Below are positions 1 through 64,000 of a DNA stretch of 64,000 nucleotides, one piece after another (within the stretch, counting starts at the first letter, position 1; the number at the start of each line of letters is the position of its first letter). The notes beneath the pieces were generated by a model, which was not told the origin of the DNA, ran no database searches, and saw only the letters and a list, made by a program, of their open reading frames with translations. The stretch covers positions 287,161,533 to 287,225,532 of the forward strand of contig CM041778.1 of the NCBI GenBank assembly GCA_023374045.1, written 5' to 3'. This DNA is from Limonium bicolor (Eukaryota; Streptophyta; Magnoliopsida; Caryophyllales; Plumbaginaceae). The position numbers were made by a program, and so were the translations under genes.

Positions 1-594
1 CCCAAATAATTAAACTGGTGTGGTTTACAATCACAGTGGTTGTATAGTTTCCCCCAGTTGCAGTGGTTGGACTAACTGTCCTTCCATAGTTGCATAAGTT
101 TCTAATCTCAGGGTTTGTATGAAAAAGTTTGAAAGAAAACATTTTTTTATATACACATAATAAAAGACTAAAAAGTAGTAACTGTTGCAGTTGCTGTTAC
201 TGTTGTGTTGCTGTCGTTGCACTTGCTGTAGCAAGTGCGCAAGGCAGGTGGAAATTTCAGTGGTTTACTTGTCATAGCGCTTGCAATAGCAAGTGCGCCA
301 TGCAGGTGGAAATTCTGGTTCAGTAATTCCCGGACTCATTGACTCTATGTCATTTGAGTATTGGCTACATGATAATGTAATCTTAAACATCCTATTCATA
401 TATATGTCCGTCAAGGTTTAAAGCTTATAGGTACTGAGTACACACAACTAATCTCAAAGTCTTACACAAAAGGCGAGTGGTCAATGACACACTCCCACGT
501 TCTTATAACATAGCTCCTTCTAACATCCAAAGTAAGCACACAACATAGTAAGTAAACAAAGTCTTCCACCAGCGGTCTCATGGAGTTAGGGGAC
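1..594 (-). other. TR1 interior downstream of gag, non-coding
   Basis: Matches 41295-41884 in TR2 and 63465-64000 in TR3, so it is shared retrotransposon interior and not a host gene. I find no coding frame. It holds a GTTGCA-like run (about 180-220), a perfect 9-bp inverted repeat with a 2-base loop (219-238, arms GCACTTGCT/AGCAAGTGC) and a second near-perfect one at about 278-299. Function unknown. Confidence 0.75.
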
Positions 595-1999
595 TCATGC
601 CCTATCTACTCTCTTGCCCTTCAGGGCTCCAGCATCAGTAGATGTCTGGCCATCCTGACTGCCTCGTGGTACTCCAGATCCTCCAGCTGAGGTCTTCTGA
701 GTATTTTTTTGTGGCCTGTAGTTACGGCTCTCTGGGTTCATCCAGCATTCGAATTCCCTATGGCCTCCTTTGTGGTAGCACCGACATTCGACTTTGCGGC
801 CTTCGTAGTCGACCCCTGGGTGGTCCTTCCCACAACGCTTATAGTAAAAATGGCGCTGGGGCTGTCCGGTGCCTGATGATTGTATTAAAGTGTAAGTTAA
901 TAATTGTTGATATAAAGGTTAAGGTTATAGTTGAATTTTAAGAGGTAGGTGCTCTCACCCTTAGGAGGTGCAGATCTTAGAGGCTTAGCATCAATAGCTG
1001 GGCCGGTCAACTGAAGGACGGGCTCTTTGCCTTGCTTTCCCTTGTGACCTTGTTGCCCTTTCTTTTGGAAAAACTTCCTGTTTAAATGTTTCGGGTCAGT
1101 ATTTATAAGATATTTAGTATGGTAAACAATTTAGAGTGGGATAAGTCCTTACTTTCCCTTCTTCTGGCCTTCGCCTGGAGATGCTCCTCCACCCTCAGAC
1201 TCTCCTTCAGGGTTCTTCCTTTTCTTTGCCCCTAGAGTCTCTTCCCGAGTCTGGAGCTTTAGCTCCGTCCTCGAGGCAGCCTCATAACACTCCTGGAATC
1301 TCCTTGGTAAGTTCTCACAAAGTTAATTGGTAGTGTAGTAAGTAAAGAATCTTATGGCTTTCATGTTGGTACTTGGATGGTAGTGTAGAGGGTAGCACAC
1401 ATCGCCATCTGAATGCGAAATAATAGTCCTCCCCGGAACTTCTCGACCTTCACGGTCTCTGAGTAATCCACGCCGGGAATGAAGTCCAGCTGACCAATGA
1501 ATCGAGCGTAATACTCATCCACGGTCAGACCTCCTTGGATCAGTGTCTCTGACTCCTGGCGCTTCTTCTGTTTGAGATGTGCTGGGTAGTACTTCCCTCT
1601 CAGCAACTCGACAAAGGCAGCCTACGAAAAGTCAGGCGTAACTAGGTGATGGTCCTTGACCAACCTCCACCAAGTGCTGGCTGCATCCTTCAGATGGAAA
1701 GCAGCAATGGCGACCTTCTTGTCGTCTGGTACTTGTAAAGCTTCATAGGCCTTCTCATGTTCAACGATGTAACGTTTCAAAGCTACGGGGTCTGGTTCCC
1801 CAGAATATGTAGGTGGTCGGGTCTCTGTAACTGACTTTAGCCAGTTCGTTTCCCTGGGCTGTGGCGGGTGGGCTGGTGTTCCTCCTATCTAAGTACCCAG
1901 CTGTGTAAGAATGGCTACAACCGTCTCAGCAACTCCTGGAATGCCGGGGTCACCGCCTCCACCTCTACCAGTACCACGCCCTCTAGTACCACTAGACAT
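595..1999 (-). pseudogene. gag: TR1 gag pseudogene, four-exon layout
   Basis: Broken Gag capsid/nucleocapsid gene. Aligned with the intact TR2 copy, the exons are 1999-1373 (627 bp), 1292-1153 (140), 1077-959 (119) and 872-595 (278), exactly the TR2 lengths, with short introns between. Exon 1 codes for the Gag core (WWRLVKD and RGKYYPAHL motifs); exon 4 codes for two zinc knuckles. Two stops interrupt exon 1, at 1889-1891 (CAG to TAG) and 1622-1624 (TGG to TAG). Three knuckle cysteines have become tyrosine. All of these are C-to-T or G-to-A changes, as expected of decay of methylated DNA. The start is the ATG just after an AG, as in TR2. It cannot make a working protein. Confidence 0.85.
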
Positions 2000-4900
2000 C
2001 TGTAGTACAGTATGTCACATAAATACTCGGTAAATTACCGTACCCAACCAATAGATATTAAATTGCCTTAAGGCTAACCTGTCACGCAATTCGCGTTACT
2101 AGACACAATATCTTTCTAAGACGAATCGTCTCGTATCTCCCAAATGATTCCCATAATTTCCCAAGTCCTAAGCTCACTGTCTTAACCTACTTTCTTGTTA
2201 CCGCTCTGATACCACTTTTGTAACACCCCTCTCAATAATCACGATATAATCTCTCACGTAGTAACAAATAAAACGTCTCGCAGCGGAAAAACAAATAACC
2301 ATTACAAACTCACTTGGTGTTCACCGGCCCGTTACTCGCCCACGCGACAACGCAGCCAAACTACATCCAACTTCCAATACAAATAAACTGCTAACCGCAG
2401 TGATAACGAGAAACTCCTATACACCATACTAATCCATAACCATAAACATCGACAAGTGAGCGTCTACCCCATCCTGAATACACAACCTACCATAATACGA
2501 TTCACCATCTTCATTGCTATACAACGTCTCCAAGTGTGGTGAACAAGTACACTCTAATTACCCTGTTCCTGCTCTTCAGCTCCGACAATGATCAACAACC
2601 TGTAATGGTGTAGTATCAGCGATAGACGCTGAGTATGCCGGGCCTGGACCCTAATGGTCACTTGTCATTTTAACCATCTTATTATTAGATTGGTTCCATG
2701 CTTTCCCTTTTACATTATAATCAAACTGAAGCATAATGTATAATATACATAATCAACCATCCAAATATCCATAAACATTTAACCATCCATCCAATCCAAA
2801 CATTCATTATTTTCCATACACATTTATATATCGAACGTATCGAGTAATAACCATATAATGTACAATGTCATTCGCCGTAGCGTACAGTTTTCATGTTTAA
2901 TTTACCTTAGCCTTGTAGCTCCATCCAACCATCAACACACAATAAAACCACAAGTATAACCAATGAACAACAAAGCGAAACAACGAGAATAATAAACAGT
3001 ATTAAGTCTCGTCCATGGTATTGTTCGCCACTGTATAAGTCTCAATTGTTTTAGTTGTTCAGTTATACCTAGTGACAATGTCTCGTTAAAACGGCATGTC
3101 TCTAGTTACCCATGTATTATGGCGGGTCACCCACGGCAGTAGCCACTCCAACGGTAGAGTCTCCAACCAACAAGCCATTCTAGCTCACGGGAAATTTTCT
3201 TGATACTTACGGACCCGTACGCGGACATCCTGGTATCGTTTTTGTGATCACAGCGCGCACCAAGAGCCACATCCTCTTGGCTTTACTTCCCATTCCATTA
3301 ATTATTAATTATCCATCGCATCGCATTACCAAATTTTCTAACACAGCAGACTAAGGTCATTAGTCCAATCCGGAGTCTGTAAACTCGGGATCCAGTGTTA
3401 GATACGAGAGCGGCGTATAGAAAGGCCAATGCTCCGTATAAAAGTCTCAGATAATATGTATATCTTATTATCTTAGTGCTACACGTTTTCTGACGTTCCT
3501 TATGTTTCATATAAGATAGCACCATAGCCGCTAGTTCGTTTTATATATAGGTTCATATATACGAACCAATACTGTTAACTCCACAACAGTAAATAATAAG
3601 CAGCTATAAATATACAATTCATGCATATTAATTGTCACATTCAGACAAACAATCTTATCACAGATCACACAGAAGTCTGAACTGAGGAAGCCCTCAGAGA
3701 CAATCCGAGACACATAACAACATACAAGTTATATCAACCAAATCCGAGCCCAAGGAGCAACCTTAGGACAACTCGGATCAAACCCCTTTACATACCGTTC
3801 ACCCTGATTGTATTACGGTGGAGTATGAATCAGCAAGATCCTATGCTCCGTGTAGTCCGCTAGCTCGTCGAGCGTCTTGTCAGAAGTACAATCTAAACGG
3901 TATAAACTATAAGTCAGTCTCCATGACTAACTACATCCGGTATTTCCGAATAATAAGTAACCCCGACCGTTCACCCCTGTTTTCTACAGTTGTTCGTTAC
4001 GGGTTTCTCTAAGACAGTCGGTTTTGTTACTTAAACGCGTACGTCATAACATTTCAACTGTTAAGTTTAATTCGTTGCATTTCTTTTTAATCTTGTCCAC
4101 CATCTAGCTTAGGTACATATCCTATAGTTGCATGTATTCATGCATGATTGTAGTACATTAATATTTTTTGTATTGTGTCCAAAACTCATAACTTATAGTT
4201 CATAACTATATATATATATATATATTTTTATAACCACCACCATTAAATCATATGGTTTCCAACCAAAATATATATCCACCTTATATACATTATCCTTGTG
4301 TATGTATATATTTACCACGTAGGTAATTCCCATGAGTTTAATAAACTCTTATATTTTATGTTACATTTTATCATCTTTTATTAGATGATTATTCCCATTA
4401 GTTGTATTATATTATACAACTCATATTAAGATTATTATCCTAATACTATGTAACATTTTATGTTGTATGATTACAACTCCTAAGGTTTATTCCATAAACA
4501 CCTTAGTTTATAAATCCATTCATTTATAGTTTGTCACATTCTTTGATGTGAATATCCTTACTCATATTAATTCCACCTAAACCATATAATTGTTATAACA
4601 TTTATAACATTATAGACCTTAGTCTAAAATTCATCTTTCAACTCTTATTAACTCGGTATAGCCCTTAACTTAATTTAAATTCCGTTTTGACCACATAACA
4701 TTATGTAATGTTATACCACATTCTAATATCATTTGATATGATATTTTTATTCCCTTTAATTTATTCCTATAGTTTTTATACAAAACTATTTCATATTGCC
4801 TCTTAGGCAAAATCTTATTCTTTTCTATAAACCATAGTTTCCTTAATTTACAAAATCACCCCTTAAATCATCCCATGTTATACATTCCATTTAATATAAC

Positions 4901-5628
4901 ATTTCTAACTTATAAAAGAGTATAACCTATGGTTATTTTTTTGTAATTCCGAACAGCCCTTGTGCTATTCTATAGTTGCCATTTGGCCCTATTTATAACA
5001 TATAGTTCACCATATCATTAAAACTATATTTTATACACATAACTTATTAAATTCTCTTAATAATTCTAAAATCACCAAATTCCACCAAAGGGTTATAAAT
5101 ATCCTTATTAACCCATATACTTTCAATATTTACCATTCCACCATCTATTTTTCTCTCCAAAGTGTCCTAATGACATTATAACTATATATTATACATATAT
5201 AGTTCATTTTAAATTCCAAAATCCACCAAATAAATTCCTAAAAATTCCTAATAGCCCATGGGTGTTTAAAATACCATTGTACACCCTTTATTTTCAGTAA
5301 TAACATATTTACCACATATGTTATAAAAATATTACCTCAAGATACTTATCTTATTATAACACCTTAAATAAGTTATTTAACTTATCAAATTTGGTCAAAA
5401 CCTATCATATGGTCAAGGTTGACCACCTTAATATTTCCTTGACCACCAATTCCTTATAATTACGGTTTGCACCCAAACTTTCTAGAAATCACCATTTAAC
5501 CCTAAAACTTTATAAAATCTTATAAACTTTATTTTTACTCCTTTTTACCTCTAATTTTCAGCCTTATTATTCTAAAGCCCTTAAATTTAATTTAATTACA
5601 CCTAATACCCCATTTATTTTCGGTAATG

Positions 5629-5633
5629 CATTT
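5629..5633. repeat. Target site duplication of element A, left copy
   Basis: CATTT at 5629-5633 is repeated at 10815-10819, directly outside the two LTR ends. Removing the element and one copy rejoins the TR1 LTR to match the same stretch in TR2. Confidence 0.93.
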
Positions 5634-5886
5634 TGATAAGTGTCCAAATGAGCATGATTTATAGGTGTATTTCATATATTATATTAGCACTTTTCTTGCT
5701 CATTTCTCCACTTCGGTTAGTTTTCCTTTAGTTTATGTTTTATTATTATCTCACAAATTTATTGGTTTAACATGAGGAAAACCAAGCTGGAAGTAAAGTA
5801 GACAAAGAGACGAACGCATAGACGCAAACGGCTCAGAAAACGGAGTCCAAACGAAGAATCTAGAGCTGGTAGAAGAAATAAGCCAT

Positions 5887-6081
5887 GTCCTCCTGTTAAG
5901 AGGCGGACAAGACACAAGTGTGTCCTCCTGTTAAGAGGCGGACAAGACACAAGTGTCCTCCTGTTAAGAGGCGGACAAGACACAAGTGTCCTCTTGTTAC
6001 AGGCGGACAAGAGAGGAGGAGACCGCCTCTAAATGGGCGGACAGCAGAGAGGAGACCGCATGTTATCAGGCGGTCGTGTAT
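5887..6081. repeat. Tandem 22-bp palindromic GTCC/GGAC boxes in the element A 5' LTR
   Basis: Six boxes. The first three (5887-5908, 5922-5943, 5955-5976) are exactly 22 bp from GTCC to GGAC; the fourth (5988-6008) has lost one base but is 22 bp in the 3' LTR; two more (about 6022-6043 and 6054-6075) are the variants GACC...GGAC and GACC...GGTC. Each is a near-palindrome around TTAA, repeated about every 33-35 bp, some 220 bp upstream of the TATA box. Confidence 0.85.
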
Positions 6082-6296
6082 AAATGTCGAGCTTATCTTC
6101 ATCGACCGACTGTCTGCAACTCGCAGCTGCAACTCGTCCACTGTCGCCGGTGCCTACCTTATTTCGCTCCCCGTCTCCAACTCCTGTCCCCTGCAATCAA
6201 TGCTTCAATCAGTGAGCAATCAATGAGCTCAATTCCTTCACGCGTCATTCACCTCTGTCTGCAATCATTCTTCCTTCTCCTGCCATCTTCCTTTCC

Positions 6297-6306
6297 CTAT
6301 ATAAAC
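6297..6306 (+). promoter_or_regulatory. TATA box of the element A LTR promoter
   Basis: CTATATAAAC lies in a pyrimidine-rich promoter-like stretch and is kept in the 3' LTR (about 9887-9896). It is the likely core promoter for the element transcript. The start site is not determined. Confidence 0.6.
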
Positions 6307-7230
6307 GCACGCAACTTCACCACAAAATTCATACACGAATTCAATCATCCACGACCACTTCACCACACGCCATCTCATTTCTCTTCTCCCGCCTTCTCCC
6401 TTTTATTTATTTTACAGTCCACCAAATTCACCTCTAGCCCTACGTACACAAATTAGCAGAGTGAGACGGAGTGATTACGGATGATTTCTATTACTCTCGT
6501 CTCTATCTATCTATTTAATATGTTAGGCTAGTTTACGTTTACTCTGGGAATAGTTATTATGTATCTGTATTAATTATGCAATATTTCTACTGGTTTATTT
6601 ATATACAGTTTGTTACGTTTTAAAAGTCATCTTGCCTTTTTAATAGATCTCGCGAATTTATTAAATTGCTCTACTAAGTCTATTTTGATCAGACCAGGTG
6701 ATAAATAGACAGGTTAATTAAGGCGTAAAACTGGAGGAAACTTGTTATGATTTAATAAGTTAGTATTCAGTTGCAAATGTAATTCCTCAATACTCCTCTG
6801 CCGTTCGCAGGCTTTTGCTTGAACCTTGATTAGAACCTTGCATTACAGGTGAACGAGTTCTTATGAGGCTATGACTTAGTCCTTAAGAAAATTACAGGAA
6901 CCTTGCCAAATTATTAAACCAGTAGAGATAGCTTAATTATGCAGATTATATTAACCTGACCCAGAGTTCCATTTTATTTATCTGTCAACTTAGTTTATCT
7001 TATCTTTTCTTTTTTTATTTTACAAGTCAATTAATCCACCCCCCTCTTGTGACACGCTTAGGTACTATAATATATATATTAGTCCCACGGTTTGATATCC
7101 GGTCGCTTACATTTTCACTATACTACTGCGACCGGGATTTGTTTGCAGCCCGACGTTTATTTTGAGTTTTTAATTTCTTTTCTTTTAATTTTACACCACT
7201 TAAACCACTCACAATATAACGTCTGCAAAA

Positions 7231-7266
7231 TGGCGCCGTTGCCGGGGACTAGTTTATTCTAGTCCC
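7231..7266 (+). promoter_or_regulatory. tRNA-Asp primer-binding site with overlapping hairpin (element A)
   Basis: TGGCGCCGTTGCCGGGGA (7231-7248), three bases after the LTR, is complementary to the 3' end of plant tRNA-Asp, the primer used by Athila-type elements. Its last four bases, GGGA, are part of a perfect 8-bp stem, GGGACTAG (7245-7252) with CTAGTCCC (7259-7266), loop TTTATT. Confidence 0.88.
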
Positions 7267-7445
7267 TAAGCCCCGGATTATTCACTTGTATTATTAGAAT
7301 ATTTTGTTTATATTATTTTTGTTTGTTGTTTATATTTATTATCTTTTATATTTTGTTTATATTATTATTATGTTTGTTTCTAATCATTTTATTTTCTAAT
7401 CTATTTCAGTAATTTTGTTTTATATACAAAAACACAAAAAAAAAT

Positions 7446-7904
7446 ATGGAAGAAGCGTTTGAATTTTGGTAGGATTTATACTGCTCCGTATGTGGGGGAG
7501 CTCATGATTTTGAGGATTGTCTTATAGTCCAAGAGCAACTCTGGTTAGAAGATCAACCAGACTATCTGGAGAGAATCGCTCAACTACTGGAGCAATCAAT
7601 GAGCGAAACAGTTCAAGAGGTAGAACACCCCACTACAAACGAGCCATTCATAGAGACTCCTCCCTCTAAAATAAATTACCGCTATTTTCCATCCTTCTCT
7701 ATAATATACCCAGACGATGAGGATATTTCCATCCTCGAAAATGAAGAGAAGGAATTGCCATCACCTCCCGCCAAGATATCCAAACAAAACGCCAATATCA
7801 CCTTCGAAGAATCCTTTTTCTCTGAAGATGATATTGATCAGCGTTCTTTCTGCGAGCCTCACCTACAAGAGGAGGATTTTTACATCCTCCAATTTGAGGA
7901 ATAA
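7446..7904 (+). pseudogene. Gag-like relic with Athila/Tat-type zinc knuckle
   Basis: An ATG at 7446 opens a frame that meets a stop (TAG, 7470-7472) after eight codons. The same frame then stays open for about 143 codons to 7904. Just after the stop comes CSVCGGAHDFEDC, a C-x2-C-GG-x-H-x4-C knuckle of the kind seen in Athila/Tat Gag proteins. The rest is acidic (many Glu/Asp) and matches no domain I know. A downstream ATG at 7599 would give 101 residues without the knuckle. I read it as a decayed piece of gag; a small accessory protein cannot be excluded. No other believable gene lies in this 2-kb interior. Confidence 0.6.
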
Positions 7905-9222
7905 AAATCATCACCGCCGGGTCTTCTGTTAGAACTACGTTCCCGGCAGTACCTCCTCAAACACCTGATTTTGTGGAGTATTCATTTTCTTATTTTATAT
8001 GCCGGGGTAACGTTTTGTTTTGATCCAGGATAACAAAGCAGGCGTCTAGCCGAAGACGTTAAAGAAGGGCAGCTTCCCGGGAGGCAACCCGGGTGTACTT
8101 TTATTTTATTTTGCTTTTCTGCTCTTTTAATTTTCAGGTTCTCTTTAAATTTTATTTTTGCTAACTTTTAACCCCGTTTATAGTATGGTTGCTTCTAGTG
8201 TCTTCTATAGGTGCACCTTCATGTGGATACCGCAACCAAGCTACGCTACTTGAGGCTGAAGCTCAAGTGTGGGGGAACTCCTTTAACGCAAGCAAAAATA
8301 AAATCAGGGGAGTACCAGTTTCTTTAATTATGTTTTTATTTAAATAAAAACTGCAGAGGAGCGTTTATATGATTAGATGTTTATTTGTGATCTTTGTGTT
8401 ATCTCTAATTATCTACTTGCCGAAAAGGTCTTCTGAAACCTTCCCTTGTTTTTCTGGTGAACAATGAGGACATTGTTCAATTTAAGTGTGGGGGAGTGTG
8501 CCCTTTTCGGTGACATTTTGTGCTTAAATGTTTAATCTCTCTCCTTATCATGCGTTTGTCCAATTCAAATATTATGGACCCTTTATATGTGGGTTGTTCT
8601 CTTTAAGAATAAATACTGTTATGAATTGTGGGATATATGTACAAATTTTAAAATTTTGATTACTTTTGAGGAGCATTTTATATGCGGTGTGACCAAATGA
8701 TCTGCAAATGATTGGATTTTATTGCTCAGGGTTTCTTTCTGTCTTCTCTCTTAGGGATTGCTAAGGGGTACTTCTCTGTTAAAAAGAAAAAAAAAAATAA
8801 TAAGGGACTTGCGAGACACCATTAGTAACCAACAAAAGAGAGTTGAGTGTTCTTAAATACAAAGGCGTGACGCCTACATTTTCTCATCCCTTATGCAAAA
8901 GTGAAACAAATACATAAATCTATTTTTCCTTTTGTTTTCTCCTCAATGCCCGTTCTTGAGAGAAGTTGGCCATGGTAAAAGTTCTCAAAGTCACCTAAAA
9001 GAAACATTGAAGTACCTTGGATCATACCCCGAAACTCTATATTTTATTTTTACCCTGAGCACACCTATGCCACCAGCAGTTAATTTTTCACACTCCTCAA
9101 TAAGTTAAAAAGATCATGTTTATCCTACCCTTCATAATAATATTTGTTAGTATTGAGCATTCCCTACTTATTTGGGTACGTGATTTTGCTTGAGGACAAG
9201 CAAAAAGATAAGTGTGGGGGTG
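7905..9222 (+). other. Element A interior, non-coding, with repeated hairpin and polypurine modules
   Basis: No coding region seen. It has three AAGTGTGGGGG tracts: at about 8264-8275, 8484-8494 and 9210-9220. The last is the true polypurine tract beside the 3' LTR. The second and third are each preceded, at a spacing of exactly four bases, by a perfect hairpin with a 9-bp stem and loop AGGA (8458-8479 and 9184-9205). The first has a weaker 6-bp stem (CTTGAG/CTCAAG) overlapping the tract. Confidence 0.8.
9184..9222 (+). promoter_or_regulatory. Hairpin plus polypurine tract of element A
   Basis: Hairpin arms TTTTGCTTG and CAAGCAAAA around AGGA, then AAGTGTGGGGGTG touching the 3' LTR at 9223. 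The purine tract primes second-strand DNA synthesis in LTR retrotransposons. The role of the hairpin is not known to me. Confidence 0.85.
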
Positions 9223-10814
9223 TGATAAGTGTCCAAATGAGCATGATTTATAGGTGTATTTCATATATTATATTAGCACTTTTCTTGCTCATTTCTCCAC
9301 TTCGGTTAGTTTTCCTCTAGTTTATGTTTTATTATTATCTCACAAATTTATTGGTTTAACATGAGGAAAACCAAGCTGGAAGTAAAGTAGACAAAGAGAC
9401 GAACGCATAGACGCAAACGGCTCAGAAAACGGAGTCCAAACGAAGAATCTAGAGCTGGTAGAAGAAATAAGCCATGTCCTCCTGTTAAGAGGCGGACAAG
9501 ACACAAGTGTGTCCTCCTGTTAAGAGGCGGACAAGACACAAGTGTCCTCCTGTTAAGAGGCGGACAAGACACAAGTGTCCTCTTGTTAACAGGCGGACAA
9601 GAGAGGAGGAGACCGCCTCTAAATGGGCGGACAGCAGAGAGGAGACCGCATGTTATCAGGCGGTCGTGTATAAATGTCGAGCTTATCTTCATCGACCGAC
9701 TGTCTGCAACTCGCAGCTGCAACTCGTCCACTGTCGCCGGTGCCTACCTTATTTCGCTCCCCGTCTCCAACTCTTGTCCCCTGCAATCAATGCTTCAATC
9801 AGTGAGCAATCAATGAGCTCAATTCCTTCACGCGTCATTCACCTCTGTCTGCAATCATTCTTCCTTCTCCTGCCATCTTCCTTTCCCTATATAAACGCAC
9901 GCAACTTCACCACAAAATTCATACACGAATTCAATCATCCACGACCACTTCACCACACGCCATCTCATTTCTCTTCTCCCGCCTTCTCCATTTTATTTAT
10001 TTTACAGTCCACCAAATTCACCTCTAGCCCTACGTACACAAAATAGCAGAGTGAGACGGAGTGATTACGGATGATTTCTATTACTCTCGTCTCTATCTAT
10101 CTATTTAATATGTTAGGCTAGTTTACGTTTACTCTGGGAATAGTTATTATGTATCTGTATTAATTATGCAATATTTACTGGTTTATTTATATACAGTTTG
10201 TTACGTTTTAAAAGTCATCTCGCCTTTTTAATAGATCTCGCGAATTTATTAAATTGCTCTACTAAGTCTATTTTGATCAGACCAGGTGATAAATAGACAG
10301 GTTAATTAAGGCGTAAAACTGGAGGAAACTTGTTATGATTTAATAAGTTAGTATTCAGTTGCAAATGTAATTCCTCAATACTCCTCTACCGTTCGCAGGG
10401 TTTTGCTTGAACCTTGATTAGAACCTTGCATTACAGGTGAACGAGTTCTTATGAGGCTATGACTTAGTCCTTAAGAAAATTACAGGAACCTTGCCAAATT
10501 ATTAAACCAGTAGAGATAGCTTAATTATGCAGATTATATAACCTGACCCAGAGTTCCATTTTATTTATCTGTCAACTTAGTTTATTTTATCTTTTCTTTT
10601 TTTATTTTACAAGTCAATTAATCCACCCCCCTCTTGTGACACGCTTAGGTACTATAATATATATATTAGTCCCACGGTTCGATATCCGGTCGCTTACATT
10701 TTCACTATACTACTGCGATCGGGATTTGTTTGTAGCCCGACGTTTATTTTGAGTTTTTAATTTCTTTTCTTTTAATTTTACACCACTTAAACCACTCACA
10801 ATATAATGTCTGCA
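9223..10814 (+). repeat. Element A 3' LTR
   Basis: A 1592-bp twin of 5634-7227 with a handful of substitutions and small indels. It repeats the 22-bp boxes (about 9484-9677) and the TATA box (about 9887). It ends TGCA at 10814, followed by the CATTT duplication. Confidence 0.92.
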
Positions 10815-13035
10815 CATTTATACTACTTAAACTTAATTAAAAGCTTGTAAATGCATAAATAAAATGGCCTAAAATATATGGCCTTATTACAAACATTGTC
10901 TTGCAAAATAAATTACACATAAATGTCCCAAAATACATATAAATTTTCGGCCTCACCATATATTCTTCATGTATTTACCAAACTTCCACATAATGTCATA
11001 AATTTGACAATTATGCTTGTTTAATTAGTTATAAAATTTATTAAACCATTCCTTAAACATTTTAAGGTCAAATAAGACCTTATTATTCTTCTTCACTCAC
11101 GGCAATAGTATTAGAATTAGCTTAGAACATTTTTAACTTAGCAAAGTTAATGTTTAAGTGATTTATACATTGATTTAGCTTAGGTAATCCTTGTTTGAGT
11201 TCGCCACCTTAAGGAGAAATTCTCCACAACTTGTTTTACATGTTTTCAACAGAAACCAAGGCCTAGTTAGTCTCAAAGAAAGATCTAACCATAAGAAGTA
11301 ATTTAATGTAAGATTTAAGGCAAAAATCACCTTAAGAATGCAAGGAAAGTTCAAGATGGTTTCGACCTGAATCAAACACACCACAAGGTGTTAGATCCAC
11401 CATATTGACATAGGAAATAGCTAGATCTCAACAAGCTACCTTGTTATTAGGTTTTACCTTGGAAAATGCCTTAAAAGAGGGTATTTCCTTTGGATCTCGG
11501 CCATCCTTGCTCCAAATGGCTAATCAACAGATTCCACATGAAAAGGAGAAGAAGATGAGGCCATGACCAAAGTTTCACAGCCGAACTTGAAGGGAATCAA
11601 AAGATATGAGCTTAAAGCACATTTTTACCTTAAATGGTCAAGACTTGAACTTTCCTCCTTAGATCTGGTTATGTACGAAACCAATACTTCCTTTAACCTC
11701 CAAATCACTCTACATAGATGTATAGAAAAGGTTGGAGTGTAGATCAATGGAAAAAGGAAAGAAAGATGAAGAAAATGGGCATTTTTATGCCTTAGGAGCT
11801 TACCTAGAGCTTGAGCTCTCATCAATGGAGCTTGGGAACCTTACCTACGGTGGAGGGGAGCCAAATGGAGAGTTTGGCAGTGAGCTCCACGTTTGGAATG
11901 GAGCTAATGAGAGAAATGACCTAGTTTTTCCTTAAAACACATTTTTTTATGTTTTAAGTGACTTGATGACTCATCACCAATTGATTGGTGTTGAATAATT
12001 GAAGAGGAATCGGTGGAGACAAGAAGAGGGGGCAGCCATCCTTGATTGGGAAGGTAGGGTATGATTGATTCAAATTTGAATCAAAAATGAGATAATAATG
12101 TGACTTTTAGCAAAAGTGAAAGGTGACTCATCTTGCCTTGTCTTGTACTGCTTAGGAGCCACGAAATAAAAGGGGAAAGAGGAGCAAATGGAGGCTCCAA
12201 ATCGGCTGGCTCACATGGGGTAAGGTAAGTGGAGCCCACCTTTTTGTTTTATAAGGTAAAGTTTACTTTTTTGTTATTTTATGCAAAAGTAAGGGACTAT
12301 ATTTAATTGTCACATGTCTCTTGTCTCTTGGTCTGTTAAGAGACTTAATTATCTGATTTTATGTAGTCCATTTCGTGGTCAATGGTCAACATTGACCAAC
12401 TTAGTCAATGTTGACCCAAACGGGCCCCACATTAGGGTTTTATTAATATTTTAATATTAATTTTGTAAAAATTCGTAAATTTCTGGAATTAAATTCCTAA
12501 TATCATATAATATGATATTTTATTATATTTAAAGGTATTTATAACCTTTTAGCTCATTTAAAACCAATTTAGAAGGCGATTACACAAAAACGTGCTTTAA
12601 GGAGTTTTAGTGCACATTTTGTGTCGCCAGGTGTTTCTGAGCTTGGTTTTCTTTGAAAACGGTCTTGTTGTGTTCCTTACATGATATTTGATCATGTAAC
12701 TCAATTTTATATCATTTAGAGGTCATTAGACCTTTAAGGTTTCTTAGAGCACATTTTTGCCCTTTTTGACCTTGAAGCATGAAAGTGCTTGTTCTTTGTG
12801 TTGGAGTGTTGCCCAACAATTATAATATGTTTAGTAATGTGTTAATATGCTTAGTACAAATGTTTGGGTCCTACATAGTTCATTTGGGTATTTATTTACC
12901 CTTAACAGTCAAAGGGTGCAACATCTTGTTTTGTGTTGACCACTGTTGTTCTCAGTTGATTTTCTAAGGCATGTTTAGGCCTTAATTAATATGATTAGAT
13001 ATTTAATCCATGTTTAATAAGTTTGGGGTATTTCA

Positions 13036-14390
13036 CAACGTGTCCGCGGATATTAGCCCGGACAGAGACACGGACAAGAAGAAAGGATAGGCACGTCCGT
13101 GGAAAAAGACACGGACAAGACACGGACAAGAGAAGATTGGCTTGAGTCACGTCCGCGGATTTAAACCTGGACAAGGGACGGACTGAGCCATGACCGTGGC
13201 TTGTCCGCGGAAATAAACTCGGACAAGACTAAGGAGCAAGTGTGAGACGTCCGTGGAAATTAACCCGGACATAGAGGCGGACGCGTGTAAATTCCCAGAT
13301 CCAGATCCAATTACTTGACGCCCCGACCGTCTTCCCCAGTTTTCTTGCGGCGCCTGCAAACACATCTATCTACTATCAGCAATATCAGGCGCCGCCCCAT
13401 TCCATTCCTTGAAAATCTCACGTGGTGTTCCCTCTGCCTTCTTCCTCCTCCCTTCTTCTATAAAACCCAGGCTCCTCCAATCTTCTCCAGTCATCCCTTT
13501 CGAATCCAAATTTCATTATATTTCAGTTCTTTCTTTGTTCTTTGTTCATCAGCCTTACGCTGTTAGTTTCCAGAGAACCAATGAAGGAGTCGAATGGCCA
13601 ATTGTTCGTTCTTCTTCGTTGGTTCCGACTATTTTATTTCTTACGCTTGTTTTACTGTATAATTATGTGTGATTAATAAACCTAGCCTTCCCTAGTTAGG
13701 AATCAAGCCTATTTTATATAATTGTTTCATGTAAGCTTTCCAGTATAATTTATCTAGCAGTATTTTGATTCTTGTCCTTAATGTGCTTTAATCTTCTTGC
13801 AAATTATTAAAGTGATATTTGTAGCTCTTTGTTAAAATGCAGTGCTGAGACAAGGTTCTAGACATAGGAAGTCAAAATGGTTAGCGACTAGAAGCGTATT
13901 TGCGCCGTATAGGTTAACCAATCTCCAATAGGGATTATTAATAATGCGATTAATTTATTAATAACTTGAGCAAGGATTGCGCTTGTTATTTAAATTAATC
14001 AGGGTTTATTAGACAGGGAACGATCAATAAACTAATTAAGATTCTTGAGTTTATTGCTAAAGTGGGAAAGTTATATTAATATGATTAAATAAAATAGGTA
14101 AGCAGAGCAACCCGGGATGCTTCTTAAAAACACAAAAAGATTTATAATTTCTATTTATTTTCTGTTTTGATTAATTGTTTTAATTATTATCTTATGAGTT
14201 AACTGTTAATTTCACTCCCTAAAAAAGATAAAATCTGTTTATAGAAATCTCAGTCAATTTATTACACTATCAGTTATCCACAGCGAGGTCCCCAAGAGTA
14301 CGACAACCCACATATCCACTATTCCGCAAAACGATAGGTACACTGCCTAAGTGGTAGAAGTTGTAACACACTATTTCTCCCAACAAGTAT
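13036..14390 (+). mobile_element. Fragment B: truncated Athila/Tat-like LTR
   Basis: Not similar in base sequence to element A but with the same plan: five 22-bp GTCC-N14-GGAC boxes (13042-13063, 13095-13116, 13151-13172, 13203-13224, 13249-13270), then a TATA box TCTATAAAAC at about 13457, then a long AT-rich leader. The left end is cut by the TR1 insertion. I see no primer site on the right, so that limit is approximate. Short open frames at 13315-13672 span the promoter region and have no domain. Confidence 0.6.
13042..13270. repeat. Five 22-bp GTCC...GGAC boxes in fragment B
   Basis: Each box is exactly 22 bp from GTCC to GGAC; the left half is GTCCGCGG or GTCCGTGG and the right half ends in CCGGAC, TCGGAC, ACGGAC or CTGGAC. 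Spacing between boxes is irregular, about 46-56 bp. Confidence 0.85.
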
Positions 14391-16006
14391 CAATCTTGTT
14401 TAACTATCTATTTATGGTTATATTCACATTTATGCTGTTTGTATATTGTACAGCTTAATTAATATAAAATTATATGTACATTTTATAAATATCATAAGTA
14501 TAATTTTTATTAAATGCAATATATTAGGGTGAAGGTAAGAAGTATACCTCAATTTTCTAAAAGCTAATAGCTTTATTTGTTAATAGAAATCATTATCATA
14601 TTAGTTTGAATTCTTGTTTTGAAGAGATATGAGTATAATTTAGTAGTCCAATAATATTGAAAAAAGAAGTATTTTTATTGTTAGTATTAGTTACCAATAA
14701 CTTCAATTAATTATATTAATTTATAATTATATAATTATATTTTGAATAGTTCAATATAAATATACCTACAAAAACATATTGTTATTTCTATTCATGTTTT
14801 TTTTTCAAATATTTATTATAGTTTGGTGAAATTAAATAACAAAAATGTTAGAAGTAATTTAGAAATAAAAATTTGAAATTATCCTACAAATTTAAAAGGT
14901 GTAACTCGGTATGCGCCAAGATACGTCCCCGATATGTCGTGGTCGTGTCTTTAAGGGTAACAAAATGAATTACAAATTATGTACCTAGGTATGGTAGAAG
15001 AGTACAAGTAATTTAAACTGGAATCTCTTATTCAATTGGGACTTACTCCTTGCAATTACTCAATCTCCCTCCACCTTACCTATGGAGTGCGAGACAGTTT
15101 AAGACTTACCACCGAAGCCCTCTTACCCTGGTCGACCTATCGACTGATAGTCTCCCAACAAGCCACAACTGCTCCCCAACTATCCTAGAGTCTCCCAGCA
15201 GTTCCACAAAATGCTCCCAAACTATCATATCTACACTTTGTTCTCAACATTTGTGTTTTACCCGTCCCACACACTCACCCTCACTTAGACCCACTCACTC
15301 AATGATACTGAAACTTATACTTAAGCTCAGCTCATACAAGTTCAATGCTCCCTAGTCTCTATATTGGAATTGAGTGTTCAACTTGCTTGTTTTACAAATG
15401 TGTTCAGAACTACATATATAGAGATCAAGCTGTTGGTGGCTGGTTTACCTCTACTATCTTCACTAGCCACTTGGAATTTCTTGCCTCTTATTGGTTGAGC
15501 TCTTGCTCGTCTGGACATATAGGCGACCCGTGGAAGACAATCAGTGGTCACCCGAGAGGTGATTATGGGCGCCGACCATAAGTTGCTCCTAATTAACTTT
15601 TGCAAGTTGGAAACTCACTTGTCTTCACTTGGAGGCTTCAACTATTGTCTCCAACAATGATTAGCTGAAGATGTATACTTGTAGCCTTTGCATAGATGCT
15701 TCTCATTGGCTACCGAAAGACAAGTGTTGGTGCAAGTTGTACCCGACACAGTAGTTTTCAAGTAATGATCATGTCTTTCCAAGAAATTCACTTCATCAGT
15801 CATGTCATTAGTTTTGTTGTGAGGTTAAGTCATCTTGGAGCTTCGCCCTGAGTGCTTGTGGACATGTACCCGACATGTTAGGCATTGATCAAACAATAAG
15901 AATCCACTTGTAAACAAGCGATTATGATAATCCTAGTTCCTGAAATACTTGAGCAAACGTTAAACCAACAAGGAAGGTTTGCTATCATCATAACCTAAAG
16001 GAACTC
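14391..16006. other. Unassigned intergenic or degraded repeat DNA
   Basis: 14391-14900 is very AT-rich with nothing recognisable. 14900-16006 has more mixed composition and short open frames (15050-15355, 15345-15581) with no domain I know. It may be a decayed element, but I see no terminal repeats, primer site or coding motif that would prove it. Confidence 0.5.
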
Positions 16007-16345
16007 CACTAGGAAAGAAAACATTTATAACACACCTTTTATAACACGATTCTAATGCAAATAGTGTTATATAACTTATATAACACGGTTATTACAACTA
16101 TCCGTGTTAAGAACCTAGGGCGGAAGAATTTTATATATAACACTTTATGTAACACGGTTGTTTATAATGGTGTTATATTATTGAATTTTATAACATGGGT
16201 GGCACGAACCATGTTGTATTATGTGGTTTACAACACGGTTATGATGTTAAATAGTGTTGTATACTGTCGTGGCAAAATAGAGAAATATTTCGCTGGATTT
16301 ACAACGCGATTAAGTGTTATAACCGTGTTGTAAATTGTCCCTGTT
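16007..16345 (+). mobile_element. Possible CACTA transposon end
   Basis: Starts CACTAGGAAAGAAAAC and is followed by many copies, in both orientations, of a motif like ATAACACGGTTAT (for example about 16035, 16080, 16155, 16235, 16315). En/Spm-like CACTA elements have a CACTA terminus and sub-terminal repeats of a short motif, so one end of such an element fits. I cannot find the opposite end (a TAGTG terminus), so it is a fragment or a misreading. Confidence 0.4.
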
Positions 16346-16908
16346 CCTCTATCTTCAGAGTTCAAACACACCTTTTAGCTCCTTCCATAGACCACTACCA
16401 TCTTTGCGTTCAGAGCATTGTTTTGAGGGAAGGAAAGCGTGGTTGACAAACCAATCATTGGATTCACTAGAGTGCTTTTATCAAATGACCGTTTGTGGCC
16501 GGCGTCAAACTAATGGGAGAACCCCTAATTGCTTCGTGCCCGTGGTCTCACTGACACTCGTGACCTAAGGGCAAGCACTAAGCACAACATGCCCAAGCTA
16601 TTAGAGTTGCTACCAAGCCACTGTGGCAGCATGCGTGCCTAAGGCATGCCCGGTCCTCATCAAGCCCGAATGGATGTCCTTCACTACACCCGCACATTCG
16701 GCCCTTGCAAGAGTCACAAGTTGACACTACTCAGCTCGGCCAAGTCCAACGCATCACGCACTTCAACCGATGCCCACCCCTCGTACCTTTATCCTCTAAG
16801 GGTCTCAAGGACCGTGGAACTTAAGGGACTAAGTCAAAGCGACAATCAAGTACGGGACTGACAAAAAATCCAGCACAAGTTTACGCGGGCACCAACTGAA
16901 GGGTAAAT
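16346..16908. other. Unassigned sequence
   Basis: Less AT-rich than its surroundings. It contains a 71-codon open frame (16646-16861) and others with no recognisable domain. It could be the interior of the CACTA-like fragment or a captured gene piece. Nothing here settles it. Confidence 0.35.
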
Positions 16909-18438
16909 GATAAGTGTGAAATATGCATGGTTTTAGTGGTTTGAAATGCTCAATTTTCATACTTGCATTGATAATATTCCACACTTATCTTATGCTTTCC
17001 CATTGGTTTCTTCTTCAATAAGAATTTATACCTTTTTGTGTGTCAAATGCAAAGAAAAGCCAAGGAAATGGTACAATATCTCATGAGGGTGATGATGCTA
17101 CAAACGGGGATCAGATTATATTGGAGCCAAAACGAATATTTTAGAGGCTTTTGAAGCTTTGTCTGAACTTGTGTCTGAACATCCATATTAGGACACAAGT
17201 CGAGAGTTCCATATTCATCCCGATGAACTGTCCGAACTTGTATGTTCAAACACAATTCAAGATCTGCGCAATCGAAGCCAGATCCACTCTCTAGAACAAG
17301 GTGTCCGAACATTGATGTTCGGACACATGTTTGGACGTAGCATATTCTACAGCAAAAAGTGCTACATTTTGAAGATAAGAAGGGGGAGAAAAGCTTATAA
17401 CTAACCTAATCAGAGGAGGAAAGGTATCAAGAGATTTATTACGACATTCTTGACTCAAAACTATGCTCCTCAACGATGCTCATACTCCCATCTCCTTCAA
17501 CCTCAGCATCAGCCTCAATCACATTCATCTCATGAATCATCATCACTGTTATGGAGCATTGTCAGAAGTGAGTCAACCACCATCTTCAACCTCCTGCCAA
17601 CAAATCTTCGAATTTGGATAACAAGTGGATTTGGGAGTTTTTCTTTCTCTTGATGAATTCTCTTCCAATTATATTTATTTGTTTCGTTAGTATGTTTGGC
17701 AAGAGTGGAATTACTCTAGGGGAGGGTTATTGGTAATGGATGCGAATTAGCATAGTATTTCTGTAATTTGGATATGAGATTTTCATCGGATTGTTTCTAG
17801 ATTCATGTATAACATTCATCTTCTCTATTAATATCATGAGTTTCTAGAGTTATTTTATGAATCTTGTTAAGTTCAGATCAGGTGATTAACAAGAAGTTTG
17901 AATTAATCTAAATATTTGTGGAAAATTAGGCGGATAGACAAGTTTTCACTACAATTGCTATAATTCTACATTCTTAATCCACCTATATATGTTTTGTCTA
18001 TTTCTAGATTAGAACCGACATGTTCTGATAGGTGAGCTATTCTTTATCTAGGATTTAGAATTGAAGAGAGTATAAAGAATTGGCCAATCCATATCTCATA
18101 ATAAAACTGTAGGATTTGCTTATTATATCTAGTGTAGAACAACCCAAACCCGGAGTTCCATTCATTTGATTCAACTTTATCCTTTAATGTCATTAATTGC
18201 TTAAGTTAAATCTTGATTTGCCTTTAGTCAATTAAACCATAAAAACAATTTACAACCCCATGAATTTCTAGTTTTCTTAGGAGTAGACTTATTTTTTTTC
18301 AAGTCCCATGGATTCGATACCTGGTTACTTTATTTTTATACTATAGTGACCGGGATTATTGCAACCCGACAGGAATTTGATTTATTATTTTCTATGTCCA
18401 GTTACGTAGTTTCTAGTATATCAAAATCTCTGTTTGCA
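16909..18438 (+). repeat. Element C 5' LTR (Athila/Tat-like)
   Basis: Begins TGATAAGTGTGAAATATG and ends TTTGCA beside a tRNA-Asp-type primer site, so it is a 5' LTR of about 1.53 kb. It shares the start (TGATAAGTGT) and general layout with element A but is otherwise dissimilar. It holds three 22-bp boxes (17173-17194, 17230-17251, 17303-17324). No second LTR is present: the element is cut at the MULE. Confidence 0.75.
17173..17324. repeat. 22-bp GTCC...GGAC boxes in the element C LTR
   Basis: 17303-17324 reads GTCCGAAC, six spacer bases, then GTTCGGAC: a perfect 8-bp palindrome arm pair of 22 bp. 17173-17194 and 17230-17251 are diverged copies of the same length. Confidence 0.75.
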
Positions 18439-18766
18439 AGCCGTTGCCGGGGACTTGACTTTGTCTAGTCCTTTGCCTTGGTTGTCAATTATTTTAATTT
18501 TATTTTACTTTATTATATATTATCTTTATTTATTTTGTTCTAGTTATATTTGTTTGTTTTACTTTATTTTATTTTTGTTATTGATTTTTTTCTTGTTTTA
18601 TTTCATAATAATTTTAATTTTATGTTTATAGTTTTATTTTTAACATTTATTTTAATTTATTTATGTCTCTTAGTTTTTTAATTTATTTTCGTAATTTTTC
18701 CAGTTCTTGTGTTTATATGGATTTCGTCATAATTTTAATTTGACTATTCTTAGTGGTTTATATTTT
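18439..18766 (+). mobile_element. Element C: shortened tRNA-Asp primer site and start of interior
   Basis: GCCGTTGCCGGGGA (18440-18453) is the downstream part of the tRNA-Asp primer site; the first four bases, TGGC, are missing. An imperfect hairpin follows: GGACT-t-GAC (18451-18459), loop TTT, GTC-t-AGTCC (18463-18471), overlapping the last primer-site bases as in element A. The rest is T-rich, non-coding and ends abruptly at the MULE. Confidence 0.65.
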
Positions 18767-18853
18767 GGGTTGCTATTCGTAGTACAAAATTACTAATCAC
18801 CGCAGTACAAATTTTTTTAATTCATATTGACGTTGTACACATGTAATAATGTC
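18767..18853 (+). repeat. MULE left terminal inverted repeat
   Basis: GGGTTGCTATTCG at 18767 starts a stretch that matches, inverted and with few mismatches, 29669-29754. Long inverted ends are normal for MULEs. Confidence 0.88.
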
Positions 18854-19965
18854 GTGTTGTAACTCTTGTTTTTTAAAAAATAATTTCTTGAGCGTAAACA
18901 GTAAAAAACACTCTGATTGTTACAAAACATTATAAACCCGTATAAAAGACGTTAAACCCTTTTTAATCGCATTTAAATGTTATAATTGTGACTCCACATA
19001 AGTTAATGACATTTTATGTTGTGTTTGACTAAATTACAAACATTATTAAACTTTCAGAACGGTGTATTGAAATCGCAGTTGAAAACGTCAATTTCGGGCA
19101 AAAAACGCTCATACTATATATAGCCTAACCTTCCTTGGATTATTCATTTCTTACTTCTTCACTCTCTCTCCTCTATCTCTCTTCCTTAAGAAGCTCTCTT
19201 CTGTCTGCCGGAGCCGCCACCGGAGCCGCCACCCGTCGCTGCCAACCACCGCCGGACCACCGTTGGAAACATTTTCCGGTGAGTTTTTCAATTTTTTTTT
19301 TGCAACTTATAGATTTTGGTGTCCTGAGTATGAATTTGGTGTTAGTTTTTTGAAATTCAACATCATTTGAACTAGATCTAGCATGAAAAATTCGAAAATA
19401 TTCAAAGAAAAAGAGAAGGCTGGGCGAGGACTGGCGCTGCTCGATCTGCGCTAGGGCGAGCACCGCCTCTGCTCTACCCGGAGACGCGTGAGGAGTCCTG
19501 CTGCTTGAGTTGGAGAAGGGCGATGACCGGAGCTGCTCGCGTCGGGTGCAGGCGAGGACCGGAGCTGCTCGACCTATGTGTGCGGGCGCCCGATGACGGA
19601 GGCGAGGATCTGGGATGCTCGAGTCGGGTTGGTGCAAGGAGCGTTGGTGCTCGAGTCGGAGACGCGCGAGGAGCTGCAGTACTCGACGCTGGAGCAGTAG
19701 AGGAGCGGTGGTGCTCGAGTCGAAGACGGGCGAGTTGCAGCGCTGCTCAACCCAGTGTTTTTTTTTGAATTATAATATTTTGAATGATTTTTAAATGTTT
19801 TAATTTGTTTATTTTTTAATTCTAATATTGTGAATGATTTTTAAATGTTTTAATTAGTTTTTTTTAATTCTAATAAATATTGTGAATCATTTATAAATGT
19901 TTGAATTTTTTTTTGAATTGTAATAATGTGAATGATATGATTATAAATGTTGGAATTTTTATGTT
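18854..19965 (+). other. MULE left leader: promoter, GC-rich repeats, AT-rich repeats
   Basis: A TATA box CTATATATAG (about 19114-19123) is followed by a pyrimidine-rich leader and a possible intron donor (GTGAGT, about 19280). 19420-19750 is GC-rich with loose repeats of a GCTCGAGTCGG-like phrase and the only high-GC patch of the element. 19765-19950 has about four copies of a roughly 50-bp AT-rich unit (GAATGATTTTTAAATG). A matching acceptor, TATGCAG at about 20001, suggests a spliced leader for the PMD gene. Confidence 0.55.
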
Positions 19966-22470
19966 ATGAATGAGGAATATAACTGTGTGATATTCGTATG
20001 CAGTGATGGATCGTCTGAAAAAACAGTGAAACATGTATACTCGAAGAGGAAGAATAAAGACCGGGGTACGGAGCAGCCTATGACGGCCTCGTACCGTCAT
20101 CGTGCACATGCTCCTGGTGAAGGGCCGAGTGATCCTGCCCCCCGCATGGAAGTAGCACACCATTCATCGTTCTATCCGGGTCAATCTTTCAATGACCCGG
20201 TGTTTCAAGTACCAGCACCACCAATGGTAACGGAGGATGACTCGGCGGTGTTCGATATACCGAGGAGACGCATGCCAGTGGTGTCAACATCCAGTAGTGC
20301 TTGGTCTGACAGATCACTGCACAGCGCTAGCTACAATATCTCGGGGGAAGCAAGCCACCAGATTGCTCCGTTAGAAGCTCAGACGTCAGGCGGTGGTAGT
20401 TCATCACGTCCACCACGCCCATCACCCGCCCATGCTGATGAGGACCATGTGATGACTGAGTGTTCGCCACATGCTGATGACGATGGTCGTGGTGCTGATG
20501 ATGAGGACTCACCCGACGTCGATGAGGAGCAGGATAATGAAGATGATGAAGTCATGGATAAGGAGGATGACACTAACGAGGAAGCAGCGCTAGCGATGGT
20601 TCCAGTCAATCCTACCTCTTGGAAGTTGACAGAGATGCCAGTTCCTGGCGGTCCACTACTCACTAGTGTTATTACTAGCTTCGGGGGTCATGTAGCGCTT
20701 GACTTATGGACCTCGACTAAGGTATGTTCTCTATCTTCTCCTGTATTTGATCATTTAAATCATACAACGTTTTGTAAGTGTTGAATATTGGTCATTATAT
20801 AGGATCATGGGGTTTTGAGTTTAAAATCCCATAGGGTGATGCTTACATGCTGGCCAAAAGATCAAGTTACCTGCAAAAGAGCATGGAACATGCTTAAGTA
20901 TTCTGGTATAGAGCACCTACATGATATTACGATGCCATACAACAATATGTCCCTCATCAGTGCTTTTGTGGAGAGGTGGTAGCCTGATACAAACTCATTC
21001 CATATGCCGTTCGGTGAGATGACAATTACCCTGCATGATGTGTGGATGATACTGCAAATCCCCATCGTCGTTCGTCCATTGATAGGGGAGATGTCGAAGG
21101 AGGTAATAGCTGATTGTCTTGATTTTGGAGGAGATGTTGAGACTATGACAGAGACACTGTGGAATACCGGTGCTGCATCGATTGCGAGCTTGTTGCAGCA
21201 CTGTAGGGATGAACCTGAAGACCCAATGAAGCAGGCATGTAGTTGGTCGTATCATTTGATCGGTACCACCATATTAGCTGGAAAATCAAATGGTCATCTG
21301 AGTCCAAAACTGTTCTCGTTAGTAGCTCCCATGAAGAAAGCTACCAAGCTTCGTAAATATGCAAGGGGAGCTGGTACTCTTGCATGGTTATATCGCCAGC
21401 TTGGGATAGCCTCTTGTGCCAGCTCCAGTGGGATAGCTGGTTCTATGACGTTACTTGAGGTATGTGTCCTAATGTGCATTTAGTATATGATAACTCACTG
21501 AGTATTAATAATTGGTACTGCTCAATCATTCTAGTGTTTTATATGCACAGTGCTGGATTTATGCGTCCCTTCCTACATTAAGACCAGCGATTAGCCCAGA
21601 CTGGCGCTTTAATGATGATAGACCTTGGGCTCTAAGATGGGTGAGATCTACCTCTTAAGTGTAGGATCATCGTTCACTGCAAGGCTATCGTGAGCATCTA
21701 GATGCTTTGACTGCTGCAAATGTAAGTGTTTGTAGTTGCTAACACATTGAACCATTATTATTTGTCTTTCGTTGTTGGTTACATCTTACTATTTATGTTC
21801 ATTGTAGATTGATTGGTTGCCCTACGGTCGGGATAATGTTAATGTTCATGGAGGGCGCACATGGTATAGAGGTAACATACAGGTTATGGGGTTGAATGAG
21901 CCATACTTGCCTGGGCGTTGTCTGCGCCAATTTGGTTACATTCAGGGTATCCTTGAACCTCCTATTAGACCCAACCCAAGGATTGAAAAAAGAGGAAAAA
22001 CCCCACCCTACACCTGTGTATACCCCCCATGTATAGTTTATGGGAAAACACTCCTAAATTGCTGGTTCCAGGGTATACACCCACAAATGCGCGGTTGCAT
22101 GCTTGCGACCCACTCTACCTAGATTGGTACACCAAGCATACACACCCGAAGATCCTAAACCCTGAGAGTTATCAGACCACCCTGGTTCATCGTCCAGATC
22201 CCTGTCTAGTAAGTCATATTTTTATACTACTTCATCACATATCACTTTTATTTTTTATGTGTACTTACCTGACCAAGTGTGTTACAGCTACTATCTGAGG
22301 CAAGTGAGCTTGCACGCCCGTACTACCAAGAGAACAATGCATGGGACTGGTCATACTATTGTCAGAGGATGCCAGAAGAAGAACAAAGGGCTGCAACTCA
22401 TGGTCTTGAGGATGTGTTCAGCTCTTTATACATATGGGATAGTTACCAGCGCCAGCACGGTGCACCCTAG
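19966..22470 (+). pseudogene. Plant mobile domain (PMD, MAIN/MAIL-like) protein, decayed
   Basis: PMD proteins are plant proteins related to MAIN/MAIL1; cellular ones work with the phosphatase PP7L in gene expression and transposon silencing, and others ride in transposons. Exons by GT-AG signals and protein fit: about 19966-20721, 20803-21459, 21551-21721, 21808-22208, 22288-22470. The first codes for a Ser-rich then very acidic region (DDEDSPDVDEEQDNEDDEV). The second has the family phrases FHMPFGEMTITLHDVWMIL and GTLAWLYRQL; later ones have IDWLPYGRD and PYLPGRCLRQFG. Stops lie in exon 2 (TGG-TAG, near 20982) and exon 3 (TAA and TAG near 21657-21664), and a frameshift in exon 4 near 22020. 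The start is uncertain: ATG 19966 precedes a possible acceptor at 20001. Confidence 0.8.
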
Positions 22471-23164
22471 TGGTTGTCATCTTGGATTTGGATGTAATAA
22501 ACTTTAGTATCATCTTGGAACTATTTTTTGTCTTCCATTTTTACTTGGTGTGTTAGACGCTAGTACAATTTGTGTGGTTGTAGTTTTTTTCTAGTGGACT
22601 TGGTGATGGTGGAATTATTGCTGACAATGCTGGTGACCTTGTTGATGATCTATTGGTTGATTTTGTGGAGGTTCTTAGAACTAGTGGAGATAAGAAAAAC
22701 AGGGGAGACTATGCCAAATTTTTTCTAGAAATGCATCGTTTCTGCAGTGCTTTAAAATCTACAAGATTGTAGCTTGATGATTGGAGAGCAAGCACGTATA
22801 TGTCACGAGAAAGTGAATAACTATCTAACATTTACCAAAGATTGGTAGAAGAAGAATTTGGTAGAATTTGGTGTCGTCACACAATGCATGGCTCCTTTCA
22901 AAGTTAACGATCAGTATTTGACAAATGTGCTTCTTAAGATCAATGCCAATCTAGTTGGTCTAAATTCTTTGTTGGTCGTTGAGTGTTCTCAGGAATGATA
23001 GTGTTGAAATGAAATATCTAACATGTACCAAAGAATGAATATGTCACGAGAAACGAATATATCAAAATGTAGAAATTCCTAAGAAAGAAAAGATGTGTGG
23101 CCAGCTTCAAATTCCATTCTAGGCGAAGGAAGCGTACCAAACACACCATGGAGAAGTTGATGAT
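22471..23164. other. MULE spacer between PMD gene and tandem array
   Basis: AT-rich, non-coding. It includes the 3' flank of the PMD gene and a direct echo of the phrase 'agaatgaatatgtcacgagaaa' type near 22797 and 23038. I see no domain or RNA gene. Confidence 0.5.
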
Positions 23165-26030
23165 CTGGTACAAAGTGAATTCAAAGTTACCATAGGTAAT
23201 TACTTTTGTCAGTAAAGGTACACGTACCAGGTCACAGTGCACGTACCAGGTTACCGTTTGCAGTACAAAGTGAATTCAAAGTTACCATACATAATTACTT
23301 TTGTCAGGAAAGGTACACGTACCAGGTCACTGTGCACGTACCAGGTTACCGTTTGCAGTACAAAGTGAATTCAAAGTTACTATAGGTAATTACTTTTGTC
23401 AGGAAAGGTACACGTACCAAGTCACTGTGCACGTACCAGGTTACCGTTTGCAGTACAAAGTGAATTCAAAGTTACCATAGTTAATTACTTTTGTCAGGAA
23501 AGGTACACGTACTAGGTCACTGTGCACGTACAAGGTTACTGTTTGCAGTACAAAGTGAATTCAAAGTTACCATAGGTAATTACTTTTGTCAGGAAAGGTA
23601 CACGTACCAGGTCACTGTGCATGTACCAGGTTACCGTTTGCAGTACAAAGTGAATTCAAAGTTACCATAGGTAATTACTTTTGTCAGGAAAGGTACACAT
23701 ACCAGGTCACTGTGCACGTGCCAGGTTACCGTTTGCAGTACAAAGTGAATTCAAAGTTACCATAGGTAATTACTTTTGTCAGGAAAGGTACACGTACCAG
23801 GTCACTGTGCATGTACCAGGTTACTGTTTGCAGTACAAAGTGAACTCAAAGTTACCATAGGTAATTACTTTTGTCAGGAAAGGTACACGTAGCAGGTCAC
23901 TCTGCACGTACAAGGTTACCGTATGTAGTACAAAGTGAATTCAAAGTTACCATTGGTAATTACTTTTGTCAGGAAAGGTACACGTACCAGGTCAATGTGC
24001 ACGTACCAGGTTACTGTTTGCAATACAAACTGAATTCAAAGTTACCATAGGTAATTACTTTTGTCAGGAAAGGTACACGTACCAGGTCACTGTGCAAATA
24101 CCAGGTTACCGTTTGCAGTACAAAGTGAATTCAAAGTTACCATAGGTAATTACTTTTGTCAGGAAAGGTACACGTACCAGGTCACTGTGCACGTACCAGG
24201 TTACCGTTTGCAGTACAAAGTGAATTCAAAGTTACCATAGGTAATTACTTTTGTCAGGAAAGGTACACGTACCAGGTTACCGTTTGCAGTACAAAGTGAA
24301 TTCAAAGTTACCATAGGTAATTATTTTTGTCAGGAAAGGTACACGTACTAGGTCACTGAGCACGTACCAGGTTACCGCTTGCAGTACAAAGTGAACTCAA
24401 AGTTACCATAGGTAATTACTTTTGTCAGGAAAGGTACACGTACCAAGTCACTGTGCACGTACCAGGTTACCGTTTGCAGTACAAAGTGAATTCAAAGTTA
24501 CCATTGGTAATTACTTTTGTCAGGAAAGGTACACGTACCAGGTCAATGTGCACGTACCAGGTTACCGTTTGCAATACAAACTGAATTCAAAGTTACCATA
24601 GGTAATTACTTTTGTCAGGAAAGGTACACGTACCAGGTCATTGTGCACGTACCAGGTTACCGTTTGCAGTACAAAGTGAATTCAAAGTTACCATAGGTAA
24701 TTACTTTTGTCAGGAAAGGTACACGTACCAGGTCACTATGCACGTACCAGGTTACCGTTTGCAGTACAAAGTGAATTCAAAGTTACCATAGGTAATTACT
24801 TTTGTTAGGAAAGGTACACGTACCAGGTCACTGTGCACGTACCAGGTTGCCGTTTGCAGTACAAAGTGAACTCAAAGTTACCATAGGTAATTACTTTTGT
24901 CAGGAAAGGTACACGTAGCAGGTCACTCTGCACGTACAAGGTTACCGTATGTAGTACATAGTGAATTCAAAGTTACCATTGGTAATTACTTTTGTCAGGA
25001 AAGGTACACGTACCAGATCAATGTGCACGTACCAGGTTACTGTTTGCAATACAAACTGAATTCAAAGTTACCATAGGTAATTACTTTTGTCAGGAAAGGT
25101 ACACGTACCAGGTCACTGTGCAAATACCAGGTTACCGTTTGCAGTACAAAGTGAATTCAAAGTTACCATAGGTAATTACTTTTGTCAGGAAAGGTACACG
25201 TACCAGGTCACTGTGCACGTACCAGGTTACCGTTTGCAGTACAAAGTGAATTCAAAGTTACCATAGGTAATTACTTTGTCAGGAAAGGTAGGTTGTCTGC
25301 ACGTACCAGGTTACCGTTTGCAGTACAAAGTGAATTCAAAGTTACCATAGGTAATTACTTTTGTCAGGAAAGGTACACGTACCAGGTCACTGTGCACGTA
25401 CCAGGTTACCGTTTGCAGTACAAAGTGAATTCAAAGTTACCATAGGTAATTACTTTTGTCAGGAAAGGTACACGTACCAGGTCATGTGCACGTACCAGGT
25501 TACCGTTTGCAGTACAAAGTGAATTCAAAGTTACCATAGGTAATTACTTTTGTCAGGAAAGGTACACGTACCAGGTCACTGTGCACGTACCAGGTTACCG
25601 TTTGCAGTACAAAGTGAATTCAAAGTTACCATAGGTAATTACTTTTGTCAGGAAAGGTACACGTACCAGGTCACTGTGCACGTACCAGGTTACCGTTTGC
25701 AGTACAAAGTGAATTCAAAGTTACCATAGGTAATTACTTTTGTCAGAAAGGTACACGTACCAGGTCACTGTGCACGTACCAGGTTACCGTTTGCAGTACA
25801 AAGTGAATTCAAAGTTACCATAGGTAATTACTTTTGTCAGGAAAGGTACACGTACCAGGTCACTGTGCACGTACCAGGTTACCGTTTGCAGTACAAAGTG
25901 AATTCAAAGTTACCATAGGTTTACTTTTGTCAGGAAAGGTACACGTACCAGGTCACTGTGCACGTACCAGGTTACCGTTTGCAGTACAAAGTGAATTCAA
26001 AGTTACCATAGGTAATTACTTTATACACGT
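23165..26030. repeat. Tandem array of a 95-bp unit, about 30 copies
   Basis: The period is 95 bp (for example the CACGTACCAGGTCAC phrase at 23221, 23316, 23411). Each unit has two copies of an inner phrase CACGTACCAGG, inverted pairs such as GGTAC-AC-GTACC, and the constant stretch CAAAGTGAATTCAAAG. Copies differ by scattered substitutions and a few deletions; some variants recur in blocks (a pair with ACTCTGCACGTACAAGG at about 23890 and 24905), pointing to amplification of multi-unit segments. It decays at 26030-26100. Open frames inside it are a by-product of the repeat. Confidence 0.93.
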
Positions 26031-26130
26031 CAGGTACTGTCACGTAAGGTACGTACGTCGTCCAGTACTGTACACGTACGTGTTACCAGTTCCGTTTAAC
26101 TTGTAACCTTGTGGCTAGTTCATGACCAAC

Positions 26131-26140
26131 CTCTATATAA
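26131..26140 (+). promoter_or_regulatory. TATA box of the transposase gene
   Basis: CTCTATATAA lies directly after the 95-bp array and about 115 bp before the first ATG, with a CT-rich leader between. The array therefore occupies the upstream promoter position. Confidence 0.6.
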
Positions 26141-26252
26141 GGGATGCCTCCTCCATTTCATCTTCACACACTCACTCTCCATATTCTCGAAGCTCTCTAT
26201 CTCCTACTCTCTTCCAAAAATAATTTCGTAAAACTGTGCAAGCTCTCTAAAC

Positions 26253-28312
26253 ATGAGTCAATCTTTAGATTCCGATCATGAGTATGTTCCATATCAAGCC
26301 CAGTAAGTATTTAGTTTTTGTCTTTGTAAATCATATTCACACTAATATTTCATATTTCAATATTCATCTAACATTCTCTCGACCCTTATTGCAGGAAAGT
26401 GACTCAACCACTGATTCAGATTGGGATGAATTTGATGAAGGCGTTCCAGATCATAATGCAGAGATGGATGACTACATGCAACAGATGTATAATCGACCTC
26501 CGGTGGTGGAACAGGTTACTTATTTCAAACAAACCAGGCCTTTAGGAGTAAAGAAGAAGCGAAAGCTTGGGTAGATAGTGTTGGCCATCCCAACCATATC
26601 TACACCATAATTCAAAGTTCTCGGTCGGGCCAAGATTTCCACATAACATGCGAGAGGTATTGGAAACCACGAAGGACATCACGACCTGGTGTCATCAACC
26701 GGCACAGATCATCTGGTTCAAAGAAATGTGGTTGTCCTTTTCGAATTAAGGGGTATTACACAAGCTACGGGTGTTTCTTGCAAGTGGTAACGGATGGCAT
26801 AACCATGATCTCGCTGAGTGGGCAGAGGGTCATTTTGTGGGAAAACGTCTGACTGAGGCGGAGGAGATTATGATCGATCAGAGAAGCAGAGTCGGTGTGC
26901 CACCCTGTGCAATTTATTCAGAGCTCACAACAATCAACCCAGAAACGTCAGCAACAAGGAAAGACATATACAACCGGATACAAAAAACAAAACTAGTAAG
27001 AGAGATGGTCGATCTATGGTGCAGACTCTGCTGAGTGAGCTAGACAAAAACAACTACTACTACGATTACACTACAGAACCAAGTAAGTCAACTCAGTATG
27101 TCTCAAATAACTTCAATCATTTAGGTTTCATATTAATTTGATAGATAACATGATTATATTTCACAATTTAGGGGATCAAACATGACTTGGGTCCATCTTC
27201 TTTGCACTCCCTACCTCTAGATTACTGCTCCATGCTTTCCCGTATGTCATAGGCATTGATGCTAACTATAAAACAAACATAGAAAAATTGCCTTTGGTTC
27301 AGTTCATCGGGATTGACGAGTATAGGCAAAAACTTCAGCATTGCCTCCGCCTTTCTTGTATCAGAATCAACAGACATGTATGTGTGGGCACTTCAACAAT
27401 TAAGGGACCTCCTCGGGCAGACTACAACCTCTACATTTATCACCAACAGATGTTTGGCCCTAATGAATGCCTTAGAAGAGGTATTTCCTAAATCTCATCA
27501 TCAACTATGTCGGTGGCACATAAGTAGGAACATTCAGGGGAAAGCCGAGACTTATATGGGTGATAGAGGAAGGGCGGCGGCTGCTGTCCGAATGTGGACT
27601 TCGGTTGTATACTCGAGCACAGAGCAGGACTACAACGAGAGGTACAAAAATTTCAAGAATACATACCGAAGCTACCCACGTTTCATTAAGTATGTTGCAT
27701 CAGTCTGGGAGAAATACAAGGAAAAATTTGTAGAGGCTTGGGTCAAGAATGTGTTGCACTTTGGCAACACAACGACAAATAGGTAAAATTGTTAATCTTG
27801 TAATGTTTAAGATAATACAATCATTGTTATAGATCTATAAAACTTACTTAAACATTTGATAGGGTGGAGAGTGCACATTCTTCTCTAAAGGCGAGATTAA
27901 GGAGTGCTAGACACACTTTGGATGTAATCTTTCCAAAGATTAACGATCATGTGAATACAAGCATCCGGGAGTTAAAAAAGGATTTTGTGGCAGCCAGGAC
28001 AAAACAGAAAAGAGAGCACATGATGGTTCCAATTGCTGACATGATCGGGAAGGTTAGTACCCTTTGCTTAGATGAGCTAGTCAAGGAGCTTGGAAGGGAG
28101 AATTATGTGCAAATGGACAGCTCACTCTGTGGATGTGACAAGGTAACCTCTCATGGATTACCTTGCACTTGTAAATTAAACTACCTGCTGGATAGTGGTA
28201 TACTATGCTCGAAGAGGGATATACATCGTTTCTGGTATACCCTAAGCTGGGAGGAAAATGAATCAACAATTGATATGCTATCCTACAAGGAGGCAGAACA
28301 TAATAGATGGTG
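26253..28312 (+). pseudogene. FAR1-type MULE transposase, frameshifted
   Basis: Transposase of the Mutator/FAR1 kind, which cuts and joins element ends. Domains in order, across several frames: an acidic N-terminus; a FAR1-like WRKY-GCM1 zinc-binding domain (26545-26810, KEEAKAWVDS, then KKCGCPFRIKG, then WHNHDLA after a frameshift near 26780); the MULE catalytic domain with first Asp in FPYVIGIDANYKTN (about 27233-27274), WALQQLRDLL, then ITNRCLALMNAL where the second catalytic Asp has become Asn; and CRWHISRNI. An intron (27783 to about 27862) precedes VESAHSSLK with the catalytic Glu. A SWIM zinc finger (CGCDKVTSHGLPCTC) lies at about 28125-28175. At least three frameshifts (about 26780, 27005, 27307) and the Asp-to-Asn change make it inactive. 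Confidence 0.88.
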
Positions 28313-29152
28313 AGATATAGCTTCTGAGGCAGCACAGTTAGATGATCCTACTCTGATGGTGAAATGTTACAGTCAAATCCACAACTTCCTTCACCTAGAT
28401 ATGGTGTGACAATTAGGAGAGCCATTGGAACAGTTTGGGATTGGCAGACCTACCAGGACCTCAAGACCAAACCAACGGGAACCTTCGTCTTGGGAGCGTA
28501 ACCGACCAAGGGCAGGCCAGTCAGAAGGAGCGCCATCAAATAGAAGATCACGTAATAGAGGATCATCAAATCCGTGTCGATTCCTGCCCCTAGACAATTT
28601 CCCATACTACCAAAATTTCAACCCCAACCTATATCAATATATGACTGGGTATATTGATGTTCGTGGAGATGGAATTGTGGTTTCAGGGTCATTGCTGACT
28701 ACCTATATTTAAACGAAGAGAGGTGGAAAGATGTCCGTAGAGCATTGTACAATCACATGAAGAATAAAGCACCTGCGAATCAACTATACAAGCCCATTTT
28801 TAACAAAGGACCATACAACGGCATGTTAAGAGCGCTTCATTGGAATTTAGGAGGGCCAGCACCTCCAGAGAAATGGATGACCACGGAAATGGGGTTGGCG
28901 ATCGCGACAAAGTACACTTCGATAGTAGTTTTCTACTCTACTGTCTTTGGGGGTATGACAAGTGCCACATACCTTCCGCTCGATAATTATGCCGATCGTG
29001 ATAGCCCAAGAGGAGAGATCCACATAGGAATTTGCCCCCAGGGTCATTTCGTAAGGTTCGGCATGGTTGATGACTCCGCACTCCCCGTGTCTATCCGTAG
29101 TGGTTCTTTTATAGAGATTGAAACACTGCCGGACCTTGGATTCATCAAATAG
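28313..29152 (+). pseudogene. OTU-like cysteine protease domain, C-terminal part of the transposase gene
   Basis: The reading frame continues past a TGA (28311-28313) through a basic, Arg/Ser-rich linker (RPTRTSRPNQREPSSWE) into an OTU domain. OTU proteases cut ubiquitin or related links with a Cys-His(-Asp) centre. The catalytic block G-D-G-N-C-G-F-R is recognisable at about 28666-28690 but split by a one-base loss, so the cysteine falls in another frame. It is followed by the family's W-x2-VR and L motifs (ERWKDVRRAL) and, near the end, GHFVRFGM, which holds the probable catalytic His. The stop is at 29150-29152. In an intact relative this would be one protein with the transposase. A separate gene is less likely because there is no promoter or start codon between. 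Confidence 0.78.
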
Positions 29153-29180
29153 AATCTAGGTTAGATATTTGGATCAACGT

Positions 29181-29335
29181 TGTACCTTAGTTTTTCTTTA
29201 ACTTAGTTGTTGTAACTTAGTCTTTCTTTAACATAGTTGTTGTAACTTAGTTTTCTTTAACTTAGTTGTTGTAACTTAGTTTTTCTATAAATTAGTTGTT
29301 GTAACCTAGTTTTTCTTTAACTTAGTTGTTGTTTT
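29181..29335. repeat. Five copies of a 29-30-bp repeat downstream of the transposase gene
   Basis: TGTAACTTAG recurs at 29181 (variant), 29211, 29241, 29270 and 29300 with a shared filler TTTCTTTAACTTAGT. It lies just after the stop codon, in the presumed 3' untranslated region. Confidence 0.8.
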
Positions 29336-29668
29336 AATCATATTGACATAAATTTGGTCATTCAATTGTCTATTATTTCAAAAAAAAGTTCTCCCCGTAA
29401 CATTCAAACTTATTCAACTAAGTTCAGTGGAAAAAAATTTGTACTGCAAATAGTAAAGTATTTTTCTATTCGCAGTACAAATTAATTTTAAGTCAAATTA
29501 ATAATATATACACATAAAAATGTAATCCAACACTTTTTTTACAAAAAAAAGGTTCCTGTATTGATTCCAACAAAAAACTAACTAGCAAAATTCGCTACCA
29601 ATCAACTACAAACTTCTTCGGTAAATTTTCTTTCAGATATCATTTTTGAAAAAAAAAACACTGCGACA

Positions 29669-29754
29669 CATCATTACATGTGTACAACGTCAATATGAAT
29701 TAAAAAAATTTTGTACTGTAGTGATTAGTAATTTTGTACTGCGAATAGCAACCC
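29669..29754 (-). repeat. MULE right terminal inverted repeat
   Basis: The inverse of 18767-18853, ending AGCAACCC at 29754. About 220 bp inside it, 29440-29482 holds an extra inverted pair of the sub-terminal motif TTTGTACTGCAAATAG and CTATTCGCAGTACAAA, echoing the tip of the repeat. Confidence 0.88.
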
Positions 29755-31197
29755 CCTATCCCAAAGTGTCATAATGACATAATAACTATATATTATACAT
29801 ATATAGTTTATTTTAATTCCAAAATCAACCCAATAAATTCCTAAAAATTCCTAATAGCCCATGGGTATTTATAATACCATTATACACCCTTGATTTTCGG
29901 TAATAACATATATACCACATATGTTATAAAATTGTTACAATTAAATACTTATCTTATAATAAAACCTTAAATAAATTATCTAACTTATTTAATTTGGTCA
30001 AAACCTACCATATGGTCAAGGTTGACCAACTTTATATTTCCTTGACCAACAATATCCATATAATACGGTTTATACCCCATATTTTCTAGAAATTACCATT
30101 TAACCCCAAAACTTTATATAATCTTATAATTTTTATATAAACTCATTTAAACCTGTAATTTTCGGCTTTATTATTATATAGCCCCCAAATTTAATTTAAT
30201 TACACTTTATACCACATTTCCATGCGGTAATATATATTCACCACCTAAACTTAATTAAAAGCTTATAAATGCATAAACAAAATGGCCTAAAGTACATGGC
30301 CTTATTACAAACATTAGCTTATAAAATAAATTACACATAAATGCCCAAAAATGCATTAAACTCTCGGCCCTAACCATATTTTTTCCTTATTTACCAATTT
30401 TCCACATAATGTCTTAAAAGTAGCTTCCTTAATTCAAGGAAATGTGTTGGAGCTTGTCCCTTGTGTTGAAAGCTACGAATTTAGGCTCCCCTTGCTTGTG
30501 GCTGTCGACTCCATGGAGTCCAAGGGGTCAAACTTTGACCTCTTGACCATTCTTAGTCAATGTTGACTCAAACGGGCCCCCATTTAAGGTTTTATTAATA
30601 TTTTAATATAAAATTTGTAAACATTAGTAAATTTCTGGAATTAAATTCCTAATAAGTTATAATATGATATATTAGCATATTTATAGGTAATTATAACCTT
30701 TAAGCCCATTTAAAAGCCAATTTAGAAACAATTACACAAAAACGTGCTTTAAGGTGTTTTAGTGCACATTTTGTGTCGCAAGGTGTTTCTGAGCTCAGTT
30801 TTCTTTGAGAATAGTTTTTTTGTGTTCCTTACTTGATATTTGATCATGGAATCCAATTTTATATCATTTAGAGGTCATTAGACCTTTAAGGTTTTCTTAG
30901 AGAACATTTTTGCCCTACTTGACCTTGAAGCATGCAAATGCTTGTTCTTTGTGTTGGAGTGTTTTCCAACGATTGTAATATGTTTAGTAATGTGTTAATA
31001 TGCTTAGGAAAAATTTTTAGGTCCTAAGTAGTTCATTTGGGTATTTATTTACCCTAAACAGTCAAATGGTGCAAAGTCTTGCTTTGTGTTGACCATTGTT
31101 GACCACTGTTGTTCTCAGTTGACTTTTAAGGCATGTTTAGGCCTTAATCAATGTGATTAGATGTTTAATCCATGTTTTATTAGTTTGGGGTATTTCA
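29755..31197 (-). repeat. TR3 3' LTR, truncated
   Basis: Matches 36260-38957 of the TR2 LTR but lacks about 2.9 kb at the MULE side and about 1.3 kb inside (replaced by about 120 bp of different sequence at 30420-30540). Its intact edge is at 31197 (minus strand TGAAATACC). No coding region. Confidence 0.82.
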
Positions 31198-32799
31198 ATC
31201 TACCCCCCTTAAAAAGACTTCGTCCCGAAGTCGCTTAATCAAATAGGTAAGTATACAAATATATAACTACCCATTATTCCCATAATGTATATCTATGTGA
31301 TATATCATTTACACACATCGTATTGCGCTTATACAACACATAGCCCTCACTTTGTGGCGTTAGTTCAATCATATATGGATATAGGTGATCCATCAGCACC
31401 ATTATTTCCTATCAGTTCTACAAACCCTGACAACCTCCCCGAGGTGTCCATAACATACCATCATTCCACATTCCATATCTAATGATTCATTTCGTATCTA
31501 GGCGATACCATATGTAATCATTCTATTAAGCAATATGAATACATATCACAAATAGCATAAGAAAGTTATTACACACATGGGTGTCAATACATCATTCAGA
31601 CAGGTATCTCATAAGATACATACATACAAGTGCACATCACACACAAACAAACCAACAACGTACGCCCCGCGTACCAAACATAACCAACAAAACCTCGTGT
31701 GCCCCGCACACCACCTATTCAATTCATTGTATGACATGCATACAAAACAAACAAAACCACCTATTCAATTCACTGTATGCCATGCATACAAAACAAACAA
31801 TTAACAAACCACGTATGCCCCGCATACCACAACAAAACTTAGTGCACACATGTGCATAGCCAAGAGGCTCTACCCCCCTTAAAAAGGGTTACGCCCCCGT
31901 ACCCCACAAGTATACAACAGCCGCTCAACAAGGAGCGCTGGATACTTGGCTCTCAAAGAGTTCTCCAACTCGTGGATTATCCTCATATCAGAGAGACGAG
32001 TATGACTCTAGCCCTTCAGGGCTCCACAAAACATAAAGGGTGAGGCACTAAACTATTGTGCTCTCTCCCAAGTTCATTCTAATGGGCCTACTCGCTCCGT
32101 ATGAGGTGCAGACCCATGAACATAGGTTCAATTTGCCTTTTCCATTGATGTGTATCCTCTTATTAGGATCACTAGCATACATGCGTGTGTCTTCTCTCAC
32201 TGATATTCAGCTTGAGATACATTAATATGACATTGGCTGTTGTTAGTACTTAGTTCTCTTTGCACTTGTCTTTGTAATAAGACGTACCAGCCTACATGTC
32301 CCAGAGATGATGATTGTCATCCGTGTCTCCTGGTGGTTTTGTTCCGGAGTAACACACTGTTGTAGTTCTCTTTGATACACACTCTTGTTGATATCCATTA
32401 CATCTCCCCGTATTCCCACTAGATTAATAACTGCACAAGTGCAATACCAAAACACTCAGTCCTATAGAGTGCAGAGGCGTAAACTCTTAGCAACTACTAT
32501 CTAACGAGTCAAACAGATAAGATGCGTGAATTATCATGTGAGCGGTACATTCCAAGTCCATTGTTCCTTGCTTAAGGTATCTGCTAATATTTAGCTTGTC
32601 TCTCATCATTGCGTAGTCACGCGTTTATGTCCACATCATCTGGTAGATTTCCTCTGGATTGCAAGAATTTGATCGATCCTTATGAGGATTCTACATATTA
32701 TTCGTCCATAATGGGTTTTCATGTTTCTTTCCTTCGGTTTCACTTCCTTGATAGGTTTCCTTGTCTTCACCGTATACTACTCTCTGTTGAAGGTTCTTG
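31198..32799 (-). mobile_element. TR3 interior, part 1 (3' end)
   Basis: From the LTR edge: a polypurine tract (minus strand AAGGGGGGTAGAT, about 31199-31210), the hairpin GACTTCG/CGAAGTC (31216-31232), a second purine tract near 31870 and a relic of the integrase tail and chromodomain (about 31920-32225, minus; peptide ELENSLRAKYPALL). The remainder is non-coding and matches TR2 39640-40510. It breaks at 32799 where TEK inserted and resumes at 62715. Confidence 0.82.
32795..32799. repeat. Target site duplication of TEK, left copy
   Basis: TCTTG here and at 62710-62714. The unbroken site is seen in TR2 at about 40514-40518 (GGTTCTTGATTTC), which proves the insertion point. Confidence 0.95.
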
Positions 32800-33307
32800 T
32801 GAAATACTCCAAACCTTAGTATGTTGTTTAAACATTTAAATATGGTATATTAAGACTAAAAAGAGTCTTAGAAACATTAGTAAACAACTTAAACCATAGA
32901 AAACACAAATAAATGCCTTAAAGTCAATTAGGGCTAAAATATGTTCTAAGCTTGGGATAAGCTTGGGTAAGACCTAATGAGCTTACCAAGACCTTATTTA
33001 TATACTAATGAACATATTAAACCAATTACCAAAGAAAACCAAGCTTGAAAACAAGTTAAAACACAAAATGTGCTTTAAGGAGTCTTAAAGCACATTTTTG
33101 AAAAATTGTCTTGCAAATGAGTTTTGAATGGCTAAATGTCCATCATTACTCTTTAATTAATATGTGTACTACTTAGTATCACATTTGGAAGTCTATATCA
33201 ATGGGAAATCAAAAATTTCACATCTATGTGCCTTGTTTTAGTGAATAGTAACTAAAATAAGCTAGTTTGTAACATATGTTTGTATAAGTAATTAAATTGG
33301 CCAACAA
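32800..33307 (+). repeat. TEK 5' LTR, first 508 bp
   Basis: Matches 58825-59333 of the 3' LTR and is cut at 33307 by TR2. Its other 3.37 kb lies at 49030-52397. Confidence 0.93.
33303..33307. repeat. Target site duplication of TR2, left copy
   Basis: AACAA here and at 49025-49029. The uninterrupted site GGCCAACAAAGAC is present in the TEK 3' LTR at about 59325-59337. Confidence 0.95.
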
Positions 33308-36300
33308 TGTAACACCCCTCTCCACAATCGCGTAATAATCTCTCACGTAGCAAATAAATAAAACGTCTCACAGCGGAAAATAAATAACAATTACAAAACT
33401 CACTCGGGTGTCACCGGCCATTACTCGCCCATGCGAGCAACGAAGCCAAACTACATCCAACTTCCAACATAAACAAACGGCTAACCGCCGTGATAACGAG
33501 AAACTCCTATACATCATACTAAGTCCATAAATCATAAACATCGACAAGTGAGCATCTACCCAAACCTGAATATACACAACCTTACCATATTACAATTCAC
33601 CATCCTCATTGCTATACAACATCTCCATGTGTAGTAACAAAAGTAAATCTCCAATTACCCTGTTCCTGCTCTTTGGCTTCGACAATGACCAAAAACCTGA
33701 AATGGTGTAGTATCAGCGATAGACGCTGAGTATGCCGGGCCTGGACCCTATTGGTCACTTGTCATTTTTAACCATCTTATTATTAGATCGGTTTCATGCT
33801 TTACCATTTTACAGTTATAAACAATACTGTAACATAAATGTATAATATACATAATCATCCATACAAATATTCATAGATATTCAACCATCCATCCAATCCA
33901 AACAATCATTTAATAACACAATCCACAATTATATATCGAACATATCGAACAACCACAATATGATGTACAATGTACAATCGCCGTAGCGTATACCATCCTT
34001 TATTAATTTATTTTAGTTTAGACTTCAAGGCCCCATCCATATGTACAATGTACATTCGCCGTGGCGTACAGTTTTCATATTTAATTTACCTTAGCCTTGT
34101 AGGCTCCATCCAACCATGTTTAATTATTATTGTCAGTTGGCGTACTTAGACAACCCGATAACCTCACCATAGACAGTAGTCCTCCCGTACACACAAAGAT
34201 GCTCATTTCGCCAGAGGTCCGGAGGCCCCTGACTCTCTTATGTCTCGTTAGACGTCCATAAAAAGGCCATAGCCACCTGATCCATGATCCAATTTGGGCT
34301 CGTTGGATATAACCTGGAGCCGAATCCAATTAGGAAACCCCTCAGTGATCACAAATGCGCAACCAAGTAGTTCGTAAACTACCGGGATTCCTCCATCAAC
34401 TCAACTCAACTCATACCATCTCTCTCTCACAATGTTTAAGATATGCTCTTAGTCTTATGGAGAATATAATTATTAATTAGCTGCCCAATGGGTCTCACGC
34501 ATACCTAGAAGTAATCTAGGTTATATTCATGTTCGAGATCCATGCTCTAGAGACCGACAAAGTCGTGACTCATCCCTAAGTGTTTTACTTAGGTTATCAT
34601 ATACTTAATATTAATATCATGGTATTATATCAAGTAACTGTCATGTCATCACAATAACGTATATGTATGTTTATATAAGTCGATCTATAGTCGACGTAGT
34701 GTAGTCCCGTGGGACGCTCGTGCATAATAAATAATGCAGTAACACTTAAACACATACATGTATCCACACACATAACCACAAGTTATATCAACCAAATCCG
34801 AGCCCAAGGAGCAACCTTAGGTCAACTCGGATCAAACCCTTTACATACCGTTCACCCTGATCGTATTACGGTGGAGTATGAATCAGCAAGATCTATGCTC
34901 CGTGTAGTCCGCTAGCTCGTCAAGCGTCTTGTCAAAAGTATAATCTAAACGGTATTAAAACTATAAGTCAGTCTCCTATGACTAACTACATCCGGTATTC
35001 GAATAATAAGTAACCCCGACAGTTCACCCCTGTTTTCTACAGTTGTTTGTTACAGGCTTCTCTAAAACAATCGGTTTTGTTACTTAAAACGTGTACGTCA
35101 AAATATTTCAACTGTTAAGTTTAACCCATTATTTCTTTTTAATCTTATCCACCATCTAGTTTAGGTACATAACCTATAGTTGCATGTATGCATGCATGAT
35201 TATATTATATTATATTCTTTTTCATATTATATCATTTTCCCACCATCCATTATAATACAATGTATTATATAATCCATTTTTCTTTAGCAAATAATATTTG
35301 CATCCAAAACTCATAACTATATATTTTTTTTAAATAACCACCACCATTATGTTATATGGTTTCCAACCCAAAATATTTATCCACCTTATTTACATTATCG
35401 TTGTGTATATATATATTTACCAAGTAGGTAAGTTTCATGAGTTTAATAAACTCTTATATTTTATGTTACATTTTATCATCTTCTTTTAGATGATTATTCC
35501 CATTAGTTGTATTATGTTATACAACTTGTATTAAGATTGTTACCCTAATATTATGTAACATTTTATGTTGTATATTCACAACTCCTAAGGTTTATTCAAT
35601 AAATACCTTAGTTTATAAATCCCATTTATTTATAGTTTGTCACATTCTTTTATGTGAGTACCCTTCCTTATATTAATTCCATCTAAACCATATGATTGTT
35701 ATAACATTTATAACATTATAGACCTTAGTCTAAAATTCATTTTCCAACTCTTATTAACTCGGTATAGCCCTTGAATTTATTTAAATTCCATTTTGACCAC
35801 ATAACATTTTGTAATGTTTACCATACACTAATATCATACTATGTGATATTTTATTCCCTTTAACTTATACCTATAGCTTTTATACAAAACTATTTTATAT
35901 TGCCTCTTAGGCACCATAAGAAAATCTTTTTCTTTTCCATAAACCATAGTTCCTTAATTTACAAAATCACCCTTAATTTATACCATGTATATGTGCCATT
36001 TAATATAACATTTCTAACTTATAAAAAGGGTATAACCTATGGTTATTTTTTGTAAATTCAGAACAGCCCTTGTGCTATTCTATAATTGCCATTTGGCCCT
36101 ACTTATAACATATAGTTTTACCATATCATTAATACCATATATTATACACATACCTTAATAAATACTTATATAATTCTAAAAATCCCCAAATTTCACCAAA
36201 GGGTTATAAATATCCTTATTAACCCATATACTTTCGGTATTTACCATTCCACCATCTATATTTCTCCAAAGTGTCATAATGACATAATAACTATATATTT

Positions 36301-38957
36301 ACATATATAGTTTATTTTAATCCCAAAAACAACCCAATAAGTTCCTAAAAATTCCTAATAGCCCATGGGTGTTTAAAATACCATTGTACACCCTTTATTT
36401 CCGGTAATAACATATTTACCACATATGTTATGAAAATATTACCATTAAGTACTTATCTTATTATAAAACCTTAAATAAGTTATCTAACTTATTTATTTTG
36501 GTCAAAACCTAGCATATGGTCAAGGTTGACCTCCTTAATATTTCCTTGACCATCAATCCTAATAATTACGGTTTTAACCCTTAAGTTTCCAAAATTCACC
36601 ATTTAAGCCCAAAACTTAATAAAATCTTATAAACTTTATTTTAAATCGTTTTTACCTCTAATTTTCGGCCTTATATTCTAAAGCCCCTAAATTTAATTTA
36701 TTTACACTTAAGACCCCATTTCATTTCGGTAATAATTATATATCACCTAAACTTAAATAAAAGCTTGGAAATGCATAAATAAAATGGCCTAAAATACATG
36801 GCCTTATTACAAACATTTGCTCACAAAATAAATTACACATAAATGTCCAAAAAATACTTATAATTCTCGGCCTCACCACACACTTTTTATTTAATTACCA
36901 AACTTCCACATAATGTCATAAATTTGACATTTATGCTTGTTTAATTAGTTATAAAATTTATTAAACCATTCCTTAATCATTTTAAGGTCAAACATGACCA
37001 TACCACCTTATTCCCTCACGACAATTTATTTAGAAATAGCTTTAGAACATATTAACTTAGCAAAGTTAATGTTTAAGTGATTTATACCTTGATTTAGCTT
37101 AGGTAAAGCCTTGTTTGTTTCGCCACCTTAAGGAGAGTTTCTCCAAAGCTTGATTTACTTGTCTTCATGTAGAAAACAAGACATGATTAAACTCCACACA
37201 TGAGCTAACCATGAGAAGTAATTTAAGTCATGAAAATCATTGATTTTTACCTTAGATCTTCAAGCTTGTTATAGATCTGTCTCGGCCCTAATTTTCCAGT
37301 AAAGAAAGAGTATCAAAACACTCTCAAGAACAAGGTATAAAAACATGGGTAATTAGCTTGGAAGATAGCTAAGTTTTACCTTGTTTAAGATGCCAAAAGT
37401 GGTGTTTTTGGCTTGGATCTAGCTACTCCTTGTAGATCTTGGTATACCAACTGAATCTACATGAAAAGGAGAAGAAAATAAGGCTAGGGAACCAAGGTTT
37501 ACAACCGAAATTTTCAAGGAAGAAGAGATATGTGCTTAGAGCACATTTTTACCTTAAATGGTCAAGACTTGAAATTTCCTCCTTAGATCTTGTTATGGCC
37601 GAAAGTAATTCTTCCTTTAACCTCCAAAACACTCTACATAGATGTATAGAAAAGGTTGGAGTGTAGATCAATGGAAAAAGGAAAGAAAGATGAAGAAAAT
37701 GGGCATTTTTATGCCTTAAGAGCTTACCTAGAGCTTGAGCTCTCTCCAATGGAGCTTGGTATACTTACCTTCGGTCAAGAGGAGCCAAATGAGAGGGTTT
37801 GGCTAAAGAGCTCACAGTTGAATGGAGCTAATGAGAGAAATGACCTAATTTTGGCTTAAAACACATTTTTTGCATTTTTTATGTCTTTAATGATTTGGTG
37901 ACTCACCATTGACTGATTGGTGTTGATAATTGGAGGCTCAACCGGTGGAGACAAGAAGGGGGCAGCCGTCCATGATAGGAGAAGGTGGGTGCATGATTGA
38001 AACAAAATTGATTCAAAATTGAAGCTTAATGTTACTTAAATCAACTAGTGAAAGATGACTCATCTCCTCTTGTCTTGTTCTTTCTTGGAGCACCGTATAA
38101 TGAGGAGTAAATGGAGGCTCCAAATCGGCTGGCTCACATGGGTAAGGTAATTGGTAGACAACCTTTTTTGTTTTATAAGGTAAAGTATGTTTTTTCCTTA
38201 TTTTATGCAAAAGCAAGGGAATATATTTATTTGTCACATGGGACTTGTCTCTTGGTCTGTTAAGAGACTCTCTTCACCTATTTTGAGAGGTCCAATTCGT
38301 GGTCAATGGTCAACATTGACCAACTTAGTCAATGTTGACCCAAACGGGCCCCACTTTAGGGTTTTATTAATATTTTAATATTAAATTTGTAAAAATTTGT
38401 AAATTCTTGGAATTAAATTTCTAATATGATATAATATGATATTTTATCATATTTAAAGGTATTTATAACCTTTTAGCCCATTTAAAATCAATTTAGAAGG
38501 CAATTACATAAAAATGTGCTTTAAGGAGTTTTAGTGCACATTTTGTGTCTCAAGGAGTTTCTGAGCTTGGTTTCCTTTGACAATGGTTTTGTTGTGTTCC
38601 TTACATGATATTTGATCATGGTATCCAATTTTATATCATTTAGAGGTCATTAGACCTTTAAGGTTTCTTAGAGCACATTTTTGCCCTTTTTGACCTTAAA
38701 GCATGAAAGTGCTTATTCTTTGTGTTGGAGTGTTGCCCAACAATTGTAATATGTTTAGTAATGTGTTAATATGCTTAGGAAAATTTTTTAGGTCCTAAGT
38801 AGTTCATTTGGGTATTTGTTTACCCTTAACAGTCAAAGGGCGCAACATCTTGTTTTGTGTTGACCACTATTGTTCTCAGTTGACTTTTAAGGCATATTAG
38901 GCATTAATTGATGTAATTAAATATTTAATCCTTGTTTAATAAGTTTGGGGTATTTCA
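33308..38957 (-). repeat. TR2 3' LTR (5650 bp)
   Basis: On the minus strand it starts TGAAATACCCC and ends GGGGTGTTACA. AT-rich and without believable genes; the small frames inside have no domain. It differs from the other LTR by an indel of about 150 bp near 35220-35390 and scattered substitutions. A hairpin TCAGCG-ATAGA-CGCTGA lies at 33713-33729. Confidence 0.92.
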
Positions 38958-38992
38958 ATCTACCCCCTTAAAAAGACTTCGTCCCGAAGTCT
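38958..38992 (-). promoter_or_regulatory. TR2 polypurine tract with upstream hairpin
   Basis: Minus strand: hairpin arms AGACTTCG/CGAAGTCT (38974-38992) with loop GGA, then TAAGGGGGTAGA (38959-38970), then the LTR. The purine tract primes second-strand synthesis. Confidence 0.85.
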
Positions 38993-41884
38993 CTTAATCA
39001 AATAGGTAAGTATATATAAATGTATAACTACCCCTTGTTCCCATAATGTATATCTATGTGATATATCATGTTCACACATCGTATTGCGCTTATACGGCAC
39101 ATAGCCATCACGTTGTGGCGTTAGTTCAATCATATATGGATATAGGTGATCCATCAGCACCATCATTTCCTATTAGTTCTACCAACCCTGACAACCTCCT
39201 TGAGGTGTCCATAACATTCCATTGTTCCACATTCCATATCTAATGATTCATTTCGTATCTAGGCGATACCATATGTAATCATTCTATAAAGCAATATGAA
39301 TACATATCAAAAATAGCATAAGAAAAGTGTTACACACATGGTGTACTTACAACTTCACAAGTATCAAATCGGAGATACATACATACAAGTGCACATCACA
39401 CACAAACATACCAAACAACGTACGCCCCGCGTACCAAACATAACCAACAAAACCAATTCCCAATCCCCTGTATGCCATGCATACTAAACAAACAACCTCG
39501 TATGCCCGCACACCACCATTCCTTGTATGCAATGCATACTAAACAACCAAACTTAGTGCACACAGGCACAACCAAGAGGCTCTACCCCCCTTAAAAGGGT
39601 TACGCCCCCGTACCCCACAAGTATACAACAGCCGCTCAACAAGGAGCGCTGGATACTTGGCTCCCAAAGAGTTCACCAACTCGTGGTTTATCCTCATATC
39701 AGAGAGACGGGTATGACTCTAGCCCTTCTGGGCTCCACAATACAAAAAGGTGAGGCACTACATTGTTTGTGCTCTCTCCTAAGTTCGTTCTAATGGGCCC
39801 ACTCGCTCCGTATGAGGTGTAGACCCATGAACATAGGCTCTGTTTGCCTCTTCCATTGCTGTGTATCCTCTTATTTGGGTCACTAGCATACATGCGTGTG
39901 TCTTCTCTCACTGATATTCAGCTTGAGATGTAATATGACATTGGTTGTTGTTAGTACTTAGTGCTCTTTGCACTTGTCTTTGTAATATTAAGACGTACCA
40001 GCCTATATGTCCATAAAGATGATGTTTGTCATCCATGTCTCCTGGTGTTTTATTCCAGAGTAACACACTGTTGTAGTTCTTTTTTTTACACACTCTTGTT
40101 GATATCCACTTTATCTTTCTGCATTCCCACTAGATTAATAACTGCGCGAGTGCAATACCAAAACACTCAGTCATACAGAGTGCAGAGGCGTAAACTCTCA
40201 GCAGCTAATATCCAATGAGTCTAGCAGAAAAGATGTGCGAATTATCCTGTGAGTGGTACATTCCGAATCCACTGTTCCTTAAGCAAGGTATATGCTATCA
40301 TATAGCTTTATCTTTTCTCCTTGCGTAGTCACGCGTTTATATCCATATCATCTGGTAGATTTCCTCTGGATTGTAAGAATTTACTCGATCCTTATGAGGA
40401 TTCTACATATTATTCGTCCATAATGGGTTTCCTGTTTCTCTTTTTTTTAGTTCCTCTCCTTGAACTGTTTCCCTGTCTTCACTGTATACTGTCTACTATT
40501 CTCTGTTGATGGTTCTTGATTTCTTTAGCCCGTTGGTTTAACTGCGGCTCTTCTCGTCCATCTTCGAGGTAATCCGTCTTACTGTCCGTAGAATGGAGTT
40601 GACTACTTCTCGTGTTCCTAACACTACTTGTCTACTTGCATGGGGTACCGTACTGATACATTACACTTACCTGACTAACTCATAAATAAGTCTGTCAGGC
40701 CCACATGCTCCTAACAGAGTGCGGTCGTCCCATGTCTCGTTTAGTAAACTGGTAATGTCTGTCACACGGTTATTGTGAAGTATTCTGTTGTCAATCTCCC
40801 TCTGATGGATATCCTTTTTTTTTGTTCTTCTTTTTTTTTGTCTTCTTTTTGGTTTTTTTTGTCTAATAGTTCATGTTATCAGTTATCCTGTAATAAGTGC
40901 TATTGCCTTTGTGGCATCCGTGGTAATTCGTGCCATAGACCGGTATTATTCAACTCGGTGTAAGTAAATTCGTGCTATAATAGCAAACTCGTTTCTCCTT
41001 TTTCGATCTCATTGAGTACAACACATATTCCTTTTCCTCCCTGTATTTTTTCCTGATCATATCTCATCCATAGTTCATATTCGTCCCCTCATTCATGTAA
41101 TTGGATGCATTGCAGATTGCATAATAGCTTGAGCAACTTGGCTCTTCACTTTCCAACCATCCTCACTAACGGTGGTGCATCTACAAAGGGTATGCTTGTC
41201 CATAAGGACTAAACATTTATCACTAGTAGTGATTAGTATTCAATGTGGGTATACACTGTTGGTATTTGGCTAATAAGCCCTGTCTGAAAATTTCATGAAT
41301 GTTTAAGTAGGTGTGGTTTACCATCACAGTGGCTGTATAATTTCTCCAGTTGCAATGGTTGGACTAACGGTCCTTCCAAGGTTGTATAGGTTTCTAAATT
41401 GAAGGTTTGTATGAAAAGTTTGAAAAACTTTTTTTTTGGTATAGATATAATAAAAGACTAAAAAGTAGTAGTTGTTGCAATTGCGTTTGCAGTTACTGTT
41501 GCTGTTGCTGCACTTGCTCTGTCAAGTGCGCAAGGCAGATGGAAATTTCAGTGGTTTTCTTGTCATAGCGCTTGCAATAGCAAGTGCACCATGCAGGTGG
41601 AAACTCTGGTTCAGTAATTCCCGGTCTCATTGACTCTTCGTCATTTGAGTATTGCTACATGATAATGTAAGCATTAACATCCTGTTCATATATATATCCG
41701 TCAAGGTTTAAAGTTTATTGGTACTGAGTACACACAACTAATCCCAAAGTCTTACACAAAAGGCGAGTGGTTAATGACACACTCCCACATATTTATAACA
41801 TAGCTCCGTCTAACAACCAAAGTAAGCATGCAACAAGGTAAGTAAACAAAGACTTCCACCAGCGGTCTCATGGAGTTAGGGTAC
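38993..41884 (-). other. TR2 interior downstream of gag, with integrase-tail/chromodomain relic
   Basis: Mostly non-coding. At about 39640-39940 (minus) peptides in shifting frames, YASDPNKRI, then PHLFVLWSPEGLE, then ELVNSLGAKYPALL, line up in order with the end of TEK pol (KKYMSHPSHVL, RLVKVLWSNQDVE, ELEDKMKAKYPSL). This shows descent from an autonomous parent by loss of most of pol. A second purine tract (AAGGGGGGTAGAG, near 39590) also matches TEK. 40000-41300 I cannot assign; it holds a poly-T-rich patch (40815-40865) and a GTTGCT-rich run near 41470-41510. Confidence 0.7.
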
Positions 41885-43285
41885 TCATGCCCTATCTACT
41901 CCTTTGCCTTTATAGGCTCCAGCATCAGTAGATGTCTGGCCATCCTGACCGCCTCGTGGTACTCCAGATCCTCCAGCTAAAGTCTTCTGAGTATTCTTTG
42001 GTGGCCGGTAATTACGGCTCTCTGGGTTCATCCAACACTCGAATTCCCTATGGCCCTCTTTGTGGCAGCACCGACACTCAACTTTGCGGCCTTCGCATTC
42101 GACCCCAGGATGGTCCTTCCCACAACGCTTACAGTAAAAATGGCGCTGGGGCTGTCCGGTGCCTGATGGTAGTATTTAAGTTTAAGTTAAAGTCTGATGG
42201 TATAAAGGTTAAGGTCACAATTAAGTTAAGAGGTAGGTATTCCCACCCTTAGGAGGTGTAGATTTCAGAGGCGTAGCATCAATAGCTGGGCTGGTCAACT
42301 GAAGGACGGGCTCTTTTCCTTTCTTTCCCTGGTTACCCTGCTGCCCTTCCTTTGGAAAGAATTTCCTGTTCAAGGTTTCAGGTCAGCATTCATAAGGTAT
42401 TTAATACAGTAAACAATTTAGAGTGGGATAAGTCCTTACTTTCCCTTTTTCTGGCCTCCGCCTGGAGATGCTCCTCCACCCTCAGACTCTCCTTCAGGGT
42501 TCTTTCTCTTCTTTGCCCCTAGAGTCTCTTCCCGAGTCTGGAGCATTAGCTCCGTCCTCGAGGCAGCATCGTAACACTCCTGGAATCTCATTGGTAAGTT
42601 CTCACGAAGTTAATCGGTAATGTAATAGGTAAAGAATTTATGGCTTTCATGTTAATACCTGGATGGTAGTGTAGAGGGTAGCACCCATCGCCATCTGGAT
42701 GCGAAACAATAGTCCTCCCCGGAACTTCTCGATCTTAACGGTCTCTGAGTATTCAACACCGGGGATGAAGTCCAGTAGACCAATGAATCGAGCATAATAC
42801 TCATCCACGGTCAGGCCTCCCTGGGTCAATGTCTCAAACTCATGGCGCTTCTTCTGTTTGAGATGAGCTGGGTAGTACTTCCCCCTCAGCAACTCTACAA
42901 AGGCAGTCCAAGAAAAGTCGGGCGTAGCCAGGTGCTGGTCCTTGACCAACCTCCACCAAGTGCTGGCTGCATCCTTCAGATGGAAAGCAGCAATGGCGAC
43001 CTTCTTGTCGTCCGGTACCTTTAAAGCTTCATACGCTTTCTCATGTTCAACAATGTATCGCTCCAAAGCTACGGGGTCTGGTTTCCCAGAATATGTAGGT
43101 GGTCGGGTCTCGCTAACTGACTTCAGCCAGTTCGTTTCCCTGGGCTGTGGCGGGTGGGCTGGTGCTCCTCCTATCTGAGTACCCAGCTGTGCAAGAACGG
43201 CTGCAACCGTCTCAGCAACTCCTGGAATGCCGGGGTCACTGCCTCCACCTCTTCCAGTACCACGCCCTCTAGTTCCACCAGACAT
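41885..43285 (-). CDS. gag: Gag polyprotein of TR2, intact when three introns are removed
   Basis: Gag forms the particle that packages retrotransposon RNA. Exons on the minus strand: 43285-42659 (627 bp), 42579-42440 (140), 42365-42247 (119), 42162-41885 (278). Introns of 79, 74 and 84 bp all have GT-AG ends, and the joined frame is 387 codons without a stop. Residues 1-30 are Gly/Arg-rich; about 65-200 form the Gag core (ASTWWRLVKD, RGKYYPAHLKQKKR, LTVDEYYARF). Exon 2 starts with ECYDAA; exons 2-3 are Lys-rich. Exon 4 has two zinc knuckles, CKRCGKDHPGVEC and CRCCHKEGHREFEC. The start ATG follows CTACAG directly, so a leader intron is also possible. No nearby protease or pol. If introns were not removed, only the 212-residue exon 1 product would form. 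Confidence 0.85.
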
Positions 43286-43486
43286 CTGTAGTACAGTATG
43301 TCACATAAATACTCGGTAAATTACCGTACACAACCAATAGATAATAAGTTGCCTTAAGGCTAACCAGTCACGCAATTTGCGTTACTAGACACAATATCTT
43401 TCTAAGACGAATCGTCTCGTACTTCCCAAATGTTTCCCAATAATTTCCCAAGTCCTAAGCTCACTATCTTAACCTATTTTCTTGTC

Positions 43487-43514
43487 ATCAGAGCGGTACT
43501 CCGCTCTGATACCA
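43487..43514 (-). promoter_or_regulatory. tRNA-Met primer-binding site with overlapping hairpin (TR2)
   Basis: Minus strand TGGTATCAGAGC (43514-43503), four bases inside the LTR, is complementary to the 3' end of plant initiator tRNA-Met. Its last eight bases open a perfect 10-bp stem, ATCAGAGCGG with CCGCTCTGAT, loop AGTA (43510-43487). Confidence 0.9.
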
Positions 43515-43518
43515 CTTT

Positions 43519-46500
43519 TGTAACACCCCTCTCCACAATCGCGTAATAATCTCTCACGTAGCAAATAAATAAAACGTCTCGCAGCGGAAAATAAATAACA
43601 ATTACAAAACTCACTCGGGTGTCACCGGCCATTACTCGCCCATGCGAGCAACGAAGCCAAACTACATCCAACTTCCAACATAAACAAACGGCTAACCGCC
43701 GTGATAACGAGAAACTCCTATACATCATACTAAGTCCATAAATCATAAACATCGACAAGTGAGCATCTACCCAAACCTGAATATACACAACCTTACCATA
43801 TTACAATTCACCATCCTCATTGCTATACAACATCTCCATGTGTAGTAACAAAAGTAAATATCCAATTACCCTGTTCCTGCTCTTCGGCTTCGACAATGAC
43901 CAACAACCTGAAATGGTGTAGTATCAGCGATAGACGCTGAGTATGCCGGGCCTGGACCCTATTGGTCACTTGTCATTTTTAACCATCTTATTATTAGATC
44001 GGTTTCATGCTTTACCATTTTACAGTTATAAACAATACTGTAACATAAATGTATAATATACATAATCATCCATACAAATATTCATAGATATTCAACCATC
44101 CATCCAATCCAAACAATCATTTAATAACACAATCCAGAATTATATATCGAACGTATCGAACAACCACAATATGATGTACAATGTACAATCGTCGTAGCGT
44201 ATACCATCCTTTATTAATTTATTTTAGTTTGGCCTTCAAGGCTCCATCCATATGTACAATGTACATTCGCCGTGGCGTACAGTTTTCATATTTAATTTAC
44301 CTTAGCCTTGTAGGCTCCATCCAACCATGTTTAATTATTATTGTCAGTTGGGTGTCATGTTAGGACAGCCCGATAACCTCACCATGGACAGTAGTCCTCC
44401 CGTACACACAAAGGTGCTCATTTCGCTAGAGGTCCGGAGGCCCCTGACTCTCTTATGTCTCGTAAGACGTCCATAAAAAGGCCGTAGCCACCTGATCCAC
44501 GATCCAATTTGGGCTCGTTGGATATAACCTGGAGCGGAATCCAATTAGGAAACCCCTCAGTGATCACAAATGCACAACCAAGTAATTCGTTAACTACCGG
44601 GATTCCTCCACTCAACTCAACTCAACTCATACCATCTCTCTCTCATAATGTTTAAGATATGCTCTTAGTCTTATGGAGAATATAATTATTAATTAGCTGC
44701 CCAATGGGTCTCACGCATACCTAGAAGTAATCTAGGTTATATTCATGTTCGAGATCCATGCTCTAGAGACCGACAATGTCGTGACTCATCCCTAAGTGTT
44801 TTACTTAGGTTATCATATACTCAATATTAATATCATGGTATTATTTCAAGTAACTGTCATGTCATCACAATAACGTATATGTATGTTTATATAAGTCGAT
44901 CTATAGTCGACGTAGTGTTAGTCCTGTGGGACGCTCGTGCATAAATAAATAATGCAATAACACTTAAACACATACATGTATCCACACACATAACACACAA
45001 GTTATATCAACCAAATCGGAGCCCAAGGAGCAACCTTAGGTCAACTCGGATCAAACCCCTTTACATACCGTTCACCCTGATCGTATTACGGTGGAGTATG
45101 AATCAGCAAGATCCTATGCTCCGTGTAGTCCGCTAGCTCGTCAAGCGTCTTGTCAGAAGTATAATCTAAACGGTATTAAAACTATAAGTCAGTCTCCATG
45201 ACTAACTACATCCGGTATTTCCGAATAATAAGTAACCCCGATAGTTCACCCCTGTTTTCTACAGTTGTTTGTTACGGGCTTCTCTAAAACAGTCGGTTTT
45301 GTTACTTAAAACGCGTACGTCAAAATATTTCAACTGTTAAGTTTAACTCATTATTTCTTTTTAATCTTATCCACAATCTAGTTTAGGTACATAACCTATA
45401 GTTGCACGTATGCATGCATGATTATATTATATTATATTCTTTTTCATATACATTATCCTTGTGTATGTATATATTTACCACGTAGGTAAGTTTCATGAGT
45501 TTAATAAACTCTTTTATTTTATGTTACATTTTATCATCTTCTTTTAGATGATTATTCCCATTAGTTTTATTATGTTATACAACTTGTATTAAGATTGTTA
45601 CCCTAATATTATGTAACATTTTATGTTGTATATTCACAACTCCTAAGGTTTATTCAATAAATACCTTAGTTTATAAATCCCATTTATTTATAGTTTGTCA
45701 CATTCTTTTATGTGAGTACCCTTCCTTATATTAATTCCATCTAAACCATATGATTGTTATAACATTTATAACATTATAGACCTTAGTCTAAAATTCATTT
45801 TCCAACTCTTATTAACTCGGTATAGCCCTTGAATTTATTTAAATTCCATTTTGACCACATAACATTTTGTAATGTTATACCATACACTAATATCATACTA
45901 TGTGATATTTTTATTCCCTTTAACTTATACCTATAGCTTTTATACAAAACTATTTTATATTGCCTCTTAGGCACCATAAGAAAATCTTTTTCTTTTCCAT
46001 AAACCATAGTTTCCTTAATTTACAAAATCACCCCTTAATTTATACCATGTTATATGTGCCATTTAATATAACATTTCTAACTTATAAAAAGGGTATAACC
46101 TATGGTTATTTTTGTAAATTCAGAACAGCCCTTGTGCTATTCTATAATTGCCATTTGGCCCTACTTATAACATTTAGTTTTACCATATCATTAATACCAT
46201 ATATTATACACATACCTTAATAAATACTCTTATATAATTCTAAAAATCCCCAAATTTCACCAAAGGGTTATAAATATCCTTATTAACCCATATACTTTCG
46301 GTATTTACCATTCCACCATCTATATTCTCCAAAGTGTCATAATGACATAATAACTATATATTATACATATAGTTTATTTTAATCCCAAAAACAACCCAAT
46401 AAGTTCCTAAAAATTCCTAATAGCCCATGGGTGTTTAAAATACCATTGTACACCCTTTATTTCCGGTAATAACATATTTACCACATATGTTATGAAAATA

Positions 46501-49024
46501 TTACCATTAAGTACTTATCTTATTATAAAACCTTAAATAATTTATCTAACTTATTTATTTTGGTCAAAACCTAGCATATGGTCAAGGTTGACCTCCTTAA
46601 TATTTCCTTGACCATCAATTCCTAATAATTACGGTTTTAACCCTTAAGTTTCCAAAATTCACCATTTAAGCCCAAAACTTAATAAAATCTTATAAACTTT
46701 ATTTTAAATCGTTTTTACCTCTAATTTTCGGCCTTATTATTCTAAAGCCCCTAAATTTAATTTATTTACACTTAAGACCCCATTTCATTTCGGTAATAAT
46801 TATATATCACCTAAACTTAAATAAAAGCTTGGAAATGCATAAATAAAATGGCCTAAAATACATGGCCTTATTATTACAAACATTTGCTCACAAAATAAAT
46901 TACACATAAATGTCCCAAAAATACTTATAATTCTCGGCCTCACCACACACTTTTTATTTAATTACCAAACTTCCACATAATGTCTTAAGTTTGACAATTA
47001 TGCTTGTTTAATTAGTTATAAAATTTATTAAACCATTCCTTAATCATTTTAAGGTCAAACATGACCATAACACCTTATTCCCTCACGACAATTTATTTAG
47101 AAATAGCTTTTGAACGTATTAACTTAGCAAAGTTAATGTTTAAGTGATTTATACCTTGATTTAGCTTAGGTAAAGCCTTGTTTGTTTCGCCACCTTAAGG
47201 AGAGTTTCTCCAAAGCTTGATTTACTTGTCTTCATGTAGAAAACAAGACATGATTAAACTCCACACATGAGCTAACCATGAGAAGTAATTTAAGTCATGA
47301 AAATCATTGATTTTTACCTTAGATCTTCAAGCTTGTTATAGATCTGTCTCGGCCCTAATTTTCCAGTAAAGAAAGAGTATCAAAACACTCTCAAGAACAA
47401 GGTATAAAACCGTTGGTAATTAGCTTGGAAGATAGCTAAGTTTTACCTTGTTTAAGATGCCAAAAATGGTGTTTTTGGCTTGGATCTAGCTACTCCTTGT
47501 AGATCTTGGTATACCAACTGAATCTACATGAAAAGGAGAAGATAATAAGGCTAGGGAACCAAGGTTTACAACCGAAATTTTCAAGGAAGAAGAGATATGT
47601 GCTTAGAGCACATTTTTACCTTAAATGGTCAAGACTTGAACTTTCCTCCTTAGATCTTGTTATGGCCGAAAAAATTTCTTCCTTTAACCTCCAAAACACT
47701 CTACATAGATGTATAGAAAAGGTTGGAGTGTAGATCAATGGAAAAAGGAAAGAAAGATGAATAAAATGGGCATTTTTATGCCTTAAGAGCTTACCTAGAG
47801 CTTGAGCTCTCTCCAATGGAGCTTGGTATACTTACCTTTGGTCAAGAGGAGCCAAATGAGAGGGTTTGGCTAAAGATCTCACGGTTGAATGGAGCTAATG
47901 AGAGAAATGACCTAATTTTGGCTTAAAACACATTTTTTGCATTTTTTATGTCTTTAATGATTTGGTGACTCACCATTGACTGATTGTTGTTGATAATTGG
48001 AGGCTCAACCGGTGGATACAAGAAGGGGGCAGCCGTCCATGATAGGAGAAGGTGGGTGCATGATTGAAACAAAATTGATTCAAAAATGAAGCTTAATGTT
48101 ACTTAAATCAACTAGTGAAAGATGACTCATCTCCTCTTGTCTTGTTCTTGCTAGGAGCACCGTACAATGAGGAGTAAATGGAGGCTCCAAATCGGCTGGC
48201 TCACATGGGTAAGGTAAGTGGTAGACAACCTTTTTTGTTTTATAAGGTAAAGTATGTTTTTTCCTTATTTTATGCAAAAGCAAGGGAATATATTTATTTG
48301 TCACATGGGACTTGTCTCTTGGTCTGTTAAGAGACTCTCTTCACCAATTTTGAGAGGTCCAATTCGTGGTCAATGGTCAACATTGACCAACTTAGTCAAT
48401 GTTGACCCAAACGGGCCCCACTTTAGGGTTTTATTAATATTTTAATATTAAATTTGTAAAAAATTGTAAATTCTTGGAATTAAATTCCTAATATGATATA
48501 ATATGATATTTTATCATATTTAAAGGTATTTATAACCTTTTAGCCCATTTAAAATCAATTTAGAAGGCAATTACACAAAAATGTGCTTTAAGGAGTTTTA
48601 GTGCACATTTTGTGTCTCAAGGAGTTTATGAGCTTGGTTTCCTTTGACAACGGTTTTGTTGTGTTCCTTACATGATATATGATCATGGTATCCAATTTTA
48701 TATCATTTAGAGGTCATTAGACCTTTAAGGTTTCTTAGAGCACATTTTTGCCCTTTTTGACCTTAAAGCATGAAAGTGCTTGTTCTTTGTGTTGGAGTGT
48801 TGCCCAACAATTGTAATATGTTTAGTAATGTGTTAATATGCTTAGGACAAATTTTTAGGTCCTAAGTAGTTCATTTGTGTATTTGTTTACCCTTAACAGT
48901 CAAAGGGTGCAACATCTTGTTTTGTGTTGACCACTGTTGTTCTCAGTTGACTTTTAAGGCATATTAGGCCTTAATTAATGTAATTAAATATTTAATCCTT
49001 GTTTAAAAAGTTTGGGGTATTTCA
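43519..49024 (-). repeat. TR2 5' LTR (5506 bp)
   Basis: The promoter-side LTR of TR2; it ends at 49024 followed by AACAA. Close match to 33308-38957 apart from small indels. No coding region is supported. Confidence 0.92.
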
Positions 49025-49029
49025 AACAA

Positions 49030-52000
49030 AGACTAAAATACCCTTAGTAACATAAAGGTGGCCGGTTTTTATGGTAATGAGTCACCACTCATGTTAGTTT
49101 ATTAAGTAACAAATGATGACTAATGGTTACTATTTACTTTAACATATAAATATCTTTTAAAAGCAAAACCAATCTTCATTCTCTCATTTCTCTTCATTTC
49201 ATACGTCTTCAACCTCTCTTCTATCTTCTTCTTGCTCTCCATTCACGGTTTGCAATAGTACACACTCAATACCATCTTTGACCACTTGTATCCCCTAGCT
49301 CATTTTTCCAAATCAAATTCTAAGACCACCATTCTCTTCCTCTCATCAAGCTCTTCAATTCTATCCTTTCAAAATTTCAAGAGCTCCATTTTGGTGCCAA
49401 GAAGAATCTCCATGGAAGGAGCTTGAGCTCATCTTTTCACATATTATTATTCTCTTTTGCTTCAAGGTAAGGAAACTCAAAGAAAAATGATGTTTCCCTC
49501 ATGTTTTTGTGTTGTCCGAAAAATCACCCTTAATGGTGTCCTTATGTTACTTTGTTCTAGCTTCATTTCAACCTTTCATGGACTAGGTGGAGTCCTCTCT
49601 TGATATATATCAAACTCTCTTCAAGTTCTAAGGTAAAACAACTATCTTAATGTTTTTAAAACAATGTATAATCTAGGGTTTACAATGAGATGAAGCATAA
49701 CGCTTGTATACTCATTTTATCATTTGTATAATGTTTAGAAGTTGACAAGCAACTAAAAGCCTTGCCGATTTAGTCAAGGAAACAAGAAAGAAGTTGTGAG
49801 GAAAAGAGGTAAATGTGCTAACCTAATGTGGTTTAAAGTCTTAGGAGAAATGAGCTTATATTGCTTGTTAAAATGATCTAAGGAGCCAATGGTATATGAC
49901 TTAGTAAAATGTTCTCAAAGGCTTATTAAAAGGCATATGTGTTGTTGAGTGTATTTGCAAGTCAAAGGCAAATATATTGTGGAAATTCAGTGTTTATGAT
50001 TTATGCATCTTAAGGGCCTAAGAGCCATGTTATTTAAGGGCCTAAGAGCCAAGCAATTTAAATTATGCACTATTGTGATGTAGTGCTAAATGAGTGAAGT
50101 TTGTGTATAAGAATGTGTTTGATGAATTTTAGTGTCCTTGATTGTTTAATGGTGAAAACAATGCGTTTTGGCGTAGCAATGTTCTAGGAGAGTTCATGTC
50201 AAAATTTAGGTAATAAACAAGAAGTTCTAAGGGTTTAAAATGAGTTTGGTAAGTTAGGAAATGTTTAGAATGGTTTAGTGTTCAACTAGTGAAAGGAACA
50301 TGCATTATGGTGTTTTAAGGTGTAAAAAGGGACTTAAGCATAATTCTAGAGGATTTAGAATGCAAAAGAATGTTTTGGGACACTTCAAGATCATGGTGAG
50401 ATTGTATTTAGGACTTGTGCATTGTTGGTGAATAAGGATGAAGTGATTTGTTGCATGGGGAGCTATAAACTTGTAAAGATGTTCAAGGAGTGTTTATGAA
50501 GAAAAGATGCTTGGGAGATGATGTTGTAGTGGTGAGAAAACATTATTGGCATAGTGGTTATCATAGGTATGAAACACCACCTAGAAACCTAAGGAGAAAA
50601 CATTATAAGTGTTAGGAATTTTGGTAAGAAATGAGTAAGTGTATAAGGAGAAAGAAGATGAGTTTTATGGATGTTGTATGAGAGAATAAGTGTGCCAAAT
50701 GGTGTTGAAAACATTAGAAGGCTTGAGGAAAAGTTTGGAGGGGATTTGACAATGTTGGGCATGTTCTGGTGGCGTCCGACCCAGGGGTCCGATCCAAATT
50801 TGGGTCGGACGGCCTCTGTTAGACGCCGGTAAGTGGTTCTGGAACGGTCCGACCCAGAGGACTTGGGTGGACAGGGGTCGGACGGGTGAGTTTAAAAGAC
50901 GGTAAAATTTCTGGAATGGTCCGACCCAGTTGGTTGGGTCGACATGGGTCAGACAAGTAGAATATTTTTCAAAACCCGAAAGTTACTGGAAGGGTCCGAC
51001 CCAGTTGGTTGGGTCGGACGGTGGGTCGGACTGACCAAAACTTAACAAAAAAAAACATAAAAGTATGGCTTAAGTAATAAACCCAAGGGGGTATAATGTA
51101 GGTAATCAAGTATAAGTTTGGGCATTAAAACATGTCATATAATCATGTTAAACATTTAGTAAATTTGAAGTTAAGTAAGATTAACCGACATTCTTAAACA
51201 TGTATAGGAGTGACCTACGGTGGAAATCAATCGAAGCAAGGACCAAGGTATGGTTTTCTTGCAGTCTGTTGCCTACCGGTTTACACCGGCTTGTGTGTTG
51301 TTTGTTTTTCTGTGTGTTTATGACGTTATAAGACTTAATCATGTAATGAGTTTACAGTTGTTCATATTAATGTGATGTTATGATGTGACTCATTTCCCTT
51401 GTGTGTGTCTAACATGACTTACCACTTGTTGTGAATTTTTGTCAAGTTCCACTGTTGAACTTCTAACAAGTGCTAACTGGGAAGTGAGGAATCCGGTTGT
51501 CCGGTCATGCATGTAAGTTTAAGAGTAGATATCTGAATCAGATTCGACTCTTATGTTGTTAAGATTGTTCTCCTTCATTTGGCGTTCGATCTCCCGCTAG
51601 CTTCCTCCAAAGCTTACCTATTCTGACTTATGATCGGTTTAGTGGGAACATGTGTTTGTGTGGTGTGTTCGGGTCACAATATCCGAACCATCTGTGACTT
51701 AAGTTACTCGTTCGAATAACAGAACGGTAATGAGTGTGTGTAACAAGCTTAACATGAGAGTGAACCATTCTCTAGGCTTCTTATGTTGTTTAACCTTCTT
51801 GGTTTGTTATTGTGGAAAGAGTATCCACTGTGTATGTGATGTTGTGCTATGCAATAATGTTGCTATGCCATATGTTATGTTATGTTTAAAATGAATGCCA
51901 TGTCATCATGACAATTAGTTGCGCGTATCCCGGTAGCCGATGGGCTGCGCGTTAACCATACCAGCCAAGGGTTGCTGACCCCCTCGGGGGCTCCATATTT

Positions 52001-52397
52001 TTACTGCAGGATGAGGATCGAGGAAGCAGAGTGGCTGTAGATTCTAGGCTGCAGATGTACTTTTGGTTATTTTGGATGTTGAGCCCGGGATGCGCCTGTG
52101 CTCCCGTGGCGTTATATTTTGGTACTGTTTGTGTTACAGTTGACAGTGGAGATCATGAGTACAGTATACAGTGACAGTTTGTATTAAATACTCGGTATGT
52201 TGGTTATGTATATATGTGTGGATGTTAGTACCTAATGCTCGGGAGTCTGATCATCAGACCGGTACACTTGTATTTATTCTGCCTTGTTAACCACGTGGGT
52301 GGTTGACGGCGTTGTAGCACCGAATCGTTTAGTTATTGTTTAGTTATTTTTCCGCTGCGATTTCATTTAATGTTAAGTGCGTAGTAGGGGTGTTACA
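49030..52397 (+). repeat. TEK 5' LTR, remaining 3.37 kb
   Basis: Matches 59334-62709. A TATA-like ACATATAAATATC (about 49142-49154) in front of a CT-rich stretch is the likely core promoter, putting most of this LTR in the transcribed part. It holds an array of GTCCGACCC...GGGTCGGAC palindromes (50768-51035), a G/C hairpin (CCCCCTCGGGGG near 51990) and a two-tier hairpin (52228-52265). It ends TTCCGCTGCGA...GGGGTGTTACA as TR2 does. No gene is seen. Confidence 0.9.
50768..51035. repeat. GTCCGACCC / GGGTCGGAC palindrome array in the TEK LTR
   Basis: Four main palindromes of about 26-27 bp with arms GTCCGACCC(A) and (T)GGGTCGGAC separated by about 45-75 bp of other sequence. The 3' LTR copies (61078-61345) are better preserved; for example 61225-61250 is perfect at both ends. 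Single-base decay in the 5' LTR breaks some arms. Confidence 0.85.
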
Positions 52398-52402
52398 AAA
52401 AG

Positions 52403-52430
52403 TGGTATCAGAGCGAAGTATCGCTCTGAT
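52403..52430 (+). promoter_or_regulatory. tRNA-Met primer-binding site with overlapping hairpin (TEK)
   Basis: TGGTATCAGAGC (52403-52414), five bases after the LTR. Bases 52407-52430 form a perfect 10-bp stem, ATCAGAGCGA with TCGCTCTGAT, loop AGTA. TR2 has the same structure with the last pair changed from A-T to G-C. Confidence 0.92.
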
Positions 52431-52614
52431 GACTAGAATACCGAGCTTAGGAATATACCGAGTTAGGAAACCTAACCACAGTTACCTAAGTGAGCAGTTA
52501 TGGAAAGGTTAACCACTAACTAAGTGTGGAGATACCTTGTTGTCGGGAAACGTTACAACCGTTAGAACCGATAAGTGTGTAAGCACAATGCTAATAATGT
52601 TCGTGTGAATTCAG

Positions 52615-54076
52615 ATGTCAGGTAGACCACGAGGTCGAGGCCGCGGGCGCGGCATTGGTGATACTGGGAACCAGGGAGAGAACCCTACGGCACAAGTCAT
52701 GGCCGATGCTGTAGCGGCCGCCGTAGCCCAGATGGTCCACAACTTGTAGCTGCAATTCAGCAGGGGCAACAGCCCGAAGTTCAACCACCACCGCCACCGC
52801 CACGAGAGACCAACTGGGTCAAGGCATTGGCAGACTTGAGACCCCCGTCGTTTCATGGGGAGACCGACCCACGTAAGCTGGAGGCGTACATCTCCGAGTT
52901 GGAGACCGCCTACGAGACCTTGGATGTGCCTGTTAGCCAAGGTCCGTCTTGCCGCTTACTACCTGAAGGGATCGGCACAAAGTTGGTGGAAGCTTGTGAG
53001 AGAGGACCGGATGGCGGATCCTCAGTTTGGTTGGAGGGAGTACACGGCTCTGCTGCGAGCCAAGTATTACCCTGTGCATGTTCAAGAGGCTAAGCGCCTG
53101 GAGCTGGATAGTCTGAGGCAGGGGATAAGATGTCGGTCGATGAGTACTACACTGCATTCACCGGTCTTATCCACCTGTTACCGGACCTGGGATACTCGAA
53201 CCGGGTGCTGGTAAACCGTTTCTACAACGGTCTCAGCCACCGTCTTCGCTATGGGATGGGGCCAGCTGAGTATGCTACCTTGCAGGTAATTAGAATCAGT
53301 GTGATGTGAATAAGTGTAATCCATAAGTGAGTATTAATGTGAGTTTGTGAGTATGTGTTTGGGCATGACTGACATCCTAAATTCAGGAGTGCTATCATGC
53401 TGCTAAGGTGAGATTACCGTCCGTCTGAGGGACGAGGAGAACGCGCACAAGCGCAAGGCCACGAGGAGGGCCAGAGTCCGCAGGGGTACGGGGGAGGAAA
53501 GAAGAAGAAGAAGCCTTATCCCCAGCCCCAGAAGAGTCAGCACCAGGGTGACAAGGGCCAAGCCCAACCACCACAGCTGAGGAGCCACTGAAGCTCACAT
53601 ATGCATACGCGCGAAACCCTACGCTCTTACCCGCCTAAGGGTAATTATTTAATCATGTGTGTCAAGTTGAAGTGTATGTTGTTAAGTTATGAAGTAAGTA
53701 TTGATTGTGTACTGTGATAGCAGCTAGCACGGGTTCTGGACCGGAGCGCCACTACTACTGTAAGTGGTGTAACGGAGACCACCCCGGCAAGGACTGCAAA
53801 GGAAATGACGTGCAGTGTCGTTACTGCGAGAAGTGGGGTCACCGTGACTACGAGTGTTACCGGAACCCCAACAGCAGAGTCAACAAGCCCAAGGGGCAGT
53901 GGAAGGGTAAGGCCACAGCGACCATCGATGGCCCGAAGACGGCTAACCAGCCACCCACAGATCAGAGGAGCACTGATTCCCAGAAGGGGAAGGGGTCGGG
54001 ACCTAGCAAGGCCACCCTGCATGTGGTGGACCGGTCTGAGGCGCCAGGGCCCTCTACTAGACCAGGTACCGCCTAA
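52615..54076 (+). pseudogene. gag: TEK gag, spliced layout, frameshifted
   Basis: Related to the TR2 Gag. Exon 1 is about 52615-53285 (SGRPRGRGRGRG start; core motifs SAQSWWKLVRED and RAKYYPVHVQEAKR; TVRLATLQ-like end), with frameshifts near 52745, 52935 and 53125. An intron at 53286-53386 (GTAATT...ATTCAG) precedes ECYHAAK, the same border as ECYDAA in TR2. The next exon, 53387-53640, covers what are exons 2 and 3 of TR2 without an intron. A second intron, 53641-53720, leads to the last exon 53721-54076 with knuckles CKWCNGDHPGKDC and CRYCEKWGHRDYEC; its phase matches TR2. The ATG again follows an AG (TTCAG). Confidence 0.82.
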
Positions 54077-54190
54077 ACTGTTGAGTGAAATAAGTGATTG
54101 CATACCGCATTTCATGCATGTGTGTGTTAGTGAGTCCAAATGTACTACCATGTGAGTAAAGAATTAAAGTACAATGTGAAAGTCACCTAA

Positions 54191-54951
54191 TTAGATAATT
54201 CTAAACTTAAAGGAGCCTTCAATATTTGTTATGAAATCCCACCAACACCAAACCCTGAAGAAACCACCATCAACATCACCGACTTTCCAATGGAGCAATG
54301 TCAGGTCATCCAATCAGGTATGATACTCTTAAATGGATACCTGACACCGGAAGCCCAAATCCATATCATCAGACGATGCAATGAACTTGGAGCAAACCTG
54401 GAGGTTTCTACACACCCGAATACCCGAGCGGATCAAGAATGAAATTGAAGATGATGTGCATGGGTAAGGACTGGAATCCTTACACCAAGACATATCAAGA
54501 AGTGCGAGCTGAAGACGGAGCAATTGTACCAAGTGTACCTGAGGAGTTCCTTGCGGTCGTTAACCACGCCGTGGGAATTGCTCGACAAGTTGAAGCGGAT
54601 TCAATTCCAAGTGTTAAAGCAGATTTGTGTATTGTGAACTTCTACCAGAAAGGTGGACGGTTGGGTTTACACCAAGATAAGGACGAGTCACCCGAGTCTC
54701 TAAGTAAGGGAGTACCCGTGGTGTCTTGGTCCATTGGTGATACCGCAGTGTTTATATATGGCGAGCAGAAGCGTGCTGATCTCGCAAAGAAGTTAGTACT
54801 AAAATCAGGAGATGTGTTAATCATGGGTGGGCAGTCGAGGATGCTATATCATGGCATCAGGAAGATCAAACTGAATACCGCACCGTCGGCAGTGATCAAT
54901 GCCACACACATGAAACCCGGACGTTTGAATTTGACCTTCAGACAGTTTTAA
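54191..54951 (+). pseudogene. AlkB-type 2-oxoglutarate/Fe(II) dioxygenase (ALKBH1-like) inside TEK, one frameshift
   Basis: AlkB-family enzymes remove methyl groups from nucleic-acid bases using iron and 2-oxoglutarate. The frame is open from 54191 to about 54397, shifts once, and runs on to the stop at 54949-54951 (170 residues from ATG 54439). The C-terminal part has the whole active site, numbered from that ATG: NFY (67-69), the iron ligands H78 and D80 in LGLHQDKDES, H138 in LYHGI, and R162/R168 in RLNLTFRQF (the RxNxTxR motif). The N-terminal part has SGMILLNGYL and ELGA...GGFYTPEY. The phrases are those of plant ALKBH1-like (1B-1D type) proteins. It lies on the element strand, after gag and before protease, with no clear start codon in the first part, so it was probably a spliced exon. 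This copy is nearly intact. Confidence 0.88.
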
Positions 54952-55132
54952 AGCCTTGTATAATTATGTAATGTGTTAAGCCAGTGTATGTTAAGGATGT
55001 TATATATGTGTTAGTTATGCCAACAGTGTAAACCAACGTATGATGTAAGAAGAGTGTGTTAATGAATAAAGTGGAGTTGTTGAAGTATGTCAACCGTGTT
55101 ACCCAATACTTATTAGTTTGCCAATGAATTAG

Positions 55133-55660
55133 GTTGTGCTCTCGGAACGGGAGGTATACTGAGTGTCTGCAATGAGGCAGAAGCCGGCAAGAGCGGCACA
55201 ATCCTCACCGGTACCTTTCCAGTCAATGGCGTGGACGCTTCGATCTTGTTCGACTCCGGAGCCTCACATACATTTATTTCGCTATCCTTTGCGAAGAGGC
55301 TGGGGTTAGACGGTGATGAGATGCCAGACTTCCTAGTCACTCCCGTCGAAAGAGCGGATCAGGTGTACCCGCTACCACCGAGATGTTGTTGTACGAATCA
55401 GAGGTGAAGAGTTTCCGATCGACTTGATAGAGTTCGACGGACTTGGTTTTGATGTGATTGTCGGGATGAACTGGTTGGAGCGGTACAAGGGCAGAATCCT
55501 GTGTGCCGAGCATCGCCTGCTTCTTCGGAGTCCGTCTGGGGTTACTATATCTACCGCCAGAGGCCCAGGGAGCCTTCGACTCAGATCATCACCGCCATGG
55601 CTATGTATCGCGAACTACGACGAGGGAATGATGTATACCTCTGCTATGTCCAGGACATAG
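55133..55660 (+). pseudogene. pro: TEK protease (aspartic), frameshifted
   Basis: Retroviral-type aspartic protease that would cut Gag-Pol. From an AG at 55131-55132 the frame reads CALGTGGIL... then FPVNGVDASILFDSGASHTFIS with the catalytic D-S-G-A, and DFLVTPVERADQV. A frameshift near 55383 precedes GLGFDVIVGMNWLERYKGRI, the second conserved block. A stretch of about 180 bp without coding signs (54952-55132) separates it from the AlkB stop. Confidence 0.85.
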
Positions 55661-57035
55661 AGAGAGATCCAGAGTTTAGCCCAGATGTGCCGGTAGTGTC
55701 GGAGTTTCCTGATGTATTTCCTAAGGAACTGCCGGGCATGCCGCCAGCACGGGAAGTGAGTTTGAGATTGATTTGGTTCCGGGCACCGGACCAATTGCGA
55801 AGGCGCCCTATCGTATGGCTCCACAGAGATGACAGAGCTCAAGGAGCAGCTGAGAGACCTACTCGACAAGGGATTTATCCGCCCTAGCGTTTCACCATGG
55901 GGAGCGCCGGTCCTCTTCGTGAAGAAGAAGGACGGTAGTCTCCGCCTGTGTATTGACTATCGAGAGCTGAATGCAGTTACGGTGAAGAACCGTTACTCCT
56001 TACCACGCATCGACGACTTATTTGATCAGTTGAGGGGAGCATCAGTATTCTCCAAGATAGATCTACGATCCAGATACCATTAGATTGCCATCTGTGACAG
56101 TGACATTGAGAAGACAGCATTCAGAACCAGGTATGGACACTATGAGTTTACGGTTATGCCGTTTGGTTTATCCAATGCACCAGCAAAGTTCATGGACTTA
56201 ATGAACCGCTTGTTCCAAGATCAGTTGGACAAGTCAGTGATAGTCTTCATCGACGATATTCTTGTGTACTCGAAATCGAGAGGTGAGCATGAAAGCCACC
56301 TGAGAAATGTGTTACAAACATTGAGAAAGAATCAGTTATATGCTAAGTTTTCAAAGTGTGAGTTTTGGTTGAACCAAGTATCCTTTCTTGGTCATGTGAT
56401 TTCTGAGGCCGGGATCGCTGTTGATCCGGCAAAGATTGATGCAGTGCGCACCTGGCCTAGGCCGAAGACAGTTACCGATATCAGGAGCTTCCTCGGTCTG
56501 GCAGGTTATTATAGGAGGTTTGTGAAGGACTTCTCCAGTGTCTCGAAGCCGATGACTTCCTTGATGAAGAAGGATGCACCATTCGAGTGGACAGTCGACT
56601 GTGAGAGTTCTTTCCAGAGTCTCAAGGATGCTCTGACATGCACCAGTCCTGACTATACCAGACGGTCCAGATGGTTTTGAGGTCTATTGCGACGCATCAG
56701 GCAGAGGTATGGTTGTGTGTTGATGCAACACGGGAAGGTCGTAGCTTACGCCTCCCGACAGCTGAAGAAGCATGAAGAGAACTACCCTACCCACGATTTA
56801 GAACTGGGTGCCATTGTCTTCGCATTGAAGATATGGCGACATTATTTGTATGGGGTAAGTGTGACAATTTATTCTGACCACAAAAGTTAAAATACTTGTT
56901 CACTCAGAAGGAGTTGAACATGAGGCAAAGAAGGTGGGTTGAGTTTCTAAACGACTACGACATTAATTACAGTACAAAGAGGGTAAGGCAAATGTGGTAG
57001 CTGACGCATTGAGTCGCCGAGCACACTCTCTCATT
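55660..57035 (+). pseudogene. pol: TEK reverse transcriptase and RNase H, frameshifted
   Basis: Copies element RNA into DNA. Visible blocks: [14 protein letters not shown] linker; [20 protein letters not shown] and [19 protein letters not shown]; a stop after RSRYH (TAG, 56081-56083); [21 protein letters not shown]; the catalytic FIDDILVYS (about 56249-56275); [11 protein letters not shown]; and the RNase H domain with [45 protein letters not shown] and YSDHKS (stop at 56887-56889). Further frameshifts are near 55830, 56650 and 56710. The core residues are still present. Confidence 0.92.
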
Positions 57036-58489
57036 CGCTAGTCTCTCATACTGGCTTGGTTGAAGAGGTGCGGAGTGCTCAGATGACGGATCAGTATATG
57101 TTGGAGATCAGGCAGAAGCTTATTGATGGCACATTCGAGGGTCAGAAGTACGACTTCCGACTCCACGATGATGACCTGATTAGGCTCAATGGCCGACTGT
57201 GTTCCGAGGAGTAGCGCTGAGCTGAAGGAGCGCATACTGAGTGAATCCCACTGTTCTACGACTTCGATTCACCCCGGAGCTTCAAAGATGTATAAGGGTA
57301 TGAAACGTTTTTTTGGTGGACTGGCATGAAAAAGGATGTTACTGATTATGATTGAGGTGTCTCACTTGTCAGAAGGTCAAGTTTGAGCACCGACGGCCTG
57401 GTGGTATGGTACAGCCAATGCCAGTGCCTGAGTGGAAGTTCCATGACATTTCTATGGACTTCGTAGTAGGGCTTCCGCCTACAAGGGGAGGTCTGAATAT
57501 GATTTGGGTTGTTGTTGACCGACTGACCAAGGTGGCTCGATTCATACCGATGAAGGACACCTGGAAAGTGGCAAAACTAGCAGAGCTCTTGACAGAGAGA
57601 TTGTAAGACATCATGGGGTACCGAAAACAATTGTGTCTGACAGGGATACCAGATTCCTCTCAAGGTATTGGAAATCCACACGGGAAGCGCTTGGTACCGA
57701 GCTGAAGCTAAGTACAGCGTTCCACCCACAGACAGATGGTCAGAGTGAGCGCACCATCCAGACACTTAAGGATATGTTACGTGCATGTGCACTTGACTTT
57801 CAGACCAGCTGGATTGATAGGTTACATCTGATCGAGTTTAGTTACAACAACAGTTACCATGCATCGATCAAGATGTCTCCCTTCCAGGCTTGTACGGTAG
57901 ACCATGCCGCACGCCATTATGCTGGGATGAGTCGAGTGAGACGGTCATTATAGGACCAGAGTATCTGGAACAAGTTCAGGCAGAAGTTCGCCAGATCCGG
58001 GCTAACATGAAGGCAGCTCAGGATAGACAGAAGTCGTACGCAGATGTGCGCAAACGCGACCTGGAGTTCGCCGTGGGCGATCAGGTATTTCTTAGAGTAT
58101 CCCCCATGAAGGGAGTATTTCGTTTTGGCCAGAAAGGCAAGTTGAGCCCAAAATATGTGGGGCCTTATGTTGTGATGGAGCGGATCGGCCCGGTAGCTTA
58201 CAGACTTGTTCTACCCGCCGAGCTGGGCAACATGATGTATTTCATGTGTCCCAGTTGAAGAAATATATGTCTCATCCGTCTCATGTGCTTCAACCTGAAA
58301 GGCTAACCTTAGAGCCGACCATGCGATCAGTGGAGACTCCGGTACGGATTCTGGATACTAAGACTCGAGACACTCCATAAGTCAGTGAGACTGGTGAAGG
58401 TTCTTTGGTCTAACCAGGACGTCGAGGAGGCCACTTGGGAGCTGGAAGATAAGATGAAGGCGAAGTACCCGTCATTGTTTACTTCTTAG
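57036..58489 (+). pseudogene. pol: TEK integrase with chromodomain, frameshifted
   Basis: Joins the DNA copy to the host chromosome. In order: an HHCC zinc finger (SHCS...IHPG, then CLTCQK); the core with first Asp in WKFHDISMDFVVGLPP, second in SDRDTRF, and Glu in TDGQSERTIQTL; the GPY/F module KLSPKYVGPYVVMERIGPVAYRL; then YMSHPSHVL and a chromodomain-like tail VRLVKVLWSNQDVEEATWELEDKMKAKYPSLF ending at TAG 58487-58489. The chromodomain tail targets chromovirus insertion to modified chromatin. Breaks occur at a TGA near 57353, near 57605, near 57910 and near 58240, plus TAA at 58378. Confidence 0.92.
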
Positions 58490-58824
58490 TGTTTATGTGT
58501 ATAGGGTACGGGGCGTACCCCTTTTTAAGGGGGGTAGAGCCGTTTCGGTTATGTGTGTACGACGTGTATTTAAATACATCGTCTATGTTATGTTGTATGG
58601 ACCTTGTGTCCGATGTTATGTTGTGTGGACCTTGTGTCCGATGTTATGTAAGTATGACCGTTGTATTTGAATGACGTTGTTGTATGGACCTTGTGTCCAA
58701 TGTTATGTAAGTGTGTTGTTAATGTTGTTATGGAAATATTGTTTATATGTATTCCCGTGTTCTAACATTTAGGATATGTGGAAGTGTGAACTTTGAGGAC
58801 AAAGTTCTTTTAAGGGGGGTAGAT
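58490..58824 (+). promoter_or_regulatory. TEK 3' interior: two hairpin-purine modules and the polypurine tract
   Basis: After the pol stop: hairpin GGGTACG/CGTACCC with loop GGG (58504-58520), purine tract AAGGGGGGTAGAG (58527-58539); a GTTGTATGGACCTTGTGTCC phrase in about three imperfect copies (58590-58710); hairpin GAACTTTG/CAAAGTTC with loop AGGA (58788-58807); polypurine tract AAGGGGGGTAGA (58812-58823), two bases from the 3' LTR. No gene. Confidence 0.85.
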
Positions 58825-61800
58825 TGAAATACCCCAAACCTTAGTAAGTTGTTTAAACATTTAAATATGGTATATTAAGACTAAAAAGAGTCTTAGAATC
58901 ATTAGTAAACAATTTAAACCATAGAAAACACAAATAAATGCCTTAAAGTCAATTAGGGCTAAAATGTGTTCTAAGCTTGGGATAAGCTTGGGTAAGACCT
59001 AATGAGCTTACCAAGACCTTATTTATATACTAATGAACATATTAAACCAATTACCAAAGAAAACCAAGCTTGAAAACAAGTTAAAACACAAAATGTGCTT
59101 TAAGGAGTCTTAAAGCACATTTTTGAAAAATTGTCTTGTAAATGAGTTTTGAATGGCTAAATGTCCATCATTACTCTTTAATTAATATGTGTACTACTTA
59201 GTATCACATTTGGAAGTCTATATCAATGGGAAATAAAAAATTTCACATCTATGTGCCTTGTTTTAGTGAATAGTAACTAAAATAAGCTAGTTTGTAACAT
59301 ATGTTTGTATAAGTAATTAAATTGGCCAACAAAGACTAAAATACCCTTAGTAACATAAAGGGGGCCGGTTTTTATGGTAATGAGTCACCACTCATGTTAG
59401 TTTATTATGTAACAAATGATGACTAATGGTTACTATTTACTTTAACATATAAATATCTTTTAAAAGCAAAACCAATCTTCATTCTCTCATTTCTCTTCAT
59501 TTCACATGTCTTCAACCTCTCTTCTATCTTCTTCTTGCTCTCCATTCACGGTTTGCAATAGTACACACACAATACCATCTTTGACCACTTGTATCTCCTA
59601 GCTCATTTTGCCAAATCAAATTCTAAGACCACCATTCTCTTCCTCTCATCAAGCACTTCAATTCTATCCTTTCAAAATTTCAAGAGCTCCATTTTGGTGC
59701 CAAGAAGAATCTCCATGGAAGGAGCTTGAGCTCATCTTTTCACATATTATTGTTCTTCTTTGCTTCAAGGTAAGGAAACTCAAAGAAAAATGATGTTTCC
59801 CTCATGTTTTTGTGTTGTCCGAAAAATCACCCTTAATGGTGTCCTTATGTTGCTTTGTTCTAGCTTCATTTTAACCTTTCATGGACTAGGTGGAGTCCTC
59901 TCTTGATATATATTCAAACTCTCTTCAAGTTCTAAGGTAAAACAACTATCTTAATGTTTTTAAAACAATGTATAATCTAGGGTTTACAATGAGATGAAGC
60001 ATAAAGCTTGTATACTCATTTTATCATTTGTATAATGTTTAGAAGTTGACAAGCAACTAAAAGCCTTGCCGATTTAGTCAAGGAAACAAGAAAGAAGTTG
60101 TGAGGAAAAGAGGTAAATGTGCTAACCTAATGTGGTTTAAAGTCTTAGGAGAAATGAGCTTATATTGCTTGTTAAAATTATCTAAGGAGCCAATGGTGAA
60201 TGACTTAGTAAAATGTTCTCAAAGGCTTATTAAAAGGCATATGTGTTGTTGAGTGTATTTGCAGGTCAAAGGCAAATATATTGTGGAAATTCAATGTTTA
60301 TGATTTATGCATCTTAAGGGCCTAAGAGCCATGTTATTTAAGGGCCTAAGTGCCAAGCAATTTAAATTATGCACTATATTGTGATGTAGTGCTAAATGAG
60401 TGAAGTTTGTGTATAAGAATGTGTGATGGATTTTAGTGTCCTTGATTGATTAATGGTGAAAAGAATGCGTTTTGGCGTAGCAATGTTCTAGGAGAGTTCA
60501 TGTCAAAATTTAGGTAATAAACAAGAAGTTCTAAGGGTTTAAAATGAGTTTGGTAACTTAGGAAATGTTTAGAATGGTTAAGTGTTCAACTTGTGAAAGG
60601 AACATGCATTATGGTGTTTTAAGGTGTAAAAAGGGACTTAAGCATTATTCTAGAGGATTTAGAATGCAAAAGAATGTTTTGGGACACTTCAAGATCATGG
60701 TGAGATTGTATTTAGGACTTGTGCATTGTTGGTGAATAAGGATGAAGTGATTTGTTACATCGGGAGCTATAAACTTGTAAAGATGTTCAAGGAGTGTTTA
60801 GGAAGAAAAGATGCTTGGGATATGATGTTGTAGTGGTGAGAAAACATTATTGGCATAGCGGTTATCATAGGTATGAAACACCACCTAGAAACCTAAGGAG
60901 AAAACATTATAAGTGTTAGGAATTTTGGTAAGAAATGAGTAAGTGTATAAGGAGAAAGAAGATGAGTTTTATGGATGTTGTATGAGAGAATAAGTGTGCC
61001 AAATGGTGTTGAAAAACATTAGAAGGCTTGATGAAAAGTTTGGAGGGGATTTGACAATGTAGGGCATGTTCTAGTGGCGTCCGACCCAGGGGTCCGATCC
61101 AAGTTTGGGTCGGACGGCCTCTGTTAGACGCCAGTAAGTGGTTCTGGAACGATCCGACCCAGAGGACTTAGGTCGGACAGGGGTCGGACGGGTGAGTTTA
61201 AAAGACGGTAAAATTTCTGGAATGGTCCGACCCAGTTGGTTGGGTCGGACATGGGTCGGACAAGTAGAATATTTTTCAAAACCCGAAAGTTACTGGAAGG
61301 GTCCGACCCAGTTGGTTGGGTCGGACGGTGGGTCAGACTGACCAAAACTTAGTAACAAAAAAACATAAAAGTATGGCTTAAGTAATAAACCCAAGGGGGT
61401 ATAATGTAGGTAATTAAGGATAAGTTTGGGCATTAAAACATGTCATTCAATCATGGTTAAACATTTAGTAAATTTGAAGTTAAGTAAGTAATTAACCGAC
61501 ATTCTTAAACATGTATAGGAGTGACCTACGGTGGAAATCAATCGAAGCAAGGACCAAGGTATGGTTTTCTTGCAGTCTGTTGCCTACCGGTTTACACCGG
61601 CTTGTGTGTTGTTTGTTTTTCTGTGTGTTTATGACGTTATAAGACGTAATCATGTAATGAGTGTACATTTGTTCATATTAATGTGATGTTATGATGTGAC
61701 TCATTTCCCTTGTGTGTGTCTAACATGACTTACCACTTGTTGTGAATTGTTTGTCAAGTTCCACGGTTGAACTTCTAACAAGTGCTAACTGGGAAGTGAG

Positions 61801-62709
61801 GAATCCGATTGTCCGGTCATGCATGTAAGTTTAAGAGTAGATATCTGAATCAGATTCGACTCTTATGTTGTTAAGATTGTTCTCCTTCATTTGGCGTTCG
61901 ATCTCCCGCTAGCTTCCTCCAAAGCTTACCTATTCTGACTTATGATCGGTTTAGTGGTAACATGTGTTTGTGTGGTGTGTTCGGGTCACAATATCCAAAC
62001 CATCTGTGACTTAAGTTACTCGTTCGAATAACAGAACGGTAATGAGTGTGTGTAACAAGCTTAACATGAGAGTGAACCATTCTCTAGGCTTCTTATGTTG
62101 TTTAACCTTCTTGGTTTATTATTGTGGAAAGTGTGTCCACTGTGTATGTGATGTTGTGCTATGCAATAATGTTGCTATGTCATATGTTATGTTATGTTTA
62201 AAATGAATGCCATGTCATCATGACAATTAGTTGCGCGTATCCCGGTAGCCGATGGGCTGCGCGTTAACCATACCAGCCAAGGGTTGCTGACCCCCTCGGG
62301 GGCTCCATATTTTTACTGCAGGATGAGGATCGAGGAAGCAGAGTGGCTGTAGATTCTAGGCTGCAGATGTACTTTTGGTTATTTTGGATGATGAGCCCGG
62401 GATGCGCATGTGCTCCCGTGGCGTTATATTTTGGTACTGTTTGTGTTACAGTTGACAATGGAGATCATGAGTACAGTATACAGTGACAGTTTGTATTAAA
62501 TACTCGGTATGTTGGTTATGTATATATGTGTGGATGTTAGTACCTAATGCTCGGGAGTCTGATCATCAGACCGGTACACTTGTATTTATTCTGCCTTGTT
62601 AACCACGTGGGTGGTTGACGGCGTTGTAGCACCGAATCGTTTAGTTATTGTTGAGTTATTTTTCCGCTGCGATTTCATTTAATGTTAAGTGCGTAGTAGG
62701 GGTGTTACA
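58825..62709 (+). repeat. TEK 3' LTR (3885 bp)
   Basis: Complete LTR, TGAAATACCCCAAAC to GGGGTGTTACA, closely matching the two 5' pieces and followed by TCTTG. It carries the GTCCGACCC palindrome array at 61078-61345. Small open frames (59608-59793, 61124-61345) have no domain. Confidence 0.94.
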
Positions 62710-63605
62710 TCTTGATTTCTCTAGCCCGTTGGTTTAACTGCGGCTCTTCTCGTCCATCTTCGAGGTAATCTGTATCACTGTCCTTAGTATGGAGTTGACT
62801 ACTTCTCGTGTTCCTAACACTACTTATCTACTTGCATGGGGTACCGTACTGATACATTACTACTTACCCGACTAACTCATAAATAAGTCTGTCAGGCCCA
62901 CATGCTCCTATCGGAGTGCGGTCGTCCCATGTCTCGTTTAGTAAACTGGTAATGTCTATCACACGGTTATTGTGAAGTATTCTGTTGTCAATCTCCCTTT
63001 GATGGATATCCTCTTTTTTTCTCTTCTTTTTTTTCTTTTTTTTCATGTTATCGGTCATCTTATAATAAATGCTATTACCTTAGTGGCATCGGTGGTAATT
63101 TGTGCCATAAGTCATAAGCCATAACGCCGGCTTGTAAGTAAAATCTGTGCTATTTTTAGCAAACTTGGTTCTCCTTATTCGATCTCATTGAGTACATCAC
63201 ATATTCTATTTTTTTCCTGTTTATCATGATCATATCTTATCCATAATTCATATTCGTCCCCTCATCCATGTAATTGGATGCATTGCAGATTGCATAATTG
63301 CTTGAGCAACTTGGCTCTTCACTTCCCAACCATCCTCACTGACGGTGGTGCATCTACAAAGGGTATGCTTGTCCACAAGGACTAAACATTCATCACTAGT
63401 AGTGATTAGCATTAAATGCAGGTATACTCTGATGGTATTTGGCTAATAAGCCATGTCTGAAAATTCTCGGACGATTAAACTGGTGTGGTTTACAATCACA
63501 GTGGCTGTATAATTTTTTTTTTCCAGTTGTAGTGGTTGGACTAACGGTCCTTCCAAAGTTGCATAGGTTTCTAATCTTAAGGTTTGTATGAAAAATATGA
63601 AAATA

Positions 63606-63641
<36 letters not shown>

Positions 63642-64000
63642 AAAAGATAAAAAAGTAGCAGTTGCAGTTGCAGTTGCAGTAGCAATAGCAGTAGCAGCAC
63701 TTGCTCTGTCAAGTGCGCAAGGCAGATGGAAATTTCAGTGGTTTACTTGTCATAGCGCTTGCAATAGCAAGTGCGCCATGCAGGTGGAAATTCTGGTTCA
63801 GCAATTACCGGTCTCATTGACTCTACGTCGTCGAATATGGCTACATGATAATGTAAGCATTAACTTTCTGTTCATATATATAATCCGTCAAGGTTTCAAG
63901 GTTACTCGCATCGAGTCCACAAACTAGTTCCCAAAAGTCATACACCAAAAAGGCAAGTGGTCAATGACACACCCCCACATACTTATAACATATCTCCGTC
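62710..64000 (-). mobile_element. TR3 interior, part 2, running off the right edge
   Basis: Continues TR3 from 32799 after the second TCTTG. It matches TR2 40510-41830 and TR1 1-540. Non-coding here; its gag and 5' LTR should lie beyond 64000. It contains a T-rich patch (63010-63045), a (TA)n run of about 30 bp (63610-63640) and a GTTGCAGTTGCA-like run (63658-63690). Confidence 0.85.

What the first reader, a model, noticed from the sequence alone, without database searches (positions are those of the whole stretch)
54191..54951. AlkB-type demethylase gene carried by a Ty3/gypsy retrotransposon between gag and protease
Seen: a near-complete ALKBH1-like frame on the TEK coding strand, inside its LTRs, with all iron and 2-oxoglutarate residues (HxD, distal H, RxNxTxR) kept although gag and pol nearby have many breaks. 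Known: AlkB domains occur in some plant RNA viruses; extra frames occur in some plant LTR elements. Inferred: the enzyme may strip methyl marks from element RNA or DNA and so counter host control. I know of no standard chromovirus with this gene.
Basis: partly seen in the sequence, partly recalled or inferred. Interest (0 to 1): 0.92.

Follow-up and report, generated by a model that had tools for sequence, protein, structure and literature searches.

The report
AlkB exon inside plant gypsy retrotransposons
A large family of plant jumping genes carries a conserved gene for a demethylase-type enzyme, apparently spliced onto its coat protein, which suggests these elements bring their own tool for cleaning methyl marks off their genetic material.

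Summary
Window 54213-54951 encodes an AlkB (PF13532) dioxygenase, with one frame break near 54,400, inside a Ty3/gypsy chromovirus (32800-62709; its 5' LTR is split by a nested element). It is no chance capture. All 20 copies sampled by reverse transcriptase have AlkB between gag's zinc knuckle and protease. Five diverged subfamilies share that order, dN/dS is about 0.16, and the nine cofactor residues are mostly kept. The enzyme is plant ALKBH1-type (nearest solved structure OsALKBH1), unlike the ALKBH5-type domain of the one published case I found, orchid Ogre/Tat elements.

The last gag exon ends in a splice donor; AlkB and protease each follow an acceptor in the same phase. The predicted gag|AlkB junction occurs 13 times in the host genome; 12 are exact in-frame joins, on 8 sequence backgrounds, as expected if spliced RNA was reverse-transcribed.

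Most likely a minority RNA makes a Gag-AlkB fusion. That it enters particles and removes methyl marks from element RNA or cDNA is inferred. The gag|protease junction search did not complete (server busy). Substrate, expression and host species are unknown. New variant of a known kind.

The parts
32800..33307 (+). 5' LTR, first part (starts TGAAATAC)
   Evidence: 98.6% identical to 58825-59332
33308..49024 (-). nested gag-only LTR element inserted in the 5' LTR (duplication AACAA); not part of the AlkB element
49025..52397 (+). 5' LTR, second part (ends ..GTGTTACA; first 5 bases are the nested element's duplication)
   Evidence: 97.8% identical to 59328-62709
52403..52414 (+). primer binding site TGGTATCAGAGC; that it is of tRNA-Met type is recalled
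   Evidence: sequence
52615..53285 (+). gag exon 1 (start read by eye; PF03732 in 52840-53211), several frame breaks
53286..53386 (+). gag intron 1, GT..AG
   Evidence: donor 25/26 and 26/26, acceptor 26/26 and 26/26 in subfamily A rows; absent in L012, L014, L042 (by eye)
53387..53640 (+). gag exon 2
53641..53723 (+). gag intron 2 (boundaries read by eye)
   Evidence: absent in L012
53724..54065 (+). gag exon 3 with zinc knuckle (zf-CCHC_3 E 0.012, below Pfam cut-off); ends at a donor in phase 1
54066..54212 (+). intron 3a between gag and AlkB
   Evidence: donor GT 27/27 and 27/27; acceptor A 27/27, G 26/27; cleanly missing in 12 genomic copies
54213..54951 (+). AlkB (ALKBH1-type 2OG-Fe(II) dioxygenase) exon with stop codon; one frame break near 54,400 in this copy
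55065..55070 (+). AATAAA after the AlkB stop, possible poly(A) signal (not tested)
   Evidence: sequence; AATAAA there in 5 of 10 representatives (by eye)
55133..55404 (+). protease exon start; acceptor AG 55131-55132, phase 1
   Evidence: A 27/27, G 26/27; RVP_2 E 3.7e-13
55772..56677 (+). reverse transcriptase, two frames
   Evidence: RVT_1
57352..57950 (+). integrase pieces
   Evidence: rve E 0.007 in 57519-57950, below Pfam cut-off; no Pfam match in 57352-57603, a stretch that recurs in other copies
58258..58486 (+). chromodomain region, two frames
   Evidence: Chromo E 8e-4 in 58382-58486, below Pfam cut-off; none in 58258-58377
58810..58824 (+). polypurine tract region
   Evidence: sequence
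58825..62709 (+). 3' LTR
   Evidence: LTR pair K2P 0.018 over 3874 sites

Best explanation
This is an old, still-constrained chromovirus family that captured an ALKBH1-type coding sequence between gag and protease and keeps it as an alternative exon. One donor at the end of gag serves two acceptors in the same phase. Unspliced RNA stops after Gag, splicing to the AlkB exon gives Gag-AlkB, and splicing past it gives Gag-Pol. The Gag part probably carries the enzyme into the particle, where the zinc knuckle holds it on the element's RNA and on single-stranded or hybrid cDNA. There the dioxygenase oxidatively removes methyl groups from bases (adenine marks or alkylation damage) that would hinder reverse transcription or mark the element for silencing. 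Shown: presence in many copies, purifying selection, catalytic residues, conserved splice sites, and genomic copies of the gag|AlkB spliced form. Inferred: a single capture from cDNA, the Gag-Pol splice, packaging, substrate and benefit.
For: AlkB in the same place in 20 of 20 RT-selected copies. dN/dS 0.159 in 20 RT-selected copies plus the window, against INT 0.149 (20 copies), PR 0.198, zinc knuckle 0.222, RT 0.05-0.06; 0.15-0.17 within each of the four subfamilies with two or more intact copies, and dS saturated in nearly all comparisons between groups other than A-B. Introns beside AlkB diverge about twice as fast and have about ten times more gap columns. All nine cofactor residues kept in 15 of the 19 RT-selected copies with full coverage (20 examined) and in 20 of 22 others. 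In ten representatives of five subfamilies the donor GT is kept in 9 and both acceptors in 10, with phases read by eye. The predicted junction was found 13 times with 0 control hits; 12 of 13 are exact joins, in frame at the junction, on 8 backgrounds, with the other introns still present where they could be measured. In both subfamily B copies no Met precedes the GGFY start of the catalytic domain, so AlkB there needs an upstream start. Model mean pLDDT 91, best match OsALKBH1. Rice ALKBH1 acts on 6mA in unpaired DNA and R-loops (PMC10469495, abstract and passages), states like those met in reverse transcription (inference).
Against: No RNA, protein or enzyme data. The gag|protease junction search did not complete (server busy), so Gag-Pol by splicing rests on conserved sites and phase alone. 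The gag|AlkB junction was sought only in its subfamily A form, and 12 copies are few in a genome with 38,325 first-look AlkB candidates, so the splice, or its reverse transcription, may be infrequent. The window copy is broken, and only 4 of 20 RT-selected copies have a full 253-codon AlkB frame. AlkB has more in-frame stops than the zinc-knuckle and protease stretches (1.9 against 0.4 and 0.0 per 1000 codons), though the fewest frameshift gaps of the six stretches. In the first 30 codons of the exon the excess of third-position changes is weaker than in the rest (66 of 130 against 602 of 1000 in A; 142 of 275 against 1102 of 1772 in C). Subfamilies A, C, C2 and C3 have a Met before the domain, which allows a free enzyme.
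Confidence: 0.6

Rival explanations
1. AlkB is made as a free enzyme from a short RNA, by internal start or after cleavage, and acts on cellular or element RNA in the cytoplasm, much as proposed for the orchid element.
For: AATAAA after the AlkB stop in 5 of 10 representatives (by eye); Met 27 or 37 of the exon in A, Met 11 in C, Met 37 in C2 and C3; orchid precedent with a separate ORF.
Against: In both subfamily B copies the first Met is residue 77, after the GGFY start of the domain. Codons of the first part of the exon also change most often at third positions, about half of all changes. The gag junction is exact and in frame in 12 copies.
Confidence: 0.22
2. AlkB is kept for a non-catalytic reason, such as binding nucleic acid or, as rice ALKBH1 does, interfering with Polycomb binding to chromatin.
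For: Rice ALKBH1 is reported to impair PRC2 binding and its loss to have a limited effect on overall 6mA (PMC10469495, abstract).
Against: Iron and 2-oxoglutarate residues kept in most copies across five subfamilies.
Confidence: 0.1
3. A passive, chance capture of a host gene carried along by copying.
For: The window copy is broken; gene transduction by LTR elements is known (PMC7264820, first of three parts read).
Against: dN/dS 0.16, several subfamilies with saturated dS, same position in 20 of 20.
Confidence: 0.03
4. The apparent introns are only decay or sequencing and assembly errors.
For: Many single-base breaks although the LTRs differ by only 1.8%.
Against: Splice dinucleotides nearly invariant in 26-27 rows; precise intron absence in other copies.
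Confidence: 0.05

Closest known systems
Orchid (Phalaenopsis) Ogre/Tat Ty3/gypsy elements with a 2-ODD/AlkB ORF2 (PMC9289625)
   Same: LTR retrotransposon with a conserved AlkB-family domain and cofactor residues, in many copies
   Different: There: non-chromovirus Tat lineage, 25 kb element, ALKBH5-type m6A RNA eraser in a separate 565-aa ORF2, gag-pol one ORF. Here: chromodomain element, ALKBH1-type domain, exon between gag and protease joined to gag by splicing
Plant ALKBH1 proteins (OsALKBH1, 5xeg/5xoi)
   Same: Closest solved sequence and fold; same cofactor residues; the FDIC-type N-terminal motif is also in plant proteins such as P0006 and P0090
   Different: Element proteins form their own set on a long stem; they lack the inserted residues that two database proteins of unnamed source (P0068, P0097) have after GMHQ/GLHQ, which look like a retained intron (inference)
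Ogre gag-prot|RT intron (PMC6317226) and EVADE/BARE spliced gag RNAs (PMC12786077)
   Same: Splicing used to set the products of a plant LTR element
   Different: Here the alternative exon codes for an enzyme, and the element is a chromovirus
AlkB domains of plant RNA viruses (as described in PMC9289625)
   Same: Mobile or viral element with its own AlkB
   Different: RNA viruses with another replication cycle; not compared by sequence here

Membership tests
AlkB 2OG-Fe(II) dioxygenases (PF13532) | Domain match over curated cut-off and HxD..H / RxNxTxR residues | tested here: met
Plant ALKBH1 subfamily | Nearest named and solved relatives are ALKBH1; mammalian ALKBH1 but no ALKBH5 among the 21 solved sequences matched | tested here: met
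   in the tree the element set stands apart among plant ALKBH1-type proteins. No ALKBH5 or other AlkB subfamily was put in the tree
Ty3/gypsy chromovirus | gag-PR-RT-INT order plus C-terminal chromodomain between LTRs | tested here: met
   integrase and chromodomain matches in the window are below Pfam cut-offs
Tekay clade | RT/RH/INT phylogeny with labelled references | not tested
Orchid AlkB Gypsy family (Ogre/Tat) | ALKBH5-type domain in separate ORF2, Ogre/Tat RT, no chromodomain | tested here: not met
   ALKBH1-type, chromodomain match, exon between gag and PR; the RT itself was not placed on a tree
Intron-bearing LTR elements | Conserved GT-AG sites and spliced forms | tested here: met
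   for gag|AlkB; the gag|PR search did not complete
m6A/6mA demethylase | Enzyme activity | not testable with these tools
   Needs a protein assay

The most novel reading that the evidence does not exclude
The first retroelement that delivers an eraser enzyme into its own particles as a Gag fusion: alternative splicing makes Gag, Gag-AlkB and Gag-Pol from one donor, and the ALKBH1-type enzyme clears adenine methylation from the packaged RNA, the RNA:DNA hybrid or the single-stranded cDNA before integration.
Probability: 0.35. Interest if true: 0.88.

Novelty: new variant of a known kind. Interest (0 to 1): 0.74.

Why it matters
It would be a second retrotransposon capture of an AlkB eraser, in a different lineage, AlkB subfamily and layout from the orchid case. 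That makes methyl-mark removal a recurrent strategy of plant retroelements rather than an oddity. It gives a ready system, with many natural copies and an intact frame in some, to ask whether plants mark retroelement RNA or cDNA with adenine methylation, and whether elements fight back. It also shows a chromovirus that seems to use spliceosomal introns and an alternative exon to control its products.

Tried and rejected
Chance capture and pseudogene: rejected. The first dN/dS estimate gave 0.257 for AlkB and 0.08-0.35 for the other frames; it used local protein hits that include misframed stretches, so (codons without gaps on DNA alignments) is preferred, and both are reported. AlkB relatives in viral contigs: none with the six peptide patterns used. 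Gag-AlkB fusions among database proteins of about 301-957 aa: none among the 120 listed of 553 hits, judged by their Pfam column and names. RT neighbours with AlkB: no PF13532 in the Pfam column of the 120 listed of 7,961. The host's own ALKBH1 gene and the species: not found. The P0016 query gave 257 matches; of the 14 of its places that I fetched, L011-L014 have gag, AlkB, protease and RT hits and 9 of L035-L044 have zinc knuckle, AlkB and protease hits (L036 lacks the zinc-knuckle hit). The P0209 query did not complete. One of 13 junction hits (L047) is not a splice join and was dropped from the count. One search failed to extract rows and was redone. For one search I hand-picked 21 full-length rows of the 45; L002, L035, L039 and L041 were open over the domain but left out because their 5' ends differ.

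Full report
WHAT IS IN THE WINDOW. The stretch 54191-54951 holds two overlapping open frames on the + strand. The longer one, 188 codons, matches the AlkB family PF13532 at E 4.3e-43. Gag with a zinc knuckle lies before it and protease, reverse transcriptase, integrase and chromodomain pieces after it, in many broken frames; the zinc-knuckle, integrase and chromodomain matches are below Pfam's cut-offs in this copy. The element runs from 32800 to 62709. Its 5' LTR is split by a nested element at 33308-49024 (duplication AACAA). Both element ends carry the duplication TCTTG, and the empty site can be read in a relative of the flank at 40514-40518. The LTRs differ by K2P 0.018 over 3,874 sites, 0.69 My at 1.3e-8 per site and year (rate recalled).

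NOT A SINGLE COPY. The host genome, an unnamed assembly of 2.92 Gb in 2,686 contigs, gave 150 matches to PF13532, all 150 that were scored, out of 38,325 first-look candidates, each over the whole profile; the candidate number is not a copy count. To avoid choosing by AlkB, I took 20 of the 150 best matches to the window's RT. All 20 have zinc knuckle, AlkB, protease and RT hits in that order; a gag hit was found in 19. These are copies close to the window's, not a random sample of all chromoviruses, so they do not show how many relatives lack AlkB. Other queries found AlkB copies 60-72% identical to the window's in the domain. Of these, L001, L008 and L011-L014 have gag, zinc knuckle, protease and RT hits around AlkB, and 9 of the 10 shorter stretches L035-L044 have zinc knuckle, AlkB and protease. 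I call the groups A (window), B, C, C2 and C3; the grouping is mine.

SELECTION. Among 21 intact copies AlkB dN/dS is 0.163 within A (28 pairs), 0.152 within C (28), 0.165 in B and 0.153 in C3 (one pair each), and 0.116 between A and B, where dS is already 1.86; in the other comparisons between groups dS is saturated, apart from 2 of 8 C-C2 pairs. Because those copies were chosen as intact, I repeated it on the 20 RT-selected copies plus the window, broken ones included, leaving out gapped codons: AlkB 0.159, integrase 0.149 (20 copies), protease 0.198, zinc knuckle 0.222, RT 0.060 and 0.049, the last being the stretch used for selection. An earlier, cruder version gave 0.257 for AlkB. In-frame stops per 1000 codons are 1.9 in AlkB, 0.4 in zinc knuckle, 0.0 in protease, 1.7 and 0.0 in RT, 2.4 in integrase; frameshift gaps are fewest in AlkB (4.7 per 1000 against 5.6-22.3), but its frame reference is an intact copy and the others' is the window. 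In the same copies the two introns beside AlkB differ by 0.154 and 0.130 per site and AlkB by 0.076, with 4.2 and 4.9 gap columns per 100 against 0.45. Nine cofactor residues are all kept in 15 of the 19 RT-selected copies with full coverage (20 examined) and in 20 of 22 others. Against this, only 4 of the 20 RT-selected copies have the full 253-codon frame: most copies are decaying, as expected for insertions after they land.

AN EXON, NOT JUST AN ORF. The last gag exon ends at a GT donor (54066) in codon phase 1. AlkB begins after an AG (54211-54212) directly before the motif G-x-F/Y-x-I-C. Protease begins after another AG (55131-55132). Both acceptors are in the donor's phase. In ten representatives of five subfamilies the donor GT is kept in 9 (not in L043) and each acceptor in 10, read by eye. 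In 27 subfamily A rows the donor is 27/27 and 27/27, the AlkB acceptor 27/27 and 26/27, the protease acceptor 27/27 and 26/27. Gag holds two more introns; intron 1 is absent in L012, L014 and L042, and intron 2 is absent in L012 but present in L014. In both subfamily B copies no Met precedes the start of the catalytic domain, so AlkB cannot start by itself there; A, C, C2 and C3 do have one.

A PREDICTION TESTED. If gag is spliced to AlkB, some genomic copies should derive from spliced RNA. I searched the genome for the predicted 28-base junction, in its subfamily A form, with up to two mismatches: 13 hits, 0 for the reversed control. Reading all 13 (6 loci, 7), 12 are exact joins of gag to AlkB, in frame at the junction, and one, L047, is not. 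The 12 fall on 8 sequence backgrounds, at most 94.2% alike between any two, so the event probably happened several times. Where measurable they keep the other introns. This is strong evidence that the splice is used; it says nothing about how often. The matching search for gag|protease was repeated many times and never answered (server busy), so that splice is inferred.

WHAT KIND OF ENZYME. The closest solved sequence is OsALKBH1 (5xeg, E 8e-59); E. coli AlkB and mammalian ALKBH1 follow and no ALKBH5 is among the 21 solved sequences matched. An AlphaFold2 model of the window's domain (mean pLDDT 91) matches OsALKBH1 best, TM-score 0.92 by query length. In a quick tree of 66 rows the 13 element rows and six unnamed database proteins (P0001-P0004, P0011, P0101) form one set with SH-aLRT 100 on a long stem, apart from the 47 other proteins put in, most of which carry plant names. 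The six intermix with the element subfamilies, so the family probably exists in other plants too; their surroundings could not be seen. The other listed hits are at most 55% identical, apart from close kin of those six. Two unnamed proteins, P0068 and P0097, have inserted residues after GMHQ/GLHQ that look like a retained intron; the element has none there, which fits capture as cDNA (inference).

HOW IT PROBABLY WORKS. Unspliced RNA ends translation within four codons of the donor, giving Gag. Splicing to AlkB gives Gag-AlkB. Splicing to protease, if it occurs, gives Gag-Pol. A Gag fusion would take the enzyme into the particle beside the element's RNA and nascent cDNA. Rice ALKBH1 is reported to act on 6mA in single-stranded or unpaired DNA and to be needed to remove 6mA from R-loops (PMC10469495, abstract and three passages), which are like the states of reverse transcription. 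Removal of adenine marks or alkylation damage there is my best guess. An AATAAA after the AlkB stop, present in 5 of 10 representatives, may end a short gag-AlkB RNA; untested.

WHAT IS KNOWN. I read parts 1-5 of 7 of PMC9289625, that is the text up to the reference list: orchid Ogre/Tat elements carry an ALKBH5-type domain in a separate ORF2, with m6A demethylase activity shown in vitro; their screen of 121 plant genomes detected the domain in two Phalaenopsis species and no other. PMC6317226 (passages) describes the Ogre intron; PMC12786077 (passages) says plant LTR elements generally lack introns, with Ogre and EVADE as exceptions. In my searches of the open library for AlkB or ALKBH1 with retrotransposon, Tekay, chromovirus, gag or PF13532 (the first and third listed 20 of 123 and 20 of 113 papers) no listed title or abstract start reports a chromovirus AlkB; most subscription papers and preprints are not in that library.

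VERDICT. A real, conserved, spliced AlkB exon in a chromovirus family: a new variant of a known kind. The genomic part I hold at above 0.9, the Gag-AlkB fusion at about 0.8, and the particle-borne demethylase mechanism at about 0.35-0.6 depending on how much is claimed.

Noticed in passing
window 33308-49024 (-): Nested LTR element with about 5.5 kb LTRs and only gag plus zinc-knuckle hits, no AlkB or pol hit to the window's pieces; by eye it has GT-AG-like gag introns too, so it may be a gag-only partner moved by AlkB-bearing relatives.
   Followed up: partly
window 709-1717 (-): Remnant of the same gag-only kind (gag and zinc-knuckle hits).
   Followed up: no
G000:C1:497439466-497470353 and C2:386603602-386613698: AlkB copies in tandem at about 10.1 kb steps, as LTR-internal-LTR arrays would give.
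   Followed up: no
L011, L043, L044: An extra intron-like stretch inside the protease exon (by eye).
   Followed up: no
window 23168-26022: Tandem array with a period of about 95 bases.
   Followed up: no
P0104 (Paspalum notatum, 42 members, 205 aa): A many-member grass AlkB cluster that might also be element-borne; surroundings not seen.
   Followed up: no
window 52615-58486: Many single-base frame breaks although the LTRs are young; some could be assembly errors.
   Followed up: no
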